Below are positions 1-64,000 of a DNA stretch of 64,000 bases, in pieces. The notes beneath the pieces are model-generated. The model was not told the DNA's origin, did no database searches, and saw only the letters and a program-made list of their open reading frames with translations. The stretch is from Azospirillum thermophilum (GTDB lineage Bacteria > Pseudomonadota > Alphaproteobacteria > Azospirillales > Azospirillaceae), in NCBI RefSeq assembly GCF_003130795.1, contig NZ_CP029352.1, forward strand, positions 547,001-611,000, read 5' to 3'. Each line of letters starts with the position of its first letter. Within the stretch, counting starts at the first letter, position 1. The position numbers were made by a program, and so were the translations under genes.

Positions 1-776
1 GGGTCGCCGAAATAGGCGGCATGGACCGAACGGGTGACGGCGAAGTTCACGTCATGGCCGATCAGATCCATCAGCTCGAACGGCCCCATGCGGAAGCCGC
101 CGGCCTCGCGCATCACCGCGTCGATGGTCGCGGGAGCGGCCGCCTGCTCCTGCAGCAGCCGCAAACCCTCGGCATAGAAGGGACGGGCGACGCGGTTGAC
201 GATGAAGCCGGGGGTGGAGCGGCAGCGCACCGGGCTCTTGCCCCAGGCGGCGGCGGTGTCCACCAGCGTGTCGAGCACCGCCGGTCCGGTGGCGAGGCCG
301 CTCACCACCTCCACCAGCGCCATCAGCGGGGCGGGGTTGAAGAAATGCAGGCCTGCCAGCCGCTCCGGCCGCTTCAGCGGCGCCGCGATGGCCGTGACGG
401 AGATGGAGGAGGTGTTGGTCGCCAGGATGGCGTCCGGGCCGACCAGCGTCTCCAGCTCGGTGAACAGGCGGCGCTTGGCGTCCAGATCCTCGACGATCGC
501 CTCGACCACCAGCCCGGCGGGGGCGAGATCGGACAGGCTGGCGACGGGAGTCAGGCGCACGACGACGGCGTCGCGCTCGGCCTGCGTCTTCTTTCCCTTG
601 GCGACCAGCCCGTCCAGCGCCTGGGCGACCGAGCGGACGGCCGCCTCGGCGGCGCCTTCACGGGCGTCGAGCAGCAGGACGGGATGGCCGGCCTGGGCCG
701 CCACCTGGGCGATGCCCTGGCCCATGGCGCCGCTGCCGACCACCGCGACGGTAAGGGAGGAGGGAAGCGCCGCCAT
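1..776 (-). CDS. paaH: 3-hydroxyacyl-CoA dehydrogenase, PaaH-like (3' end cut by window edge)
   Basis: Predicted NAD-dependent dehydrogenase that oxidises the 3-hydroxyadipyl-CoA-type intermediate late in phenylacetate degradation. Reading the minus strand from the ATG at 774-776 gives a Rossmann N-terminus with the dinucleotide motif GSGAMGQGIA near residues 12-21, then the family motifs TNTSSISVT and LHFFNPAPLMALVEV, and the start of the C-terminal domain (TPGFIVNRVARP). About 258 residues are visible and the rest lies to the left of the window. The start codon overlaps the paaG stop by one base (TGATG), so it is the last visible gene of the paa operon and translationally coupled. The family is clear. 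The exact substrate is inferred from the operon. Confidence 0.9.
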   Translation of the reverse strand, partial: MAALPSSLTVAVVGSGAMGQGIAQVAAQAGHPVLLLDAREGAAEAAVRSVAQALDGLVAKGKKTQAERDAVVVRLTPVASLSDLAPAGLVVEAIVEDLDAKRRLFTELETLVGPDAILATNTSSISVTAIAAPLKRPERLAGLHFFNPAPLMALVEVVSGLATGPAVLDTLVDTAAAWGKSPVRCRSTPGFIVNRVARPFYAEGLRLLQEQAAAPATIDAVMREAGGFRMGPFELMDLIGHDVNFAVTRSVHAAYFGD

Positions 777-1564
777 CACCGGCCCTCGAACTGCGGGGCG
801 CGCTTGGCCACGAAGGCGCTGACGCCCTCGCGATAGTCGCGGGTGCGGCCAGCCTCGCGCTGCAGGTCGCGCTCCAGGTCGAGCTGTTCGTCCAGGCCGT
901 TGGTGGAGGAGGCGTTCAGCGCCTGCTTGATCAGCGCCAGACCCTTGGTCGGCTGGGTGGCGAGGTGGCGGGCGAGTGCCTTGGCCTCGTCCGCCAGCTT
1001 GTCGTCGTCCACCGCCTTCCAGATCATGCCCCAGGCCTCCGCCTGCTCGGCGGTGACCTTGTCGTCCAGCATGGCGAGGCCCATGGCGCGGGCATGGCCG
1101 ACCAGCCGCGGCAGGGTCCAGGTGCCGCCGGAATCGGGGATCAGCCCGATCTTGCAGAAGGCCTGGATGAAGCTCGCCGACCGGGCGGCCAGCACGATGT
1201 CGCAGGCGAAGGCGAGGTTGGCCCCGGCGCCGGCGGCGACGCCGTTCACGGCGCAGACCACCGGCATCGGCAGGCTGCGCAGCGTGCGGACCAGCGGGTT
1301 GTAGTTCGTCTCGATCGAGGCGCCGAGGTCCGGCATCTCCGCATCCGGCGACACCGCCCGGTCGGACAGATCCTGCCCGGCGCAGAAGCCGCGGCCTGCC
1401 CCGGTCAGCAGGAGACAGCGGACGCCGCTGCCCTCCCTGCCCACTTCGGCCAGCGCCTCGCGCACCTCCTGGTGCATGGCGGCGGTGAAGCTGTTCAGCC
1501 GGTCGGGCCGGTTCAGGGTCAGCGTGGCGACGCCGTCGGTGATCTCGAAGAGGATACTCTCCAT
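776..1564 (-). CDS. paaG: 2-(1,2-epoxy-1,2-dihydrophenyl)acetyl-CoA isomerase PaaG
   Basis: Crotonase-family enzyme of 262 aa. PaaG converts the ring epoxide made by PaaABCE into the seven-membered oxepin-CoA and also isomerises a later beta-oxidation intermediate. The sequence begins MESILFEITDGVATLTLNRPD. It carries the oxyanion-hole segments GRGFCAGQDLSDR (near residue 65) and VAAGAGANLAFACDIV (near residue 110), and an acidic residue in FCKIGLIPDSGGTW typical of the isomerase subgroup. The ATG at 1562-1564 overlaps the paaN stop and its own stop overlaps the next start, so paaN-paaG-paaH form a coupled string. Length matches the family. The assignment rests on sequence motifs plus operon position. 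Confidence 0.93.
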   Translation of the reverse strand: MESILFEITDGVATLTLNRPDRLNSFTAAMHQEVREALAEVGREGSGVRCLLLTGAGRGFCAGQDLSDRAVSPDAEMPDLGASIETNYNPLVRTLRSLPMPVVCAVNGVAAGAGANLAFACDIVLAARSASFIQAFCKIGLIPDSGGTWTLPRLVGHARAMGLAMLDDKVTAEQAEAWGMIWKAVDDDKLADEAKALARHLATQPTKGLALIKQALNASSTNGLDEQLDLERDLQREAGRTRDYREGVSAFVAKRAPQFEGR

Positions 1565-3243
1565 CACGCGGCCTCCACGACCGGCACGCGGCTCTGCACG
1601 ACGTGGAAGCGGTTGGCGACGAAGGCGAGGTCGCACAGCGCCGCGTTGGCCGCCGGGTTGGCGCCGGTGCCATGGAAGTCGCTGAAGGCGGCGGACTGGT
1701 TGACGAAGACGCCGCCCGTCAGGTTGACGGACAGCGCGACGCCGGCCTCCACGAAGGCCTCCGTCGCCTGCTCGACCACCGCCGGGTCGGTGGAATAGAG
1801 GCCGGCGGTCAGGGCGCCGCGGGTGCGCACCAGCCGGGCGGCCCGCTCCAGGCTGTCGGCGGTGCTCTCCGTCTTCACGATGATGGAGATCGGGCCGAAC
1901 AGCTCGTGCCCATACTTGTCCTCCTCCGCGGCGTCCATGGTGAGGATCAGCGGCGTGCGGATGCGCGCCTCCGGGAACTTCGGGTGGGGGATGGCGCGCG
2001 ACGGCAGCACGACGGTGCCGAGCTTGGCCGCATCCTCGATCCGCTGCAGGGTGGCGTCGGACTGGATGGCGCCCAGCACCTCCACCGCGCGCTCGGGGTC
2101 CGACAGGAACTTGTCGACGCCGCCGGCCAGCGCCTGGACCACCTGATCGAAGCTCATGCGCTCCGCCCCGGCCTGGATGCCGTCCTTCGGCACGAAGATG
2201 ACCTGGGTGGTCGTGCACATCTGTCCGGAATAGAGGCTGAGCGTGAAGGCGAGGTTGCGCACCATCCCCTTCGGGTCGTCGGTGCTGTCGATCGTCACCG
2301 TGTTGACGCCGGCCTTCTCTGTGTAGACCTGGGCATGGCGGGCGTTCTGCTCCAGCCAGTCGCCGAAGGCGGTGGAGCCGGTGTAGTCGATGACCGCCAC
2401 CTCCGGCCGCATCGCCAGATCCTTGGCGATGGTGTCGCCGATCGCCAGCGAGACGAGGTTGGGGTCGAGGCCGGCCTCCTCCAGAACCTCGCGGCAGACG
2501 GCGACGGTGATGGCGAGCGGCAGGATGGCTGTCGGGCCCGGCTTCACGATGACGGCGTTGCCGGTGACGAGGCTGGCGAACAGCCCGGGATAGCCGTTCC
2601 AGGTCGGGAAGGTGGCGCAGCCGATGACGAGCCCGACGCCGCGGCCCACCACCTCGAAGCGCTTGTCCATCACCAGCGGCGGGTTCTTGCCCTGCGGCTT
2701 CTCCCAGCGGGCGGCCGGCGCCTGGTCGGTCATCGCCTTCCAGCCATAGGCGACGGCTTCGAGCCCGCGGTCCTGGGCGTGCGGGCCGCCGGCCTGGAAG
2801 GCCATCATGAAGGCCTGCCCTGTGGTGTGCATCACCGCCGTCGCGATCTCGAAGGAGCGGGCGTTGAGCCGCTTCAGGATCTCCAGGCACACGCCGGCGC
2901 GGCCGTCGGGGCCGGCCTTGCGCCAGCCCGGCATGGCGGCCTTGGCGGCCTTCACGAGGGCGTCGATGTCGGACACCGGATAGGTGATGCCGAGGTCGAA
3001 CCCGAAGGGCGAGCGCTCACCGCCCGCGCTGCCGGTGGCGCCCGGCTGGTTCAGGGCGAAAGGCTTGTCGCGATAGGCCTGGAAGGCGGCTTCGCCGTCG
3101 GCCGCGGCCGTCTCGCCATAGGCGCGGGGGCTCGGCATCTCGGGAAAGGCCGACCAGTAGCTGCGGGTGCGGCTGGCCTCGACCGCCTGGCGCAGGGTGG
3201 CCTCGTGCTTCTCGAACAGCGCTTGCGGGGTGGTGGTCGTCAT
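1564..3243 (-). CDS. paaN: Phenylacetate degradation protein PaaN (aldehyde dehydrogenase type)
   Basis: 559-aa aldehyde-dehydrogenase-fold protein of the PaaN type. The catalytic cysteine region reads YSGQMCTTTQVIFV (near residue 295) and the C-terminal ALDH motif is HELFGPISIIVK. There is no C-terminal MaoC-like hydratase domain such as E. coli PaaZ uses for oxepin-CoA ring opening, so this protein alone should supply only the semialdehyde oxidation step. The ATG at 3241-3243 is 67 bp downstream of the paaE stop, and its own stop overlaps the paaG start. A separate hydratase would be needed and none is visible in this part of the operon. The family call is strong. The exact reaction is inferred. 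Confidence 0.88.
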   Translation of the reverse strand: MTTTTPQALFEKHEATLRQAVEASRTRSYWSAFPEMPSPRAYGETAAADGEAAFQAYRDKPFALNQPGATGSAGGERSPFGFDLGITYPVSDIDALVKAAKAAMPGWRKAGPDGRAGVCLEILKRLNARSFEIATAVMHTTGQAFMMAFQAGGPHAQDRGLEAVAYGWKAMTDQAPAARWEKPQGKNPPLVMDKRFEVVGRGVGLVIGCATFPTWNGYPGLFASLVTGNAVIVKPGPTAILPLAITVAVCREVLEEAGLDPNLVSLAIGDTIAKDLAMRPEVAVIDYTGSTAFGDWLEQNARHAQVYTEKAGVNTVTIDSTDDPKGMVRNLAFTLSLYSGQMCTTTQVIFVPKDGIQAGAERMSFDQVVQALAGGVDKFLSDPERAVEVLGAIQSDATLQRIEDAAKLGTVVLPSRAIPHPKFPEARIRTPLILTMDAAEEDKYGHELFGPISIIVKTESTADSLERAARLVRTRGALTAGLYSTDPAVVEQATEAFVEAGVALSVNLTGGVFVNQSAAFSDFHGTGANPAANAALCDLAFVANRFHVVQSRVPVVEAA

Positions 3244-3310
3244 CTGGGCGCTTCCTTCTTGTCCGGGCTTCGTTTTCTTTTGGTCGGTTCGGCGAGCGGT
3301 CTTGGGCGGG

Positions 3311-4390
3311 TCAGGTGGCGTCGAAGTCGACGACGACGCGTTCGGTCAGGGGGCGGGACTGGCAGGTCAGGATGTAGCCGGCCTCCACCTCCCACGGTTC
3401 CAGGGAGTAGTTCTCGGCCATCGCCACCTTGCCCTCGCGCAGCTTGGCGCGGCAGGTGCAGCAGACGCCGCTCTTGCAGGAATAGGGCAGGTCGGCGCCG
3501 TGGCGGTGGGCCGCCTCCAGGATGCTGTCGCCGTCGTAGGGCAGCGCGAACTCCTTGCGCTTGCCGTCGAGCAGGACGGTGACGGCGGCGGCGTCGGTCG
3601 GGCTGTCCACCGGGTCCGGCCGGCGGGCGGCGGGCTTGGCGCCGGTGGGGGCGCCGAACAGCTCCAGATGGATGCGGTCGGGTGGGGTTCCGACCTCGGC
3701 CAGGGCGGCGCGCACCTCCTCGACCATCGGCTGCGGGCCGCAGAGGAAGGCGGCGTCCACCGTGGCCGGATCGACCAGGGTGCCGCACAGCTCCTTGACC
3801 AGGCCGGCGCCGATGCGGCCGGACAGCAGCCCGGCCTCCTCCGGTTCACGGCTCAGCACATGGTGGATCACCAGACGGCCGAGATAGCGGTTCTTCAGAT
3901 CCTCCAGCTCCTCGCGGAAGATGATGGAGGAGACGGTGCGGTTGCCGTAGATCAGCACGAAGCGGCTCTTCGGCTCCTCGGCCAGCGCCGTCTTCAGGAT
4001 CGACATGATCGGCGTAATGCCGCTGCCGGCGGCGAAGGCGAGGTAGGTCCGCGCCTGGTCCGGGGCGAGCGGGACATGGAAACGCCCCATCGGCGTCATC
4101 ACGTCGATGACGTCGCCGGGGGTCAGGCCGTCGTTGGCATGGGTGGAGAAGAGGCCGCCCGGCACCTTCTTCACCGCCACGCGCAGTTCGCCGTCGTTGA
4201 TGCCCGAGCAGATCGAGTAGGAGCGGCGGACCTCCTCCCCCCCGATCACAGCCTTCAGCGTCAGATACTGGCCCTGGATGAAGCGGTAGCGCTCGGCGAG
4301 ATCCGCCGGCACGTCGAAGGCGATCGAGACCGTGTCGTCGGTCTCGCGCCGGCAGTCGCGGATTTTCAGGGAATGGAAGCTGGGAGTCAT
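3311..4390 (-). CDS. paaE: 1,2-phenylacetyl-CoA epoxidase reductase subunit PaaE
   Basis: 359-aa electron-transfer subunit that passes electrons from NAD(P)H through FAD and a 2Fe-2S cluster to the PaaA di-iron centre. Domain order is FAD binding (RRSYSICSG, near residue 55), NAD(P)H binding (AAGSGITPIMSILKT, near residue 123), then a C-terminal plant-type ferredoxin with cysteines in CKSGVCCTCRAKL (near residue 305) and a fourth ligand in LTCQSRPL. The length is typical. It follows paaD with a 16-bp gap in the paaABCDE order. No key residue is missing. Confidence 0.95.
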   Translation of the reverse strand: MTPSFHSLKIRDCRRETDDTVSIAFDVPADLAERYRFIQGQYLTLKAVIGGEEVRRSYSICSGINDGELRVAVKKVPGGLFSTHANDGLTPGDVIDVMTPMGRFHVPLAPDQARTYLAFAAGSGITPIMSILKTALAEEPKSRFVLIYGNRTVSSIIFREELEDLKNRYLGRLVIHHVLSREPEEAGLLSGRIGAGLVKELCGTLVDPATVDAAFLCGPQPMVEEVRAALAEVGTPPDRIHLELFGAPTGAKPAARRPDPVDSPTDAAAVTVLLDGKRKEFALPYDGDSILEAAHRHGADLPYSCKSGVCCTCRAKLREGKVAMAENYSLEPWEVEAGYILTCQSRPLTERVVVDFDAT

Positions 4391-4406
4391 GATGTCCTTG
4401 CCGGCT

Positions 4407-4928
4407 TCAATGACATTTGAATACGTCGAAGGGCTCCAGGCAGGCGTTGCAGCGATGGAGCGCCTTGCAGGCCGTGGAACCGAAGGGGCTGACCACCGAG
4501 GTGTCCGGCGAGCCGCAGCGCGGGCAGGCCACCGTCTCGTCCGGAGCGGTCAACGCCCGCTTGCCGGCCTTCGGCGGCGGGACGATGCCGATCTCGGCGA
4601 GCTTCGCCCGGCCCGTCTCGCTGATCCAGTCGGTGGTCCAGGGCGGAGCGATGGTGGTGGTCACGCGGGCATCCGTCAGTCCGGCACGGGCCAGCGCCAG
4701 CTCCGCCTCCAGCACGATCATGGCGGTGGCGGGACAGCCGGAATAGGTCGGGGTCAGCACCACCTCCAGCCGGCCGCCGTCATCGCGCCGAACGGCGCGG
4801 ACGATGCCGAGCTCGATGATCGACAGGACGGGGATTTCCGGATCCATCACCTGGGCCAGCGCCGTCCAGGCGGCCCTGACGGCGGCGTCCGCAGTCTCCT
4901 CCGGTCCCCAGCAGGCTCCGTCGGGCAT
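4407..4928 (-). CDS. paaD: Phenylacetyl-CoA epoxidase accessory protein PaaD
   Basis: 173-aa protein with a DUF59/MIP18-type N-terminal domain (MDPEIPVLSIIELGIVRAV, then TPTYSGCPATAMI) and a C-terminal tail with paired cysteines (CPRCGSPD and HRCNACLEPF), probably a metal site. PaaD is thought to help assemble an Fe-S or di-iron cofactor for the epoxidase rather than being a catalytic subunit. I placed the start at the ATG 4926-4928, whose product starts MPDGACWG, 11 bp after paaC. The frame stays open upstream but there it runs over paaC. The call is firm from motifs and operon order. Confidence 0.93.
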   Translation of the reverse strand: MPDGACWGPEETADAAVRAAWTALAQVMDPEIPVLSIIELGIVRAVRRDDGGRLEVVLTPTYSGCPATAMIVLEAELALARAGLTDARVTTTIAPPWTTDWISETGRAKLAEIGIVPPPKAGKRALTAPDETVACPRCGSPDTSVVSPFGSTACKALHRCNACLEPFDVFKCH

Positions 4929-4939
4929 GGCGGCCTCGC

Positions 4940-5710
4940 TCACCAGGTGGCGTCGGGATAGGCGCGCTGCAGGAACTGCATCTCGGCCAGCAGATAGCCG
5001 AGGTGCTCGCTGTGCTCGCCGCGCAGCCCGCCGCTCTGCATCCAGCCGTCGGCCGGGCGGGGCAGGGTGGCCTCCTCCAGCACGGCCGAGACGCGGGCGG
5101 TCCAGGCGGCCTTGAGCTCCGCCGCGTCGACCGCGATGCCGGCGGCGGCAAGCTCCGCCTCGCCGGCCGTGCGCTCGAACATTTCGCCGGTGTAGGGCCA
5201 CAGCCGGTCCAGGGCGTCGGCCATCCTGGCATGGCTGGCGTCGGTGCCGTCGCCGAGGCGCACCACCCATTCGCCGCTGTGGCGGACGTGGTAGCGCACC
5301 TCCTTCACCGCCTTGGCGGCGATGGCCGCCAGCGTGGCGTCGGCCGAGCCGGCGAGCCGCTCGTACAGTTCCACCGCCCAGGCGTCGTGCAGGAACTGGC
5401 GCAGGATGGTGTGGCCGAAGTCGCGGTTCGGCTGCTCCGCCAGCAGGTGGTTGCGATAGTCGAAGACGTCGCGGCGGTAGGCCAGACGATCCTCGTCGCG
5501 GCCCTTGCCCTCCACGTCGCCGGCGTAGGTCAGCAGCAGCCGGGCATGGCCGACGAGGTCGAGCGCGATGTTGGTCAGCGCGATGTCCTCTTCCAGCTCC
5601 GGCGCGTGGCCGCACCATTCGGACAGCCGGTGGCCCAGCACGAGGCTGGTGTCCCCCAACCGCAGCGCGTACGCGAAGAGCGCGTCGCGCGAGGAAGCCT
5701 GCGTGCTCAT
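4940..5710 (-). CDS. paaC: 1,2-phenylacetyl-CoA epoxidase structural subunit PaaC
   Basis: 256-aa ferritin-like helical protein that pairs with PaaA in the epoxidase core and does not itself hold the active di-iron site. Typical PaaC segments are LGDTSLVLGHRLSEWCGHAP at the N-terminus, IALTNIALDLVGHARLLL, and VKEVRYHVRHSGEWVVRLGDGT in the middle. The start ATG at 5708-5710 lies 2 bp after the paaB stop, so the two are almost certainly co-translated. Length and order match the family. Confidence 0.95.
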   Translation of the reverse strand: MSTQASSRDALFAYALRLGDTSLVLGHRLSEWCGHAPELEEDIALTNIALDLVGHARLLLTYAGDVEGKGRDEDRLAYRRDVFDYRNHLLAEQPNRDFGHTILRQFLHDAWAVELYERLAGSADATLAAIAAKAVKEVRYHVRHSGEWVVRLGDGTDASHARMADALDRLWPYTGEMFERTAGEAELAAAGIAVDAAELKAAWTARVSAVLEEATLPRPADGWMQSGGLRGEHSEHLGYLLAEMQFLQRAYPDATW

Positions 5711-5712
5711 GG

Positions 5713-6015
5713 TCAGATGTTCTTCACGTCGTCGGGGATCTGGTAGAAGGTCGGGTGCCGGTAGATCTTGTCGTCCGCCGGCTCGAACAGGCTGGCCTTC
5801 TCCGACGGGTCGGACGCGACGATGGACGCGGCCGGGACCGCCCAGATGCTGACCCCCTCGCCGCGCCGGGTGTAGACGTCGCGGGCGTTCTCCAGCGCCA
5901 TGCGGGCGTCGGCGGCGTGCAGGCTGCCGACATGCTTGTGGCTGAGGCCGTTCTTCGGCCGGATGAAGATCTCGAACAGCGGCCACTCGCTGCGGTCGCG
6001 GTCAGTGCGGTCCAT
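5713..6015 (-). CDS. paaB: 1,2-phenylacetyl-CoA epoxidase subunit PaaB
   Basis: 100-aa bridging subunit of the PaaABCE complex. It shows the family signature WPLFEIFIRPKNGLSHKHVGS followed by DARMALENARDVYTRRGEGVSIWAVP. It ends KIYRHPTFYQIPDDVKNI, typical of PaaB. It lies between paaA (57-bp gap, with a small CCCTC/GAGGG inverted repeat) and paaC (2-bp gap). Confidence 0.95.
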   Translation of the reverse strand: MDRTDRDRSEWPLFEIFIRPKNGLSHKHVGSLHAADARMALENARDVYTRRGEGVSIWAVPAASIVASDPSEKASLFEPADDKIYRHPTFYQIPDDVKNI

Positions 6016-6073
6016 CGTCTCTATTCCCGTTCTGCCCTCTTCGAGGGTCGTTTCCTGTCTGGGGAGGGCCGGT

Positions 6074-7090
<1,017 letters not shown>

Positions 7091-7465
7091 CCGTTTCCTC
7101 GCAATGGATTGCGCGCCCAGCGAACAGTCTTGAGATGATAAATATGATACAGATTTAGTCCTGTAAAGGGCGATTATGTGTCATGTATGCGAAAGGCCGG
7201 CCAAGCCGCGCCTGCTGACCGAGCGCAGCGGTTCATGTGCGGCAAGGCCTGCCGTCTCCGCGAAGACGGCGGCGGGGTTGGGGAGGCAGGGGGACGGCTG
7301 CGATACAGGATCGTCCGGCGCGGCAGGCCATTGTGCAGTGCGAAGGGGCAGGGATGCGCTCGCCGTCGCGACGGACGTCCCGCGTTCGGGCCGCCGGTTG
7401 CTATCCGGGCGGCATGCTCGGTTACTCCGCGACGGGCACTGGTGGAGCGGCGGCGCTCACGCCGG
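7091..7465. other. Non-coding region upstream of paaA / downstream of hybrid kinase
   Basis: 375 bp between the end of the hybrid kinase gene and paaA, both read on the minus strand. The paaA-proximal 80 bp is AT-rich and holds the candidate promoter and ribosome-binding site. The remaining 290 bp is GC-rich. I see no convincing coding frame, no T-tract terminator and no PaaX or PaaR operator that I can recognise. Confidence 0.6.
7138..7166 (-). promoter_or_regulatory. Candidate sigma70 promoter of the paaABCDE operon
   Basis: On the minus strand TTTACA (7166-7161) is followed after 17 bp by TATTTA (7143-7138). This would start transcription about 40 nt upstream of the paaA ATG. The stretch is much more AT-rich than its surroundings. 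It is a consensus match by eye only. Confidence 0.45.
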
Positions 7466-9739
7466 TCAGCCGGACATCGCCCCGGCGGGGGCCGTCCGCC
7501 GCGCCGCCGCTTCGTGCAGCAGGTTGGCGACCTCGGTGGCGGTGATCGGCTTGTGCAGGATGCGGTAGCCGCTGGCCTGGGCGTCGGAGATGCGTTGCGG
7601 AGCGGTGTCGCCCGTCAGCACGACGCTGAGCGGCGGCTCGTCGAGCAGGGCTTCCACGTCGCGGATCGCCTCCAATCCGGTGGCCCCGCCTTCCAGCCGG
7701 TAGTCGGCGATCAGCAATGCCGGCGTCTCGCCGCCCTTGGCAAGCTGCTCCAACGCGGTCCGTGCGCTGTCGGCGGCGAGGACCCGCCAGCCTGACTGCT
7801 CGATCAGCAGGGCGAGCCCCTCGCGCACCAGCGGGTCGTCGTCGATGACCAGCGCGGTGCCCGGACCGGCCGAGACGGCCGGGGCCGCCGCCTGCGGCGC
7901 CGGGGCCGGCTGGACGGGTGCCGCCTCCACCGGAATCTCCAGGGTGAAGCAGGAGCCCTTGCCGGGCTGGGAGGCGACCTGCACCCGGTAGCCCAGCAGG
8001 CGCGCCAGCCTCTCCACGATGGCGAGGCCCAGCCCCAGCCCCTTGCCGCGGTCGCGGGCCGGGTTGGAGACCTGGTAGAATTCGTGGAAGATGCGCTCCA
8101 GATGCTCGGGCGGGATGCCGATGCCGGTATCGCAGATCTGGATGCGCAGGCTGTTCCGGGTGCGCCGGCAGCCCAGCAGGATGCGGCCCTTGTCGGTGTA
8201 GCGCAGGGCGTTTTCCAGCAGGTTGCGGATGATCCGCTCCAGCAGGGCGGGATCGGCCTGGATGGAGAGGCCGGTGCCCACCGTGTGGAAGCCGATGCCC
8301 TTCTCCGCCGCCCGCATGCGGTATTCGCTCTCCAGCCGTTCGAAGATGGTGCCGAGCGGGACGGTCTGCACGTTGGGGGAGACGGTGCCGGCGTCGAGCT
8401 TGGAGACGTCCAGGATGGCGTCGAGCAGGCGGCACAGCGCCTCGACCGCCGTTTCGATGCTGCCCACCAGGGCCGCGGCCGGATGATCGGCCAGCCGGCC
8501 GGCCAGCGCCGAGGTCAGCAGGACCAGCGACTGCACCGGCTGGCGCAGGTCGTGGCTGGCGGCGGCCAGGAAATGGGTCTTCGCCGCGTTGGCGCGTTCC
8601 GCCAGCATCAGGGCGACGACCGCCTCGTGCCGCGCCCGTTCCGCCTCGTTCTTGGCGGCCTCGGCCTCGGTGCGGGCCTGCTCGGCCCGTTCGGCGAGCG
8701 TGCGCTGGACCGTGATCTCCTCCACCGCGCGCTGGTCGCGCTCGCGCTGGATGGCGGCGATGTGGTCGAGCATGGTGTTGAAGGTGCGGGCGAGCCGCGT
8801 CACCTCGTCGTCGCCATGGATGCGGGCGCGCTGGCCGGTGAAGCCGTCGCTGACGATGGTGGCGGCCAGCCGCTCCAGCTCGCGCAGCGACCGGGTCAGG
8901 TGGTTGCCGACCGCCCGGCTGCCGAAGAAGATCGCGATCAGCGAGGCGAGGCCGACCAGCCCGTAGACCGGAAGCACCCAGGCGATGAAGGCGGCGGTCG
9001 GCGCCTGGGGCGCCACCAGCCGCAGGGTCAGCCCCAGCCCGGCCAGACGGTCCGGCACGGCCAGGGGGACCGAGACGGCGATATGCTCCTCCGGCACCGG
9101 CGGCGGCGGTACGCCGGCGGGGATCAGCATCGCCTCGGGGTGGAGGACCAGCGTGTCGAGCGGCACCTTGTAGAGGACGGCCCCCTCCGGCGAGGCGGTG
9201 CGGGAGTAGATCAGCATCTCCGCGCCCAGCAGATAGGCGTCCGTCCCGCGGCCGACCACGCGGGTCGCCGGGTTGCCGGTCGCCATGATCTCCGCCAGCC
9301 AGACCATGTCGTCCTGCGTCATCGTCACGCGGCCGTTGTCGCCGATCGGCACCCCTTCGAAGTCGGTGAACACCATCGAGACGGGGACGCCGGCGATGTT
9401 CTCGAAGCTGCGCAGGAAGGGGACGAGATAGGTTTCCTTGCCGGCGGAATCGACCAGCGCCGTCGCCAGCACGCTGTTGTTGGAGAGGTCCTTGAAGGTC
9501 TCCGTCAGGGTGCCGAGGGCGGCTTCCGCCTGCCGGGCGATCAGCCGGGCATTGGCCTCGACGTTGCCGCGATGCTGCTGCACGAGGTGGCGGCTGGAGA
9601 CGATGTAGAGGCTGGCGCCGACCAGGATCGTCAGCACCGCCCCCAGCATCAGCGACATCAGCGCGAAGCGGCGTGCCAACTGCCCCGGTGCAAGGCGGTG
9701 CTGCAGGCGGGTCAGGAAGGAGGGGGGGCGGGTCGCCAT
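7466..9739 (-). CDS. Hybrid sensor histidine kinase (membrane sensor, HAMP, HisKA, HATPase, REC)
   Basis: 757-aa inner-membrane hybrid kinase. TM1 is near residues 24-46, followed by a periplasmic sensor of about 210 residues, TM2 near 265-290, a HAMP/coiled-coil segment rich in Ala and Glu, the H-box AASHDLRQPVQSL (near 400), N-box RNLLENALRYT, G-boxes DTGIGIP and GKGLGLGLA, and a C-terminal receiver with VIDDDPLVREG, phospho-acceptor ADYRLEGG and HKPIT. All catalytic motifs look intact. It lies 17 bp after a periplasmic substrate-binding protein gene on the same strand, so the binding protein may present the ligand. The H-box type matches the kinase at 34015-35577. No DNA-binding partner is adjacent, so the output is unknown. 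Confidence 0.9.
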   Translation of the reverse strand: MATRPPSFLTRLQHRLAPGQLARRFALMSLMLGAVLTILVGASLYIVSSRHLVQQHRGNVEANARLIARQAEAALGTLTETFKDLSNNSVLATALVDSAGKETYLVPFLRSFENIAGVPVSMVFTDFEGVPIGDNGRVTMTQDDMVWLAEIMATGNPATRVVGRGTDAYLLGAEMLIYSRTASPEGAVLYKVPLDTLVLHPEAMLIPAGVPPPPVPEEHIAVSVPLAVPDRLAGLGLTLRLVAPQAPTAAFIAWVLPVYGLVGLASLIAIFFGSRAVGNHLTRSLRELERLAATIVSDGFTGQRARIHGDDEVTRLARTFNTMLDHIAAIQRERDQRAVEEITVQRTLAERAEQARTEAEAAKNEAERARHEAVVALMLAERANAAKTHFLAAASHDLRQPVQSLVLLTSALAGRLADHPAAALVGSIETAVEALCRLLDAILDVSKLDAGTVSPNVQTVPLGTIFERLESEYRMRAAEKGIGFHTVGTGLSIQADPALLERIIRNLLENALRYTDKGRILLGCRRTRNSLRIQICDTGIGIPPEHLERIFHEFYQVSNPARDRGKGLGLGLAIVERLARLLGYRVQVASQPGKGSCFTLEIPVEAAPVQPAPAPQAAAPAVSAGPGTALVIDDDPLVREGLALLIEQSGWRVLAADSARTALEQLAKGGETPALLIADYRLEGGATGLEAIRDVEALLDEPPLSVVLTGDTAPQRISDAQASGYRILHKPITATEVANLLHEAAARRTAPAGAMSG

Positions 9740-9756
9740 CTGGTCCGGAGGCCCGC

Positions 9757-10953
<1,197 letters not shown>

Positions 10954-11521
10954 CGTCCGTGTTCTTTAGATAGCTGCGAGGGTACCGGCCCCCGCACTAT
11001 GGAAGGGCGCGAAGGAGTGGGTCAATCGGCCGTTAGGCTAGTCATATAGCTTGCGGATATTGTCCGGATCGGTTGGTGGTGCCAACGATAGACGTTCGGC
11101 AATAAAGCCTGCGACTGCGCAATGCGTTGAATCCCTTTGCCCCCCAAGTGGAATGGGACGGAACAGTTTCCGCGGCCGCCAGACTGTTCCGTCCGGTCCG
11201 TACCCGCTGTGGTCGCATATTCGTCACAGAGCCGCGGGAGAGCGGTGTCTCGGCACCGGGTGTGCGTCACGGTTCACATTGTGCAGCGTTCTTTCGCCGC
11301 CCAACGCGTTTCCCGGTGTTTTTCCGGGGAAAATCAATGGCTTGTCTGGATCGTTCGCAGGCGGTCGTTGTGCATGGCCTGCACAACGGCGCCGGCGCCG
11401 CGGCGCAGGCGGACACGGGAAGACGGTCTTCGGGCGGGGACGGACCGAGACTAGCGCGCCGGCGGACCCGCGGCAAGGCGGGCGGGAAAACGGACGAGCG
11501 CCGCTCCCGCCCGCGCCCCCG
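10954..11521. other. Long non-coding stretch between SBP and OsmC genes
   Basis: 568 bp upstream of the SBP-kinase operon and downstream of the OsmC gene. It should hold the SBP promoter. I find no convincing gene here: the short frames at 11022-11270 (minus) and 11137-11454 (plus) lack ribosome-binding sites and recognisable protein features. The notable element is the perfect inverted repeat at 11156-11194. Confidence 0.6.
11156..11194. repeat. Perfect 12-bp inverted repeat
   Basis: GGACGGAACAGT (11156-11167) and ACTGTTCCGTCC (11183-11194) are exact reverse complements separated by 15 nt. No T-run follows, so an operator or an RNA hairpin is more likely than an intrinsic terminator. Confidence 0.8.
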
Positions 11522-11947
11522 TCAGGCCAGCCTGGCCGTCAGCGTGATCTCGGTTCCGGCCAGCGCCTTGGAGACGGGGCAGTTGGCCTTCGCGCCGTCG
11601 GCCTGCTGGAGGAAGGTCGCCTCGTCGATGCCCGGCACCTCGGCCTCGCAATCCAGCTCGATGCGGGTGATGGCGAAGCCGCCCTCCGCCTTGTCCAGAT
11701 GGACGCGGGCCGTGGTGTGGACGCGGGTCGGGGTGTGGCCGGCCTGGGCCAGGCCGTGCGACAGCGCCATGGAGAAGCAGCCGGCATGCGCCGCCGCGAT
11801 CAGCTCCTCCGGATTGGTGCCCTGGCCGTTCTCGAAGCGCGAAGGGAAGGAATAGGAGCCCTCGAAGGCGCCGCTGCCCAGCCGCATCGTGCCGCTGCCC
11901 TTGGCGAGGTCGCCCCGCCACTCCGCATCCGACTGCCGTACCGCCAT
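11522..11947 (-). CDS. OsmC/Ohr-family peroxidase-like protein
   Basis: 141-aa OsmC-type protein, a cysteine-based organic peroxide reductase family in the cytoplasm. The two redox cysteines are visible in [15 protein letters not shown] (near residue 54) and ANCPVSKAL (near residue 122), and the family block [15 protein letters not shown] is conserved. The N-terminus [19 protein letters not shown] matches the OsmC rather than the Ohr subgroup. The start ATG at 11945-11947 has GGAGGAA upstream. It appears monocistronic. No regulator of the OhrR or OxyR type is adjacent. Confidence 0.9.
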
Positions 11948-12222
11948 GGTGGTTCCTCCTGTTTCGGATCCGATGGTGCGGAGTTGAAGCTAGGACGGCC
12001 CGGCGGCGGGGCAAACGGTTACCCCGAATGTCCAGCTCTTGGGCATGCTGCTTTAATGGGCAGTATTTCCACCGCCGGTCGTCACGCGCCAGGGTCCGGT
12101 CGCGGGATTCCGTGGGTTCCCGCTGTGGCTCGCATCTTGCTAGTCATCCTTTGGTCCATCGGCTTGGTCCTTTGGGACGAAGCCGGGGCGATGCAGCGAA
12201 CGAAGCGGCAAAGGGGGCGCCG

Positions 12223-12801
12223 GTGCGGGTTCTGGTTGTTGACGACGATGCGGACCGGGCCTCCGTCGTGGAGGCCAGCCTGCGCGAGGCGGGGGCGGAG
12301 ATCGCCGCGGTGATCGGCGTGGAGGCCGATCTGCGCGCGGCTATCGGGCGGCACCGGCCCGACCTGATCATCGTCGATCTCGCCTCGCCCTACCGGGACT
12401 ATCTGGAGGATCTGATGACGATCAACCAGGAAAGCCCGCGCCCCATCGCGCTTCTGGTGGGGGAGGAGGACCGGACGCTGATGGCCAGCGCGGTGCGGGC
12501 GGGCGTCAGCCTTTATGCGGTGGACGGGCTGAGCGCCAAGCTGGTCCGTTCCATCACCGAGACCGTGCTGGGACAGTTCCGCCGCTACGAGCAGCTCAAC
12601 GAGGAACTGGCCAGGTCGCGCGCCGCGCTGAACGACCGCAAGGTGATCGAGCGGGCGAAGGGGCTGCTGATGGCGCACCGCGACTTCACCGAGGATCAGG
12701 CCTACAAGATGCTCCGCAAGATGGCGATGGACCAGAACAAGCGACTGGTGGACGTCGCCGAGGCGGTGCTGAACATGGCCGACCTGCTGAAGCGCACCTG
12801 A
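12223..12801 (+). CDS. nasT: NasT-type ANTAR antiterminator / response regulator
   Basis: 192-aa RNA-binding regulator. The N-terminal receiver-like domain starts VRVLVVDDDADRASVVE, keeps an acidic pair but has IIVDLASPYRDYLEDL at the usual acceptor site. The C-terminal ANTAR domain (near residues 130-190) includes RKVIERAKGLLMAHRDFTEDQAY, read in two blocks, and LVDVAEAVLNMADLL. NasT binds double-hairpin leader RNA to prevent termination of nitrate assimilation genes, and NasS holds it inactive when nitrate is absent. I chose the GTG at 12223 because the receiver fold begins there and AAGGGGG lies about 8 nt upstream. The gene precedes a leader with exactly the expected target structure (12999-13052). 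Confidence 0.92.
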   Translation: MRVLVVDDDADRASVVEASLREAGAEIAAVIGVEADLRAAIGRHRPDLIIVDLASPYRDYLEDLMTINQESPRPIALLVGEEDRTLMASAVRAGVSLYAVDGLSAKLVRSITETVLGQFRRYEQLNEELARSRAALNDRKVIERAKGLLMAHRDFTEDQAYKMLRKMAMDQNKRLVDVAEAVLNMADLLKRT

Positions 12802-12964
12802 CCGAAAGGACCGGTCCGGGTGCCGGTCCCGCCTCTGCTCAGATCACGGGCACTTCCCAGCGAAGCCTAAATTCCGGGCGGTTCTGCCCCGCTCTTGTGC
12901 AGTGCACACGCCGCTGTGGCCGACGGTCGGACACCGGCCCTTGCCATTCCACGGTTCCCCCGTC

Positions 12965-12980
12965 TGGCACGCGGCGTGCT
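12965..12980 (+). promoter_or_regulatory. Candidate sigma54 promoter of nasS-nrtABC
   Basis: TGGCACG, four bases, then GTGCT: the -24 GG (12966-12967) and -12 GC (12978-12979) have the required 10-bp separation, and there is one mismatch to TGGCACG-N4-TTGCW. The predicted start is near 12991, just before the first leader hairpin. A TGTGCA-G-TGCACA palindrome at 12896-12908 lies about 90 bp upstream, where an NtrC-type enhancer would sit, though it is not a clean NtrC consensus. Confidence 0.6.
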
Positions 12981-12990
12981 TGGGGATAGT

Positions 12991-13109
12991 CGCCGGATGG
13001 GCGCCAACGATGGCGACCGCCGGCGCATTGCCGGTCCAAGGATGGGCCGGCATCGGATAAAGGCGTCCGGGCGGGGCAGCAGAGCTGCCTGCGTTTGGCC
13101 GCCTTTTTT
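12991..13109 (+). promoter_or_regulatory. ANTAR-target leader RNA (two hexaloop hairpins plus terminator) before nasS
   Basis: Hairpin P1 (12999-13018) pairs GGGCGCC with GGCGACC (one G-A mismatch) around the loop AACGAU. Hairpin P2 (13029-13052) has a 9-bp stem, one G-U pair, around the loop AAGGAU. Both hexaloops have A at position 1 and G at position 4, the known recognition features for ANTAR proteins such as NasR, NasT and EutV. The linker is 10 nt. A terminator (13059-13109) follows. The structure was folded by hand and is consistent on every paired position listed. Confidence 0.78.
13059..13109 (+). terminator. Intrinsic terminator in the nasS leader
   Basis: AAAGGCG (13059-13065) can pair with CGCCTTT (13100-13106). 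An inner hairpin GGCAGC-AGA-GCTGCC (13075-13089) sits within, and six T residues (13104-13109) end it. It lies 65 bp upstream of the nasS ATG, so it would block nasS-nrtABC unless NasT acts. Confidence 0.72.
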
Positions 13110-13173
13110 CTTGTCCGCACCGCTCCTTTCCGCACCGTCTTTCCCGCCGCCTCTTGCCTGGGAGACCCGTCCG

Positions 13174-14520
13174 ATGACCAGCCGCCTCACCACCCTGCCG
13201 CCCGGAAGCGAGGCGCTGGAGAAGACCGCGCTGACGCTGGGCTTCGTGCCGCTGACCGACTGCGTGCCTCTGGTGGTGGCGCTGGAGAAGGGCTTCTTCG
13301 CCGGGCAGGGGCTGACGGTCACGCTGTCGAAGGAGCCCTCCTGGTCGAACATCCGCGACAAGCTGATGGTCGGGCTGCTCGACGGCGCGCATATGCTGAC
13401 CGGGCTGGCGCTGGCGATGAGCGCCGGGGTGGGCAGCCTGACCGCCCCGACCCGCACCGCCCATGCGCTGGGCCTCAACGGCAACGCCATCACCGTATCG
13501 GAGGAGCTGTACCGCTCGATGCTCGCCGCCGATCCCGAGGCGATGGCCGGGCGGCCGATGAGCGCCCGCGCCCTGAAGCGGGTGGTGGCGGCCAACGCGG
13601 CGGCCGGGCTGCCGCCGCTGACCTTCGGCGTGGTCTTCTCGGTCGCCAACCATGCCTACCAGATCCGCCACTGGCTGGCCGCCGCCGGCCTCGATCCCGA
13701 CCGCGACGTCCGGCTGATCACCGTGCCGCCGCCGCGCATGGTCGCGGCGCTGAAGGCGGGGGACATCGTCGGTTTCTGCGTCGGCGAGCCATGGAACAGC
13801 CTGGCGGTCCATGAGGGCGTCGGCCGGGTGCTGATCACCGGCCATGAGCTGTGGAACAACGGGCCGGAGAAGGTGCTGGGCGTGCTCGCCGCCTGGGCCG
13901 ACGCCAATCCCAACACCCACCGCGCCGTGATCCGCGCGCTGATCGAGGCGCAGCGCTGGCTGGACGAGCCGGCCAACCGGGTCGAGGCGGCGGCGCTGCT
14001 GGCCGACCCGCGCTATGTCGGGCTGCCGGCCGACGTGCTGGAACCCTCGCTGACCGGGCGGTTCCGCTACGGGCAGGGCGAGGCGGAGGTGGCGCTTCCC
14101 GACTTCCACGTCTTCCACCGCTATGCCGCCAGCTTCCCCTGGCGGTCGCACGCCCTGTGGCTGCTGGCGCAGATGGTGCGCTGGGGCCAGATCGCCGACA
14201 GCACGGACCTCGCCGCCCTGGCGGCCGGCGTCTATGACGCGGAGCTGCACCGGCAGGCCAAGCGCGACCTGGGCGAGGCGGTGCCGCTGACCGACACCAA
14301 GCTGGAAGGGGCGCATGCCGCCCCCTGGCTGCTGGAGGAGGCGACGGCCCCCATCCCCATGGGGCCGGACCTGTTCCACGACCGCGGCATCTTCGATCCG
14401 ACCGACCCGCTGGCGGCCCTCCGGCCGGAGACGCCGCGGGTGGTTCCGGGCCCGCCGCCGCCTGTCTCTCTGCCGGCGGCCGGCGCGCCGGCCGATGGAG
14501 CGGCGAAGCCGGCGGACTGA
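13174..14520 (+). CDS. nasS: NasS-type cytoplasmic nitrate/nitrite sensor (NrtA-like, no signal peptide)
   Basis: 448-aa protein of the NrtA/CmpA binding-protein family that starts directly with the folded domain (MTSRLTTLPPGSEALEKTAL) and has no Sec or Tat signal, unlike the NrtA paralogue just downstream. Shared blocks are LTLGFVPLTDCVPLVVALEKG, read in overlapping parts, DGAHMLTGLALAMS, FCVGEPWNSLAVHEGVG and GLPADVLEPSLTGRFRYGQGE. Absence of a signal peptide is the hallmark of NasS, which binds NasT in the cytoplasm and releases it when nitrate or nitrite binds. The start ATG at 13174 follows GGGAGA. It is the first gene after the leader terminator. Confidence 0.87.
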   Translation: MTSRLTTLPPGSEALEKTALTLGFVPLTDCVPLVVALEKGFFAGQGLTVTLSKEPSWSNIRDKLMVGLLDGAHMLTGLALAMSAGVGSLTAPTRTAHALGLNGNAITVSEELYRSMLAADPEAMAGRPMSARALKRVVAANAAAGLPPLTFGVVFSVANHAYQIRHWLAAAGLDPDRDVRLITVPPPRMVAALKAGDIVGFCVGEPWNSLAVHEGVGRVLITGHELWNNGPEKVLGVLAAWADANPNTHRAVIRALIEAQRWLDEPANRVEAAALLADPRYVGLPADVLEPSLTGRFRYGQGEAEVALPDFHVFHRYAASFPWRSHALWLLAQMVRWGQIADSTDLAALAAGVYDAELHRQAKRDLGEAVPLTDTKLEGAHAAPWLLEEATAPIPMGPDLFHDRGIFDPTDPLAALRPETPRVVPGPPPPVSLPAAGAPADGAAKPAD

Positions 14521-14572
14521 CCCGGCGGACTGACCCGGCGCAGCCCCCACCCGAAACACCTGGACTGGTGAA

Positions 14573-14588
14573 CCGGCCGAACGGCCGG
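14573..14588 (+). promoter_or_regulatory. Intercistronic hairpin between nasS and nrtA
   Basis: CCGGCC-GAAC-GGCCGG forms a perfect 6-bp stem with a four-base loop in the 117-bp gap. No T-run follows. It may set relative nasS/nrtA expression or stabilise processed mRNA. Confidence 0.5.
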
Positions 14589-14637
14589 AACGCCCGACCT
14601 CACCCCGACGGTTCCCCCAAGACGGAAGGCGCATCCC

Positions 14638-15987
14638 ATGAGTGACGACGTGACGACGGTTCCCGGCCGCAAGGCCTGCTCCGCCCTCTCCCCGGCCGGC
14701 CTGACCCGCCGGTCGCTGCTGACCGGAACGGCGCAGGCGCTGGGCACCGCCGCCCTGCTGTCGGCCGCCCGCGCCGTGGTGCCCGGCGGCGCCTGGGCCG
14801 CCGGCCTAGATACGCCGGAGACGACCAAGGTGGTGCTCGGCTTCATCGCGCTGACCGACAGCGCGCCGCTGATCGTCGCCAGGGAGAAGGGGCTGTTCGC
14901 CAAATACGGGCTGCCCGACGCCGACGTGCAGAAGCAGGCCTCCTGGGGGACGACCCGCGACAACATCGAGCTGGGCTCGGCGGCCGGCGGCATCGACGGG
15001 GCGCACATCCTGACGCCGATGCCCTACCTGATCAGCAGCGGCAAGGTGACCAAGAACAGCCAGAAGCTCCCCATGGCGATCCTCGCCCGGCTGAACGTCA
15101 ACGGGCAGTGCATCTCGGTGTCGAACCGCTACAAGGCGGGCGGCGTGACGACCGAGGCGAGGTCGCTGAAGGCCGCCTTCGCCGACGCCCGCAAGGCCGG
15201 CAAGGAGGTGAAGTGCGCCATGACCTTCCCCGGCGGCACCCACGACATGTGGCTGCGCTACTGGCTGGCCGCCAACGGCGTCGACCCGGACCGCGACGTC
15301 TCCACCATCGTCGTGCCGCCGCCGCAGATGGTGGCGAACATGAAGGTCGACACCATGGAGGCCTTCTGCGTCGGCGAGCCGTGGAACGCCCAGCTCGTCG
15401 CCCAGAACATCGGCTTCACGGCGCTGACCACCGGCGAGCTGTGGAGCAACCATCCGGAAAAGGCGCTCGGCCTGCGCGCCGACTGGGTGGAGAAGAATCC
15501 CAAGGCCGCCAAGGCGCTGCTGATGGCGGTGCTGGAGGCGCAGATGTGGTGCGACAAGCCGGAGAACAAGGCGGAGATGGCCCGCATCCTCGCCAGGCGC
15601 GAGTGGTTCAAGGTGCCGGCCGAGGAGATCCAGGGCCGCAGCGAGGGGACCTTCGACTACGGCACCGGCCGGGTGGTGAAGGACAGCCCGCATGTCATGA
15701 AGTTCTGGCGCGACCATGCCAGCTATCCCTTCAAGAGCCATGACCTGTGGTTCCTGACCGAGAACATGCGCTGGGGCTACCAGCCGGCCGACCTCGACGC
15801 CCGCGCGCTGGTCGATCAGGTGAACCGCGAGGATCTGTGGCGCGAGGCGGCGAAGGCGCTGGGCGTGCCGGCCGCGGAGATCCCGGCCTCTCCCTCGCGC
15901 GGGAAGGAGACCTTCTTCGACGGCAAGGTCTTCGATCCGGAAAGCCCGGCGAGCTACCTCGCCAGCCTCGACATCCGCCGCGCCTGA
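14638..15987 (+). CDS. nrtA: Nitrate ABC transporter substrate-binding protein (Tat-exported)
   Basis: 449-aa periplasmic nitrate-binding protein. The N-terminus has a twin-arginine signal (LTRRSLLTGTAQALGTAALL, residues 22-41) with predicted cleavage after GGAWAAG. The mature protein follows the NrtA pattern: VVLGFIALTDSAPLIVAREKG, read in parts, WGTTRDNIELGSAAGGIDGA, CAMTFPGGTHDMWLRYWLAA, VPPPQMVANMKVDTMEAFCV and GEPWNAQLV. It is homologous to the NasS protein upstream along its whole length. It probably docks on the NrtB/NrtC transporter encoded next. The start ATG at 14638 is 118 bp after the nasS stop with GGAAGG upstream. Confidence 0.93.
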   Translation: MSDDVTTVPGRKACSALSPAGLTRRSLLTGTAQALGTAALLSAARAVVPGGAWAAGLDTPETTKVVLGFIALTDSAPLIVAREKGLFAKYGLPDADVQKQASWGTTRDNIELGSAAGGIDGAHILTPMPYLISSGKVTKNSQKLPMAILARLNVNGQCISVSNRYKAGGVTTEARSLKAAFADARKAGKEVKCAMTFPGGTHDMWLRYWLAANGVDPDRDVSTIVVPPPQMVANMKVDTMEAFCVGEPWNAQLVAQNIGFTALTTGELWSNHPEKALGLRADWVEKNPKAAKALLMAVLEAQMWCDKPENKAEMARILARREWFKVPAEEIQGRSEGTFDYGTGRVVKDSPHVMKFWRDHASYPFKSHDLWFLTENMRWGYQPADLDARALVDQVNREDLWREAAKALGVPAAEIPASPSRGKETFFDGKVFDPESPASYLASLDIRRA

Positions 15988-16014
15988 CCGCCCCTACCAG
16001 AAGGAGCCATCGAC

Positions 16015-16941
16015 ATGACGAGCGTCACGAACGGCGAGGAGCGGGCGGCGGAGCCCGCGGGCATGCCCGGCACGGGAATGGCGGGCTTGAGAATGGCGGG
16101 CTTGGGACCGTCGGGTATCGGCATCGCCCTCGCGGCGGGCGGGCGGGCGATGCTCGTCCGGCTGCGCGACGCGGTCCTGGCCGCCCTGCCGCCGCTGGTC
16201 GCCCTGCTGCTGCTGGTCGGCCTCTGGCAGATCGCCTGCTCGGGCAGCGGCGCCATGCTGCCGCCGCCCAGCAAGGTCGTGTCCGACACCTGGGAGCTGA
16301 TCGCCAACCCCTTCTTCGACCATGGCGGCACCGACAAGGGGCTGTTCTGGCACCTGACCGCCAGCCTGAAGCGCGTCGCCGTCGGCTTCTCGCTGGCGGC
16401 GGTGGCGGGGGTGCTGCTGGGCGTGCTGATCGGCCAGTCGAGCCTCGCCTACCGCGGGCTCGATCCGATCTTCCAGGTGCTGCGCACGGTGCCGCCGCTG
16501 GCCTGGCTGCCGATCTCGCTGGCCGCCTTCCGCCATGCCGACCCGTCGGCGATCTTCGTGATCTTCATCACCTCGGTCTGGCCGATCATCCTCAACACCG
16601 CGGTCGGCATCCGCCAGATCCCCGAGGACTACCGCAACGTCGCCCGCGTCATCCGCCTGACCGGTCCCGAGTATTTCTTCAAGATCATGCTGCCGGCGAC
16701 GGTGCCCTACATGTTCACCGGCCTGCGCATCGGCATCGGCCTGTCCTGGCTCGCCATCGTCGCGGCGGAGATGCTGATCGGCGGCGTCGGCATCGGCTTC
16801 TTCATCTGGGACGCCTGGAACAGCTCGCTGATGAGCGAGATCATCCTGGCGCTCGTCTATGTCGGCATCGTCGGCTTCCTGCTCGACCGGCTGATCGGCC
16901 TGCTGGCCGCCCGCGTCACCGGCCGCAAGGCCCGCAGCTAA
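16015..16941 (+). CDS. nrtB: Nitrate ABC transporter permease
   Basis: 308-aa inner-membrane permease with an N-terminal variable stretch containing a short GMAGL/RMAGL repeat (residues 22-31), then about six transmembrane segments. The EAA-type cytoplasmic loop typical of the NrtB/TauC/SsuC family is seen in RVIRLTGPEYFFKIMLPATV. The segment PPLAWLPISLAAF and the C-terminal GIGFFIWDAWNSSLMSEIIL are also family-typical. It follows nrtA by 27 bp and precedes the ATPase by 13 bp. Confidence 0.93.
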   Translation: MTSVTNGEERAAEPAGMPGTGMAGLRMAGLGPSGIGIALAAGGRAMLVRLRDAVLAALPPLVALLLLVGLWQIACSGSGAMLPPPSKVVSDTWELIANPFFDHGGTDKGLFWHLTASLKRVAVGFSLAAVAGVLLGVLIGQSSLAYRGLDPIFQVLRTVPPLAWLPISLAAFRHADPSAIFVIFITSVWPIILNTAVGIRQIPEDYRNVARVIRLTGPEYFFKIMLPATVPYMFTGLRIGIGLSWLAIVAAEMLIGGVGIGFFIWDAWNSSLMSEIILALVYVGIVGFLLDRLIGLLAARVTGRKARS

Positions 16942-16954
16942 CAGGGGACCCGTC

Positions 16955-17749
16955 ATGAGCAGCTATCTGAGCCTCGAATCCGTGGGCATGGAGTTCAAGC
17001 GGGGCGGCCTGACCTCCGTCGTGCTGAAGGACGTGGACCTGAAGATCGCCAAGGGGGAGTTCGTCTCCATCATCGGCCATTCCGGCTGCGGCAAGTCGAC
17101 CGTGCTGAACATCATCGCCGGGCTGCTGCGCTGCACCAGCGGCGGCGTGCTGCTGGAGAACCGCGAGGTGGACAGCCCCGGCCCGGACCGCGCGGTGGTG
17201 TTCCAGAACCACTCGCTGCTGCCCTGGCTGACCGTCTACGAGAATGTGCGGCTCGGCATCGACAAGGTGTTCGGCCGGAGCAAGAGCAAGGCCGAGCGGC
17301 ACGACTGGACGATGCACAACCTGTCGCTCGTCCACATGGACCATGCGGTGAGGAAATACCCGGAGGAGATCTCCGGCGGCATGAAGCAGCGGGTCGGCAT
17401 CGCCCGCGCGCTCGCCATGGAGCCGAAGGTGCTGCTGATGGACGAACCGTTCGGCGCGCTCGACGCGCTGACCCGCGCGCATCTCCAGGACAGCCTGATG
17501 GAGATCCACGCCACGCTCGGCAACACCGTCATCATGATCACCCATGACGTGGACGAGGCGGTGCTGCTGTCCGACCGCATCGTGATGATGACCAACGGCC
17601 CCGCCGCCACGGTGGGCGAGGTGCTGGCGGTCCCGCTGCCGCGCCCGCGCCACCGGCTGGCGCTGGCCGAGGACAAGACCTATGTCCACTGCCGCAGCGA
17701 GGTGCTGCGCTTCCTCTACGAGCGGCACCGGCACCCGGCGGCTGCCTAG
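16955..17749 (+). CDS. nrtC: Nitrate ABC transporter ATP-binding protein
   Basis: 264-aa ABC ATPase with Walker [10 protein letters not shown] (near residue 43), Q-loop [14 protein letters not shown], signature [14 protein letters not shown], Walker [16 protein letters not shown] and switch histidine [12 protein letters not shown]. Size corresponds to the short NrtD-like form rather than the long NrtC form that has a fused C-terminal binding domain, so naming it nrtC or nrtD is a matter of convention. It ends the operon and its stop is 20 bp from the convergent regulator gene. Confidence 0.92.
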
Positions 17750-17769
17750 CCCGTGCCGTTCCGGGACCG

Positions 17770-19305
<1,536 letters not shown>

Positions 19306-19329
19306 GGAGGGCTCCGGCGTGGCGGGGGC

Positions 19330-19345
19330 GTAACGGAACCGTTAC
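19330..19345. promoter_or_regulatory. Palindrome in the tyrR-dadA intergenic region
   Basis: GTAACGG-AA-CCGTTAC is a perfect 7-bp inverted repeat 25 bp upstream of the regulator start. Its core ACGG-N2-CCGT also occurs at 46567-46576 and 61830-61839. Confidence 0.55.
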
Positions 19346-19367
19346 ACTGTACTGGATCGTATACAGT
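19346..19367. promoter_or_regulatory. TyrR-box-like site 1
   Basis: ACTGTA-N10-TACAGT (19346-19351 and 19362-19367) is a perfect inverted repeat. It contains TGTA-N10-TACA, the invariant core of the TyrR box TGTAAA-N6-TTTACA. Confidence 0.65.
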
Positions 19368-19427
19368 CGCTCAACCGCTTATTTTTCATGGGTTTTGTGC
19401 ATTGCAGCGGGAGCGTCGCCGCGCCGC

Positions 19428-19445
19428 TGTAAACGATGCGTTACG
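19428..19445. promoter_or_regulatory. TyrR-box-like site 2
   Basis: TGTAAA-CGATGC-GTTACG matches the TyrR box perfectly in the left half and at four of six positions in the right half. It lies 113 bp upstream of the dadA ATG. Confidence 0.55.
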
Positions 19446-19557
19446 GCGGGCGGGGACGGTGGCGCCGCGAGATCCAGGCAAACCGGCACTCCCGGCGGTT
19501 GGCATCGCGTTTGCTGAGGAGGAGGGGTCGTATCGTCATCCACGGGAGCTTGGTCTC

Positions 19558-20859
19558 ATGCGTGTCATCGTCCTCGGCAGCGGCGTCATCGGTGTCACCA
19601 CCGCCTATTACCTGGCGCGGGCGGGCCACGAGGTGACGGTGGTCGACCGGCAGACCGGCCCGGCGCTGGAGACCAGCTACGCCAATGCCGGCGAGGTGTC
19701 GCCCGGCTATTCCGCCCCCTGGGCGTCGCCGGGGCTGCTGTTCAAGGCCATCAAGTGGATGGCGATGAAGCACTCCCCGCTGGTCATGCGGCCCAAGCTG
19801 GATCCGGCCATGTGGACCTGGTGCATCAAGCTGCTGGCGAACGCCAACGAGGACTCCTACCAGATCAACAAGAGCCGCATGGTGCGGGTCGCCGAATACA
19901 GCCGCGACTGCCTGCGGGCGCTGCGCGCCGAGACCGGCATCCGCTATGACGAGCGCACCCAGGGCACGCTGCAGCTCTTCCGCACGCAGAAGCAGATGGA
20001 CGCCGCCGGCTACGACATGGCGGTGCTCGACCGCTACGGCGTGCCCTACCGGCTGCTCGACCGCGCCGGCTGCGTCGAGGCCGAACCGGCGCTGGCGCTG
20101 GTGAAGGAGAAGTTCGTCGGCGGCCTGCAGCTTCCCGGCGACGAGACGGGCGACTGCTTCCTGTTCACCAACCGGCTGGCCGAATTCGCCGCCAAGCGCG
20201 GCGTCGAGTTCCGCTACGGCGTCACCATCCACCGGCTGGAGAGCGACGGCCGCGCCGTCACCGGCGTCGTCACCGACCAGGGCACGCTGACGGCCGACGC
20301 CTACATCGTCGCCATGGGCAGCTACTCGCCGAAGCTGGTGAAGCCGCTGGGGCTGTCGCTGCCGGTCTATCCGGTGAAGGGCTATTCGCTGACCCTGCCG
20401 ATCACCGACGCCGCCGGCGCCCCGGAATCGACGGTGATGGACGAGACCCACAAGGTGGCGATCACCCGCCTCGGCGACCGCATCCGCGTCGGCGGCACGG
20501 CGGAGCTCGGCGGCTTCGACCTCACCCTGCGGCCGGAGCGGCGCCGTGCGCTCGACCATGTGGTGAGCGACCTGTTCCCGCAGGGCGGCGACCTGTCGCA
20601 GGCGGAGTTCTGGACCGGCCTGCGCCCGAACACGCCGGACGGCACGCCGATCCTCGGCAAGACGCCGGTGCGCAACCTCTACCTCAACACCGGCCACGGC
20701 ACGCTGGGCTGGACGATGGCCGCCGGCTCGGGTCGCCTGCTGGCCGACGCGGTGAGCGGCCGGCGCACCGAGATCGAGATGGACGGCCTGACGGTCGAGC
20801 GCTACGGCCGCGCCGCCGTCGCCGAGCCGGCGCGTCCGGCAGCGGTCCGCCCGGCCTGA
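19558..20859 (+). CDS. dadA: D-amino acid dehydrogenase small subunit DadA
   Basis: 433-aa FAD flavoprotein of the inner-membrane face that oxidises D-amino acids to 2-oxo acids and passes electrons to the respiratory chain. The FAD-binding motif [20 protein letters not shown] is at residues 5-24. Family blocks [20 protein letters not shown] and [16 protein letters not shown], and the C-terminal [19 protein letters not shown], are intact. I chose ATG 19558 because the Rossmann motif starts directly there. The open frame extends far upstream but is only the shadow of the divergent regulator. TyrR-type sites upstream suggest induction by an aromatic amino acid. Confidence 0.94.
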
Positions 20860-20860
20860 C

Positions 20861-20877
20861 CGGACGGTCGCCGTCCG
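20861..20877. terminator. Hairpin between convergent dadA and methyltransferase genes
   Basis: CGGACGG-TCG-CCGTCCG forms a perfect 7-bp stem in the 28-bp gap between two converging genes. There is no T-run, so it may act as a weak or bidirectional terminator or an mRNA end stabiliser. Confidence 0.45.
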
Positions 20878-20887
20878 CCGCCCGACG

Positions 20888-22246
20888 TCACCATCCGGGG
20901 GCGAGCAGGCGGACGGCGACCTGTTTGGTGTACGGGCTGACGGCGAAATACTCGAAGCGCGCCCCGGTCTCCGCGGCGAACTCGTGGAAGGCGCGGAACT
21001 CGTCCTCGCGCCAGCTCCGGTTTCCGATGAACTCGTCGAAGACCAGGATGGAGCCGGGGACGAGGCGGCCGGCGAGCGCCGTCAGCACGGTGCGCGCCGA
21101 GGAGTAGAGGTCGCTGTCGATGTTGACGAAGCGCACCGGCTCCGGGTGGGCGGCCATGAAGCCGGGCAGCGTGTCCTCGAACCAGCCGACATGCAGCCGG
21201 GCGTTCGGCCGTACCGGCGGAAGCTGCTTCCCGGTGGTCAGCGCCCCGCGGGCGGTGTTCACCCAGCCCTCCGGCAGTCCTTCGAACGAATCGAAGCCGT
21301 GCACCGTCTGGCCGGCCGCCCCCGCGATGTGGTCCAGCGAGGTGCCGCGCCGCACGCCGAACTCCAGCACCAGACCGGGGACCGTCGCCTGCGCCAGCGC
21401 GTGGCGCAGCAGGCTGGCGCTGCTGCCGAACAGCCGGAAGCCGGGGGCGAGCTGCGGCCGCAGCGCCGCCGCCCCGTCCGGCAGGGGGCGCCGCTTCGGG
21501 TTGGGGCCGACATGGGCGCCGTCGACCGCGCGGGCCTCCTCTTCGCGGCCGAGCAGCAGCAGGTAGGCGCAGACGAATCCCCAGTATTTGCCGGCCGCCC
21601 CGCCGCAGCGGGTCGCCCGGTCCAGCCGCCGCAAGGCCTCGTCCGGCCCCTCCTCCTCCAGCGCCAGGGCATGGGTGCCGAACCAGGCGGCGGCATGCTC
21701 CGGATCATGGGCCAGCAGGGCGCGGAACGCGGCGAGGGCCTGCGCGCGGTTGCCGAGCCCGGCATGGCTCATCGCCAGTTCGTACAGAAGGTCCGGGAGG
21801 GAGGCCGGCCCCCGCTCCCCTCCCGCCAGCGCCCCTCCCGTCAGCGCCTCTCCCGCCAGGGCCGCCGCCTCGCCATAGCGGGCGTCGCGGCGCCAGGCGC
21901 CGGCCAGCGCCGCGCGCAGTCCGGGATAGTCGGGATCGACCGCAGCCGCCCGCTCCAGCCAGCGCGACGCGGTGAAGGGATGGTTGGCCGCCTGGTGCGC
22001 GAGGCCGGCCTGGACCAGCGCCTCCGGCCCGGCCGGCTGCTGCGCCAGCGCGAGCCGCAGGTGGCGCAGGGCCCGGCCGGGATCGCGCCGGCCGAGATGG
22101 GCGGCGGCGGCCGTGACATGGCCGCCGACGTCGAGGTGCGGCACCCCGGCGAGCAGCCGCAGGGCCGCCTTGAACCGCCGCGACTCGACCAGCGCGCGCG
22201 CCAGGGCGGAATCGCCGCCGGCGGTCCTCTCCTCCGAGTCGGCCAC
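20888..22246 (-). CDS. TPR-like protein with C-terminal TylF/macrocin-type O-methyltransferase domain
   Basis: 452-aa two-part protein. Residues 1-230 are Ala/Leu-rich helical repeats of TPR type (for example LVQAGLAHQAANHPFTASRW and LAFRALLAHDPEHAAAWFGT-like units). The C-terminal part has SAM-methyltransferase features of the TylF family: GLVLEFGVRRGTSLDHIAG, VHGFDSFEGLPEGW, VRFVNIDSDLYSSARTVL and GSILVFDEFIGNRSWREDE. Residues near 135-150 contain an Ala/Gly-rich repeat encoded by a small imperfect DNA repeat (21825-21865). The substrate is unknown, possibly a glycan or lipid. It starts 2 bp after the pmtA-like gene and is probably co-transcribed with it. Confidence 0.82.
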   Translation of the reverse strand: MADSEERTAGGDSALARALVESRRFKAALRLLAGVPHLDVGGHVTAAAAHLGRRDPGRALRHLRLALAQQPAGPEALVQAGLAHQAANHPFTASRWLERAAAVDPDYPGLRAALAGAWRRDARYGEAAALAGEALTGGALAGGERGPASLPDLLYELAMSHAGLGNRAQALAAFRALLAHDPEHAAAWFGTHALALEEEGPDEALRRLDRATRCGGAAGKYWGFVCAYLLLLGREEEARAVDGAHVGPNPKRRPLPDGAAALRPQLAPGFRLFGSSASLLRHALAQATVPGLVLEFGVRRGTSLDHIAGAAGQTVHGFDSFEGLPEGWVNTARGALTTGKQLPPVRPNARLHVGWFEDTLPGFMAAHPEPVRFVNIDSDLYSSARTVLTALAGRLVPGSILVFDEFIGNRSWREDEFRAFHEFAAETGARFEYFAVSPYTKQVAVRLLAPGW

Positions 22247-22248
22247 CG

Positions 22249-22824
22249 TCAGGGCAGGCGCCGGAAGGTCCAGACGGACGCGGGCGGCAGGTTGCGGGCG
22301 ATCCAGCTATGGCGGCGCGGCCGCAGCCGCAGGCGGCGGATCAGCTCCGGATTGATCGGCGCGAAGGGGCCGTAGGTGAACTGGACGAAGACCCCGTCGG
22401 GCTTGAGCACGGAGAAGACGCCGCGCACCACCCGCGCCTGCACCGGAAGCGGCATGGCGATCAGCGGCAGGCCGGAGACGACGGCGTCGCAGCCGTCCCA
22501 TCCCTGGTCGCGCAGGATGCGGGCGATCCGCGTCGCATCGCCGTTGACCACCGTGGTTTCGGGATGAAGCGTCGACAGATGGTCGACGAAGGCGTTGTCC
22601 AGCTCGATCAGCAGCAGGTTTTCCGGGGCGACCCCCTGGTCCAGCAGGGCCGCCGTCACCGGGCCGGTTCCGGGGCCGAGTTCCACCACCCGGCGCTGCG
22701 GGGCGCAGCCCGCCGCCCTGGCCATGGCGCGGCACAGTTCCGGGCCGCTTGGCGTTACCGAGGCCACTTTCAACGGAGAGCGAATCCAGCGTTCGACGAA
22801 AAGCCTGCGCTCAGCGAGTGTCAT
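22249..22824 (-). CDS. pmtA: PmtA-like phospholipid N-methyltransferase
   Basis: 191-aa SAM-dependent methyltransferase similar to Rhodobacter-type phosphatidylethanolamine N-methyltransferases, which make phosphatidylcholine at the cytoplasmic membrane face. The N-terminal FVERWIRSPLKVASVTPSG and the SAM motif VVELGPGTGPVTAALLDQG are characteristic, followed by the DNAFVDHL and GDATRI loops and AVVSGLPLIAMPLPVQ. Length fits the family. It could also be a related methyltransferase with another substrate. A 284-bp non-coding gap separates it from the divergent chemoreceptor gene, with AT-rich DNA at 22985-23050. Confidence 0.72.
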   Translation of the reverse strand: MTLAERRLFVERWIRSPLKVASVTPSGPELCRAMARAAGCAPQRRVVELGPGTGPVTAALLDQGVAPENLLLIELDNAFVDHLSTLHPETTVVNGDATRIARILRDQGWDGCDAVVSGLPLIAMPLPVQARVVRGVFSVLKPDGVFVQFTYGPFAPINPELIRRLRLRPRRHSWIARNLPPASVWTFRRLP

Positions 22825-23108
22825 CGACTGAATACCTCCGACGATCCGGCTGCCCCCGTCGAGCGCCCGATCGGGATCGGCGCTCTCATCCGGCTCAACC
22901 CTGTTCTACTGGGATGCGTTGCGTCGCGCCAGCCCGTTGGAGCCCGCCATCGCGCCGGAAGGCAAATTCGCGTGTCGGAACTATCGTTTGAGATATTAAC
23001 TGTTGACGTAACAATTTATCGGTATGGTATGCGGAAGATTGCATTCGTAACCCGCCCATAATCAACCGGAACCAACCGGCGGCGGGCCTCGGGGGGAGAA
23101 ACGACGGT

Positions 23109-25259
23109 ATGAAAGGTCTGCTTCTGCGGCACAAGATTCCCGGTATGGTGGCGGCGTCCGCCGTGCTGACCGCGCTGCTGCTCGGCAGCTTCGCCTATCT
23201 GACGGCCTCGGACCGGCTGCGCGACGCGGCCCAGGACAAGCTGGTGGCGCTCGCCAACGCGCGGGAGGCGAGCGTGCGCTCCTACATCGAGGGGCTGGAG
23301 GGCGACGTGGTCCTCACCGCCAACACGCGCTCGCTGCGCGACGCGGTGGTGGCGCTGAACAACGGCTGGCGGATCGAGGCCGACCGCGGCGATCCCACCA
23401 CGCTGCTGCGCAAGCGCTACGTGGAGGGCAATCCCCATCCGCCGGCCGAGCGCCACAAGCTGGAGAAGTCGGACGGCAACACCATGTACGACATGGCCCA
23501 CCTGCGGGTGCATGGCGGGATGCAGGACCTGATGCTGCGCCGCGGCCTGGCCGACGTGCTGGTGATGGCGCCGACCGGCACGCTGCTCTACACCGCCGCC
23601 AAGGGCGACGATTTCGGCATCCAGGCGGTGGACGGCCCGCTCGCAGCCCTGCTGGAGGACATCAAGCGCGATCCCCGGCCGGGACAGGCGCGCATGCTGG
23701 ACTTCACCGCCTACAAGGCGGCGGCGGGCGCCCCCTCGGCCTTCATCGCCAGCCCGGTGACGCTGCAGCAGCCGGACGGCGGCGTGCAACTGCTGGCGGT
23801 CCTGGTCTTCCGGCTGCGTGCCGACGGGCTGGACCGCATCCTGCGGACCACCGACGGCATGGGCGATACGGGGGACACCTATCTTCTCGGCATGGACGGC
23901 CGGCTGCGCAGCACGCCGCGCTTCGCCACCGGTTCCGCCGTGCTGAAGGGCTACGAGGGCGGTGCGGCGACCGCCGTCGCCACCGCCCCCGGCCGCACCG
24001 GCGTGGTCGAGGCGCGCAACGAACGCGGCACGGCGCAGGCGCTGGTCGCCTTCCGCCCGGTGTCGCACGGCACGCTGCAATGGCTGGTCCTGGCCGAGGC
24101 GTCGGTGGACGAGGTGCTGGCCCCGGTCGCCGCCATGCGCAACCGGATGATCGGGGCGGGCGCCCTGCTGCTGGCGGTGATCTGTCTCGGCGGGGTGCTC
24201 TTCGCCCGCGGCATCGTCCGGCCGCTGACCGACATGAGCGTCGCCATGCAGCGGCTGGCCGACGGCGAGCGGACGCTGGACATCCCGGCGCGCGAGCGCA
24301 GCGACGAGATCGGCCGCATGGCCGCCGCCATGCAGGTGTTCAAGGAGGCGCTGATCCGTGCCGACGCCCTGCATGCCGAGCAGCAGCGCGTCCAGTCCCT
24401 GCGCGAGGAGCGCTCGCGCCACCTCGACCGGCTGATGGAGGGCTTCGACGAGCGGGTCGGCGGCATCGTGCGGGCGGTGGCGCAGGCGGCCGGCGGCCTG
24501 GAATCGACCGCCCGCGGCATGAGCGACGGCGCCGACAGGACCCTGCACGAGGCGACCAGCGTCGCCATCGCCGCCGACCAGACCGCCGCCAACGTCGGCA
24601 CGGTGGCGACCGCCGCCAACCAGCTCCGCGCCTCGATCGGCGACATCGGGCGCCATATCGGCGAATCGCGGAAGATCACCGACGCCGCCATCACCGCCGC
24701 CGCCCAGGCCGGCGACACGATGCGGGTGGTGGTCGACACGGCCGGCCGGATCGGCGCGGTCGTCCAGCTCATCCACGACATCGCGGCGCAGACCAACCTG
24801 CTGGCGCTGAACGCCACCATCGAGGCGGCGCGGGCCGGCGAGGCCGGCAAGGGCTTCGCCGTGGTGGCGAGCGAGGTGAAGAGCCTCGCCAACCAGACGG
24901 GCAAGGCGACCGAGGAGATCTCCAGCCAGATCGCCACCATGCAGTCGGTCACCGACGGCGCGGCCTCCGCCATCGGGCAGATCATCACGGTGATCGAGGA
25001 CATGGGCCGGATCTCCGGCGTCGTCTCCCAGGCGATCGAGGAGCAGGGGCAGGCGACCAGCGAGATCGCCAGCAACGCGCAGCAGGCCGCGCAGGCCACC
25101 CATTCGGTCACCAGCATCATCGACGGCGTCGCCCGCGCGGCCGATTCGACCAAGACCGTGGCAAATGAAGTTCTCGTCTCGTCGCAGGATCTGACGAGGC
25201 AGGCCGGGCATCTGCGCAGCGAGATCGAACAGTTCCTGTCGGAGATCAAGGCGGCATGA
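23109..25259 (+). CDS. Methyl-accepting chemotaxis protein with large periplasmic sensor
   Basis: 716-aa chemoreceptor. TM1 is near residues 12-31, a periplasmic domain of about 310 residues follows (dCache-like size, containing [20 protein letters not shown]), TM2 is near 348-370, then HAMP ([20 protein letters not shown]) and a signalling domain whose tip reads [21 protein letters not shown] and [20 protein letters not shown]. It starts the Che3/Wsp-like cluster and would be its first input. The start ATG at 23109 follows GGGGGGAGAAACG. Confidence 0.92.
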
Positions 25260-25370
25260 CTATACGAAGGTCGGTGAAGTCATAGGACCAATCGCCGGCA
25301 ACCATTGGGGTATTTCCCGCCGTGACGCGGATGCGGCATCTTGCCCGTGATTCTCAGGGTCGCCTCAAGG

Positions 25371-25919
25371 ATGCCGCAGTCCCGCATGATCGATGCGCCC
25401 CCGCCATCGACGACCAGCCATGTCGTCTTCTCCATCGCCGGCGACCGGCTGGCGCTGCCGGTCGGGGCGGTGCGGCGGTTCCTGCCGCTGCCGCGGCTCG
25501 ACCGGCTGCCGACCGCGCCGGCGCCGGTGGAGGGCATCTTCGTCTATCACGGCACGGTGGTGCCGGTGCTGAGGCTCGCGGCGATCCTCGGCCTGCCGGT
25601 GCGCGACGTCGGTCTCTATGCCCCGCTTCTCCTGGTCGAGCGGGCCGAGGGCCGGGCCGAGGGGCGGGCGGAGGGGATGCTGGCGCTGCTCGCCGGGCGG
25701 GTGCACGGGGTGGTGCCGGTCGCGCCGGAGGATCTGCTGCCGGCCGACCCGGCCCTGTCCTTCAACGGCTGCGCGGTCGGAGCCTTCCGCGACGCGCTCG
25801 GCACCGTCGCCGTGCTGTCGCCCGGCCGGCTGCTGACCGAGACGGAGACGAGCCTGCTCGACGCCTTCCGTGCGGCGGAGGAACGGCGCCTGTCGGGCTG
25901 GAGCGCGACGACGCCGTGA
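25371..25919 (+). CDS. CheW-like coupling protein (first)
   Basis: 182-aa CheW-domain protein. HVVFSIAGDRLALPVGAVRR, VEGIFVYHGTVVPVLRLAAI and LLLVERAEG give the CheW beta-barrel order, and a small EGRAEGRAEG repeat lies near residue 96. I chose the ATG at 25371 with AGGGT upstream. An in-frame ATG at 25386 is possible. Its TGA overlaps the cheR GTG (GTGA), so the two are coupled. In Wsp nomenclature this corresponds to WspB. Confidence 0.82.
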   Translation: MPQSRMIDAPPPSTTSHVVFSIAGDRLALPVGAVRRFLPLPRLDRLPTAPAPVEGIFVYHGTVVPVLRLAAILGLPVRDVGLYAPLLLVERAEGRAEGRAEGMLALLAGRVHGVVPVAPEDLLPADPALSFNGCAVGAFRDALGTVAVLSPGRLLTETETSLLDAFRAAEERRLSGWSATTP

Positions 25920-27312
25920 CCCTCATCGACAGCATCCGGCATGACCCCGCCTTTCCGCGGGTCAAGGCGATGGTCATCGGCGCCACCGGCCTCGCCTATT
26001 ACGCCGACAAGGACGCCGCCTTCGCCGAACGGATCGCGCGGCGGCTGCCGCAGTTCCAGCAGGCCAGCCTTCCGCATGGGGGGCCGAAGCCGACGCTCGG
26101 CGACTATCTCGGGCGGCTGGAGGAGGAGGGGCCGGCCGGCAGCGAGTTCCAGGCCCTGATCAACGAGCTGACGGTCGGCGAGACCTTCTTCTTCCGCTAC
26201 ATCGAACAGTTCGAGGCGCTGTGCGCCGTCGCCATCCCGAATGCCTGCGCCGGAACCAGTCGTCGCGGCTACTGCGGATCTGGAGTGCCGGCTGCTCCAT
26301 CGGGCCGGAGGCCTATACGCTGGAGATCCTGCTGCGCCGGACCTTCGCCGAGCAGCTCGCCGGCTGGCAGGTCCACATCCTGGGCACCGACATCAACGGC
26401 GCCTTCATCGAGCAGGCGCGCCGCGCCACCTACGGCGACTGGGCGCTGCGCGGGCTGTCGCCAGACATCCAGGAGGCCGCCTTCGACCACCGGGGCAAGC
26501 AGTGGACGGTGAAGCCGGAGTTCCGCCAGTGGACCAGCTTCATGGTCTTCAATCTGGTGGACGGCGCCATCCCCTCCTACCCGCGGGGGATCGGGCATTT
26601 CGACATCATCCTGTGCCGCAACGTCATGATCTATTTCGACGAGGCGACGAGGCGCCGGCTGCTGGGCGACCTGCACGCGGCGCTGAACGACGGCGGCTGG
26701 CTGGTGGTGGGCCATGCCGAGGCGGGGCCGCAACTGAACGAGCTGTTCTCCCCGGTGCCCGTGCCGGGGGCCACGCTGTACCGCAGGCAGCTCCGGCCGG
26801 CGCCGCCGCAACCGGCCGTGCCGCCGCCGCCGAGGCCGCCGCGGTTCGTGAGGCCGGCGGCGCCCGCTCCCGCCGCGGCCTCCACCGCCGCTCCCGCGCC
26901 GGCTCCACCGCCGGCGAAGCCCGCGGCGCGCAAGGCCCCCCGGCGCGACGACGAGGGGGGGCGCGGCTCCGCCCTCGAAGCGGCGCTGGCGGAGGTGGAG
27001 CGCAGCCGGATGGATCCGGCGGCGCATTACCGGCTGGGGCTGCTGGAGGAGGATCTGGGGGTCGGCGATCCGGTGGCGGCCTTCAAGCGGGCGCTCTACC
27101 TCGACCCCGGCTTCGTGCTGGCCGACTATCACCTGGCGCTCGCCTACTGGCGGCGCGGCAAGCTCGCGGCGGCGCAGCGCCATTTCCGCAACGCCCGCGA
27201 CGCCATGGCCGGCCGGTCCGACGACGATCCGGTGGCCGAGGGCGGCGGCCTGACGGTGCGCGAACTGCACGGCATGGTCGAGCTGTGGCTGTCGGGCGAG
27301 GAGGCGTCATGA
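25916..27312 (+). pseudogene. cheR: CheR-type methyltransferase with C-terminal TPR, frameshifted near 26239
   Basis: The N-terminal CheR domain (IDSIRHDPAFPRVKAMVIGA through ELTVGETFFFRYIEQFEAL) reads in one frame to about 26239. The remainder (ECLRRNQSSRLLRIWSAGCS, ILGTDINGAFIEQARRATYG, DIILCRNVMIYFDEATRRRL) continues one frame back. Adding one base in CCCGAA (as CCCGGAA) restores a 465-aa protein: CheR methyltransferase, a Pro/Ala-rich linker near 290-340, and TPR repeats at the C-terminus. The product would methylate the receptors of this cluster. The start is a GTG overlapping the CheW stop. Probably an assembly error rather than a true pseudogene (see findings). Confidence 0.85.
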
Positions 27313-27914
27313 GCGGCGGCCACGAACGCCGTCCGGTGGACTGGGGGGCGGTGCGCGCCCGGCTCGCCCGGCAGAACGCGGCGCTGGAGGACATCTTCTC
27401 CGGCCGCGGGCGCTGGGCCGACGCCGTGCTCGACCGGCGGGCGGCGGAACTGGCCGTGCCGCCGCAGATGACGCGCATCTCGCGCACCGCGGTGCTGATC
27501 GCCCGCGGGGCGGAGATGCGCTATGCGCTGGCGCTGCGCCACCTCGCCCACATCGTGCCGCTGCCCCGGCTCGCCCGCGTTCCCGGCGCGCCGCCGGCCG
27601 TGCTGGGGGTGATCGCCACCGGCGGGCGGGTGATGCGGCTGTTCGACCTCGACCGGCTGTGCGGCGGCGGGGCGGCCGACGGGACGGCGGCCGGCGACGG
27701 CTACGCCGTCGTGCTGCGCACCGGCGACCGGCGGCCGGCGGCGCTGCGGCTGGCGACGGTGGAACGGGTGGAGGAACTCGACCTGTCCACCTTCGCCGAA
27801 GCTCCACCGGAGCCGGACCAGAGGGCGGAGCAGAGCTATGTCCGCGGGCTGACCGCGGAGCGGGTGGCGATCCTCGACATGGCGGCGATCCTCGACGCCG
27901 TCACGGCGGCCTGA
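27309..27914 (+). CDS. CheW-like coupling protein (second)
   Basis: 201-aa CheW-domain protein with an N-terminal helical extension (AVRARLARQNAALEDIFSGR). The CheW core covers TAVLIARGAEMRYALALRHL, VLGVIATGGRVMRLFDLDRL and YAVVLRTGDRRPAALRLATV. The ATG overlaps the cheR stop (ATGA). A second CheW with an N-terminal extension after the TPR-CheR is the WspC-WspD order. It should link a receptor to the CheA hybrid downstream. Confidence 0.85.
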   Translation: MSGGHERRPVDWGAVRARLARQNAALEDIFSGRGRWADAVLDRRAAELAVPPQMTRISRTAVLIARGAEMRYALALRHLAHIVPLPRLARVPGAPPAVLGVIATGGRVMRLFDLDRLCGGGAADGTAAGDGYAVVLRTGDRRPAALRLATVERVEELDLSTFAEAPPEPDQRAEQSYVRGLTAERVAILDMAAILDAVTAA

Positions 27915-27941
27915 CGGGCCTTAGGACTGGAGACCGAGAGA

Positions 27942-29618
27942 ATGAACCTGAGAGTCGCGCACAAGCTGGTCCTGGGCTTCGGGGTGGTGTGCGTCCTGTC
28001 GGCGCTGCTGGCCCTGTTCCAGATGGCGCGCTTTTCCGATGCGCTGACCGTCATCATGGCGGTGTCGAAGTACGACACCGACGCCGCCGACATGGTGACC
28101 CGCGTGGTCGGCTATCAGGCGGACCTGCGCAGCACGCGCGAGACCGCGGTGAACACGGCCTCGCTGGCCGCCGCCGAGGGGCGCACCGTCGACATCGCCC
28201 AGTACCGCCAGCATTACGAGGAGACCGGCGTGCGCATGCGCGACACGCTGGGGCGGCTGCGCGCCATGATCGCGGAGCGTCAGGCGATGGCCGTCACCGA
28301 CAGCCGGCGGCGCGGCTGGACCGAGCTGGATGCCGCGGTCGCCGAGATGACGCGTGCCATCGCCAATGTCGGCGAGGAGGCGCGGATGATCTACACGATG
28401 CTGGAGCGTGGGCAGATCGCCGAGGCGCTGCAGCACCGCGCCCGCGCCGACGACCTGCGCAAGGTGATGGAGGACCGCGTCGAGCAGGCCCAGAAGGCGA
28501 TCGAGCGGCTGACCGCCGCCGGCCGCGAGGACATCCGCTCGATCTACGACACGGCGATCCAGTCCTCGATCGTGGCGCTGGTCATGGTGTTCCTGGTCGC
28601 GGTGTTCGTGATCTGGCTGATCGGCAGCTCCATCACCCGCCGGCTGGGTCGGGCGATCGACTTCGTCACCCGGGTCGGCCACGGCGACCTTACCCAGACC
28701 GTCGCCATCTCCGGCAGGGACGAGCTGGCGATCCTCGGCGAGCATCTGAACGAGATGGCCGGCCGGCTGAAGTCGATGGCGCGCACCACCCGCGAGACGG
28801 CGGAGAGCGTGCATGCGGCGACCGCCCAGATCCGCGCCTCCACCCAGCAGCAGTCGGCCAGCGTCGCCGAGCAGCTTGCCGCGGTCGAGCAGACCACCGC
28901 CACCCTGTCGGAGATCACCGAGTCCGGCGCCCAGATCAACCGCCGCGCCCAGGACGTCGCGCACAGCGCCCAGCTCGTCGTGGCCGACAGCCAGTCGGGG
29001 CTGCGGGCGGTGGACGACACCATCCAGGCGATGGACGCGATCCGCGAGCAGGCCGAGGCGGTGGCCGAGAACATCGTGATCCTGTCCGAGCGCACCCAGG
29101 CGATCGGCGAGATCATCGTGACGGTCAACGACATCGCCGAGCGGTCGCACCTGCTGGCGCTGAACGCCGCCATCGAGGCGGCGGCCGCCGGCGAGCACGG
29201 CCGGACCTTCGCCATCGTGGCCGGCGAGATCAAGAGCCTGGCCGACCAGGCGAAGGAGGCGACGGCGCAGGTGCGTTCCAACCTCAGCGAGATCCAGCAC
29301 GGCATCAACGCCTCGGTCATGCTGACGGAAGAGGCGGTCAAGCGCGTCGCCGCCGGCAAGCGCCAGACCGACGCCACCCAGTCCACCATCCGCAACATGG
29401 CGGAGAACATCCAGGAGAGCGTGCAGGCCTTCCAGCAGATCGTCGCCGGCACCAACCAGCAGCAGATCGGGCTGGAGCAGGTCATCCAGGCGCTGCAGAA
29501 CATCCGCGAGGCGAGCAGCCAGACCGCCGCCGGCACCCGCCAGCTCGAAGGGGCGGCGACCAACCTGAACAACCTCGGCCAGGGGCTGGTCGAGGCGGTG
29601 CGGAACTACCAGGTCTGA
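27942..29618 (+). CDS. Methyl-accepting chemotaxis protein, four-helix-bundle sensor
   Basis: 558-aa chemoreceptor with TM1 near residues 10-28, a helical periplasmic domain of about 175 residues, TM2 near 207-230, HAMP (GSSITRRLGRAIDFVTRVGH) and a cytoplasmic signalling domain. The tip reads NDIAERSHLLALNAAIEAA and AGEHGRTFAIVAGEIKSLAD. The usual EAARAGE tip is EAAAAGE, so the conserved arginine is replaced by alanine. This is the second receptor in the cluster, unusual for Wsp (one receptor), closer to Che3-type clusters. It starts 27 bp after the second CheW. Confidence 0.92.
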   Translation: MNLRVAHKLVLGFGVVCVLSALLALFQMARFSDALTVIMAVSKYDTDAADMVTRVVGYQADLRSTRETAVNTASLAAAEGRTVDIAQYRQHYEETGVRMRDTLGRLRAMIAERQAMAVTDSRRRGWTELDAAVAEMTRAIANVGEEARMIYTMLERGQIAEALQHRARADDLRKVMEDRVEQAQKAIERLTAAGREDIRSIYDTAIQSSIVALVMVFLVAVFVIWLIGSSITRRLGRAIDFVTRVGHGDLTQTVAISGRDELAILGEHLNEMAGRLKSMARTTRETAESVHAATAQIRASTQQQSASVAEQLAAVEQTTATLSEITESGAQINRRAQDVAHSAQLVVADSQSGLRAVDDTIQAMDAIREQAEAVAENIVILSERTQAIGEIIVTVNDIAERSHLLALNAAIEAAAAGEHGRTFAIVAGEIKSLADQAKEATAQVRSNLSEIQHGINASVMLTEEAVKRVAAGKRQTDATQSTIRNMAENIQESVQAFQQIVAGTNQQQIGLEQVIQALQNIREASSQTAAGTRQLEGAATNLNNLGQGLVEAVRNYQV

Positions 29619-29634
29619 CGGCCGGGACGCTCCG

Positions 29635-31907
29635 ATGGACATCCGCCAGCGCCTCCTCGCCGCGTTCGAGTTCGAGCACAAGGATCACCTCTCGGCGATC
29701 CGGACGGCCCTGCGCGCGGCGGAGGAGACCGGCGCCCCGCCGGACATCGTCGACATCCACCGCCGCGCCCACAGCCTGAAGGGGGCGGCGCGCGCCGTCG
29801 ACCTGCCGGAGGTCGAGGCGATCGCCCACCGCATGGAGGCCGCCTTCATCGCCGTCCAGCGCGGGGCGGCGGTGCTCGATCCCGACACGGTGGCGGCGGT
29901 GCGGCGGGCGCTCGACGCCATCGAGGACGTGGTCGCCTGGTCCACCCGCGGCGGCGGAGCCGGCGGCACGGGGGCCGGCCCGGACGAGGGCGGCGCGGTT
30001 GAGCTGTCCGGCGTCCTGGCCGACCTCGACCGCATCGCGGCGGTCCGGACGCAGTCCCCGGCGGGCGAGGGCGCTCCGGCGCCGCAGCCCCCGCGGCGGC
30101 GGCTGCCGGGCCGCCGCCCCGGGAGCCGCGCCGGCCGGCGCCGGCCGCGGGCGCCGCCCCGTCGCTCGTCCGCATCGCCGCGCAGGGGCTGGAGCAGCTG
30201 TCGGTCACCGCCGGCGCACTGCTGCCGGAGGTGGAGGCGCAGGCGGCGCTGGGCGAGGAGATGCGGGCGCTGCGCCAGGAATGGCGGGCGCTGGAGCGGG
30301 CATGGCGCCACATGCGGCCGCGGGTCCAGGGGGCGGGGGAGGGTGCCGACGCCATGCGTTCGGCCACCGCGGCGTTCGAACGGCGGCTGCGCGCGCTCGG
30401 GACGGCGCTCGACCATACCCACCGCGGGCACGACCGGCTGGTCTGGTCGATGCGGCGCTGGGGCGGCGGCCTGCAGGAGGACGTGCGGCGGCTGCGCATG
30501 CTGCCGGCGGAAAGCCAGTTCGGCGGGCTCGGCCGGATGATCCGCGACATCAGCCGCAGCCAGGGCAAGGAGGTGGAGGTCGACGTCCGCGGGCTGGAGG
30601 TGGAGGCCGACCGCAGCGTCCTGCAGCGGCTGAAGGACCCCGTGCTGCACATCGCGCGCAACGCGATCAGCCACGGCATCGAGCCGCCGGAGGAGCGGGT
30701 CCTGCGCGGCAAGCGGCCGGCCGCGCGCATCGCCGTCACCGCCGCGGTGGAGGGCGGGCGACTGCGCCTGACCATCGAGGACGACGGCCGCGGCATCGAC
30801 GGCGCCGCCATCGCCCGCCATGCGGCGGAGGAGGGGCTGCTGACGCCAGAGGCGGCGGCGGAGGCGACGCCGGAGCAGCTCGTCGAGCTGCTGTTCCAGC
30901 CGGGCTTCTCCACCGCCGAGCGGACGACCGAGCTGGCCGGCCGCGGCATGGGGCTGGCCATCGCGCGGGCGGAGGTCGAGCGGCTGCAGGGCACCCTGGC
31001 CATCGCCGGGCGCGAGGACGGCCCCGGCGCGGTCGTCACCATCGAGGTGCCGCTCAGCCTGCTGAGCCAGCGCCTGATCTTCGTCGGCATCGAGGACGAG
31101 GTGATGGCGGTCCCCTCGGCCGACGTGGCGCGGCTGCACCGGGTCGCGGCGGAGGAGCTGTTCTCCGGCCTCGGCACCCCGACCGTCCGGCTGGAGGAGG
31201 AGGACGTGCCCGTCACCTCGCTGGCGGCGCTGCTCGGCATGGAGGCGGCGGCCCCGGCCGTCCTGCCCGGCCGGCGCCTGCCGCTGCTGGTGGCGAAGCT
31301 GGCGGGCGGGCGGCGGCTGGCGCTGGCGGTCGACCGCTTCATCGCGACGCGCGAGGCGGTGGTGACCGCCGCCGACGAGATCGGGCTGGACCCGGCGCGC
31401 TATCTCGGCACCGTGCTGCTGGACGACGGGTCGCCCGCCCTGGTGCTGAACGTTCCCCGCCTGGTGCCGGCGCCGGGCGACGGGCTGCCCGCCACCGTCC
31501 GGCGGAGCCCGGAGGCCCCGCGGCCGGTCCCGCACATCCTGGTGGTGGACGACAGCATCACCACCCGTACGCTGGAAAAAAGCATCCTCGAAGCCCATGG
31601 TTATCGGGTGAGCTTGTGCGTCGACGGGCGGGAGGCCCTGGAGCGCCTGACGGAAGCGCAGAGCGGCGAGGGCCCCGGGGTGGATCTCATCATCAGCGAC
31701 GTCGAGATGCCCCGCATGGACGGCTTCGCCCTGCTGCAGGCGGTCAAGGCCGACCCGCGGCTGTCGGAAATCCCGGTCATCCTGGTCACCTCGCGCGCCA
31801 GCGACGAGGACCGCGAGCGCGGCCTGCGGCTGGGGGCCGACGCCTACATCGTCAAGACGCGCTTCGACCAGAACGAGCTTCTGGCCGGCATCCGGCGGCT
31901 GCTATGA
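29635..31907 (+). pseudogene. cheA: CheA-REC hybrid histidine kinase, frameshifted at the C-run 30088-30092
   Basis: The N-terminal Hpt domain (HRRAHSLKGAARAVDLPEVE, phospho-histidine near residue 44) ends in a Pro/Ala linker in one frame. From about 30093 the linker and all later domains continue one frame back. Adding one C to the CCCCC run restores a protein of about 757 aa: Hpt, linker, dimerisation helices, HATPase (HIARNAISHGIEPPEE, DDGRGIDGA, GRGMGLAIARAE), CheW-like domain, and C-terminal receiver (HILVVDDSITTRTLEKSIL, ISDVEMPRMDGF, YIVKTRF). This is the central kinase, WspE/CheA3 type. Its stop overlaps the cheB start (ATGA). The frameshift is likely a sequencing artefact. Confidence 0.87.
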
Positions 31908-32989
31908 CGCTGCAGCGCAGGATCCGCGTCCTGGTGGTGGAGGATTCGCCGGTCATCCAGGCGCTGCTGGCGCACGTCATCGGCGAGGATCCGCGGCTGG
32001 AGGTGGCCGGCGTCGCCTCGTCCGGCGAGCAGGCCCTGCGCATGGCCGAGCGGCTGGGACCCGACGTGATCTCGCTCGACATCCGGCTGCCGGGCATCGA
32101 CGGGTTCGAGGTGACGAACCGCATCATGCGCCAGCAGCCCACCCCGATCGTGGTGGTGGCCTCCGACGTCCGCGACCTCGACATTCCCATGCGGGCGCTG
32201 CAGGCGGGCGCGCTGGCGGTGGTGGAGAAGCCGGGCAGCGTGGCGCGGGCCGACTACCAGACGCTGGCCCGCCATCTCTGCACGCAGCTCGTCATCATGA
32301 GCCAGGTGAAGGTGATCCGGCGCCGCATCTCGCCGCGTACCGGGCGGGCCGGCACGGACGGGACCGCGCCGGGGAGCGACGGCTTCGCGCCGTCCGCGCC
32401 GCAGCCGGGCGGGCGGCGCTACCGCGCGCTCGGCATCGTCGCGTCCACCGGCGGTCCGGCGGCGCTGGTGAAGGTGCTGAAGGATCTGCCGAGGGATTTC
32501 GCGGTGCCGGTCTTCATCGTGCAGCATATCGGCGCGCCCTTCGTGGAGGGCTTCGCCTCCTGGCTCGGCTCCGTCTGCCCGCTGCCGGTGAGCCTCGCCG
32601 AGCAGGGCGGCAGCCCGCGGGCCGGCCATGTCTATGTCGCCCCCGGCGACCGGCACCTGCGGGTCGAGGGCGGCGCGATGCGTCTGGTGGAGGGCGAGAT
32701 GGTCTGCGGCCAGCGGCCGTCGGGGGAGGTGCTGTTCCAGTCGCTCGGCACCTCCTACGGTCCGGCCGGGATCGGCGTGCTGCTGACCGGCATGGGCGAG
32801 GACGGGGCGCGCGGCCTCCTGGCGATGCGCCAGGCCGGCGCCTACACCATTGCGGAGCATTCCTCGACTGCGGTGATCCACAGCATGCCGGGGACTGCGG
32901 TACGATTGGGGGGAGCGGTGGAGGAACTGCCGGTGGACCGGGTGGCGCCCCGGCTTCTGCAACTGATCCGTGGCGAAGGGGTTGCCTGA
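31904..32989 (+). CDS. cheB: CheB methylesterase response regulator
   Basis: 361-aa receptor methylesterase/deamidase. The receiver (VLVVEDSPVIQALLAHVIGE, acceptor aspartate in VISLDIRLPGIDGFEV, lysine in VVEKPG) is followed by a linker near 140-165 and the catalytic domain. The triad is visible as serine in GIVASTGGPAALVK, histidine in IVQHIGAPFVEGFA and aspartate in GMGEDGARGLL. It reverses CheR methylation under CheA control. It overlaps cheA and the next gene by a few bases (ATGA at both ends). Confidence 0.94.
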   Translation: MTLQRRIRVLVVEDSPVIQALLAHVIGEDPRLEVAGVASSGEQALRMAERLGPDVISLDIRLPGIDGFEVTNRIMRQQPTPIVVVASDVRDLDIPMRALQAGALAVVEKPGSVARADYQTLARHLCTQLVIMSQVKVIRRRISPRTGRAGTDGTAPGSDGFAPSAPQPGGRRYRALGIVASTGGPAALVKVLKDLPRDFAVPVFIVQHIGAPFVEGFASWLGSVCPLPVSLAEQGGSPRAGHVYVAPGDRHLRVEGGAMRLVEGEMVCGQRPSGEVLFQSLGTSYGPAGIGVLLTGMGEDGARGLLAMRQAGAYTIAEHSSTAVIHSMPGTAVRLGGAVEELPVDRVAPRLLQLIRGEGVA

Positions 32990-33756
32990 TGAACGGCGCG
33001 CGCGTCCTCGTGGTCGTGGCTTCACAGACCCAGGGCCTGCTCCTGAAGCTGTTGCTGGAGGAGCAGGGCATCGAGACTGCCTGCGTCGACGGCCTGGACG
33101 CCGCGCTCGCCGAGCTGGCGCAGAACGCGCCGGAGCTGGTGATCGCCGAGGGCGACACGATCGGCGCCGAGGGGCTGGACAGGCTGTCGGCCCGCGTCGC
33201 CGTCCCCGTCCTGGTGCTGGGGCGCGGCGAAGGGCGCTTCGATCCCGCCGATCCGCAGACGGTGGTGCGCGAGGCGCTGTCCCGCCTGCAGCGGCGCACA
33301 GCGCCGCCGACGCCGGAGGAGATCTTCCGCCGGGCCCGCATCCTGATCGTCGACGACAGCGCGACCTACCGCGAGTTCCTGCGCGCCGAGCTGGAGGACG
33401 AGGGCTGCAGCGTCACCGCCGCCCGCAATGCCGACGAGGCGGTGGCGGCCCTGTCCGAAGGGGGGCTGGACTGCGTCATCCTCGACCTCGTCATGCCGGG
33501 GACCAGCGGGACGCAGCTTTGCGAGCGGTTCGACCGCTTCCGGCGGCGGCGCGGCCTGTTCTTCCAGATCGTCATCCTGACCAGCCAGGACGACGAGGAG
33601 CAGCTCAAGCTCAGCCTCTCCGCCGGGGCGGACGATTTCGTCGGAAAGGGGCAGTCCATGGAGACGCTCAAGATCCGTCTGATGGCGTTGCTGCGGCGCA
33701 AATATTTCGTCGAGGATCATTTATTGAGGATGCCGCAAGCACAACTTTCCTCATAG
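32989..33756 (+). CDS. Tandem receiver-domain response regulator (first REC degenerate)
   Basis: 255-aa protein with two receiver modules and no output domain. REC1 (residues 1-105) lacks the acidic pair (VLVVVASQTQ) and has LVIAEGDTIG at the acceptor position, so it cannot be phosphorylated normally. REC2 (residues 117-245) is canonical: ILIVDDSATYREFLRAEL, acceptor in CVILDLVMPGTSG, switch VILTSQDDEEQ and lysine in DDFVGKG. It occupies the position of CheY3 in the Che3 cluster or WspR in Wsp, but without GGDEF. It is translationally coupled to cheB and probably relays to the hybrid kinase downstream. Confidence 0.88.
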   Translation: MNGARVLVVVASQTQGLLLKLLLEEQGIETACVDGLDAALAELAQNAPELVIAEGDTIGAEGLDRLSARVAVPVLVLGRGEGRFDPADPQTVVREALSRLQRRTAPPTPEEIFRRARILIVDDSATYREFLRAELEDEGCSVTAARNADEAVAALSEGGLDCVILDLVMPGTSGTQLCERFDRFRRRRGLFFQIVILTSQDDEEQLKLSLSAGADDFVGKGQSMETLKIRLMALLRRKYFVEDHLLRMPQAQLSS

Positions 33757-34014
33757 GCGAGGTAGCGCGAATGTGCGGTTTCGCCTGAAAGTGCGAGTGA
33801 CTATTATCGGCACCGCTTTCTGCGGTTCTTTCCCGGATCGTCGTCTGACATGGGACCGCAGCCGTCCGACCTCGCCGTGCCGCCGTTTTCGGGAACCACG
33901 ACTGCAACCCCGACTGCAAGAGACTGTGACGTGAAACGCCGCCATTCGGAGAGTCCCGCGCCCGGACAGGGTGACCTGCGGTCGCAGCAAGACCGGCCGG
34001 CCGGTCCCGGCGGG

Positions 34015-35577
34015 ATGTCTTCCGACGGTCTGGAGAACGCGCGACGGTTGTGTCTGGCGAGCAGCCTACCGGCCCTGCTGGTGGTCGGTCCGCCCGACGC
34101 GGCGACGGCCCTGTGCAACGACTCCCTGGCGGCGCTGCTCGACCGGCCGGAAGCGGTGCGGCGCAGCCGCGAGGAGGCCGAGGCCCCGCTGGTGCTGGGG
34201 GAGGCCTGGCCGGCCGTCGCGACGGCGCTGGTTCCTCTCTATGCCGGGCTGGCCGGCGGGACCGCCGACAGCGTCCTTCTGTCGTTGCCGCGGCCGGCGG
34301 ACGGCGGCACGCTGGGGCTGCGTGCGGTTCCCCTGACGGAGCAGGGGCGGGTGGTCGGCGTGCTGGCCCAGGCGAGCATGGACGAGGCGATGGCGAACCT
34401 CGCCGCGACCATGCGGGCGGAGGTCGAGCGGACCACCGCCGCCCGCTCGCGCTTCCTCGCCTCGGCCAGCCACGACCTGCGCCAGCCCTTCCAGGCGATG
34501 CGGCTGTTCCTCGACGCGCTCGGCGCGCAGGTGGCCGGCAACGCGCGGGCGATGCGCACCACCGAGATGCTGGGCAACGCCATGACGGCGGGGGAGCAGC
34601 TCCTGAACGCGCTCCTCGACATTTCCACGCTGGACGCCGGTACGGTGACGCCGGATTTCCAGACCGTGTCGCTCGACGGCCTCGTGGAGTCGCTGGTCGA
34701 GGAGTTCCGCCCGCAGGCGGAGGAGAAGGGGCTGCGGCTGCGGGTGCATCTGGCCGGCGCGGTGACGCGCAGCGACCCGGTTCTGCTGGGGCGCATCCTG
34801 CGCAACCTGCTGTCCAACGCCATCCGCTATACCCGGCAGGGCGGCATCCTGATCGGCATGCGCCGGCGCGGCCCGCGCTGGCGGATCGAGGTGTGGGATA
34901 CCGGCTACGGCATCCCCAAGGACAAGCTGGACGTCATCTTCGACGAGTTCCACCAGCTCACCAACCCCAGCCGCGATCCGACGCGGGGCCTCGGGCTCGG
35001 TCTCGCCATCGTCCGGCGCCTGTCGGCGCTGCTGAACGCGCCGGTCGAGGTGCAGTCGCGCTCCGGCCGCGGGTCGGTCTTCGCGGTGACGGTCGACGGG
35101 GCGGAGACGGACGCGGCGGCGGAGCCTGCCGGACCGGCCGCGGCGGACGGGGAGGGCCCCGCCGGGGTGCCGCTGGACGGCATGACGGTGCTGGTGGTCG
35201 ACGACGACAGCATGGTGCTGACCGGGCTGCGGCTGACGCTGGAGTCCTGGGGGTGCGCCATCGTGTCGGCGGCGGACATGCGCGAGGTGTTCGCGGCGGT
35301 CGACGGGCTGACCGAGCCGCCGGACGTGATCCTGACCGATCTCCGCCTGCCGGGGAACGTCTCCGGCTTCGACGTGATCGACCGGGTGCGCCGGCTGTTC
35401 GCCACGGCCATCCCGGCGGTCGTGCTGACCGGCGAGACGGCGTCGGACGCGCTGCTGGAAGGGCAGCGCCGCGGCTGCAGCTTCCTGCACAAGCCGCTCC
35501 ATCCCGGCGAGCTGCGCCGCGAGATGGAGGGCATCCGGGCCGCCCGGGGCAGGACCGGCGAGACGCGGCCCGGCTGA
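34015..35577 (+). CDS. Soluble hybrid histidine kinase, CheS3-like
   Basis: 520-aa cytoplasmic kinase without transmembrane segments. A PAS-like N-terminal region (residues 8-125) is followed by a coiled coil, H-box LASASHDLRQPFQAMRLFLD, N-box RNLLSNAIRYT, G-boxes DTGYGIP and RGLGLGLAIVRR, then a C-terminal receiver with VLVVDDDSMVLTGLRL, acceptor in ILTDLRLPGNVSG and HKPLHPGE. In Rhodospirillum centenum a hybrid kinase (CheS3) is encoded with the Che3 cluster and tunes cyst formation. The position here suggests the same role. I prefer the ATG at 34015. An in-frame ATG at 33850 would add 55 low-complexity residues, and neither has a strong ribosome-binding site. Confidence 0.82.
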   Translation: MSSDGLENARRLCLASSLPALLVVGPPDAATALCNDSLAALLDRPEAVRRSREEAEAPLVLGEAWPAVATALVPLYAGLAGGTADSVLLSLPRPADGGTLGLRAVPLTEQGRVVGVLAQASMDEAMANLAATMRAEVERTTAARSRFLASASHDLRQPFQAMRLFLDALGAQVAGNARAMRTTEMLGNAMTAGEQLLNALLDISTLDAGTVTPDFQTVSLDGLVESLVEEFRPQAEEKGLRLRVHLAGAVTRSDPVLLGRILRNLLSNAIRYTRQGGILIGMRRRGPRWRIEVWDTGYGIPKDKLDVIFDEFHQLTNPSRDPTRGLGLGLAIVRRLSALLNAPVEVQSRSGRGSVFAVTVDGAETDAAAEPAGPAAADGEGPAGVPLDGMTVLVVDDDSMVLTGLRLTLESWGCAIVSAADMREVFAAVDGLTEPPDVILTDLRLPGNVSGFDVIDRVRRLFATAIPAVVLTGETASDALLEGQRRGCSFLHKPLHPGELRREMEGIRAARGRTGETRPG

Positions 35578-35646
35578 CCGGCGGCCGGGTAGGGCTTCAG
35601 AGCGCCCCCCGCCTGCGGACGGGCCCGGAAGTCCTGCGAAACCTGC

Positions 35647-36339
35647 TCAGCCCCTCACCGCCCAGCGGTCGCGGCCGGCGCGCTTGGCCTCGTAGAGCGC
35701 GTCGTCGGCGGCCTGGATGCAGTCGTCGGCGCTGCGGCCGGGATGGTAGACGGTGATGCCGAGGCTGAGGGTCAGGCGGATGTCCCGGCCGTTGTGGACC
35801 GTCGGATGCGCCGCCGTGGCGACGCGCAGCTTCTCGGCCACCGCCCGCGCCTGATCGAGGTCGGCCGCCGACAGCAGGATCAGGAACTCCTCGCCGCCCC
35901 AGCGGGCGCACAGGTCGCTCGCCCGCAGGTTGGCGCGCAGCAGGGCGGCCGTCTCCACCAGCGCCAGATCGCCCACCGCATGGCCCCAGGCGTCGTTGAT
36001 CGCCTTGAAATGGTCGATGTCCAGCATGATGAGGGCGAAGCCGCTGCCATAGCGCCGGGCGCGCGCCAGCTCGGCCTCCAGACGCTCGATCATGTGGCGG
36101 CGGTTGGGCAGGCCGGTCAGCGGATCGGTCTGCGAGGCGGCCTGCAGCGTCTGCGCCATCTGACGGGTGTCGGTCTGCATCCGGTCGCTGATCTTGGCGA
36201 TCTTGGCCACCTGCCGCAGCAGCTTGCCATGCTCGGCCGCCAGGGCGCGGAACTCCTCCATCAGCGGATGGGCGGCGAACTCCTCCACCGCCGACAGCCG
36301 CTCGACCCAGTCCCGAAGCTTCTGCTCCTGCAGGATCAT
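35647..36339 (-). CDS. SiaD-like diguanylate cyclase
   Basis: 230-aa GGDEF enzyme that makes cyclic di-GMP. The N-terminal 65 residues are helical, with W11-V12 and the block HGKLLRQVAKIAKISDR. The GGDEF domain starts DPLTGLPNRRHMIERLEAEL, has the active motif RWGGEEF and an I-site RASD five residues before it, so product inhibition is possible. It is the last gene of the siaA-B-C-kinase string. I chose ATG 36339 with GGGGGAC upstream. An ATG at 36363 overlapping the previous stop would add eight residues. The N-terminal module matches the adjacent kinase at 34 of 64 positions without gaps. Confidence 0.87.
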   Translation of the reverse strand: MILQEQKLRDWVERLSAVEEFAAHPLMEEFRALAAEHGKLLRQVAKIAKISDRMQTDTRQMAQTLQAASQTDPLTGLPNRRHMIERLEAELARARRYGSGFALIMLDIDHFKAINDAWGHAVGDLALVETAALLRANLRASDLCARWGGEEFLILLSAADLDQARAVAEKLRVATAAHPTVHNGRDIRLTLSLGITVYHPGRSADDCIQAADDALYEAKRAGRDRWAVRG

Positions 36340-36359
36340 GCCTGTGGTCCCCCGTCGCC

Positions 36360-37241
36360 TCATGGGCGGGCGCGCCCGTCCGACGCGCCGTCGCACCGGT
36401 TGGAAGCGGGCAGGCGGACGGCGAAGGTGGAGCCCCGGTCGGGCACGCTGTCCAGCTCGATCGATCCGCCGTGCGCTTCCACGATGCGGCGGGCGAGATA
36501 GAGGCCGAGCCCGGCGCCGGTCGTGCCGGCGGCGTTGGAGGCCCGGTAGAACTTGTCGAACACCCGCTCCGCGTCGGCGGCGTTGATGCCGATGCCCTCG
36601 TCGCTGACGCGGACCACCGCGTATTCCCCCTCCCGCGACAGGGCGAGCCGGATGACCCCGCCGTTCGGCGCGTATTTGACGGCGTTCTCCACGAGGTTCG
36701 AAAAGACGACGGACAGCAGCTCGCGGTCGCCGGTGACGGGGAGCGGGTGGTCGCAGCCCGTCGCCTCGATCCGGTGGATGGGGCCGCCGGCCAGCGCGTC
36801 GGCCACCAGCCCGGTCAGCAGGGCCGGCAGGTCGAAGACGGTGGCCTCCCCGCTCCGGCCGAGCCGGTCGTCGGCAAGGCAGCGGTCGATCAGGTGCAGC
36901 ATGCGGCCGACCGCGTTGCGGATCTTGCGCAGGCGCGGCACCACCGGGGCCGGCAGCTGCGGCTCCATCTCCATCATCTGCGAGGCGCTGTCGATGATGG
37001 CCAGCGGCGTGCGGAACTCGTGGCTGATCATCAGCACGAACTGCCGCTGCTGCTGCGCCATCGCCTTCGTCTCGCCCTGCAGCCGGTCGCTGATCTTGGC
37101 GATCTTGGTCAACTGGCGCAGCAGCTTGACGTGCCGGTCGGCGAGGCTGCGGAACTCCGCCAGCAGCGGGTTGTCCGCATGGGCCGGATCCTCGGCCAGA
37201 CGCTGCACCCACCGGTGGATGTCCTGCTCCGACGACCGCAT
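36360..37241 (-). CDS. Histidine kinase carrying the SiaD-like N-terminal module
   Basis: 293-aa soluble kinase without receiver or transmembrane parts. Residues 1-64 form the same helical module as the diguanylate cyclase downstream (HVKLLRQLTKIAKISDR). The kinase core follows immediately: H-box VLMISHEFRTPLAIIDSASQ, N-box VVFSNLVENAVKYAPNGG, DEGIGINAADAERVFDKFYR and GTTGAGLGLYLARRIVEAHG. All catalytic motifs are intact. It stands between siaC and the cyclase gene, an insertion relative to the siaABCD order known from Pseudomonas. No response regulator is adjacent on this strand. The start ATG at 37239-37241 has GGAGA-type Shine-Dalgarno sequence and lies 32 bp after siaC. Confidence 0.88.
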   Translation of the reverse strand: MRSSEQDIHRWVQRLAEDPAHADNPLLAEFRSLADRHVKLLRQLTKIAKISDRLQGETKAMAQQQRQFVLMISHEFRTPLAIIDSASQMMEMEPQLPAPVVPRLRKIRNAVGRMLHLIDRCLADDRLGRSGEATVFDLPALLTGLVADALAGGPIHRIEATGCDHPLPVTGDRELLSVVFSNLVENAVKYAPNGGVIRLALSREGEYAVVRVSDEGIGINAADAERVFDKFYRASNAAGTTGAGLGLYLARRIVEAHGGSIELDSVPDRGSTFAVRLPASNRCDGASDGRARP

Positions 37242-37273
37242 GGAGCCGTTCTCCCGTGTGATGCGCGCCGCGG

Positions 37274-37648
37274 TCAGCGGGCGAGGATCTCGAAGGGCAG
37301 CGAGACGTCCTCCCTGAACTCCTCGGCCATGTCGAGGGCACGGTCGTTCTCGCTGTCGTAGTGCCACTCGACGCAGGCCGGCCGGCCGGCGCCATGGGCG
37401 GCGTCCAGCATGTCCAGCACGTCGATCATGCACTTGATGCTGCTGGTGTTGAGGTAGCTGAGCCCGACGCTCAGCACGATCCGGCCGGCCGGCTGCCGCA
37501 GGAACTCCTCCAGCCAGGCGAAGACCGGCGCATAGAACTCGAAGGAGTTCTCGGGGTAGGATTCCCCTTCGATGCGCAGGATGCCCGTGGCCGGGTCGAA
37601 GTCGATGAGCGGCGAGCAGGAGGTCGCCGCGATCCGCAAACTGTCCAT
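37274..37648 (-). CDS. siaC: SiaC-like threonine-phosphorylated regulator (DUF1987)
   Basis: 124-aa small protein of the SiaC family. The family blocks ESYPENSFEFYAPVFAWLEE and LSYLNTSSIKCMIDVLDML are present, the latter containing the threonine that SiaB phosphorylates and SiaA dephosphorylates in Pseudomonas. Unphosphorylated SiaC binds and activates the diguanylate cyclase SiaD. It follows siaB by 14 bp. Assignment is strong because siaA, siaB and a cyclase are adjacent. Confidence 0.88.
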   Translation of the reverse strand: MDSLRIAATSCSPLIDFDPATGILRIEGESYPENSFEFYAPVFAWLEEFLRQPAGRIVLSVGLSYLNTSSIKCMIDVLDMLDAAHGAGRPACVEWHYDSENDRALDMAEEFREDVSLPFEILAR

Positions 37649-37662
37649 GTCGTCGCGCGCCC

Positions 37663-38208
37663 TTAAATCCGCACTTCGAGGCTGAAGAAGTAATAGCGGT
37701 CGTCGATGGGACGGACCGAATATTCCAGCGGCTGGCTGGCCTTGCGCGCCATGTCGATCAGGCCGAGGCCGGCGCCGGTGCCGCCAGGGTCCCGCGGCTT
37801 GCGCGACTGCTCCTTGTAGGCCGCCTTCAGCCCGGCCTTGTCGAGGCCGCGCAGCCGGTCGAGCAATGCCGTCAGCGCCGGCACGTCCTCCGCCTCCACG
37901 AGGTTGCCGGAGCTGACGGCATAGCGGTCGCCGTCCTTGCCGATCACCACGATGCCGCTGCTGCTGGGGACCGGCCGGCCCATCGCCTCGCGCGAGAGGG
38001 CGTAGTTGCGGACGTTCTGCGCCTGCTCGACATAGACGGAGAAGACGTCCATCACCGCGGACTTCTCGATCCGTTCATGTTCGAGGTGGTTGCGGACCGC
38101 CTTGCCCAGCTCCTCGATCACGCTGTGGCTGAAGGGGCCGCTGAAGCAGATCAGCAGCTTCTGCTGGGACAACAGGCCCTGCAGGTCGAACAGGTCGGTG
38201 CCTTTCAT
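37663..38208 (-). CDS. siaB: SiaB-like protein kinase
   Basis: 181-aa protein with the GHKL-like fold of the SiaB family: ICFSGPFSHSVIEELGKAVR, MDVFSVYVEQAQNVRNYALS, and a glycine-rich GTGAGLGLIDMARKA loop near residue 147. SiaB phosphorylates SiaC and so switches the cyclase off. Its start overlaps the siaA stop (ATGA), coupling kinase and phosphatase translation. Confidence 0.86.
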   Translation of the reverse strand: MKGTDLFDLQGLLSQQKLLICFSGPFSHSVIEELGKAVRNHLEHERIEKSAVMDVFSVYVEQAQNVRNYALSREAMGRPVPSSSGIVVIGKDGDRYAVSSGNLVEAEDVPALTALLDRLRGLDKAGLKAAYKEQSRKPRDPGGTGAGLGLIDMARKASQPLEYSVRPIDDRYYFFSLEVRI

Positions 38209-39899
38209 CGGGTCGCTTCAAGGTCAGGGGTCGAAGGGGAGGGCCGGTGGCCCCGCAGGGTCGGCGTGAAGCCGATCACGGTGATGTCGTCGCGCTGCGG
38301 CCGGTCGCCCTGCCAGTCGGCGAGGGCGGCCAGCAGGTGGGCGCGCCGCTCCGCCGGCGGCAGGGCGCCGGCCTCGCGCAGCAGCGCGTGGAAGCGCTGG
38401 TTGCCGAAGCCGAAGCCGCGCGGGCCGCCGGCCTGGTCGAGGAAGCCGTCCGTCGTCAGGTAGAAGCTGCGGCCCGGCAGCAGCGGCACCCGGTGGGTGG
38501 CGAAGCGGTGGTCGGTGCGCGAGCGGCGGTAGCCCAGGCTCTGCGCGTCGCCCTTGACCTCCCGCACGGCGCCGCCGGCATCCACCACCAGCAGGCCGAT
38601 GCGCCCGCCGGCGAACAGCAGTTCTCCCGCTGCCGGACGGACGAGGCACAGCCCGATGTCGAGCCCGTTGTCGAAGCGCGGATTGTCCCGGCCGCGCGAC
38701 AGCGTCGCCCGCACCATGCGGTTCAGCCGGCCCAGCACCGCCGCCGGATCCTCCACCGGAGCCTCGGCCAGCACATGGTCGAGCACCGCGCTGACCATCA
38801 TGGTCATGAAGGCGCCCGGCACGCCGTGGCCGGAACAGTCGACGACGCCGATCAGGAACCCGTCGCCGAGGTCGTGGAAGACGTAGAAGTCGCCGCCGAC
38901 CACGTCGCGCGGGCGCCAGACGGTGAACAGCCCGTCGAACCGGCGCGCCATCACCCGCTCGTCGGGCAGGATCGCGGACTGCAGCAAGCTGGCGTACTGG
39001 ATGCTGTCCATCACCTGGCGGTTGACGATGCCCAGCCGCTCGTTGGACTGGCGCAGCGCCTCCGTCCGTTCGGCGACGCGCTGTTCCAGCGTCTCGGTAT
39101 AGTCGTGGACCGTCTCCGCCATATGGTTGAAGGCGCGCGTCAGCAGGCCGATCTCGTCGGTGCGCGTCTCGGCGAGGCGGACGCGGTAGTCGCCGGTGGC
39201 GATCACCCCGGCCGACTGGGTCAGCCGGGCCAGCGGCGCCAGCACCAGCCGGTTCAGCAGAAGGCTGATCATGCCGATGACGCCGGCCAGCGAGAAGAAG
39301 ACGAGCCCGGCCATCGGCGCCAGCGCGGCCAGCGTCGCCGTACGCGCCTCCTCCAGCGAATAGTCGAGATGGAGCAGCCCGACCATCTGCTGCTCGCCCG
39401 AAGCGCCGGTCAGGATCACCGGCCGCTCCACCGTGGTGACCGCCGCGCGGCCGGCCGGCCGTTCGAGGGCGGCGAGGGGAGAGCCCTGGCGGCCGGCGCT
39501 CGCCCAGACCTTGACGGCGCGCACCGCCGGATCCTGGCTCATCAGGCCGCGGAACATCGCCTCCACCGCGCGGTCGTCGAACTCCCAGACGGCCTGGGCC
39601 AGCGCGCTGCCCTGCAGGGAGGCGACCAGTTCGGCCTTGCGCATCACCGACTCGCGCTGCTGCTGCTCGACCAGGACGGCGGAGACCGCCATCGACACGG
39701 CGCCGACCAGCAGCGTGCAGCCGACGATCATCGCGATGACCCGCGTCAGCAGCGATGCCGGCCGGCCGGACATCCCCTGTCCGCGGATGGGCCCATGGGA
39801 GTCCTGCTCATGCCCCTGCTGGCCCTGCGACCCCGCCCCCGGGTTCTCCTGGGGAGGCGGGCCGTAGGACCGAACGTCGTCCCAGCCGGTCACCGTCAT
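38205..39899 (-). CDS. siaA: SiaA-like membrane PP2C/SpoIIE-type protein phosphatase
   Basis: 564-aa membrane phosphatase. Two transmembrane segments (near residues 57-78 and 195-220) flank a periplasmic sensor, then HAMP (NRLVLAPLARLTQSAGVIAT), a coiled coil (EQRVAERTEALRQSNERLG) and a SpoIIE-type PP2C domain with metal ligands in RPRDVVGGDFYVFHDLGDGF, VVDCSGHGVPGAFMTMMVSA and PQRDDITVIGF. In Pseudomonas SiaA dephosphorylates SiaC to raise cyclic di-GMP and trigger aggregation. I chose ATG 39899, preceded by CAGGAG at good spacing. An internal ATG at 39773 just before the first membrane segment is also possible. Confidence 0.88.
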   Translation of the reverse strand: MTVTGWDDVRSYGPPPQENPGAGSQGQQGHEQDSHGPIRGQGMSGRPASLLTRVIAMIVGCTLLVGAVSMAVSAVLVEQQQRESVMRKAELVASLQGSALAQAVWEFDDRAVEAMFRGLMSQDPAVRAVKVWASAGRQGSPLAALERPAGRAAVTTVERPVILTGASGEQQMVGLLHLDYSLEEARTATLAALAPMAGLVFFSLAGVIGMISLLLNRLVLAPLARLTQSAGVIATGDYRVRLAETRTDEIGLLTRAFNHMAETVHDYTETLEQRVAERTEALRQSNERLGIVNRQVMDSIQYASLLQSAILPDERVMARRFDGLFTVWRPRDVVGGDFYVFHDLGDGFLIGVVDCSGHGVPGAFMTMMVSAVLDHVLAEAPVEDPAAVLGRLNRMVRATLSRGRDNPRFDNGLDIGLCLVRPAAGELLFAGGRIGLLVVDAGGAVREVKGDAQSLGYRRSRTDHRFATHRVPLLPGRSFYLTTDGFLDQAGGPRGFGFGNQRFHALLREAGALPPAERRAHLLAALADWQGDRPQRDDITVIGFTPTLRGHRPSPSTPDLEATR

Positions 39900-40342
39900 C
39901 CATAGGCTCCTGATCCAGGTCACGGCACCCGGTGTCCAGTGGGCCCGAGGGGTGACGCTGCGCCGGCCCGGTTGCGGCTTCTGCCGCATTGTGCCGACGA
40001 TTGTCTGTCTCCCAAGCAATATCACCTTGCCTTGACGGGTCGTTGCGCAATGGCACGTCCGGGAAGGCGAGAAATATGACGTGAGATCAGCAACGATATA
40101 GAGGCGCAATTATTTGGAGTTGTCCAGGCATTTTCGTATAACGTGCATATGATATTGGTAAGGTCGGGGATATATTATTGGCGAATAGTAACGATCGAGC
40201 GCGGATTGTGACGATGTGTGACGCGCAAGGTAAGACACGCTGCATTTGAGTATGGAAATGATAAAAATTTGGACGAATTGCGCCGATGACGGGGATGCCG
40301 TGCGTGCTAAGCTCCCGGCTGATCGAGCCGAGGGGGGTGACG
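39900..40342. other. AT-rich divergent regulatory region between siaA and a solute-binding protein gene
   Basis: 443 bp with no convincing gene. The stretch 40060-40290 is clearly AT-richer than any neighbouring DNA (for example runs such as TATATTATT near 40170 and ATAAAAATTT near 40260), and should hold promoters for both directions. I do not recognise a specific operator. Confidence 0.6.
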
Positions 40343-41173
40343 ATGCGGAAAACGGGTAGCCGCCGGGCGGCGAAGCGGGCAGCGCCGGCCCCGGTTCTGG
40401 CTTTGGCTCTGGCCTTGGGGGCGGCGCCGGCCTCCGCCCGGACGGTGACGATCCTGGCGCCGGAGCTGCCGCCGATGATGACCGCCGAGGGCAAGGGGCA
40501 CGAGGCCGCCATCATCGGCGAGACGCTGGAGGCCTGCGGCCATACGGCCAGTTTCCGCGTCGTGCCGTTCGGCCGGCACTGGATCGACTTCCGGGACGGT
40601 GCCCAGGCCGGCGCCGCCGCGGATGCGGTGACCACCGTTCCGACGGGCATGGAGCTGCCGGGTGCCCGCTCCGTCCCTTACATCCGCTATCAGAACGGCG
40701 CCTCGGTCCTGAAGCGGAGCAGGCTGTCGGTCGCCTCGCTGGCCGATCTCGCCGGCAAGCGCGTGGTGACCTTCGCCGGGGCGCTGGACGTGCTGCCGGG
40801 ACTGCGGGAGGCGGTGCCGGGCTTCGCCGATTTCCGCGAGCGCTCGGACCAGCTCGTCCACTCCAACCTGCTGTTCGCCGGCCGGGTGGATGCGGTGCTG
40901 GCCGACGGCCTGATCTTCGCGGAGCACAACCGCCTGCTCCTGGCCAAGGCGGAGATGGGCGGGACGCTGCCCTTCGACCCCCGGCAGGAGGTGGTCTTCG
41001 CCGCCATCTTCCCGCCGACGCCCTACACGATGATGTTCCGCGACGCCGCGCTGCGTGACGCCTTCGACCGTTGCTTCTCGGACCTGGAGAAGAAGGGCAG
41101 GATCGATGAGATCAACCGCGCGGCCGTCGAGCCTTACCGGGCGACCGTTCGCAACCAGTACTTGCGGTATTGA
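40343..41173 (+). CDS. Periplasmic amino-acid-type solute-binding protein (SBP_bac_3-like)
   Basis: 276-aa secreted protein with a signal peptide (residues 1-32, cleavage near APASA-RT). The mature part has the type II binding-protein order: TVTILAPELPPMMTAEGKGH, GHEAAIIGETLEACGHTASF, LADLAGKRVVTFAGALDVLP and VDAVLADGLIFAEHNRLLL. No transporter genes are next to it, so it may be a sensor partner or an orphan. It lies between the Sia module and a response regulator gene. The start ATG at 40343 follows GAGGGGGG. Confidence 0.8.
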   Translation: MRKTGSRRAAKRAAPAPVLALALALGAAPASARTVTILAPELPPMMTAEGKGHEAAIIGETLEACGHTASFRVVPFGRHWIDFRDGAQAGAAADAVTTVPTGMELPGARSVPYIRYQNGASVLKRSRLSVASLADLAGKRVVTFAGALDVLPGLREAVPGFADFRERSDQLVHSNLLFAGRVDAVLADGLIFAEHNRLLLAKAEMGGTLPFDPRQEVVFAAIFPPTPYTMMFRDAALRDAFDRCFSDLEKKGRIDEINRAAVEPYRATVRNQYLRY

Positions 41174-41626
41174 TTTGCGATCACTTCCATTTTGACTGAT
41201 CGTTGAAACGAATAGTTGGCTATCCCGTGCGATGGCGATAACATCGGACGAAACGGGGCCGTATCGAGGGTAATGCTACTGTGGCGCGCATCGTCGTCGT
41301 TGAAGATGAAGCCGACCTGCGTGACGATCTGGTCGAGTACCTCGAGCGGTGCGGCTATGAGGTGCGCGGGGCTGCCAGCGGAAGCGAACTGGACGCGGTG
41401 CTCGAGCAGGGCACGGCGGACGTCATCATCCTGGACGTCAACCTGCCGGACGAGGACGGATTCTCGATCGCCCGCCGCATCCGCACCGCCAGCAATGCGG
41501 CGATCATCATGCTGACCGCGCGGTCGAGCCTGATCGACCGGGTGATCGGGCTGGAGCTTGGGGCCGACGTCTATCTCGTGAAGCCCGTCAACTTCCGCGA
41601 GGTGGAGGCGCAGATCAAGGCGCTGC

Positions 41627-41634
41627 TCCGGCGC
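41627..41634. repeat. IS target-site duplication, left copy
   Basis: TCCGGCGC, immediately before the left terminal repeat. It belongs to the receiver gene (codons for Leu-Arg-Arg). Confidence 0.93.
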
Positions 41635-42965
41635 CAGGGCTCCGAAGTCGGGTTAACGCTGGTTTACGAACGGCACGGTTTCTGATTCGGTGGGGCCGAA
41701 CCGGATCGGGGGTGCCGTGCCATGAGTTCCATCGCAGCCGAATTTGGTCAGAAATCGCGTCTGAAGGCGCTGCTGGATCATTTTTCGCTGATCGACGATC
41801 CGCGCGATCCGTGGCGGGTGGCCTATCCCTTGCCGGAGATTCTGCTTCTGGCGGTCTGTGGGACGATCGCCGATTGTGAGGATTATGAGGCGATCGCAGC
41901 GTGGGGCGAAGCCCGGCTCGATTTTCTGCGGCGGTTTCAGCCCTACCATCACGGGGTGCCGAGCGGACGCTGGCTGACCGTGTTCATGAACCGGATCAAC
42001 CCGTGCCTGTTCCAGGACTGCTTCACAGCCTGGGTGCGCGAGGCTTGGCCCGACCGCCCCGAGCTTGTCGCCATCGACGGCAAGACCTCGCGGCGCAGCC
42101 ATGACCGCAGCCGCGCTCAAGCCCCTCTCCACTTGGTGTCGGCCTTCGCCACCACCAGCCGTCTGGTGCTCGGGCAGGAAGCCGTCGAAGACAAGGCTGG
42201 CGAACTCGCGGCCATTCCCGTTCTTCTGGAGCGCCTGGCGGCCGACGGCGGCCTCACGGGAGCGATCGTGACCATCGACGCCATCGCCTGCAACGCCACC
42301 ATCGCCCAAGCCATCCGCGACGCCGGGGCCGACTACCTGCTGGCGGTCAAGGCCAACCAGCCGACCCTGCGCGATGAGATCGAAACTTACTTCGCCGAGG
42401 CCCCGGACGTGGCCCTCGAGCACGCCACCGACATCGACAAGGGCCATGGCCGGATCGAGCAGCGCACGGTCACGGTCGCCCGCGAGGTCGATTGGCTGAC
42501 CGGCGAGCGCCGCTTCCCCGGCGAGGTGCGTCTGCCCGCCGTCGCCTCGATCATTCGGGTTGGCAGCAAAGCCGAGTTGAAGGACCGCTGCCGCTTCGAC
42601 ACCCGCTACTACGTTTCTTCCGCCACGCTGAGCGCCCAGGCAGCGGCTGAGGCCATTCGGGGCATTGGGGCATCGAGAACCGGCTGCATTGGGTTCTCGA
42701 CGTCGTCTTCACCGACGACCAGTCCCGCTTGCGCAAGGGACATGGCGCTCAGAACATGGCCGTCGTCCGCCATTTCGCCATCAATCTCGTCCGCAAGGCC
42801 GAGGAACCCGCCCGGCCGCGCTCGGGACTGCGGCGCGCCACCAAAAAACCGGCCAAACCCAAAGCGACAAGCATCAAGCTCCGACGAAAGCTGGCGGGAT
42901 GGGACACCGATTACCTCGACGCCATCCTTGCCGCCAAAATCCGTTAACCTGGATTCGGAGCCCTG
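41635..42965 (+). mobile_element. ISAs1-family insertion sequence, 1331 bp
   Basis: Terminal inverted repeats begin CAGGGCTCCGAA at both ends and continue to a shared GGTTAACG, with 21 of 24 positions matching. The 8-bp target duplication TCCGGCGC flanks it exactly. The single transposase is of the ISAs1/H-repeat type. Ends and duplication are both intact, so the insertion is probably recent. Confidence 0.93.
41722..42947 (+). pseudogene. ISAs1-family transposase, frameshifted near 42661
   Basis: The N-terminal DDE_Tnp_1-associated region (LLDHFSLIDDPRDPWRVAYP) and catalytic segments (VAIDGKTSRRSHDRSR, IVTIDAIACNATIAQAIRDA, GADYLLAVKANQPTLR) read in one frame to ATLSAQAAAEAIRG. The C-terminal part (ENRLHWVLDVVF, RLRKGHGAQNMAVVRHFAIN) follows one frame back. 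One extra base in CGGGGCATTGGGG restores a 408-aa transposase ending at TAA 42945-42947. If real, the copy is inactive and can only move when helped by another copy. It may instead be a sequencing error. Confidence 0.88.
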
Positions 42966-42973
42966 TCCGGCGC
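42966..42973. repeat. IS target-site duplication, right copy
   Basis: TCCGGCGC, immediately after the right terminal repeat. The reading frame of the regulator resumes at 42974. Confidence 0.93.
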
Positions 42974-43449
42974 ATCCAGAAGCCCGCCGCCGGTGCGGCC
43001 TCGCCGCAGCCTTTCCCCCAGGCGCCCTCCGCGCCGCTGCCCGAGAGCCGGCACGAGAGCCGGTCCGACACCCGGAAGACCTGGCTGTTCGACGACACGG
43101 AGTGGCGCATCCAGCCGCCGGCCGGCCCGGCGGTCTCGCTGACGGCCGCGGAGTACAAGTTCCTCTCCTTACTGGTGGTCGCGCCGGGAGAGCCGGTGAG
43201 CCGCCAGGACATCTCGCTGGCCCTGACCGGGCGCGACTGGGATCCCTACAGCCGCTCGATCGATTCGCTGGTGCGGCGCCTGCGCATGAAGGTGGAGGAG
43301 CGCGCCGGCGCCCCGCTGCCGGTGCAGGCGGTCCACGGGGTCGGCTATGCCTTCGTCGGCGCGGTCCAGCGCAGCGGCCAGGAGGGACCGGCCGCCTGAG
43401 CCCCGGATTCCCCGGCGCCGGTATCCTTGGGTGTAGGTTTCTTTGGACG

Positions 43450-44043
43450 TCAGGCTTCGGGGCTGCGCGGTTCCGGCACCAGGACCGTGCCGCAGATGGC
43501 GTGGGCCGTCGCGATCCCCTGCTGCACCGCCGTCTGGGCGATCAGCCCCTGGCCGAAGGCGAAGGAATAGAACAGGAAGGCGCGGGCCGACGCCTCCTGC
43601 TGCGGCAGTCCCAGCGCGATGAACAGGTCGGCGACGCAGCGCAGGCGCTCCTGGTCGACCTCCGCCACCACCGCGGCCGCCTCGGGCGCCCGCCGCGCCC
43701 AGTCGCGCACCGCCAGCTCGATGGCGAGGCCGCGCGGGTTGGCGCCATTGTAGAGCGCCAGCAGGTCGTGCAGCCGCTGCGCCGGCTCGTGGCCGTCCAG
43801 CCGGGTCTGTTCCTTGATCGCCGCGATGCGGCCCTGCTTCCACTGGTCGAGCAGGGCGGCCATCAGGTCGGTCCGGTCGCGGAAGTGCCAATAGAAGCTG
43901 CCCTTGGTGACCTTCAGCTTCTTCGCCAGCAGCTCGACCCGCACCTGGTCGACCCCGCCTTCGGCAAGAGCCGAGAAGGCGGCGGTCAGCCAGGACTCGC
44001 GGTTCATCGTCTTTGCTTCCATCACCGGATCCCGAACGGCCAT
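43450..44043 (-). CDS. TetR/AcrR-family transcriptional regulator
   Basis: 197-aa regulator with an N-terminal HTH (VDQVRVELLAKKLKVTKGSF, then YWHFRDRTDLMAALLDQW) and a helical ligand domain. It is transcribed toward the split regulator gene, downstream of the malonyl-CoA synthetase gene with a 114-bp gap. It may control acyl-CoA metabolism genes next door, but no operator was identified. An internal ATG at 44022 is a second possible start. Confidence 0.85.
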   Translation of the reverse strand: MAVRDPVMEAKTMNRESWLTAAFSALAEGGVDQVRVELLAKKLKVTKGSFYWHFRDRTDLMAALLDQWKQGRIAAIKEQTRLDGHEPAQRLHDLLALYNGANPRGLAIELAVRDWARRAPEAAAVVAEVDQERLRCVADLFIALGLPQQEASARAFLFYSFAFGQGLIAQTAVQQGIATAHAICGTVLVPEPRSPEA

Positions 44044-44157
44044 ACGCCCGCGTATCGAAACGCGTTCGGCGATTTATAAACGATCGGATCGGTTTTGGGC
44101 AGGATTGTTGCCGGTCCGACCGTTCGCAGGCTCGTCTTTCCGGGGCCGTCCGGCCGG

Positions 44158-45702
44158 TCAGCCGGTGAAGAGGGCCTTGTGCTGGTCGCGCAACAGGTTC
44201 TTCTGCACCTTGCCCATCGCGTTGCGCGGCAGCTCGTCCATGAAGAAGACGCGCTTGGGCACCTTGAAGTTGGCGAGCTGCGCCTTGCAGGTGGCGATCA
44301 CCGCCGCCTCGTCCGGGCTGGTCAGGCCGGGGCGGCGCAGGACGACGGCGGTCACCGCCTCGCCGAAATCCGGGTGCGGCACGCCGACCACCGCCGACTC
44401 GACCACGCCGTCGATGGCGTCGATCACCGTCTCGACCTCCTTGGGGTAGACGTTGAAGCCGCCGGAGATGATCAGGTCCTTGGCCCGGCCGACGATGTGG
44501 ACATAGCCGCGCCCGTCGATCCTGCCGACGTCGCCGGTGATGAAGAAGCCGTCGTGCCTGATCTCCTGCTTCGTCTTCTCGGGCATCCGCCAGTAGCCGG
44601 AGAAGACGTTCGGCCCCTTCACCTCGATGATGCCGATCTCGTCGGTGCCGAGGGTCCCGCCCGTCTCCGGATCGACGATGCGCAGCTCCACCTCGGGCAG
44701 CGGGAAGCCGACCGTGCCGGGGATGCGGTCGCCGTCCAGCGGGTTGCTGGTCAGCATGCCCGTCTCCGTCATGCCGTAGCGCTCCAGGATGGCGTGGCCG
44801 GTGCGGGCGGAGAATTCCTTGTGCGTGTCGGCCAGCAGCGGCGCCGAGCCGGAGATGAACAGGCGCATGTGCGACGTCGCCTCGCAGGTCAGGCCGGGAT
44901 GGGCGAGCAGGCGGGTGTAGAAGGTCGGCACGCCCATCATCACCGTCGCCTTCGGCAGCAGCCCCATCACCTGGTCCGCGTCGAACTTCGGCAGGAAGAT
45001 CATCGAGCTGCCGTTCAGCAGCACGCAGTTGGTCGCGACGAACAGGCCATGGGTGTGGAAGATCGGCAGGGCATGCAGCAGCACGTCGTCGGGCTGGAAG
45101 CCCCAGATCCGGTGCAGCGTCAGCGCGTTGGAGGCGAGGTTGCGATGGCTCATCATCGCCCCCTTCGACCGGCCGGTGGTGCCGGAGGTGTAGAGGATGG
45201 CCGCCAGATCGTCGGGCGCCGCCGGCACGGTGTCGAAGGCGCCGTCGCGGTCCGCCGCCTGCGCGGGCAGGGTGCCGTCGCCCCGGGTGCCGAGCGTCAG
45301 CAGATGGGCGACCTTCGCACCGTCCGCGACCCCGCGCAGATCGTCCGCCGTCTCCGGACGGCAGATGAAGACGTGCGGCTCGGCGTCGGTCAGGAAATAC
45401 TCGACCTCCGCCCGGGTGTAGGCGGGATTCAGGGGCAGGTAGACGCCGCCAGCCCGCACGGTGGCGAGATAGAGGACGATGTTCTCGGCGGACTTCTCCA
45501 CCTGCACGGCGACCCGGTCGCCCTTCTTCAGGCCGAGGTCGGCCAGCAGCCGGGCGTAGCGCCCGACCATGCTGTCCAGCTCGCCGTAGGTGACGGTGCG
45601 GCCGTCGTCGGTGACGATGAAGGGGCGGGACCGGTCGGCCGGAAAGCGCGAGCGGAGCAGGTCGTAGAGGTTGTCGCTCGCGGGAGCGGTGGCGTCGGCC
45701 AT
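44158..45702 (-). CDS. matB: Malonyl-CoA synthetase (MatB-like)
   Basis: 514-aa AMP-forming acyl-CoA synthetase that activates malonate (and in some homologues methylmalonate) to the CoA ester. The P-loop is ILYTSGTTGRSKGAMMSHRN (near residue 165). MatB-typical segments include LHALPIFHTHGLFVATNCVL and LERYGMTETGMLTSNPLDG. The hinge GRAKDLIISGGFNVYPKEVE and catalytic lysine in LPRNAMGKVQKN are intact. I chose ATG 45702 with GGGGG upstream. The frame is open a further 18 codons. It lies downstream of a GntR regulator on the same strand with a 93-bp gap, but without a malonyl-CoA decarboxylase gene nearby. Confidence 0.87.
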   Translation of the reverse strand: MADATAPASDNLYDLLRSRFPADRSRPFIVTDDGRTVTYGELDSMVGRYARLLADLGLKKGDRVAVQVEKSAENIVLYLATVRAGGVYLPLNPAYTRAEVEYFLTDAEPHVFICRPETADDLRGVADGAKVAHLLTLGTRGDGTLPAQAADRDGAFDTVPAAPDDLAAILYTSGTTGRSKGAMMSHRNLASNALTLHRIWGFQPDDVLLHALPIFHTHGLFVATNCVLLNGSSMIFLPKFDADQVMGLLPKATVMMGVPTFYTRLLAHPGLTCEATSHMRLFISGSAPLLADTHKEFSARTGHAILERYGMTETGMLTSNPLDGDRIPGTVGFPLPEVELRIVDPETGGTLGTDEIGIIEVKGPNVFSGYWRMPEKTKQEIRHDGFFITGDVGRIDGRGYVHIVGRAKDLIISGGFNVYPKEVETVIDAIDGVVESAVVGVPHPDFGEAVTAVVLRRPGLTSPDEAAVIATCKAQLANFKVPKRVFFMDELPRNAMGKVQKNLLRDQHKALFTG

Positions 45703-45795
45703 GGTTGCGAATCCCCCTGGGAAGTATTTTGCTTGTTGCATTGGCGGATACCACAAGGCCGGGTCCCGCCGCCACGGTTTTGTATCCGCTGGAGC

Positions 45796-46482
45796 CTATT
45801 CCTGTATACGGTCGCCGCCCATGATCGACACGAACTCCGTGAAGATGTCGATCTGGATGGTGACGTGACGGCGCATCGCCTGATAGGCGCGCTCCGGATC
45901 GCCGGCCAGCACCGCCTCCACCACGGCGTCATGCTCGACGAAGCTGTCGTCGACGCGGGCGGGGTGGTTCAACTGGTACCGCCGGTAGGGGGCGAGGCGG
46001 ACGAACAGGCTGCGCGCGATCTCCTGCAGCGGCTCGTTGTGGCTGCCGGCCTGCAGCGCCTCGTGGAAGGCGCGGTTCAGGGCATAGTAGGCGTCGAGGT
46101 CGCGGGCCCGCATGTGGGCCTTCGACTCCTCGTGGATGCGCTTCAGCGCCTGCTTCTCCTCCTCCGACATGCGGCGGGCGGCGTAGCGGCAGCACAGCCC
46201 CTCGATCTCCGACATCACCTCGAACATCTGCACCATGCGGTGCAGCTTCAGCGGCGCGACCACCGCGCCGTGGCGCGGCTGCTTCTCCACCAGCCCGGCA
46301 TGGACGAGCTGCAGGATCGCCTCGCGGATCGGCGTGCGGGAGATGTTGAAGCGCTGCGCCAGACTCTCCTCGTCCAGGCGGCTGCCGGGGCGCAGGCGGC
46401 CGAGGAAGATGTCCTCCTCGATGGCGAGCCGAACCTCGTCGGCACGGGTGGCGCCCTTCCTGTCGGGCTGGTGGTCCGGCAT
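45796..46482 (-). CDS. GntR-family (FadR/FCD subgroup) regulator
   Basis: 228-aa repressor-type protein with a winged helix ([40 protein letters not shown]) and an FCD ligand domain with metal-binding type histidines ([33 protein letters not shown]). It is divergent from the acyl-CoA dehydrogenase and co-directional with matB. It could act as a MatR-like malonate regulator or as a regulator of branched-chain acyl-CoA oxidation. A palindrome at 46565-46578 between it and the dehydrogenase gene is its most likely site. Confidence 0.88.
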
Positions 46483-46564
46483 CAGCACTCTTGTCTTTCC
46501 CTTCCTCGATCCCTGTCCGATCCCGTCGGACCATCTGGTGCGGCCACGTTCGGGACACAACTCG

Positions 46565-46578
46565 ATACGGTTCCGTAT
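46565..46578. promoter_or_regulatory. Palindromic operator candidate ATACGG-TT-CCGTAT
   Basis: A 6-bp perfect inverted repeat with 2-bp spacer, 99 bp upstream of the acyl-CoA dehydrogenase ATG and 83 bp upstream of the GntR start. A nearly identical 14-mer (ATACGGTACCGTAC) lies upstream of the isovaleryl-CoA dehydrogenase gene at 61828-61841. Confidence 0.6.
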
Positions 46579-46676
46579 ACAAAGATTGGACAGGCAGTAT
46601 GCGTTGTGCTAGGCCTGAACGCCAAGAAAGAACGCGGGGGCGCGCTCGCGACGCCCCGAGCCCTGGGGAGAAAACC

Positions 46677-47816
46677 ATGGATTTCACGCTGTCCGAGGAT
46701 CGGCAGGCCTTCCGCGACGCCGCGCGCGACTTCGCCGTGAACGAGATGGCGCCGCAGGCGGCCCGCTGGGACGAGGAGTCGGTCTTCCCGGTGGAGACGC
46801 TGCGCCAGGCGGCGGCCCTGGGCTTCGCCGGCATCTATGTGCGCGAGGACGTCGGCGGGTCGGGGCTCGGCCGCCTCGACGCCGCGGTGATCTTCGAGGA
46901 ACTGGCCGCCGCCTGCCCGTCCACCGCCGCCTACATCTCCATCCACAACATGGCGTCGTGGATGATCGACCGGTTCGGCAGCGACGAGCAGCGCCGCCGC
47001 TGGCTGCCCGACCTGACCGGCATGACCCGCTTCGCCAGCTATTGCCTGACCGAGCCGGGGGCGGGATCCGACGCGGCCTCGCTGCGCACCCGGGCGGAGC
47101 GCGACGGCGACCATTACGTGCTGAACGGCTCCAAGGCTTTCATCTCCGGCGGCGGCACCTCGGACGTCTATGTCTGCATGGTGCGCACCGGCGAGGCGGG
47201 GCCAAAGGGCATCTCCTGCCTCGTGGTGGAAAAGGACACGCCCGGCCTGTCCTTCGGCAAGCAGGAGCACAAGCTCGGCTGGAAGAGCCAGCCGACCGCC
47301 GCGGTGATCTTCGAGAACTGCCGCGTCCCGGTGGCCAACCGCATCGGCGCCGAGGGCGAGGGCTTCTCCATCGCCATGAAGGGGCTGGACGGCGGGCGTC
47401 TGAACATTGCCGCCTGCTCGGTCGGCGGCGCCCGCTTCTGTCTGGAGCAGGCGATCGCCTACACGGCCGAGCGCAAGCAGTTCGGCAAGCCGCTGAACGC
47501 CTTCCAGGCCCTGCAGTTCAAGCTGGCCGACATGGCGACGGAGCTGGAGGCGGCACGGCTGATGCTGCACCGCGCGGCGGTCAGCCTGGACAACGGCTCG
47601 CCCGATGCCACGATGCACTGCGCGATGGCCAAGCGCTTCGCCACCGACGTCGGCTTCCAGGTGGTGAACGAGGCGCTGCAGCTCCACGGCGGCTACGGCT
47701 ACATCAGGGAATATCCGATCGAGCGGATTTTCCGCGACCTGCGGGTGCACCAGATCCTGGAGGGCACCAACGAGATCATGCGCGTCATCATCGCGCGCAA
47801 GCTGACCGGCGGTTGA
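46677..47816 (+). CDS. Acyl-CoA dehydrogenase, isobutyryl-CoA dehydrogenase-like
   Basis: 379-aa FAD enzyme. Standard acyl-CoA dehydrogenase motifs are present: [60 protein letters not shown] and [17 protein letters not shown]. The catalytic glutamate lies in LEGTNEIM. Co-directional placement 61 bp before 3-hydroxyisobutyrate dehydrogenase suggests valine catabolism, isobutyryl-CoA to methacrylyl-CoA. The start ATG at 46677 follows GGGGAGAAAACC. Substrate is inferred from context. Confidence 0.87.
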
Positions 47817-47877
47817 TCGCGCCGCCCGGTCCCGCTGGCCTGCATACAACGACAAGACCACACAAGGGGGAAACGCC

Positions 47878-48846
47878 ATGGCGACCATCGCCTTCATCGG
47901 ACTCGGCAACATGGGTGGCCCGATGGCCGGCAACCTGCTGAAGGCCGGCCACGCCGTCCGCGGCTTCGACCTGTCGGAGGCCGCCTGCGCCGCCGCGAAG
48001 GAGGCGGGCGCCACCATCGCCGGCAGCCCGGGCGACGCCGCCAAGGGTGCCGAGGTGGTCGTCACCATGCTGCCGAGCGGCGCCCATGTCCGCCAGGTCT
48101 ACACCGGCGAGGGCGGGGTGATCGCCTCCGCCGGTCCCGGCAGCCTGTTCATCGACAGCTCGACCATCGACGTCGCCTCCGCCCGCGCGGTGGCCGAGGC
48201 CGCCACGGCGGCCGGCCACGTCATGGTGGACGCCCCGGTGTCGGGCGGCGTCGGCGGGGCCGCGGCCGGCACCCTGACCTTCATGGTCGGCGGCAGCGAC
48301 GCGGCCTTCCAGCGGGCCGAGCCCTTCCTGCAGGTGATGGGCAAGACCATCGTCCACGCCGGCGCCGCCGGCGCCGGGCAGGCCGCGAAGATCTGCAACA
48401 ACATGATCCTCGGCATCTCGATGATCGCGGTGTCGGAAGCCTTCGCGCTGGCCGAGAAGCTGGGCCTCGACGCGCAGAAGCTGTTCGACATCTCGTCGAA
48501 GTCGTCGGGCCAGTGCTGGTCGCTGACCAGCTATTGCCCGGTTCCCGGCCCGGTGCCGGCCAGCCCGGCCAACCGCGACTACCAGCCGGGCTTCGCCGCC
48601 GCAATGATGCTGAAGGACCTGAAGCTGGCGGTCGAGGCCGGCCAGACCTCCGGCGCCTCGCTGCCGCTGGGGGCCGAGGCGGCGCAGCTCTACTCGCTGT
48701 TCTGCAACGCCGGCAACGGCGGCATGGACTTCTCCGGCATCGTCACCATGCTGCGCGGAAGGTCTGACGCGGATCGGCCGGGGAGGGGGCTCGCGGGTTC
48801 CTCCCCGGTCCGTCATAGGAGCCGCAAAATCGGATCGCGGCTGTAG
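47878..48846 (+). CDS. mmsB: 3-hydroxyisobutyrate dehydrogenase, C-terminus altered by a frameshift
   Basis: NAD-dependent dehydrogenase of valine catabolism that oxidises 3-hydroxyisobutyrate to methylmalonate semialdehyde. Rossmann motif IAFIGLGNMGGPMAGNLLKA (residues 4-23), substrate motif MVDAPVSGGVGGAAAGTL, catalytic lysine in GQAAKICNNMILGISMIA. The family normally ends DFSGIVxxLRGK. Here GDFSG-type sequence is followed by LRGRSDAD and 24 unrelated residues to 48846. Adding one G at 48757-48758 gives LRGKV and a stop at 48765-48767 (about 296 aa), the normal end. The extra tail then overlaps the antisense vapC and is probably not real. Confidence 0.88.
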   Translation: MATIAFIGLGNMGGPMAGNLLKAGHAVRGFDLSEAACAAAKEAGATIAGSPGDAAKGAEVVVTMLPSGAHVRQVYTGEGGVIASAGPGSLFIDSSTIDVASARAVAEAATAAGHVMVDAPVSGGVGGAAAGTLTFMVGGSDAAFQRAEPFLQVMGKTIVHAGAAGAGQAAKICNNMILGISMIAVSEAFALAEKLGLDAQKLFDISSKSSGQCWSLTSYCPVPGPVPASPANRDYQPGFAAAMMLKDLKLAVEAGQTSGASLPLGAEAAQLYSLFCNAGNGGMDFSGIVTMLRGRSDADRPGRGLAGSSPVRHRSRKIGSRL

Positions 48847-49310
48847 TCGTCGTCCCAACTGTCGGGATCGAAGGGATTGACCAGCAAAACGCCGAGGGCG
48901 CGGAAATCGCCGAGGTTCCTGGTAGCGACAGCATAGCCTTTGACCAGGGCGGTTGCGGCGATCACCTTGTCCCCGTCCCGCAAGGACGGGAAGCGGACGG
49001 AGATTTCCGCCCACTTGTCGGCCACGGCGACGTCGATCGGGAGGATCCGGTCGGCGAAGCTGTCCGTCAGTTCCCTGTACCACGCCGTCTTGAACGCCAG
49101 CCTGTCCAGGTTCCGGGCCCTGACCCTGGGATCCTTGTCCCTGGCGGCCGTCTGCTCCAGCAGAGCGAGGCCACGACGCATCTCCGCCACCGTGATGGCG
49201 CTGAGATAGACGAGGCCCGCATAGCGTTGCAGCCACTCCGCGACCGGGGAACTGCCGGCCGTCGGGTTGGACACGATGTTGGTGTCGGCGATGTATCCGG
49301 GAATCGCCAT
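48813..49310 (-). CDS. vapC: PIN-domain ribonuclease toxin (VapC/FitB-like)
   Basis: 165-aa PIN-domain toxin, slightly longer than most VapC proteins. Conserved acidic residues appear in GYIADTNIVSNPTAG (first Asp), AITVAEMRRGLALL (Glu), and SLRDGDKVIAATALVKGYAV followed by ATRNLGDFRALGV (last Asp residues). It would cleave RNA, in known cases tRNA or rRNA, when freed from its antitoxin. It starts 7 bp after the antitoxin stop. Its last 34 bases overlap the apparent frameshifted tail of mmsB on the other strand. Confidence 0.88.
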   Translation of the reverse strand: MAIPGYIADTNIVSNPTAGSSPVAEWLQRYAGLVYLSAITVAEMRRGLALLEQTAARDKDPRVRARNLDRLAFKTAWYRELTDSFADRILPIDVAVADKWAEISVRFPSLRDGDKVIAATALVKGYAVATRNLGDFRALGVLLVNPFDPDSWDDDYSRDPILRLL

Positions 49311-49317
49311 GCCGGCC

Positions 49318-49599
49318 TCAACCGGCGACCCGGTGCTGGTCCGCCCTGTCCTCCCGCTCCTCCCCGCTCTCCAGCTCGGCGGTCATGCCTGCCAGTTCCT
49401 CGGCTGAAAAGGGCGAGGAGGTAAGCAGCCGGGAGAAGTTCGTTTCCGCCTGCCGGACCAGCCTCCGGTAATCGTCGGCCGAGAGCATCACTGCCACCGG
49501 TTCCCTGTGACGCATGATCACCTGGGGCCCCTGTTCCACGGCCGTCGCCACCAGTTGGGTGAATTGCTGCTTGGCATCGGCCGTCTGCCACTGTGCCAT
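49318..49599 (-). CDS. Phd/YefM-family antitoxin
   Basis: 93-aa antitoxin. The N-terminus follows the Phd/YefM pattern (ADAKQQFTQLVATAVEQGPQ, VIMRHREPVAVMLSADDYRR). The C-terminal half, rich in Glu and Arg, would wrap and block the PIN toxin encoded next. The ATG at 49597-49599 has GGAGGTG upstream. A 17-bp palindrome 22 bp upstream is the likely autoregulatory site. Confidence 0.87.
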   Translation of the reverse strand: MAQWQTADAKQQFTQLVATAVEQGPQVIMRHREPVAVMLSADDYRRLVRQAETNFSRLLTSSPFSAEELAGMTAELESGEEREDRADQHRVAG

Positions 49600-49620
49600 G
49601 TCGCACCTCCGCTTTCATTT

Positions 49621-49637
49621 ATGTCCATAATGGACAT
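49621..49637. promoter_or_regulatory. Toxin-antitoxin operator palindrome
   Basis: ATGTCCAT-A-ATGGACAT is a perfect 8-bp inverted repeat with a 1-bp centre, 22 bp upstream of the antitoxin start. Phd/YefM-type operators are of this kind. The partial sequence TCCAT/ATGGA also occurs in the palindrome at 51549-51565. Confidence 0.7.
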
Positions 49638-49775
49638 TGTCGCGCCCGGCATCAAGCGGCGGGCTTGCTGCGCTGGTGTCGGACGAGTGCGAACGGGAGG
49701 AGGCGGGACCATTCTTCCGGCCGGCCTCCGACGCGCGGCTTCCCGCGCGCCGGGGCGCGGTCCGACCGCCGCGGC

Positions 49776-51431
49776 TCAGTCGCTCTGCTGCATCATGATG
49801 GCGTCGGACTCGCGGCCGCGGAAGTGGATGTTGCCGTCGGCGTCGAGGAAGGCCCAGTCGCCGGTCAGGTAATAGCGGCGGCCGTGGCGGAAGCGGCGGG
49901 CGGTGCGCTCGGGGTCGTTGGAATAGGCCTCGAACCAGAAGAGCGGCGAGTGGTCGACGTCGATGGCGATCTCGCCGGCGCCGCCGACCGGCGCCTCCCG
50001 GCCGTCCTGGTCGAGGATCACCACGCGGAATCCCGGCATGGGCCGGCCGAGCGAGCCGTCGCCCGGCTCCTTTCCGCCGTCCGGGTCGTAGCGGTTCATC
50101 ATGAAGATGCCGGTCTCGCGCTGGCCGTACTGGTCGAGCAGCGGGACCCTCACCACGCGGTTGGCCCAGCCGATCAGCTCCGGCGGCAGCGGCTCGCCCA
50201 CCACCGACAGGATGCGCAGGGCGAGCTGGCGCGGGCCGCCTTCCGGGTCGGCGCTGTGCCAGGCGCGGATCTGCGAAGGGGCGGCGGTCAGGTTGGTGAC
50301 TCCGAACTTGGTCAGCACCCGGTAGCCCTGCCGCACGTCGTAGGGGCCGTCGCAGAAGATGGTGGTGCGGCCGAGCAGCAGGGGCCCGACCAGCCCGTAA
50401 TAGGCGCCGTAGGCCCAGCCCGGGTCGGCCATGTTCCAGTAGATGTCGTCGTCGCGCAGGTCGAGGCCGATGCGCATGTACTGCTCGATCCCCGACAGCG
50501 CCTTCACCGGCAGGCAGACGCCCAGCGGCTTCGGCTCCGATTCCGAGGTGTACATCAGGGCGAAGGGGTCGCGGTCGGCATAGCGGGCGACCTCCTCCAG
50601 CGGCGACGCCTCGTGCAGGGCCGACCAGAAGGGCACCGCGTCGGCGCCCGGCCCGAAGGCCTCGTCGCCCTCCACCGTCACCACCGGCCGGGCGTTGTCG
50701 CGCGGCACCTTGCGGCGCAGGAAGCCGTTGGTGACGATGGCGCGGGCATCGCTGTCGGCCAGCCGGTAGGACACGGCGGCCGGTGTGTAGGTGGTGAAGA
50801 GCGGCATGTAGACCCCGCCCAGCCGCCAGATCGCCAGCGCCGCGATCAGCAGCTCCGGCCCCTTGGGCAGCAGCACCGCCACCCTGTCGCCGTGGCCGAC
50901 GCCCAGCCGCCGCAGCACGGCGGCGAAGCGCGCGGAATCATGCTCCAGCCGGGCGAAGCTCAGCTCCGTCGTCTGGCCGGCGACGCTCTCGTGCAGCAGG
51001 GCGGCGCGCGCGCCGTCGGCGCGGGCATGGCGGTCGCACAGCAGGTCGGCGAGCGGGATGGCGTCGCCCTGGTATTCCGGGCGCAGGAAGGCGGTCGGGC
51101 GCACCGCGGCGGCGCCGGACAGGCTCTCCGCCGGCCCGTCGATTCCGTGGCGGGCGGCGGCGATGCGGCCGAGCAGGTCGAGCTCCGGTCCCAGATGGTA
51201 GCGGCGGCTGCGCGGATCCTGGTCGACGAAGCGCTCCCGCGCCAGCGCGGTCAGCAGCCGGTGGGCCGTCGCCTTCGACAGGCCGGTGTCGGTCATCAGG
51301 TCGGCCAGCCGCGCCCCCTCCGCCCCATAGGCCGCGACGGCACGCAGCAGGGCCAGCGCCCGCTCCAGGCTCTGCGTGCCGCCGGGGGAGGAGGCGCTCT
51401 CGCGATAGGCGGTGTCGGTGTCGCTCGTCAT
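49776..51431 (-). CDS. IclR-type HTH fused to a lid-less acyl-CoA synthetase-like domain
   Basis: 551-aa chimera, probably a ligand-sensing regulator. Residues 17-95 are an IclR winged helix (TQSLERALALLRAVAAYGAE, DTGLSKATAHRLLTALARER, RYHLGPELDLLG). Residues 110-551 are an AMP-forming synthetase N-domain (GDRVAVLLPKGPELLIAALA, WNMADPGWAYGAYYGLVGPL, GRPMPGFRVVILD, YYLTGDWAFLDADGNIHFRG). The P-loop is degraded to TSESEPKPLG in place of TSGTTGxPKG, the YGQTE motif is YGQRETG, and the protein stops right after the hinge (GRESDAIMMQQSD). The mobile C-terminal domain with the catalytic lysine is thus missing, and no other frame downstream encodes it. It is divergent from the liv/acyl-CoA synthetase operon. 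I chose the ATG at 51431 because the HTH begins shortly after. Confidence 0.85.
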   Translation of the reverse strand: MTSDTDTAYRESASSPGGTQSLERALALLRAVAAYGAEGARLADLMTDTGLSKATAHRLLTALARERFVDQDPRSRRYHLGPELDLLGRIAAARHGIDGPAESLSGAAAVRPTAFLRPEYQGDAIPLADLLCDRHARADGARAALLHESVAGQTTELSFARLEHDSARFAAVLRRLGVGHGDRVAVLLPKGPELLIAALAIWRLGGVYMPLFTTYTPAAVSYRLADSDARAIVTNGFLRRKVPRDNARPVVTVEGDEAFGPGADAVPFWSALHEASPLEEVARYADRDPFALMYTSESEPKPLGVCLPVKALSGIEQYMRIGLDLRDDDIYWNMADPGWAYGAYYGLVGPLLLGRTTIFCDGPYDVRQGYRVLTKFGVTNLTAAPSQIRAWHSADPEGGPRQLALRILSVVGEPLPPELIGWANRVVRVPLLDQYGQRETGIFMMNRYDPDGGKEPGDGSLGRPMPGFRVVILDQDGREAPVGGAGEIAIDVDHSPLFWFEAYSNDPERTARRFRHGRRYYLTGDWAFLDADGNIHFRGRESDAIMMQQSD

Positions 51432-51440
51432 CGTCTCATA

Positions 51441-51449
51441 ATATGGACC
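51441..51449. promoter_or_regulatory. Half-site ATATGGACC near the IclR-fusion start
   Basis: Same nine bases in the same orientation as the right arm of the palindrome at 51549-51565. The left arm (GTCTCAT, 51433-51439) matches GGTCCAT at four of seven positions. It lies 10 bp upstream of the regulator ATG, fitting autorepression. Confidence 0.5.
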
Positions 51450-51498
51450 TTGCGACCGCTTGTCGCCGGAAAAAACATGCAAGGACGGAATGTCAGTG

Positions 51499-51526
51499 TT
51501 GATAACAGAGCGATATACGGTATATA
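51499..51526 (+). promoter_or_regulatory. Candidate promoter of the liv/acyl-CoA synthetase operon
   Basis: TTGATA (51499-51504), 16 bp, TATATA (51521-51526). A perfect palindrome ATATAC-G-GTATAT (51513-51525) overlaps the -10. Predicted start is near 51534, about 90 nt before livG. Confidence 0.6.
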
Positions 51527-51548
51527 GTGGCCGCGTTGCTCAGAGGAC

Positions 51549-51565
51549 GGTCCATCATATGGACC
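51549..51565. promoter_or_regulatory. Palindromic operator candidate GGTCCAT-CAT-ATGGACC
   Basis: A perfect 7-bp inverted repeat about 15-30 bp downstream of the predicted operon start. A protein bound here would block transcription. The divergent IclR fusion is the obvious candidate. Confidence 0.65.
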
Positions 51566-51626
51566 AGTTCGGCCGACAAACGATCGGCCCAACAAAAAAG
51601 CAGAGCCACCAGCAACGGAGGAGGAA

Positions 51627-52505
51627 ATGTCAGGCGCGCCCGTCGCATCGCCACGAGGTTACGCCCAACCGGCCGACGCCGCCCAACCGGAGGTCATCTT
51701 CGAAGCCCGCGGCGTCTCACTGCGCTTTGGCGGCGTGCAGGCCCTGACCGACGTCAGCTTCGGGATCCGCAAGGGAGAGCTGTTCTCCATCATCGGACCG
51801 AACGGCGCCGGCAAGACCTCGATGGTCAACTGCATCTCCGGCCGTTACCGTCCCACCGACGGCAAGGTCTATTTCAAGGGCCGCGACGTCACCGGCATGA
51901 CGCCCAACCACCGGGCGTCGCTGGGCATCGGCCGCACCTTCCAGAATCTGGCTCTGTTCGGCCACATGACGGTGCTCGACAACATCATGGTCGGGCGCCA
52001 TCACCTGCTGAAGAACAACTTCCTCACCGGCTCGCTCTACTGGCTGACCGGCGCGCGCAAGGAAGAGCTGGCGCACCGCCGCGAGGTCGAGGAGATCATA
52101 GACTTCCTCGAAATCCAGCATGTCCGCAAGGCGACCGCCGGCACCCTCTCCTACGGCCTGCGCAAGCGCGTGGAACTCGCCCGCGCCATCGCGCTGAAGC
52201 CCGACCTGATCCTCCTGGACGAGCCGATGGCCGGCATGAACCTGGAGGAGAAGGAGGACATGGCCCGCTACATCGTCGACCTGAACGAGGAGTGGGGCAT
52301 GACCGTCGTGATGATCGAGCACGACATGGGCGTCGTCATGGACATCTCGCACCGCGTCATGGTGCTGGAGTTCGGCAAGAAGATCGCCGAGGGCGCGCCG
52401 GAAGAGGTGCTGGCCGATCCGCGGGTCCGCCGCGCCTATCTGGGCGAGGACGACGAGGAAGACACCACCCCCGTCCAACCCGCCCCCCGCCAGGAGGTCG
52501 CGTGA
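51627..52505 (+). CDS. livG: Liv-type ABC transporter ATP-binding protein LivG
   Basis: 292-aa ABC ATPase of the hydrophobic/branched-chain amino acid family. Walker A IIGPNGAGKTSMVNCISG (near residue 56), LivG-specific GIGRTFQNLALFGHMTVLDN, signature TLSYGLRKRVELARAIALKP, Walker B LILLDEPMAGMNLEEKEDMA and MIEHDMGVVMDISHRV. An N-terminal extension of about 20 residues precedes the domain. It is first in the operon and overlaps the next start by one base (TGATG). The transport substrate is more likely an organic acid than an amino acid, given the neighbours. Confidence 0.93.
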   Translation: MSGAPVASPRGYAQPADAAQPEVIFEARGVSLRFGGVQALTDVSFGIRKGELFSIIGPNGAGKTSMVNCISGRYRPTDGKVYFKGRDVTGMTPNHRASLGIGRTFQNLALFGHMTVLDNIMVGRHHLLKNNFLTGSLYWLTGARKEELAHRREVEEIIDFLEIQHVRKATAGTLSYGLRKRVELARAIALKPDLILLDEPMAGMNLEEKEDMARYIVDLNEEWGMTVVMIEHDMGVVMDISHRVMVLEFGKKIAEGAPEEVLADPRVRRAYLGEDDEEDTTPVQPAPRQEVA

Positions 52506-54448
52506 TGGCTTCCGCATCCAACCTGCCCGACCTGTCCGTCCACGACACGCTGCCCAAGCTGCTGTCGCTGCACGCCAGGCAGCACCCCAACGACGTCGCG
52601 CTGCGCGAGAAGGACTTCGGCATCTGGAAGCCGCTGACCTGGGCGCAGTATCACGCCCGCGTCCGCGCCTTCGCGCTCGGCCTCCTGAAGATGGGGGTGG
52701 TGCGCGGCGAGGTGGTCGGCCTGCTCGGCGACAACCGCCCGGACTGGGTGGGCGGCGAGGTCGCCTCCCATGCCATCGGCGCCATGAGCCTCGGCATCTA
52801 CCGCGACGCTCTGGACGAGGAGGTCGCCTACCTCATCACCTACGCCGACGTGAAGGTCGTCTTCGCCGAGGACGAGGAGCAGGTGGACAAGCTGCTGAAC
52901 CTGGGCGAGCGCCTGCCCACGCTGCAGCACATCATCTATTCCGACCCGCGCGGCATGCGCAAATACCACGACCCGCGCCTGATGCCGGTCACCGACCTGA
53001 TCGCGCTGGGCGAGGAGCTGCACGCCGCCCAGCCGGACCTCTACGAGGATCTGGTCGGCCAGACCCGCGGCGAGGACGTGGCGGTGCTCTGCACCACCTC
53101 GGGCACCACCTCCAACCCGAAGATGGCGATGCTGCCGGCCGGGCGCCTGCTGCGCCATTGCGCCAGCTACCTGTCGGTCGATCCCAAGGGGCCGGAGGAC
53201 GAGTATGTCTCGGTCCTGCCGCTGTCCTGGATCATGGAGCAGGTCTATGCGGTCGGCATGGCGATGCTCTCGCGCATGCGCGTGAACTTCGTCGAGGAAG
53301 CCGAGACGATGATGCACGACTTCCGCGAGATCGGGCCCAGCTTCGTGCTGTTCGCCCCGCGCCTGTGGGAGGCCATCGCCGCCGACGTGCGCGCCCGCAT
53401 CATGGACGCCTCGCCCTTCAAGCAGAAGATGTTCGACCTCGGCATGAAGCTGGGGCTGGAGGCTCTGGCGCAGGGCCGGCGATCCTGGGTGGCCGACCAG
53501 ATCCTGTTCCGCCCGCTGCGCGACCGGCTGGGCTTCACCAACCTGAGGTCGGCGGCGACCGGCGGTGCCGCCCTCGGTCCCGACACCTTCAAGTTCTTCC
53601 AGGCGCTCGGCGTTCCGCTGCGCCAGATCTACGGCCAGACCGAGACGATGGGCGCCTACACCGTCCATCGCGGCGACGACGTCGACTTCGACACGGTCGG
53701 CGTGCCGTTCGACGGCGGCATCGAGGTGAAGGTGATCGACCCCGACCACAACGGCGTCGGCGAGATCGTCACCCGCCACCCCAACATGTTCGCCGGCTAT
53801 TACCGGAACGAGAAGGCCACCGTCGCCGACATGCGCGACGGCTGGATGCACACCGGCGATGCCGGCTTCTTCGACAAGAAGGGCCATCTGGTCATCATCG
53901 ACCGCATCAAGGACATCGCCACCACCGCCAACGGCGACCGCTTCAGCCCGCAGTACATCGAGAACAAGCTGAAGTTCAGCCCCTATGTCGCCGAGGCGGT
54001 GATCCTGGGCGACAAGCGGCCCTACCTGTCGGCCATCGTCTGCATCCGCTTCTCCATCGTGTCGAAGTGGGCGGAGAAGAACCGCATCGCCTTCACCACC
54101 TATTCCGACCTGTCCTCCAAGCCCGAGGTCTACGAACTGCTGCGGGCGGAGGTGGAGAAGGTCAACGCGACGCTGCCGGAATACCAGCGCATCTCGAAGT
54201 TCCTGCTGCTCTACAAGGAGCTGGACGCCGACGACGGCGAGCTGACCCGCACCCGCAAGGTGCGCCGCGGCGTCATCTCCGAGAAGTACGGCACCATCAT
54301 CGACGCGATCTACGACGACAAGCCGAAGATCGACGTCGACACCACCATCACCTTCCAGGACGGCACCAAGCAGCGCATCCGCACGACGCTGACCGTGATC
54401 GACCTGCTGCCGACCAAGGCCGCGACGGCCGAGCCGGTCGCCGCGTGA
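52505..54448 (+). CDS. Long-type AMP-forming acyl-CoA synthetase
   Basis: 647-aa synthetase of the FAA1/long-chain type. The P-loop is VLCTTSGTTSNPKMAMLPAG (near residue 200). Other motifs are IYGQTETMGAYTVH, GWMHTGDAGFFDKKGHLVII, and DRIKDIATTANGDRFSPQYI. A C-terminal domain follows, with LTRTRKVRRGVISEKY supplying the lysine region. It likely activates the acid imported by the transporter, since it is placed between livG and livH. The chain length or aromatic nature of the substrate cannot be read from the sequence. Confidence 0.88.
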   Translation: MASASNLPDLSVHDTLPKLLSLHARQHPNDVALREKDFGIWKPLTWAQYHARVRAFALGLLKMGVVRGEVVGLLGDNRPDWVGGEVASHAIGAMSLGIYRDALDEEVAYLITYADVKVVFAEDEEQVDKLLNLGERLPTLQHIIYSDPRGMRKYHDPRLMPVTDLIALGEELHAAQPDLYEDLVGQTRGEDVAVLCTTSGTTSNPKMAMLPAGRLLRHCASYLSVDPKGPEDEYVSVLPLSWIMEQVYAVGMAMLSRMRVNFVEEAETMMHDFREIGPSFVLFAPRLWEAIAADVRARIMDASPFKQKMFDLGMKLGLEALAQGRRSWVADQILFRPLRDRLGFTNLRSAATGGAALGPDTFKFFQALGVPLRQIYGQTETMGAYTVHRGDDVDFDTVGVPFDGGIEVKVIDPDHNGVGEIVTRHPNMFAGYYRNEKATVADMRDGWMHTGDAGFFDKKGHLVIIDRIKDIATTANGDRFSPQYIENKLKFSPYVAEAVILGDKRPYLSAIVCIRFSIVSKWAEKNRIAFTTYSDLSSKPEVYELLRAEVEKVNATLPEYQRISKFLLLYKELDADDGELTRTRKVRRGVISEKYGTIIDAIYDDKPKIDVDTTITFQDGTKQRIRTTLTVIDLLPTKAATAEPVAA

Positions 54449-54550
54449 GGGGGATGCGATGCCTGCACTTGAACGTCCTCTTCCCCTCACCCTGACCCTC
54501 TTCCCGGCGGGGGGAGGGGATACCGCGATCCTGACGGGCGAGGCCACGCC

Positions 54551-55438
54551 ATGACCCTGTTCTTCCAGCTTCTCGTGAACGGACTGATCGTCGGGGCGCT
54601 GTACGGCGTCGTCGCGATGTCCTTCGTCCTGATCTACAAGGCCAGCCGCATCGTGAACTTCGCCCAGGGCGAGTTCCTGCTGATCGGCGCCTGGACCTGC
54701 TGGTGGCTGCTGACCAAGTTCCAGATTCCCTTCTACCTGGGTTTCCCCATCACGCTGGTCTTCATGCTGATCTTCGGCGTGGTGCTGCAGGTGGTGGTGC
54801 TGCGCCCGATGATCGGCGAGCCGATCATCTCCGTCATCATGGTCACGATCGGCCTGTCGATCGTCTTCCAGGCGATGATGAAGTGGATGTTCGGCGTGTT
54901 CGCCAAGCCCTTCCCGCCGATCTTCGCCAGCCCGACCGTCAACGTGCTGGGGCTGGAGGTGCAGACGGTCTACGTCGTCTCGCTGGCGATCTCGATATTG
55001 ATCATGGCGGGCTTCGGCTGGTTCTTCAAATACTCGCGCCTCGGCCTCGCCATGCGGGCGACCGCCTTCGACCAGCAGGTGGCCCAGTCGCTCGGCATCT
55101 CGGTCCGCCAGATGTTCGCCATGAGCTGGGCGATCTCCGCCATGGTCTCCGCGGTGGCGGGCGTGGTGGTCGGCGTGGTCAACGGCGTGTCCTCGGCGCT
55201 CTCCTTCTTCGGCATCAAGGTCTTCCCGGCGGTCATCCTCGGCGGCCTCGACAGCGTCATCGGCGCGGTGCTGGGCGGCCTGATCGTCGGCGTGCTGGAG
55301 AACCTGGCGCACTATGTCGACAGCCAGTGGCTGAACTTCGGCAACATGTACGAGATCGCGCCCTTCTACGTCCTGATCATCATCCTGATGATCAAGCCGT
55401 ACGGCCTGTTCGGCACCAAGGACATCGAGCGCGTGTAA
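54551..55438 (+). CDS. livH: Liv-type ABC transporter permease LivH
   Basis: 295-aa inner-membrane permease with about eight hydrophobic segments. Family blocks: NGLIVGALYGVVAMSFVLIY, IVNFAQGEFLLIGAWTCWW, VLRPMIGEPIISVIMVTIGL and GGLDSVIGAVLGGLIVGVLE. The preceding 102-bp gap contains a C-run/G-run inverted repeat (CCCTCTTCCC with GGGGGGAGGGG, near 54510-54530). It is 13 bp before livM. Confidence 0.93.
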   Translation: MTLFFQLLVNGLIVGALYGVVAMSFVLIYKASRIVNFAQGEFLLIGAWTCWWLLTKFQIPFYLGFPITLVFMLIFGVVLQVVVLRPMIGEPIISVIMVTIGLSIVFQAMMKWMFGVFAKPFPPIFASPTVNVLGLEVQTVYVVSLAISILIMAGFGWFFKYSRLGLAMRATAFDQQVAQSLGISVRQMFAMSWAISAMVSAVAGVVVGVVNGVSSALSFFGIKVFPAVILGGLDSVIGAVLGGLIVGVLENLAHYVDSQWLNFGNMYEIAPFYVLIIILMIKPYGLFGTKDIERV

Positions 55439-55451
55439 GGAGGCCGCACCC

Positions 55452-56524
55452 ATGGCGAACGCAAGCATCATCCCGTGCGGCGACTTCAAGACGAGCTACG
55501 CCGCCGACACCACCGTCTTCCCGACCACCACCAGCCGCAACTTCGCCATCCTCGGCATCATCCTGCTGCTGGCGGCCCCGGCCTTCATGGACCGCTACTG
55601 GCTGAACCTGCTGATCCAGATCGGCTATCTCGGCATCGCGGCGCTGGGCCTGAACATCCTGGTCGGCTTCACCGGCCAGATCTCGATCGGCCATTCCGCC
55701 TTCTTCGGCTTCGGCGCCTTCGCCTCGGCCTGGCTGAACAACAGCCTGGGCATCCCGGTGGTGCTGGCGATCCCGCTGGCCGGCGTGGTGACCACCGTGG
55801 TCGGGCTGATCTTCGGCATGCCGGCCGCCCGGCTGAAGGGCCTCTACCTCGCCATCGCGACGCTGGCGGCGCAGTACATCCTGCAGGACTTCTTCTCGCG
55901 CGCCGACTGGTTCACCGGCGGCACCAACGGCACCATCGCCGAGGCGCTGACCATCTTCGGCTTCGCCTTCGACACGGACGAGCGCTACTTCTACGTGGTG
56001 CTGGTGGCGATGGTGGTGATGTACCTGCTGGCCACCAACCTGATGCGGACCCGCGACGGCCGCGCCCTGGTGGCGGTGCGCGACCACTACCTGTCCGCCG
56101 AGATCATGGGCATCAACCTGACGAAGTACCGGACGATGTCCTTCGGCATCTCCGCCTTCTATGCCGGCATCGGCGGCGCTCTCTACGCCCACTACCTGCA
56201 GTTCGTCTCGGTGGAGGGCTTCACCATCCTCTTCTCGATCCAGTTCCTCGGCATGATCATCATCGGGGGCTGGGGTCGATCATGGGCACGCTGATGGGCA
56301 CCGCCTTCATGGTCCTCCTGCCCGAGGCCATGCAGGCCGCGACCAAGCTGGTCAGCGGCACGTCCATCGATACCGCGCTGAACCTGAAGGAGAACATCGC
56401 CTTCCTGCGCGAGATGTCGATCGGCATCGTCATCATCCTCTTCCTGGTGTTCGAGCCCGACGGGCTGGCCCACCGCTGGAAGCAGATCAAGGCCTACTGG
56501 AAGCTCTACCCGTTCTCGCACTGA
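55452..56524 (+). pseudogene. livM: Liv-type ABC transporter permease LivM, frameshifted near 56270
   Basis: The first frame encodes most of LivM (LLIQIGYLGIAALGLNILVG, FTGQISIGHSAFFGFGAFAS, RDHYLSAEIMGINLTKYRTM, SFGISAFYAGIGGALYAHYL) up to FLGMIIIGG. The rest (SIMGTLMGTAFMVLLPEAMQ, EMSIGIVIILFLVFEPDGLA) lies one frame back. Adding one C in GGGGGCTGGGG gives the conserved GGLGSIMG and a 357-aa protein. All other genes of the operon are intact, so this is more likely a sequencing error than decay. Confidence 0.88.
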
Positions 56525-56570
56525 CGTTCCGAGATCACCCAAAACAGAACGAACTAGGGAGAAACGCACC

Positions 56571-57851
56571 ATGACGCTGAAGACCGCGCTGTTCGCGACG
56601 GCCGCCCTGATCGCCGCCACCGGCGCCGCCTCCGCCCAGTCGATCCCGGTCGGCCATCTCGCCGACCAGTCGGGCGCCACCTCGGACGTGGGCGTGCCCT
56701 ATGCCCAGGGCGTCGCGGACGCGCTGGCCTACATCAACGCCAAGGGCGGCGTGAACGGTACCAAGCTGGCGGTCGACACGGTCGACTACGGCTATCAGGC
56801 GCCGCGCGCCATCAGCCAGTACAAGAAGTGGTCGTCGGGCAGCGACAAGATCGCAGCACTCCAGGGCTGGGGCACCGCCGACACCGAGGCGCTGACCGGC
56901 TTCGTCGGCAAGGACGAGATCCCCGCCTATTCCGGCTCCTACTCCGGGCACCTGACCGACCCGACCGGCAAGGGCACCCACGGCTCCAAGCCGGCCCCCT
57001 ACAACTTCTTCTACGGCCCGTCCTACTCCGACGCGCTGCGCGGCATGCTGATGTGGGCGGCCGAGGACTGGAAGAAGAAGGGCGGCCAGGGCAAGCCGAA
57101 ATACGTCCACATGGGCGCCAACCACCCCTATCCGAACGCCCCGAAGGAGGCCGGCGAGGCACTGGCCAAGGAACTGGGCTTCGACGTGCTGCCGGCCGTG
57201 CAGTTCGCCCTGACCCCCGGCGACTACACCGCCCAGTGCCTGACGCTGAAGGAGGCGGGCGCCAACTACGCCTATCTCGGCAACACCGCCGGCTCCAACA
57301 TCTCGGTGCTGAAGGCCTGCCAGACGGTCGGCGCCAAGGTGCAGTTCATGGGCAACGTCTGGGGCATGGACGAGAACGCGGCGAAGGCCGCCGGCGCCGC
57401 CGCCGACGGCGTCGTCTTCCCGCTGCGCACCGCCGTCACCTGGTCGGGCGAGGCGCAGGGCATGAAGACCATGCAGGAGATCTCGAAGATCTCCGACGCG
57501 GCCGGCACCGCCTACCGCCCGGTGCATTACCTGGCCGGCGTCTGCACCGCCTTCTACATGAAGGAGGCGATGGACTGGGCGGCGAAGAACGGCGGCGTCA
57601 CCGGCCCGGGCATCCGCAAGGGCATGTACCAGAAGAAGGACTGGGTGCCGGCCGGGCTGGAGGGCGTCTGCGTGCCGTCCACCTGGACCGAGACCGACCA
57701 CCGCGGCATGACGGCGGTCAACATCTACCGCGCCTCGGTCAAGGGCGACACCGGCGCCAATGTGGACGAGCTGGTGAAGGCCGGCACGATCAAGCTGGAG
57801 AAGATCGCCACCGTCGACGTCCCGCGCAAGCCGGAATGGCTGGGCTGGTAA
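56571..57851 (+). CDS. livK: Liv-type ABC transporter substrate-binding protein
   Basis: 426-aa periplasmic binding protein. Signal peptide residues 1-23 (cleavage ASA-QS). The mature part has SIPVGHLADQSGATSDVGVP, YAQGVADALAYINAKGGVNG, and VQFALTPGDYTAQCLTLKEA. It belongs to the branch of type I binding proteins often found beside acyl-CoA ligases and aromatic acid genes rather than the classical leucine binders, an inference from neighbours and general pattern. It is preceded by GGGAGAAACGCACC. Confidence 0.9.
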   Translation: MTLKTALFATAALIAATGAASAQSIPVGHLADQSGATSDVGVPYAQGVADALAYINAKGGVNGTKLAVDTVDYGYQAPRAISQYKKWSSGSDKIAALQGWGTADTEALTGFVGKDEIPAYSGSYSGHLTDPTGKGTHGSKPAPYNFFYGPSYSDALRGMLMWAAEDWKKKGGQGKPKYVHMGANHPYPNAPKEAGEALAKELGFDVLPAVQFALTPGDYTAQCLTLKEAGANYAYLGNTAGSNISVLKACQTVGAKVQFMGNVWGMDENAAKAAGAAADGVVFPLRTAVTWSGEAQGMKTMQEISKISDAAGTAYRPVHYLAGVCTAFYMKEAMDWAAKNGGVTGPGIRKGMYQKKDWVPAGLEGVCVPSTWTETDHRGMTAVNIYRASVKGDTGANVDELVKAGTIKLEKIATVDVPRKPEWLGW

Positions 57852-57863
57852 GACCCGCCGACA

Positions 57864-57891
57864 CGCCTCCCCCGTCCCGGCGGGGGAGGCG
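57864..57891 (+). promoter_or_regulatory. Strong intercistronic hairpin after livK
   Basis: CGCCTCCCCC and GGGGGAGGCG form a perfect 10-bp stem around an 8-nt loop, 12 bp after the livK stop. No T-run follows, so it more likely stabilises the livK mRNA end or dampens read-through into livF. Confidence 0.6.
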
Positions 57892-57921
57892 CCTTCCGCA
57901 TCCCTTCGTTTCAGGTGCCGC

Positions 57922-58779
57922 ATGCTGAACGCCGCCACGGCCACTCCCGCCCAACAGGTCAACGGCGCCCCGCCGGTCGCCCCGGCCAAGCGCACGCTGC
58001 TTTCCGTCAACAACATCGAGGTCGTCTACAACGACGTGATCCTCGTGCTCCGCGGGCTCAGCCTGGAGGTGCCGGAGGGCGAGATCGTGGCCCTGCTGGG
58101 CGCCAACGGCGCCGGCAAGTCCACGACGCTCAAGGCGATCTCCGGCCTGCTGAAGACGGAGGACGGCGAGGTCACCCGCGGCGACATCACCTTCGCCGGC
58201 GAGCGGATCAACGGCATCGACCCGGACAGCATCGTCCGCAAGGGCATCTTCCAGGTGATGGAGGGTCGCCGGATCATCGGCGACATGACCTGCCTGGAGA
58301 ACCTGCGCCTGGGCGCCTTCACCCGCCGCGACAACGGCGTGAAGGACGACCTGGACATGGTCTTCCACTATTTCCCCCGCCTGAAGGAACGCACCGGCCT
58401 TGCCGGCTACCTGTCGGGCGGCGAGCAGCAGATGCTCGCCATCGGCCGCGCCATGATGGCCCGCCCGAAGCTGATCCTGATGGACGAGCCGTCCATGGGC
58501 CTGTCGCCGCTGATGGTGAAGGAGGTCTTCGGCATCATCCGGCAGATCAACAAGGACCTGGGCGTCACCATCCTGCTGGTCGAGCAGAACGCCCGCATGG
58601 CCCTGCAGGCGGCCAGCCGCGGCTACATCATGGAAAACGGCAAGGTGGTGCTGGACGGCACGGCCGACGAGCTGCGCAACAACGAGGACGTGAAGGAATT
58701 CTACCTCGGCGGCGGCAACGAAGAGCGCAAGAGCTTCAAGAACCTGAAGAGCTTCAAGCGCCGCAAGCGCTGGATCTGA
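57922..58779 (+). CDS. livF: Liv-type ABC transporter ATP-binding protein LivF
   Basis: 285-aa second ATPase. Walker A LLGANGAGKSTTLKAISGLL (near residue 58), LivF-type GIFQVMEGRRIIGDMTCLEN, signature YLSGGEQQMLAIGRAMMARP, Walker B LILMDEPSMGLSPLMVKEVF and LVEQNARMALQAASRGYIM. It has a roughly 25-residue N-terminal extension and a basic C-terminal tail (FKNLKSFKRRKRWI), longer than usual LivF. It completes the five-gene transporter. Confidence 0.93.
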   Translation: MLNAATATPAQQVNGAPPVAPAKRTLLSVNNIEVVYNDVILVLRGLSLEVPEGEIVALLGANGAGKSTTLKAISGLLKTEDGEVTRGDITFAGERINGIDPDSIVRKGIFQVMEGRRIIGDMTCLENLRLGAFTRRDNGVKDDLDMVFHYFPRLKERTGLAGYLSGGEQQMLAIGRAMMARPKLILMDEPSMGLSPLMVKEVFGIIRQINKDLGVTILLVEQNARMALQAASRGYIMENGKVVLDGTADELRNNEDVKEFYLGGGNEERKSFKNLKSFKRRKRWI

Positions 58780-58904
58780 GCGGGCGCGGCCGCGCGCGGC
58801 CGGTCTCCCCCCCTCCATCCTTGCCGGACTGCCGCCGCAGGGTCCCTGCACGACCCGCAAACGGACGCCTGCAGAACCGACGCCCGCAGAACGGACGAAC
58901 GACC

Positions 58905-60134
58905 ATGACCGACTTCTACGACGACCTCGAGACGCGCTCCCCGGCCCGGCGCGAGGAGGAGCTGTTCGCCGCCCTGCCGGCCCAGCTCGCCCATGCCAAG
59001 GCCAACGCCCCCTATTTCAGCCGCCTGCTGGCGGAGGTCGATCCCGCGTCGGTCCGCGACCGCGCCGGCCTTGCGGCCCTGCCGGTGACCCGCAAGTCCG
59101 ACCTGATCGCCCTGCAGAAGGACGCGCCGCCCTTCGGCGGGCTGGCGGCCCTGCCGGTCGGCCAGCTCGCGCGGGTCTTCGCCTCGCCCGGCCCGATCCA
59201 CGACCCGGAGCCCTACGGCGCCGATCCCTGGCGCAGCGCGCGGGCGCTGTTCGCCGCCGGCTTCCGCAAGGGCGACCTCGCGCAGAACTGCTTCGCCTAC
59301 CACATGACCCCCGCCGGCTCGATGTTCGAGACCGGGGCCCATGCGGTCGGCTGCGCCGTCATCCCGGCCGGCACCGGCAACACCGAGCTGCAGGCCCAGG
59401 TGGTGGCGGCGCTGAAGCCGCGCGGCTACATCGGCACGCCGGACTTCCTGAAGATCATCCTGGAGAAGGCGGACGAGCTGGGGCTCGACAGCGCCTCGCT
59501 GAAGATCGGCAGCGTGTCGGGCGGCCCCTACCTGCCCGACGCCCGCGCCTTCTACGAGGCGCGCGGGCTCGACATCTACCAGTGCTACGGCACCGCCGAC
59601 CTCGGCATCGTCGCCTACGAGACGCCGGCCCGCTCCGGCCTCGTCGTGAACGAGGGGGTGATCGTCGAGATCCTGCGGCCCGGCACCGGCGATCCGGTTC
59701 CCGACGGCGAGGTGGGGGAGGTGGTGGTGACCCTCTTCTCCGAGGCCTATCCGCTGGTCCGCTTCGCCACCGGCGACCTCTCGGCGGTGATGCCCGGCGA
59801 GAGCCCCTGCGGCCGCACCAACGTCCGGCTGCGCGGCTGGCTCGGCCGGGCCGACCAGACGACCAAGGTCAAGGGCATGTTCGTCCACCCCTCGCAGGTG
59901 GCCGAGGTGCTGCGCCGCCACCCGCAGCTTCGCCGGGCGCGGCTGGTGGTCGGGCGGGCCGACGCCAGCGACACCATGACTCTGCGCTGCGAAGCGGAGG
60001 AGGGCGGGGAGGCTTTGGAGGCTGCCGTGCGAGAAACGCTTGCGTCGGTAACAAAATTGCGCGGTACTGTCGAGCTCGTCCCGCCCGGCAGCCTGCCCAA
60101 CGACGGCAAGGTGATCGAGGACGCCCGCGCCTGA
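58905..60134 (+). CDS. Phenylacetate-CoA ligase-like (PaaK family) enzyme
   Basis: 409-aa AMP-binding protein of the PaaK/CapK type. Segments are VTRKSDLIALQKDAPPFGGL, FASPGPIHDPEPYGADPWRS (replacing the usual Ser/Thr/Gly-rich P-loop), CFAYHMTPAGSMFETGAHAV, YQCYGTADLGIVAYE and LRGWLGRADQTTKVKGMFVH. The C-terminal lysine region is in LPNDGKVIEDA. The P-loop departs from classic PaaK (SSGTTGKPT), matching a distinct PaaK-like subgroup. It gives the cluster a second CoA ligase. It is too distant from the paa operon to assign as its phenylacetate ligase with confidence. Confidence 0.85.
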   Translation: MTDFYDDLETRSPARREEELFAALPAQLAHAKANAPYFSRLLAEVDPASVRDRAGLAALPVTRKSDLIALQKDAPPFGGLAALPVGQLARVFASPGPIHDPEPYGADPWRSARALFAAGFRKGDLAQNCFAYHMTPAGSMFETGAHAVGCAVIPAGTGNTELQAQVVAALKPRGYIGTPDFLKIILEKADELGLDSASLKIGSVSGGPYLPDARAFYEARGLDIYQCYGTADLGIVAYETPARSGLVVNEGVIVEILRPGTGDPVPDGEVGEVVVTLFSEAYPLVRFATGDLSAVMPGESPCGRTNVRLRGWLGRADQTTKVKGMFVHPSQVAEVLRRHPQLRRARLVVGRADASDTMTLRCEAEEGGEALEAAVRETLASVTKLRGTVELVPPGSLPNDGKVIEDARA

Positions 60135-60220
60135 CGGTTCTGCCGGGCGCCGGCCGGCGATGCCGGTCCGGGACACGGAAACGCCACCAGACAAAGCAGC
60201 CAACCAAGGACACTCATCCA

Positions 60221-61717
60221 ATGAGCGCCACCATCGCCCTCCAGCTCGATCCCTTCGCCCTGGCGAAGGAGTTGTCCGGCAAGCAGTTCATCGACGGGGA
60301 GTTCCGCCCCGCCTCCTCCGGCAAGACCTTCCCGGTGATCAACCCCGCCACCGGCGAGGAGGTCGCCCAGGCCGCCTTCGGCGAGGCCGCCGACGTCGAG
60401 GCCGCGGTCGCCGCCGCCGTCAAGGCACAGAAGGAGTGGGCGAAGAGGGGGGCGCGCGAGCGCGGCAAGCTGGTCGCCGCCTGCGGTGCGGCGCTGGGCG
60501 AGCGGGTCGAGGAGCTGGGCCGCCTGCTGGCGCTCGAGACGGGCAAGGCGCTGCGCACCGAATCGCGCGTCGAAGCCGGCGTGCTGGCCGACATGTTCAC
60601 CTTCTTCGGCGGGCTGGCGCCGGAGCTGAAGGGCGAGACCGTGCCTTTCAACCCGACCATGCTGACCATGACGGTGCGCGAGCCGATCGGCGTCGTCGGC
60701 GCCATCATCCCGTGGAACGTGCCGCTCCTGCTGATGGCGATGAAGATCGCCCCGGCGCTGGTCGCCGGCAACGCGGTGGTGGTGAAGTCGGCGGAAGAGG
60801 CGCCGCTGACCGTGCTGCGCGTCATCCAGATCATGAACAGCATCCTGCCGCCGGGGCTGGTCAACATCCTCTCCGGCTTCGGCCCGGAATGCGGCGCGCC
60901 GCTGGTGGCGCACCCGAAGGTCGGCAAGGTGACCTTCACCGGCTCGGTCGAGACCGGCAAGATCGTCTACAGGACCGCCGCCGACAAGCTGATCCCGGTC
61001 ACGCTGGAGCTGGGCGGCAAGAGCCCGATGATCGTCATGGCCGACGCCGATCTCGACCAGGCGATCGGCGGCGCCATCGCCGGCATGCGCTTCACCCGCC
61101 AGGGCCAGAGCTGCACCGCCTCCTCGCGCATCTTCGTCCATGACAGCATCCACGACGTCTTCGTCGAGACGCTGAAGGAGAAGGTGAACGCGCTGAAGAT
61201 GGGCGACCCGCTGGACGAGGCGACCGACATCGGCACCATCGTCTCGCCGCAGCAGATGGACCGGGTGCAGAGCTACATCGCGCTTGGCAAGGAGACGAAG
61301 GGCGCCACCGCCCACGCCCTGTCGGCGATGCCGGCCGACCCGAAGCTGGCCAAGGGGCTGTTCGTGCAGCCGCACCTGTTCACCGGCGTCACCAATGACG
61401 ACCGCATCGCCCGCGAGGAGATCTTCGGCCCGGTCTGCTGCGTCATCCGCTGGACCGATTACGAGGAGGTCATCGCCGCCGCCAACGACAGCGAATACGG
61501 TCTCGCCGCCACGGTGTGGACGCGGGACCTGAAGGTGGCGATGGATGCGGTGCACCGGCTGGAAGCCGGCTTCGTCCAGGTGAACCAGAACCTGGTGGTG
61601 CAGCCCAACCTCAGCTATGGCGGGGTGAAGACCTCCGGCCTCGGCAAGGAGGCCACGCTGGAGTCGATGCTGGAGCACTTCACCCACAAGAAGACCATCA
61701 TCATCAACATGAAGTGA
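60221..61717 (+). CDS. NAD(P)-dependent aldehyde dehydrogenase
   Basis: 498-aa aldehyde dehydrogenase. The catalytic cysteine is in RQGQSCTASSRIF (near residue 300) and the general base glutamate in VTLELGGKSPMIVMADADLD. Cofactor-binding segments are IIPWNVPLLLMAMKIAPALV and TFTGSVETGKIVYR, and the end motif is LEHFTHKKTIIINMK. It probably oxidises an aldehyde to the acid that the CoA ligases then activate. It ends at a good terminator, so it is probably the last gene of the operon. The start ATG at 60221 follows AAGGACAC. Confidence 0.92.
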   Translation: MSATIALQLDPFALAKELSGKQFIDGEFRPASSGKTFPVINPATGEEVAQAAFGEAADVEAAVAAAVKAQKEWAKRGARERGKLVAACGAALGERVEELGRLLALETGKALRTESRVEAGVLADMFTFFGGLAPELKGETVPFNPTMLTMTVREPIGVVGAIIPWNVPLLLMAMKIAPALVAGNAVVVKSAEEAPLTVLRVIQIMNSILPPGLVNILSGFGPECGAPLVAHPKVGKVTFTGSVETGKIVYRTAADKLIPVTLELGGKSPMIVMADADLDQAIGGAIAGMRFTRQGQSCTASSRIFVHDSIHDVFVETLKEKVNALKMGDPLDEATDIGTIVSPQQMDRVQSYIALGKETKGATAHALSAMPADPKLAKGLFVQPHLFTGVTNDDRIAREEIFGPVCCVIRWTDYEEVIAAANDSEYGLAATVWTRDLKVAMDAVHRLEAGFVQVNQNLVVQPNLSYGGVKTSGLGKEATLESMLEHFTHKKTIIINMK

Positions 61718-61728
61718 TGGTTCCGGAG

Positions 61729-61758
61729 CCCCCTCGCCGGCAGCGGCGAGGGGGTTTT
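61729..61758 (+). terminator. Intrinsic terminator after the aldehyde dehydrogenase gene
   Basis: CCCCCTCGCC-N6-GGCGAGGGGG, a perfect 10-bp stem, is followed by TTTT. It lies 12 bp after the stop codon and closes the liv/ligase operon. Confidence 0.82.
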
Positions 61759-61827
61759 CCGTTTCAGGCCAGGGGCTGAACAAGTTCGCCATCCGGATGA
61801 TGGAAAGCACTTGCCATACCTCCACCC

Positions 61828-61841
61828 ATACGGTACCGTAC
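61828..61841. promoter_or_regulatory. Palindromic operator candidate ATACGGTACCGTAC
   Basis: Contains the perfect 12-bp palindrome TACGGTACCGTA (61829-61840), 42 bp upstream of the isovaleryl-CoA dehydrogenase ATG. It matches the element at 46565-46578 at 12 of 14 positions. Confidence 0.6.
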
Positions 61842-61882
61842 GGACAACGAGAAAACGCCGCTTTGAGGGGAGCGAACAGCCC

Positions 61883-63055
61883 ATGCTGTCCAACCAGTAT
61901 CCGTCGCTGAACTTCGACCTGGGCGAGGCCGCCGACATGCTGCGCGATTCGGTGCGCAGCTTCGCCGCCGCCGAGATCGCCCCCCGCGCCGCCGAGATCG
62001 ACCAGACCAACGAGTTCCCGAACGAGCTGTGGCGCAAGCTGGGCGACCTCGGCGTGCTGGGCATCACGGTCGAGGAGGAGTATGGCGGCGCCGGCATGGG
62101 TTATCTGGAGCATGTCGTGGCGATGGAGGAGATCTCCCGCGCCTCGGCCTCCGTCGGGCTCAGCTACGGCGCGCATTCCAACCTCTGCGTCAACCAGATC
62201 CGCAAGAACGGCACCGCCGAGCAGAAGAGCCGCTACCTGCCGAAGCTGATCTCCGGCGAGCATATCGGCGCGCTGGCCATGTCCGAGCCGAACGCCGGCT
62301 CCGATGTCGTGTCGATGAAGCTGCGCGCCGAGAAGAAGGGCGACCGCTACGTCCTCAACGGCACCAAGATGTGGATCACCAACGGCCCGGACGCCGACAC
62401 GCTGGTGATCTACGCCAAGACCGACGTCAACGCCGGCCCGCGCGGCATCACCGCCTTCCTGGTCGAGAAGGGCTTCAAGGGCTTCTCGGTCGCGCAGAAG
62501 CTGGACAAGCTGGGCATGCGCGGCTCCAACACCGGCGAACTGGTGTTCGAGGACTGCGAGGTCCCGGAGGAGAATGTGCTGGGCGGCGTCGGGCGCGGCG
62601 TCAACGTGCTGATGTCCGGCCTCGACTACGAGCGCGCGGTGCTGGCCGGCGGCCCGCTCGGCATCATGCAGGCCTGCATGGACATCGTCATTCCCTATGT
62701 CCATGACCGCAAGCAGTTCGGCCAGCCGATCGGCGAGTTCCAGCTCATGCAGGGCAAGCTCGCCGACATGTACACCATCATGAACGCCGCCAAGGCCTAT
62801 GTGTACACCGTCGCCAAGGCCTGCGACCGCGGCGAGACCACCCGCAAGGACGCCGCCGCGGCGATCCTCTATTCCGCCGAGAAGGCGACCTGGATGGCGC
62901 TGGAGGCGATCCAGTGCCTGGGCGGCAACGGCTACATCAACGAATACCCGACGGGCCGCCTGCTGCGCGACGCCAAGCTCTACGAGATCGGCGCCGGCAC
63001 CAGCGAGATCCGCCGGATGCTGATCGGCCGCGAGCTGTTCAAGGAAACGGCCTGA
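61883..63055 (+). CDS. ivd: Isovaleryl-CoA dehydrogenase
   Basis: 390-aa FAD enzyme of leucine catabolism, isovaleryl-CoA to 3-methylcrotonyl-CoA. Typical segments: [60 protein letters not shown], and the isovaleryl-type [20 protein letters not shown], whose glutamate is the catalytic base position of this subgroup. The end is [18 protein letters not shown]. It is distinct from the dehydrogenase at 46677, where Glu sits in EGTNEI. I chose ATG 61883 (GAGGGGAGCG upstream). Confidence 0.92.
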
Positions 63056-63071
63056 GCCGGTCAGGTTCTGG

Positions 63072-63120
63072 CAAACGGGTTTGGGCCAAAACGGGTTTGG
63101 GGCCAAAACGGGTTTGGGGA
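63072..63120. repeat. Three tandem copies of a self-complementary 17-bp unit
   Basis: The unit CAAAACGGGTTTGGGGC occurs twice in full with a shorter first copy (CAAACGGGTTTGGGC). Each unit contains CCAAA and TTTGG arms that can pair. It fills the gap between ivd and the thiolase gene just upstream of the thiolase ribosome-binding site. Confidence 0.85.
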
Positions 63121-63131
63121 AGGAAAGAGCC

Positions 63132-64000
63132 ATGACGGATACGGTTGTCATCGCGGGCGCCGCCCGCACGCCGATGGGCGGGTTCCAGGGCGACCTGCAG
63201 GGCCTGACCGCCCCGCAGCTCGGCTCCGTCGCCATCAAGGCGGCGCTGGAGCGGGCCGGCGTGAAGCCGGAGGCGGTGGACGAGGTCTTCATGGGCAACG
63301 TGCTGCCGGCCGGCCTGGGCCAGGCACCCGCCCGCCAGGCCTCGATCGGCGCCGGCATCCCCGAGGCGGCGGGCTGCACGACCATCTCCAAGGTCTGCGG
63401 TTCGGGCATGAAGGCGGTCATGCTCGCCCATGACCTGATCAAGGCCGGCTCGGCCGAGGTCATGGTTGCCGGCGGCATGGAGAGCATGTCCAACGCGCCC
63501 TACCTGCTGGACCGCGCCCGCGGCGGCTACCGCATGGGCCACGGCCGCGTGCTCGACCACATGTTCCTCGACGGGCTGGAGGACGCCTACGACCGCGGCC
63601 GCCTGATGGGCACCTTCGCCGAGGAGTGCGCCCAGCACTACCAGTTCACCCGCGAGGCGCAGGACGCCTACGCCATCGAGAGCCTGAACCGCGCCAGGCG
63701 CGCGACCGAGGACGGGAGCTTCGCCAAGGAGATCGTCGCCGTCACGGTCAAGGGCCGCAAGGGCGACACGCTGGTCGAGCGGGACGAACAGCCGCTGAAG
63801 GCCGACCCGTCCAAGATCCCGACGCTGAAGCCGGCCTTCGCCAAGGACGGCACGGTGACCGCGGCCAACGCCTCGTCGATCTCGGACGGTGCGGCGGCGC
63901 TGGTGCTGACGACGCGGTCGAACGCGGAGAAGCAGGGGCTGCCGATCCTGGCCGAGATCAAGGCCCACTCCAACCACGCCCAGGCTCCGGCCTGGTTCAC
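63132..64000 (+). CDS. Acetyl-CoA C-acyltransferase (thiolase), 3' end cut by window edge
   Basis: The visible 289 residues form most of a thiolase. VIAGAARTPMGGFQGDLQGL starts it, the nucleophilic cysteine is in TTISKVCGSGMKAVMLAHDL (near residue 88), then VAGGMESMSNAPYLLDRARG and TVTAANASSISDGAAALVL. The active-site histidine and second cysteine lie beyond 64000. It follows ivd by 76 bp and is probably co-transcribed, acting in thiolytic cleavage or acetoacetyl-CoA formation at the end of leucine breakdown. The start ATG at 63132 has AGGAAAGAG upstream. Confidence 0.92.
   Translation, partial: MTDTVVIAGAARTPMGGFQGDLQGLTAPQLGSVAIKAALERAGVKPEAVDEVFMGNVLPAGLGQAPARQASIGAGIPEAAGCTTISKVCGSGMKAVMLAHDLIKAGSAEVMVAGGMESMSNAPYLLDRARGGYRMGHGRVLDHMFLDGLEDAYDRGRLMGTFAEECAQHYQFTREAQDAYAIESLNRARRATEDGSFAKEIVAVTVKGRKGDTLVERDEQPLKADPSKIPTLKPAFAKDGTVTAANASSISDGAAALVLTTRSNAEKQGLPILAEIKAHSNHAQAPAWF

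Follow-up and report, generated by a model that had tools for sequence, protein, structure and literature searches.

The 64,000-nucleotide stretch of Azospirillum DNA analyzed here (the window) carries on its minus strand, at 49776..51431, an open reading frame whose translation is free of stops and runs for 551 residues. Its product is homologous to AMK58_RS23190 of A. brasilense Sp7 (WP_035679353.1), which bears the database name 'AMP-binding protein', and it joins an IclR winged helix to a degenerate N-terminal domain of the acyl-CoA synthetase (ANL) fold. Pfam places HTH_IclR (PF09339, 1.1e-13) at residues 21-73 (51213..51371, minus strand) and AMP-binding (8.5e-62) at residues 133-490 (49962..51035, minus strand), the latter extending structurally over about residues 110-546. 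Pfam recognized no IclR effector domain at E ≤ 0.001, the C-terminal portion being AMP-binding, and no AMP-binding_C at E 0.001; no other domain was recognized, and one further helix-turn-helix (HTH) match fell below threshold. A preliminary description of the DNA, made from its letters, had proposed this pairing of an IclR winged helix with an AMP-forming synthetase and the absence of the IclR effector domain, and the domain search bears it out.

The head of the protein has the N-terminal winged helix of the IclR family, which in the predicted structure would be followed by a linker helix at residues 82-95. Its closest solved chains are IclR regulators, such as PDB 5tjj and 3r4k, with TtgV (2xrn) a weaker match; an initial AlphaFold model built from close homologues alone reached a pLDDT of 46 and was discarded. 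The remainder has the large N-terminal AMP-binding domain of the ANL fold, and the best curated enzyme families for it are acetate/acyl-CoA ligases, at 265 bits against a cut-off of 729. A DNA-binding domain is thus combined with an enzyme domain devoid of catalytic residues, as in enzyme-derived regulators.

To examine these residues we aligned 40 distinct fusions: the window protein, 38 from Azospirillum and Arenibaculum, and one from a more distant genome of the class (G355). Duplicates, a copy with an internal stop (L063/L076), a copy at a contig edge (L068/L072) and the fragments L084 and L085 were left out. At the A3 phosphate loop (residues 294-304, YTSESEPKPLG; 50520..50552, minus strand), enzymes carry [ST]SGT[TS]GxPKG, typically TSGTTGxPKG or close to it, and the window protein reads TSESEPKPLG, lacking two glycines and the lysine and gaining two acidic residues. 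The loop lysine is missing from all 40 fusions, and E297 and L303, which replace a loop glycine and the lysine, are invariant across the 39 Azospirillum and Arenibaculum sequences. The A5 motif (residues 435-439, YGQRE; 50115..50129, minus strand) reads YGQRETG where relatives in the class have YGQTE; its Glu is retained, and R438 occurs in 37 of the 40 fusions and hence is not universal. The window protein stops 11 residues past the hinge GR (GRESDAIMMQQSD), and enzymes run about 100 residues further to LPKTPSGK or similar; the C-terminal lid domain with the A10 catalytic lysine is missing. Azospirillum fusions all end within a few residues of a common point, and Arenibaculum adds 24 residues that are not a lid. 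The broken loop, the altered YGQTE and the end at the hinge had each been claimed beforehand and are upheld by alignment with the relatives. A missed frameshift into a C-terminal domain, which had been raised as an objection, was ruled out by a tblastn search with the enzyme C-terminal domain against window positions 46001-49800 (best E 5.2).

The acyl-pocket stretch, in contrast to the catalytic loop, is retained (residues 331-363; 50343..50441, minus strand). Residues 326-375 are the most conserved part of the protein, with a mean identity of 98.7-99.1% across the 39 sequences, and the motif WNxADPGWAYGxYY closely matches presumed active relatives. The GEP, TGD and GR motifs, which lie toward adenine and ribose, are each present in 39-40 of the 40 fusions. 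The changes in the loop, from which two glycines and the lysine have gone and to which two acidic residues have been added, would disfavor ATP as a ligand. In ANL enzymes, half of the CoA tunnel is formed by the lid. Since the lid is missing from the Azospirillum form, and half of the tunnel with it, acyl-CoA would likewise be disfavored there, and a free acid or an acyl-adenylate may be the best fit to the residues that remain. The protein looks like a dedicated IclR-headed gene switch whose body is an acyl-CoA synthetase without its catalytic parts and with its substrate pocket retained.

The regulator was found in 42 of 45 genomes of the same genus, the window's own included, at one copy each. 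A family search recovered it in 43 of 82 genomes, the extra one belonging to a sister genus, and the other 36 family genomes outside the genus gave no regulator at E ≤ 1e-65; an order-level search drew the same 82 genomes. Named carriers include A. brasilense Sp7, A. lipoferum, A. oryzae and Arenibaculum pallidiluteum. Judged from coding sequence, with pN/pS of 0.03-0.35 over residues 20-551 in nine pairs, the regulator is under purifying selection. An internal stop is absent from 41 of the 42 genus matches; the remaining copy, from G030 (L063, L076), a draft assembly of more than 1000 contigs, has an internal TAA, yet both of its upstream sites match the pattern described below. Three genus matches began late. 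For G026 and G044 (start at 105-106), loss of the HTH was ruled out, the domain being present when the reading frames were re-extracted, and the match in G041 (L068) is short owing to a contig edge. Plasmids also carry the gene: 14 of 71 matching plasmid records span at least 80% of the query among the 40 matches listed. Thirteen of these listed records are from Azospirillum and extend into the HTH (starting at residue 36 in one case), ten of them annotated 'AMP-binding protein', and the fourteenth, from Streptomyces, matches from residue 89.

Among 385 sampled genomes of the class (E ≤ 1e-70), no fusion was found beyond Azospirillum except that of G355, which belongs to a different family; a repeated draw at E ≤ 1e-115 used the same 385 genomes. 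The family (39 genomes) and order (43 genomes) of G355 held no fusion besides its own, and 398 genomes of the phylum (E ≤ 1e-85) held none apart from that of the window's genome, the remaining listed matches of these searches starting at query residue 96 or later, outside the HTH. These draws are samples, with at most three candidates scored per genome in the class and phylum draws, and rarer fusions could be missed. The G355 fusion is 52% identical to the window protein, is 645-673 residues long depending on the start chosen, and comprises HTH_IclR, AMP-binding and AMP-binding_C by Pfam. Its phosphate loop reads LAGTTNSPRG, and its lid is present with the lysine motif gone, LPWALQRVTRPE replacing the LPKTPSGK of enzymes. 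The label 'lid-less' given in the preliminary description therefore suits the Azospirillum and Arenibaculum forms and does not extend to G355, whose sequence looks like that of an intermediate form.

A tree restricted to the ANL part, with 10 fusions and 15 enzymes, groups the fusions in a single clade (100/100), and the fusion therefore probably arose once. This clade adjoins the class enzymes L090-L098 with support of 94/91, which is below the starred level, in a tree with several long paralogue branches. The lysine would have been lost before or soon after the fusion, and the lid deleted later in the Azospirillum line. By this tree and by the match to PDB 5u2a, the sensor domain is nearest to acyl-CoA synthetases that form a separate subfamily in other Alphaproteobacteria.

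Divergent from the regulator, on the plus strand, is an operon that begins with livG, encoding an ABC ATPase (51627..52505), and continues with a FadD-like long-chain acyl-CoA ligase (52511..54448, start codon approximate), the permeases livH (54551..55438) and livM (55452..56524), a Liv-type periplasmic substrate-binding protein (Peripla_BP_6; 56571..57851), the ABC ATPase livF (57922..58779), a PaaK-like CoA ligase (58869..60134) and an aldehyde dehydrogenase (60221..61717). The Liv transporter, two CoA ligases and aldehyde dehydrogenase are as previously claimed, and the gene order is the same in A. brasilense Sp7. In the window, livM carries a frameshift near 56275: residues 1-275 of the 357-residue Sp7 LivM match one frame and residues 273-357 another, so that either the sequence contains an error or this genome has a broken permease. 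Solved relatives of the substrate-binding protein are weak and generic, and those of the PaaK-like ligase include phenylacetate-CoA ligases and 2-hydroxyisobutyryl-CoA synthetase. The operon presumably imports a compound through its Liv-type transporter. Across 38 loci, in which some species appear twice, livG, fadD and livH adjoin the regulator in 37, and the other locus stops at a contig edge.

Whether the domain pair stays beside liv and ligase genes had been put forward as a check; it does so in these loci and not at G355, whose fusion faces a tannase/feruloyl-esterase-family gene (Pfam; L110, 5221-12007). Downstream of the G355 fusion are genes that by eye resemble a nitrate/sulfonate-type ABC transporter. 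The further proposal that the enzyme fold is the sensor for its own pathway did not find support: the nearest enzymes are the separate synthetase subfamily, the operon FadD is 24% identical, and the G355 neighbor is of the tannase family. Within the window's genome, the next best ANL match to the regulator is 33% identical, and neither of the operon's two ligases is among the 21 matches at E ≤ 0.001. In view of the tannase-family gene beside the G355 fusion, an aromatic or branched short acid can be named purely as a guess.

On its other side, the regulator is flanked by a 3-hydroxyisobutyrate dehydrogenase match in 12 of 38 loci and by an acyl-CoA dehydrogenase in 14 of 38 (two at 38-40% identity). 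We did not adopt these valine-type genes as members of the regulon, as they flank the regulator in only those fractions of loci; as a counterpoint, such genes directly precede livG in the genomes G014 and G029. In the window, a PIN-domain (VapC-like) gene at 48813-49310 lies between the 3-hydroxyisobutyrate dehydrogenase gene and the regulator and overlaps the 3′ end of the former. The region 44158-48846 contains a malonyl-CoA synthase gene (NCBIfam PRK07514, above cut-off) adjoining an FCD-type GntR regulator, followed on the opposite strand by genes for acyl-CoA dehydrogenase and 3-hydroxyisobutyrate dehydrogenase.

Two 17-bp palindromes of the form GGTCCAT-N3-ATGGACC separate the regulator from the divergent operon. 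The operator-like site O1 (51433..51449; GTCTCATAATATGGACC) is 1 nt from the regulator start codon and has three mismatches in the window and none in most other species. O2 (51549..51565; GGTCCATCATATGGACC) is a perfect 7+3+7 dyad, 116 bp from O1, and ends 61 bp before livG. The window genome may be a poor representative, because its O1 has three mismatches and its livM is frameshifted. In 39 distinct upstream regions, the spacing between the sites is 116 bp in 33, 117 bp in four and 118 bp in one, the exception (L074) having a single clear site; in L073 the change is confined to one arm. Both sites occur with at most three mismatches in 38 of the 39 regions, and 1 of 1950 Markov-shuffled regions reached at most two. 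O1 is usually the more perfect dyad: all seven of its pairs match in 31 of the 39 regions, and O2 has six of seven in 37 regions and all seven in two. Whole-genome scans for the exact pattern GGTCCAYNNNRTGGACC gave matches in 43 of 45 genus genomes, compared with 3 of 45 for a reversed control pattern. Most of these matches, among those listed (genomes up to G034), are at the regulator locus, and because several genomes have single extras elsewhere, the regulon may not be confined to it.

A putative sigma-70 promoter of the liv operon, identified as a consensus match (TTGATA-18-TATAGT; 51499..51528, plus strand), lies just upstream of O2. All 12 aligned species have TTGAWA; of the 11 that are readable at the second element, 7 have TATAGT and 4 lack it. 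In 37 of 39 regions, a putative start-codon CAT, judged by position, lies at a distance of 1-5 nt from O1. This layout suggests repression of both genes and would permit looping, the 116-bp spacing corresponding to about 11 helical turns.

Of the 39 regions, 38 have the palindromes beside the gene; in the three genus genomes that lack the gene, they are missing upstream of livG: within 400 bp, G014, G029 and G032 have no site with four or fewer mismatches. G014 and G029 have zero exact-pattern matches genome-wide, and G032 has one, on another contig. In G014 (L107) and G029 (L108), livG is directly behind the genes for acyl-CoA dehydrogenase and 3-hydroxyisobutyrate dehydrogenase, which looks as though the regulator and both sites had been lost in one deletion and the operons joined. 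In G032 (L109), a different region precedes livG and has another palindrome (GTACGGTACCGTACGG-like) within 400 bp, which suggests a different regulator there. The gap between the tannase-family gene and the G355 fusion (304 bp from a TTG start, 334 bp from an ATG) holds two sites with two mismatches each, 138 bp apart, which are the only ones with three or fewer in 18 kb; in 20000 shuffles of this gap, none gave two sites and 34 gave one or more. Because a similar site persists at 52% identity beside a different neighbor, the site would seem tied to the protein and not to the operon.

We propose, with a probability of about 0.7, that the gene encodes a repressor that is autoregulated and responds to a ligand through a catalytically dead sensor of the ANL fold, acting through O1 and O2 on its own gene and on the liv operon. 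It would be a one-component transcription regulator descended from an acyl-CoA synthetase, whose winged helix, probably dimeric, would bind both palindromes. Bound at O1, next to its own start codon, and at O2, immediately past the putative liv promoter, it would repress its own gene as well as the divergent liv/CoA-ligase/aldehyde-dehydrogenase operon, and might do so by way of an 11-turn DNA loop between the sites. The ANL domain would no longer produce acyl-adenylate or acyl-CoA and would serve as a ligand sensor through its carboxylic-acid pocket and adenine/ribose-side residues, such that binding of the pathway acid, or of a derivative such as its adenylate, would release the DNA.

The regulator could instead activate the liv operon, or act on it in both senses, with O1 as the activating site and O2 secondary. 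IclR-headed proteins include activators, and O1 is upstream of the putative liv promoter and has the better symmetry. However, a site just downstream of a promoter and one next to a start codon are typical repressor positions, and the persistence of the operon behind other genes in G014 and G029, without regulator or sites, would fit loss of repression better; we consider activation unlikely. With the catalytic loop and lid gone, the ANL domain might also be a structural module for dimerization or a partner protein, making the regulator constitutive or protein-controlled. An acyl pocket that is the most conserved stretch and resembles that of presumed active relatives, along with the near-universal GEP, TGD and GR, argues against this reading, to which we give little credence.

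The same adenine/ribose-side motifs and the A5 Glu could alternatively point to a working or half-working enzyme that binds DNA with its own acyl-adenylate as co-effector. BirA, an active adenylate-forming enzyme with an HTH and a fold unrelated to ANL, illustrates the principle. Such activity is very improbable for a protein whose loop lacks two glycines and the lysine and carries two extra acidic residues and which has no C-terminal domain, and even G355, which has the lid, is without the lysine motif. As for a decaying fusion pseudogene or an assembly or frameshift artifact, the one internal stop among 42 genus copies is set against 41 stop-free matches, the HTH present in G026 and G044, the contig edge in G041, the low pN/pS, the failure to find a lid domain downstream and the conserved palindrome pair, and we regard this explanation as close to negligible.

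If the repressor reading is extended, the protein might be the first dedicated one-component regulator on a CoA-ligase fold, capturing, by means of its retained acid pocket, adenine/ribose-side residues and A5 Glu, free acid or acyl-adenylate from the operon's own ligases, with G355 representing the step before lid deletion. We offer this only tentatively; were it true, the cell would gauge substrate activation using a dead relative of the activating enzyme. More broadly, database entries named 'AMP-binding protein' may include regulators, and a sensor scaffold would become available from the large CoA-ligase superfamily, in which the pockets accommodate many different acids.

Among known systems, the biotin ligase/repressor BirA likewise joins an HTH to an adenylate-forming enzyme and differs in being active and in its unrelated fold. 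IclR-family regulators (5tjj, 3r4k) have the winged-helix head in common with the Azospirillum protein, which lacks their effector domain by Pfam. The Brucella canis acyl-CoA synthetase (5u2a, aligned over the N-domain only) and the alphaproteobacterial L090-L098 share its N-terminal fold and acyl-pocket motif; their TSGT(T/V/A)G loops and lysine are intact, and L090-L098 keep a C-terminal domain ending LPKTPSGK. In the open-licence PMC literature, judged on titles and the starts of abstracts and with subscription papers outside its scope, we recognized no description of an IclR plus AMP-binding regulator. The claim that use of an enzyme fold as a sensor was undescribed is thus kept for this fold in the open literature and falls for enzyme folds in general, given the precedents of BzdR/BoxR and FadD1, as far as the available text of these sources goes (PMC3602430, PMC6449761, PMC12754631). 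FadD1 of Pseudomonas aeruginosa, a cis-2-decenoic acid receptor, is a CoA ligase reported to bind both the acid and promoter DNA (PMC12754631). It is likewise an ANL-fold protein, but in the available portions of that report it has ligase activity and both AMP-binding domains, and its DNA binding is attributed not to an HTH but to a stretch of the AMP-binding domain that resembles a leucine zipper (PMC12754631), whereas the Azospirillum regulator is IclR-headed and predicted to be inactive.

Enzyme-derived regulators are therefore already known, and a dedicated regulator on a CoA-ligase fold was not found in the open literature. The view that an enzyme can become a regulator by acquiring a DNA-binding domain and ceasing to be active is, in the available text of one such study, described as widely held and the subject of few experimental approaches (PMC3602430). 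BzdR/BoxR, according to the available parts of these papers, combine an XRE HTH with a shikimate-kinase-like sensor for benzoyl-CoA (PMC3602430, PMC6449761, PMC6079105). The window protein, with its IclR HTH and AMP-binding domain, is not of that family proper. It resembles BzdR/BoxR, on the same partial accounts, in joining an enzyme fold, here predicted to be inactive, to a DNA-binding domain and in its predicted control of a CoA-dependent catabolic operon. It differs from them in its DNA-binding family and its enzyme fold, the sensor here being the CoA-ligase fold itself, and in having a natural intermediate-like form at hand in G355, where a similar operator-like site is retained despite a different neighboring gene. 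One class thus offers three states for comparison: an ordinary synthetase, a fusion with a lid and no lysine motif (G355), and the lid-deleted fusion of Azospirillum.
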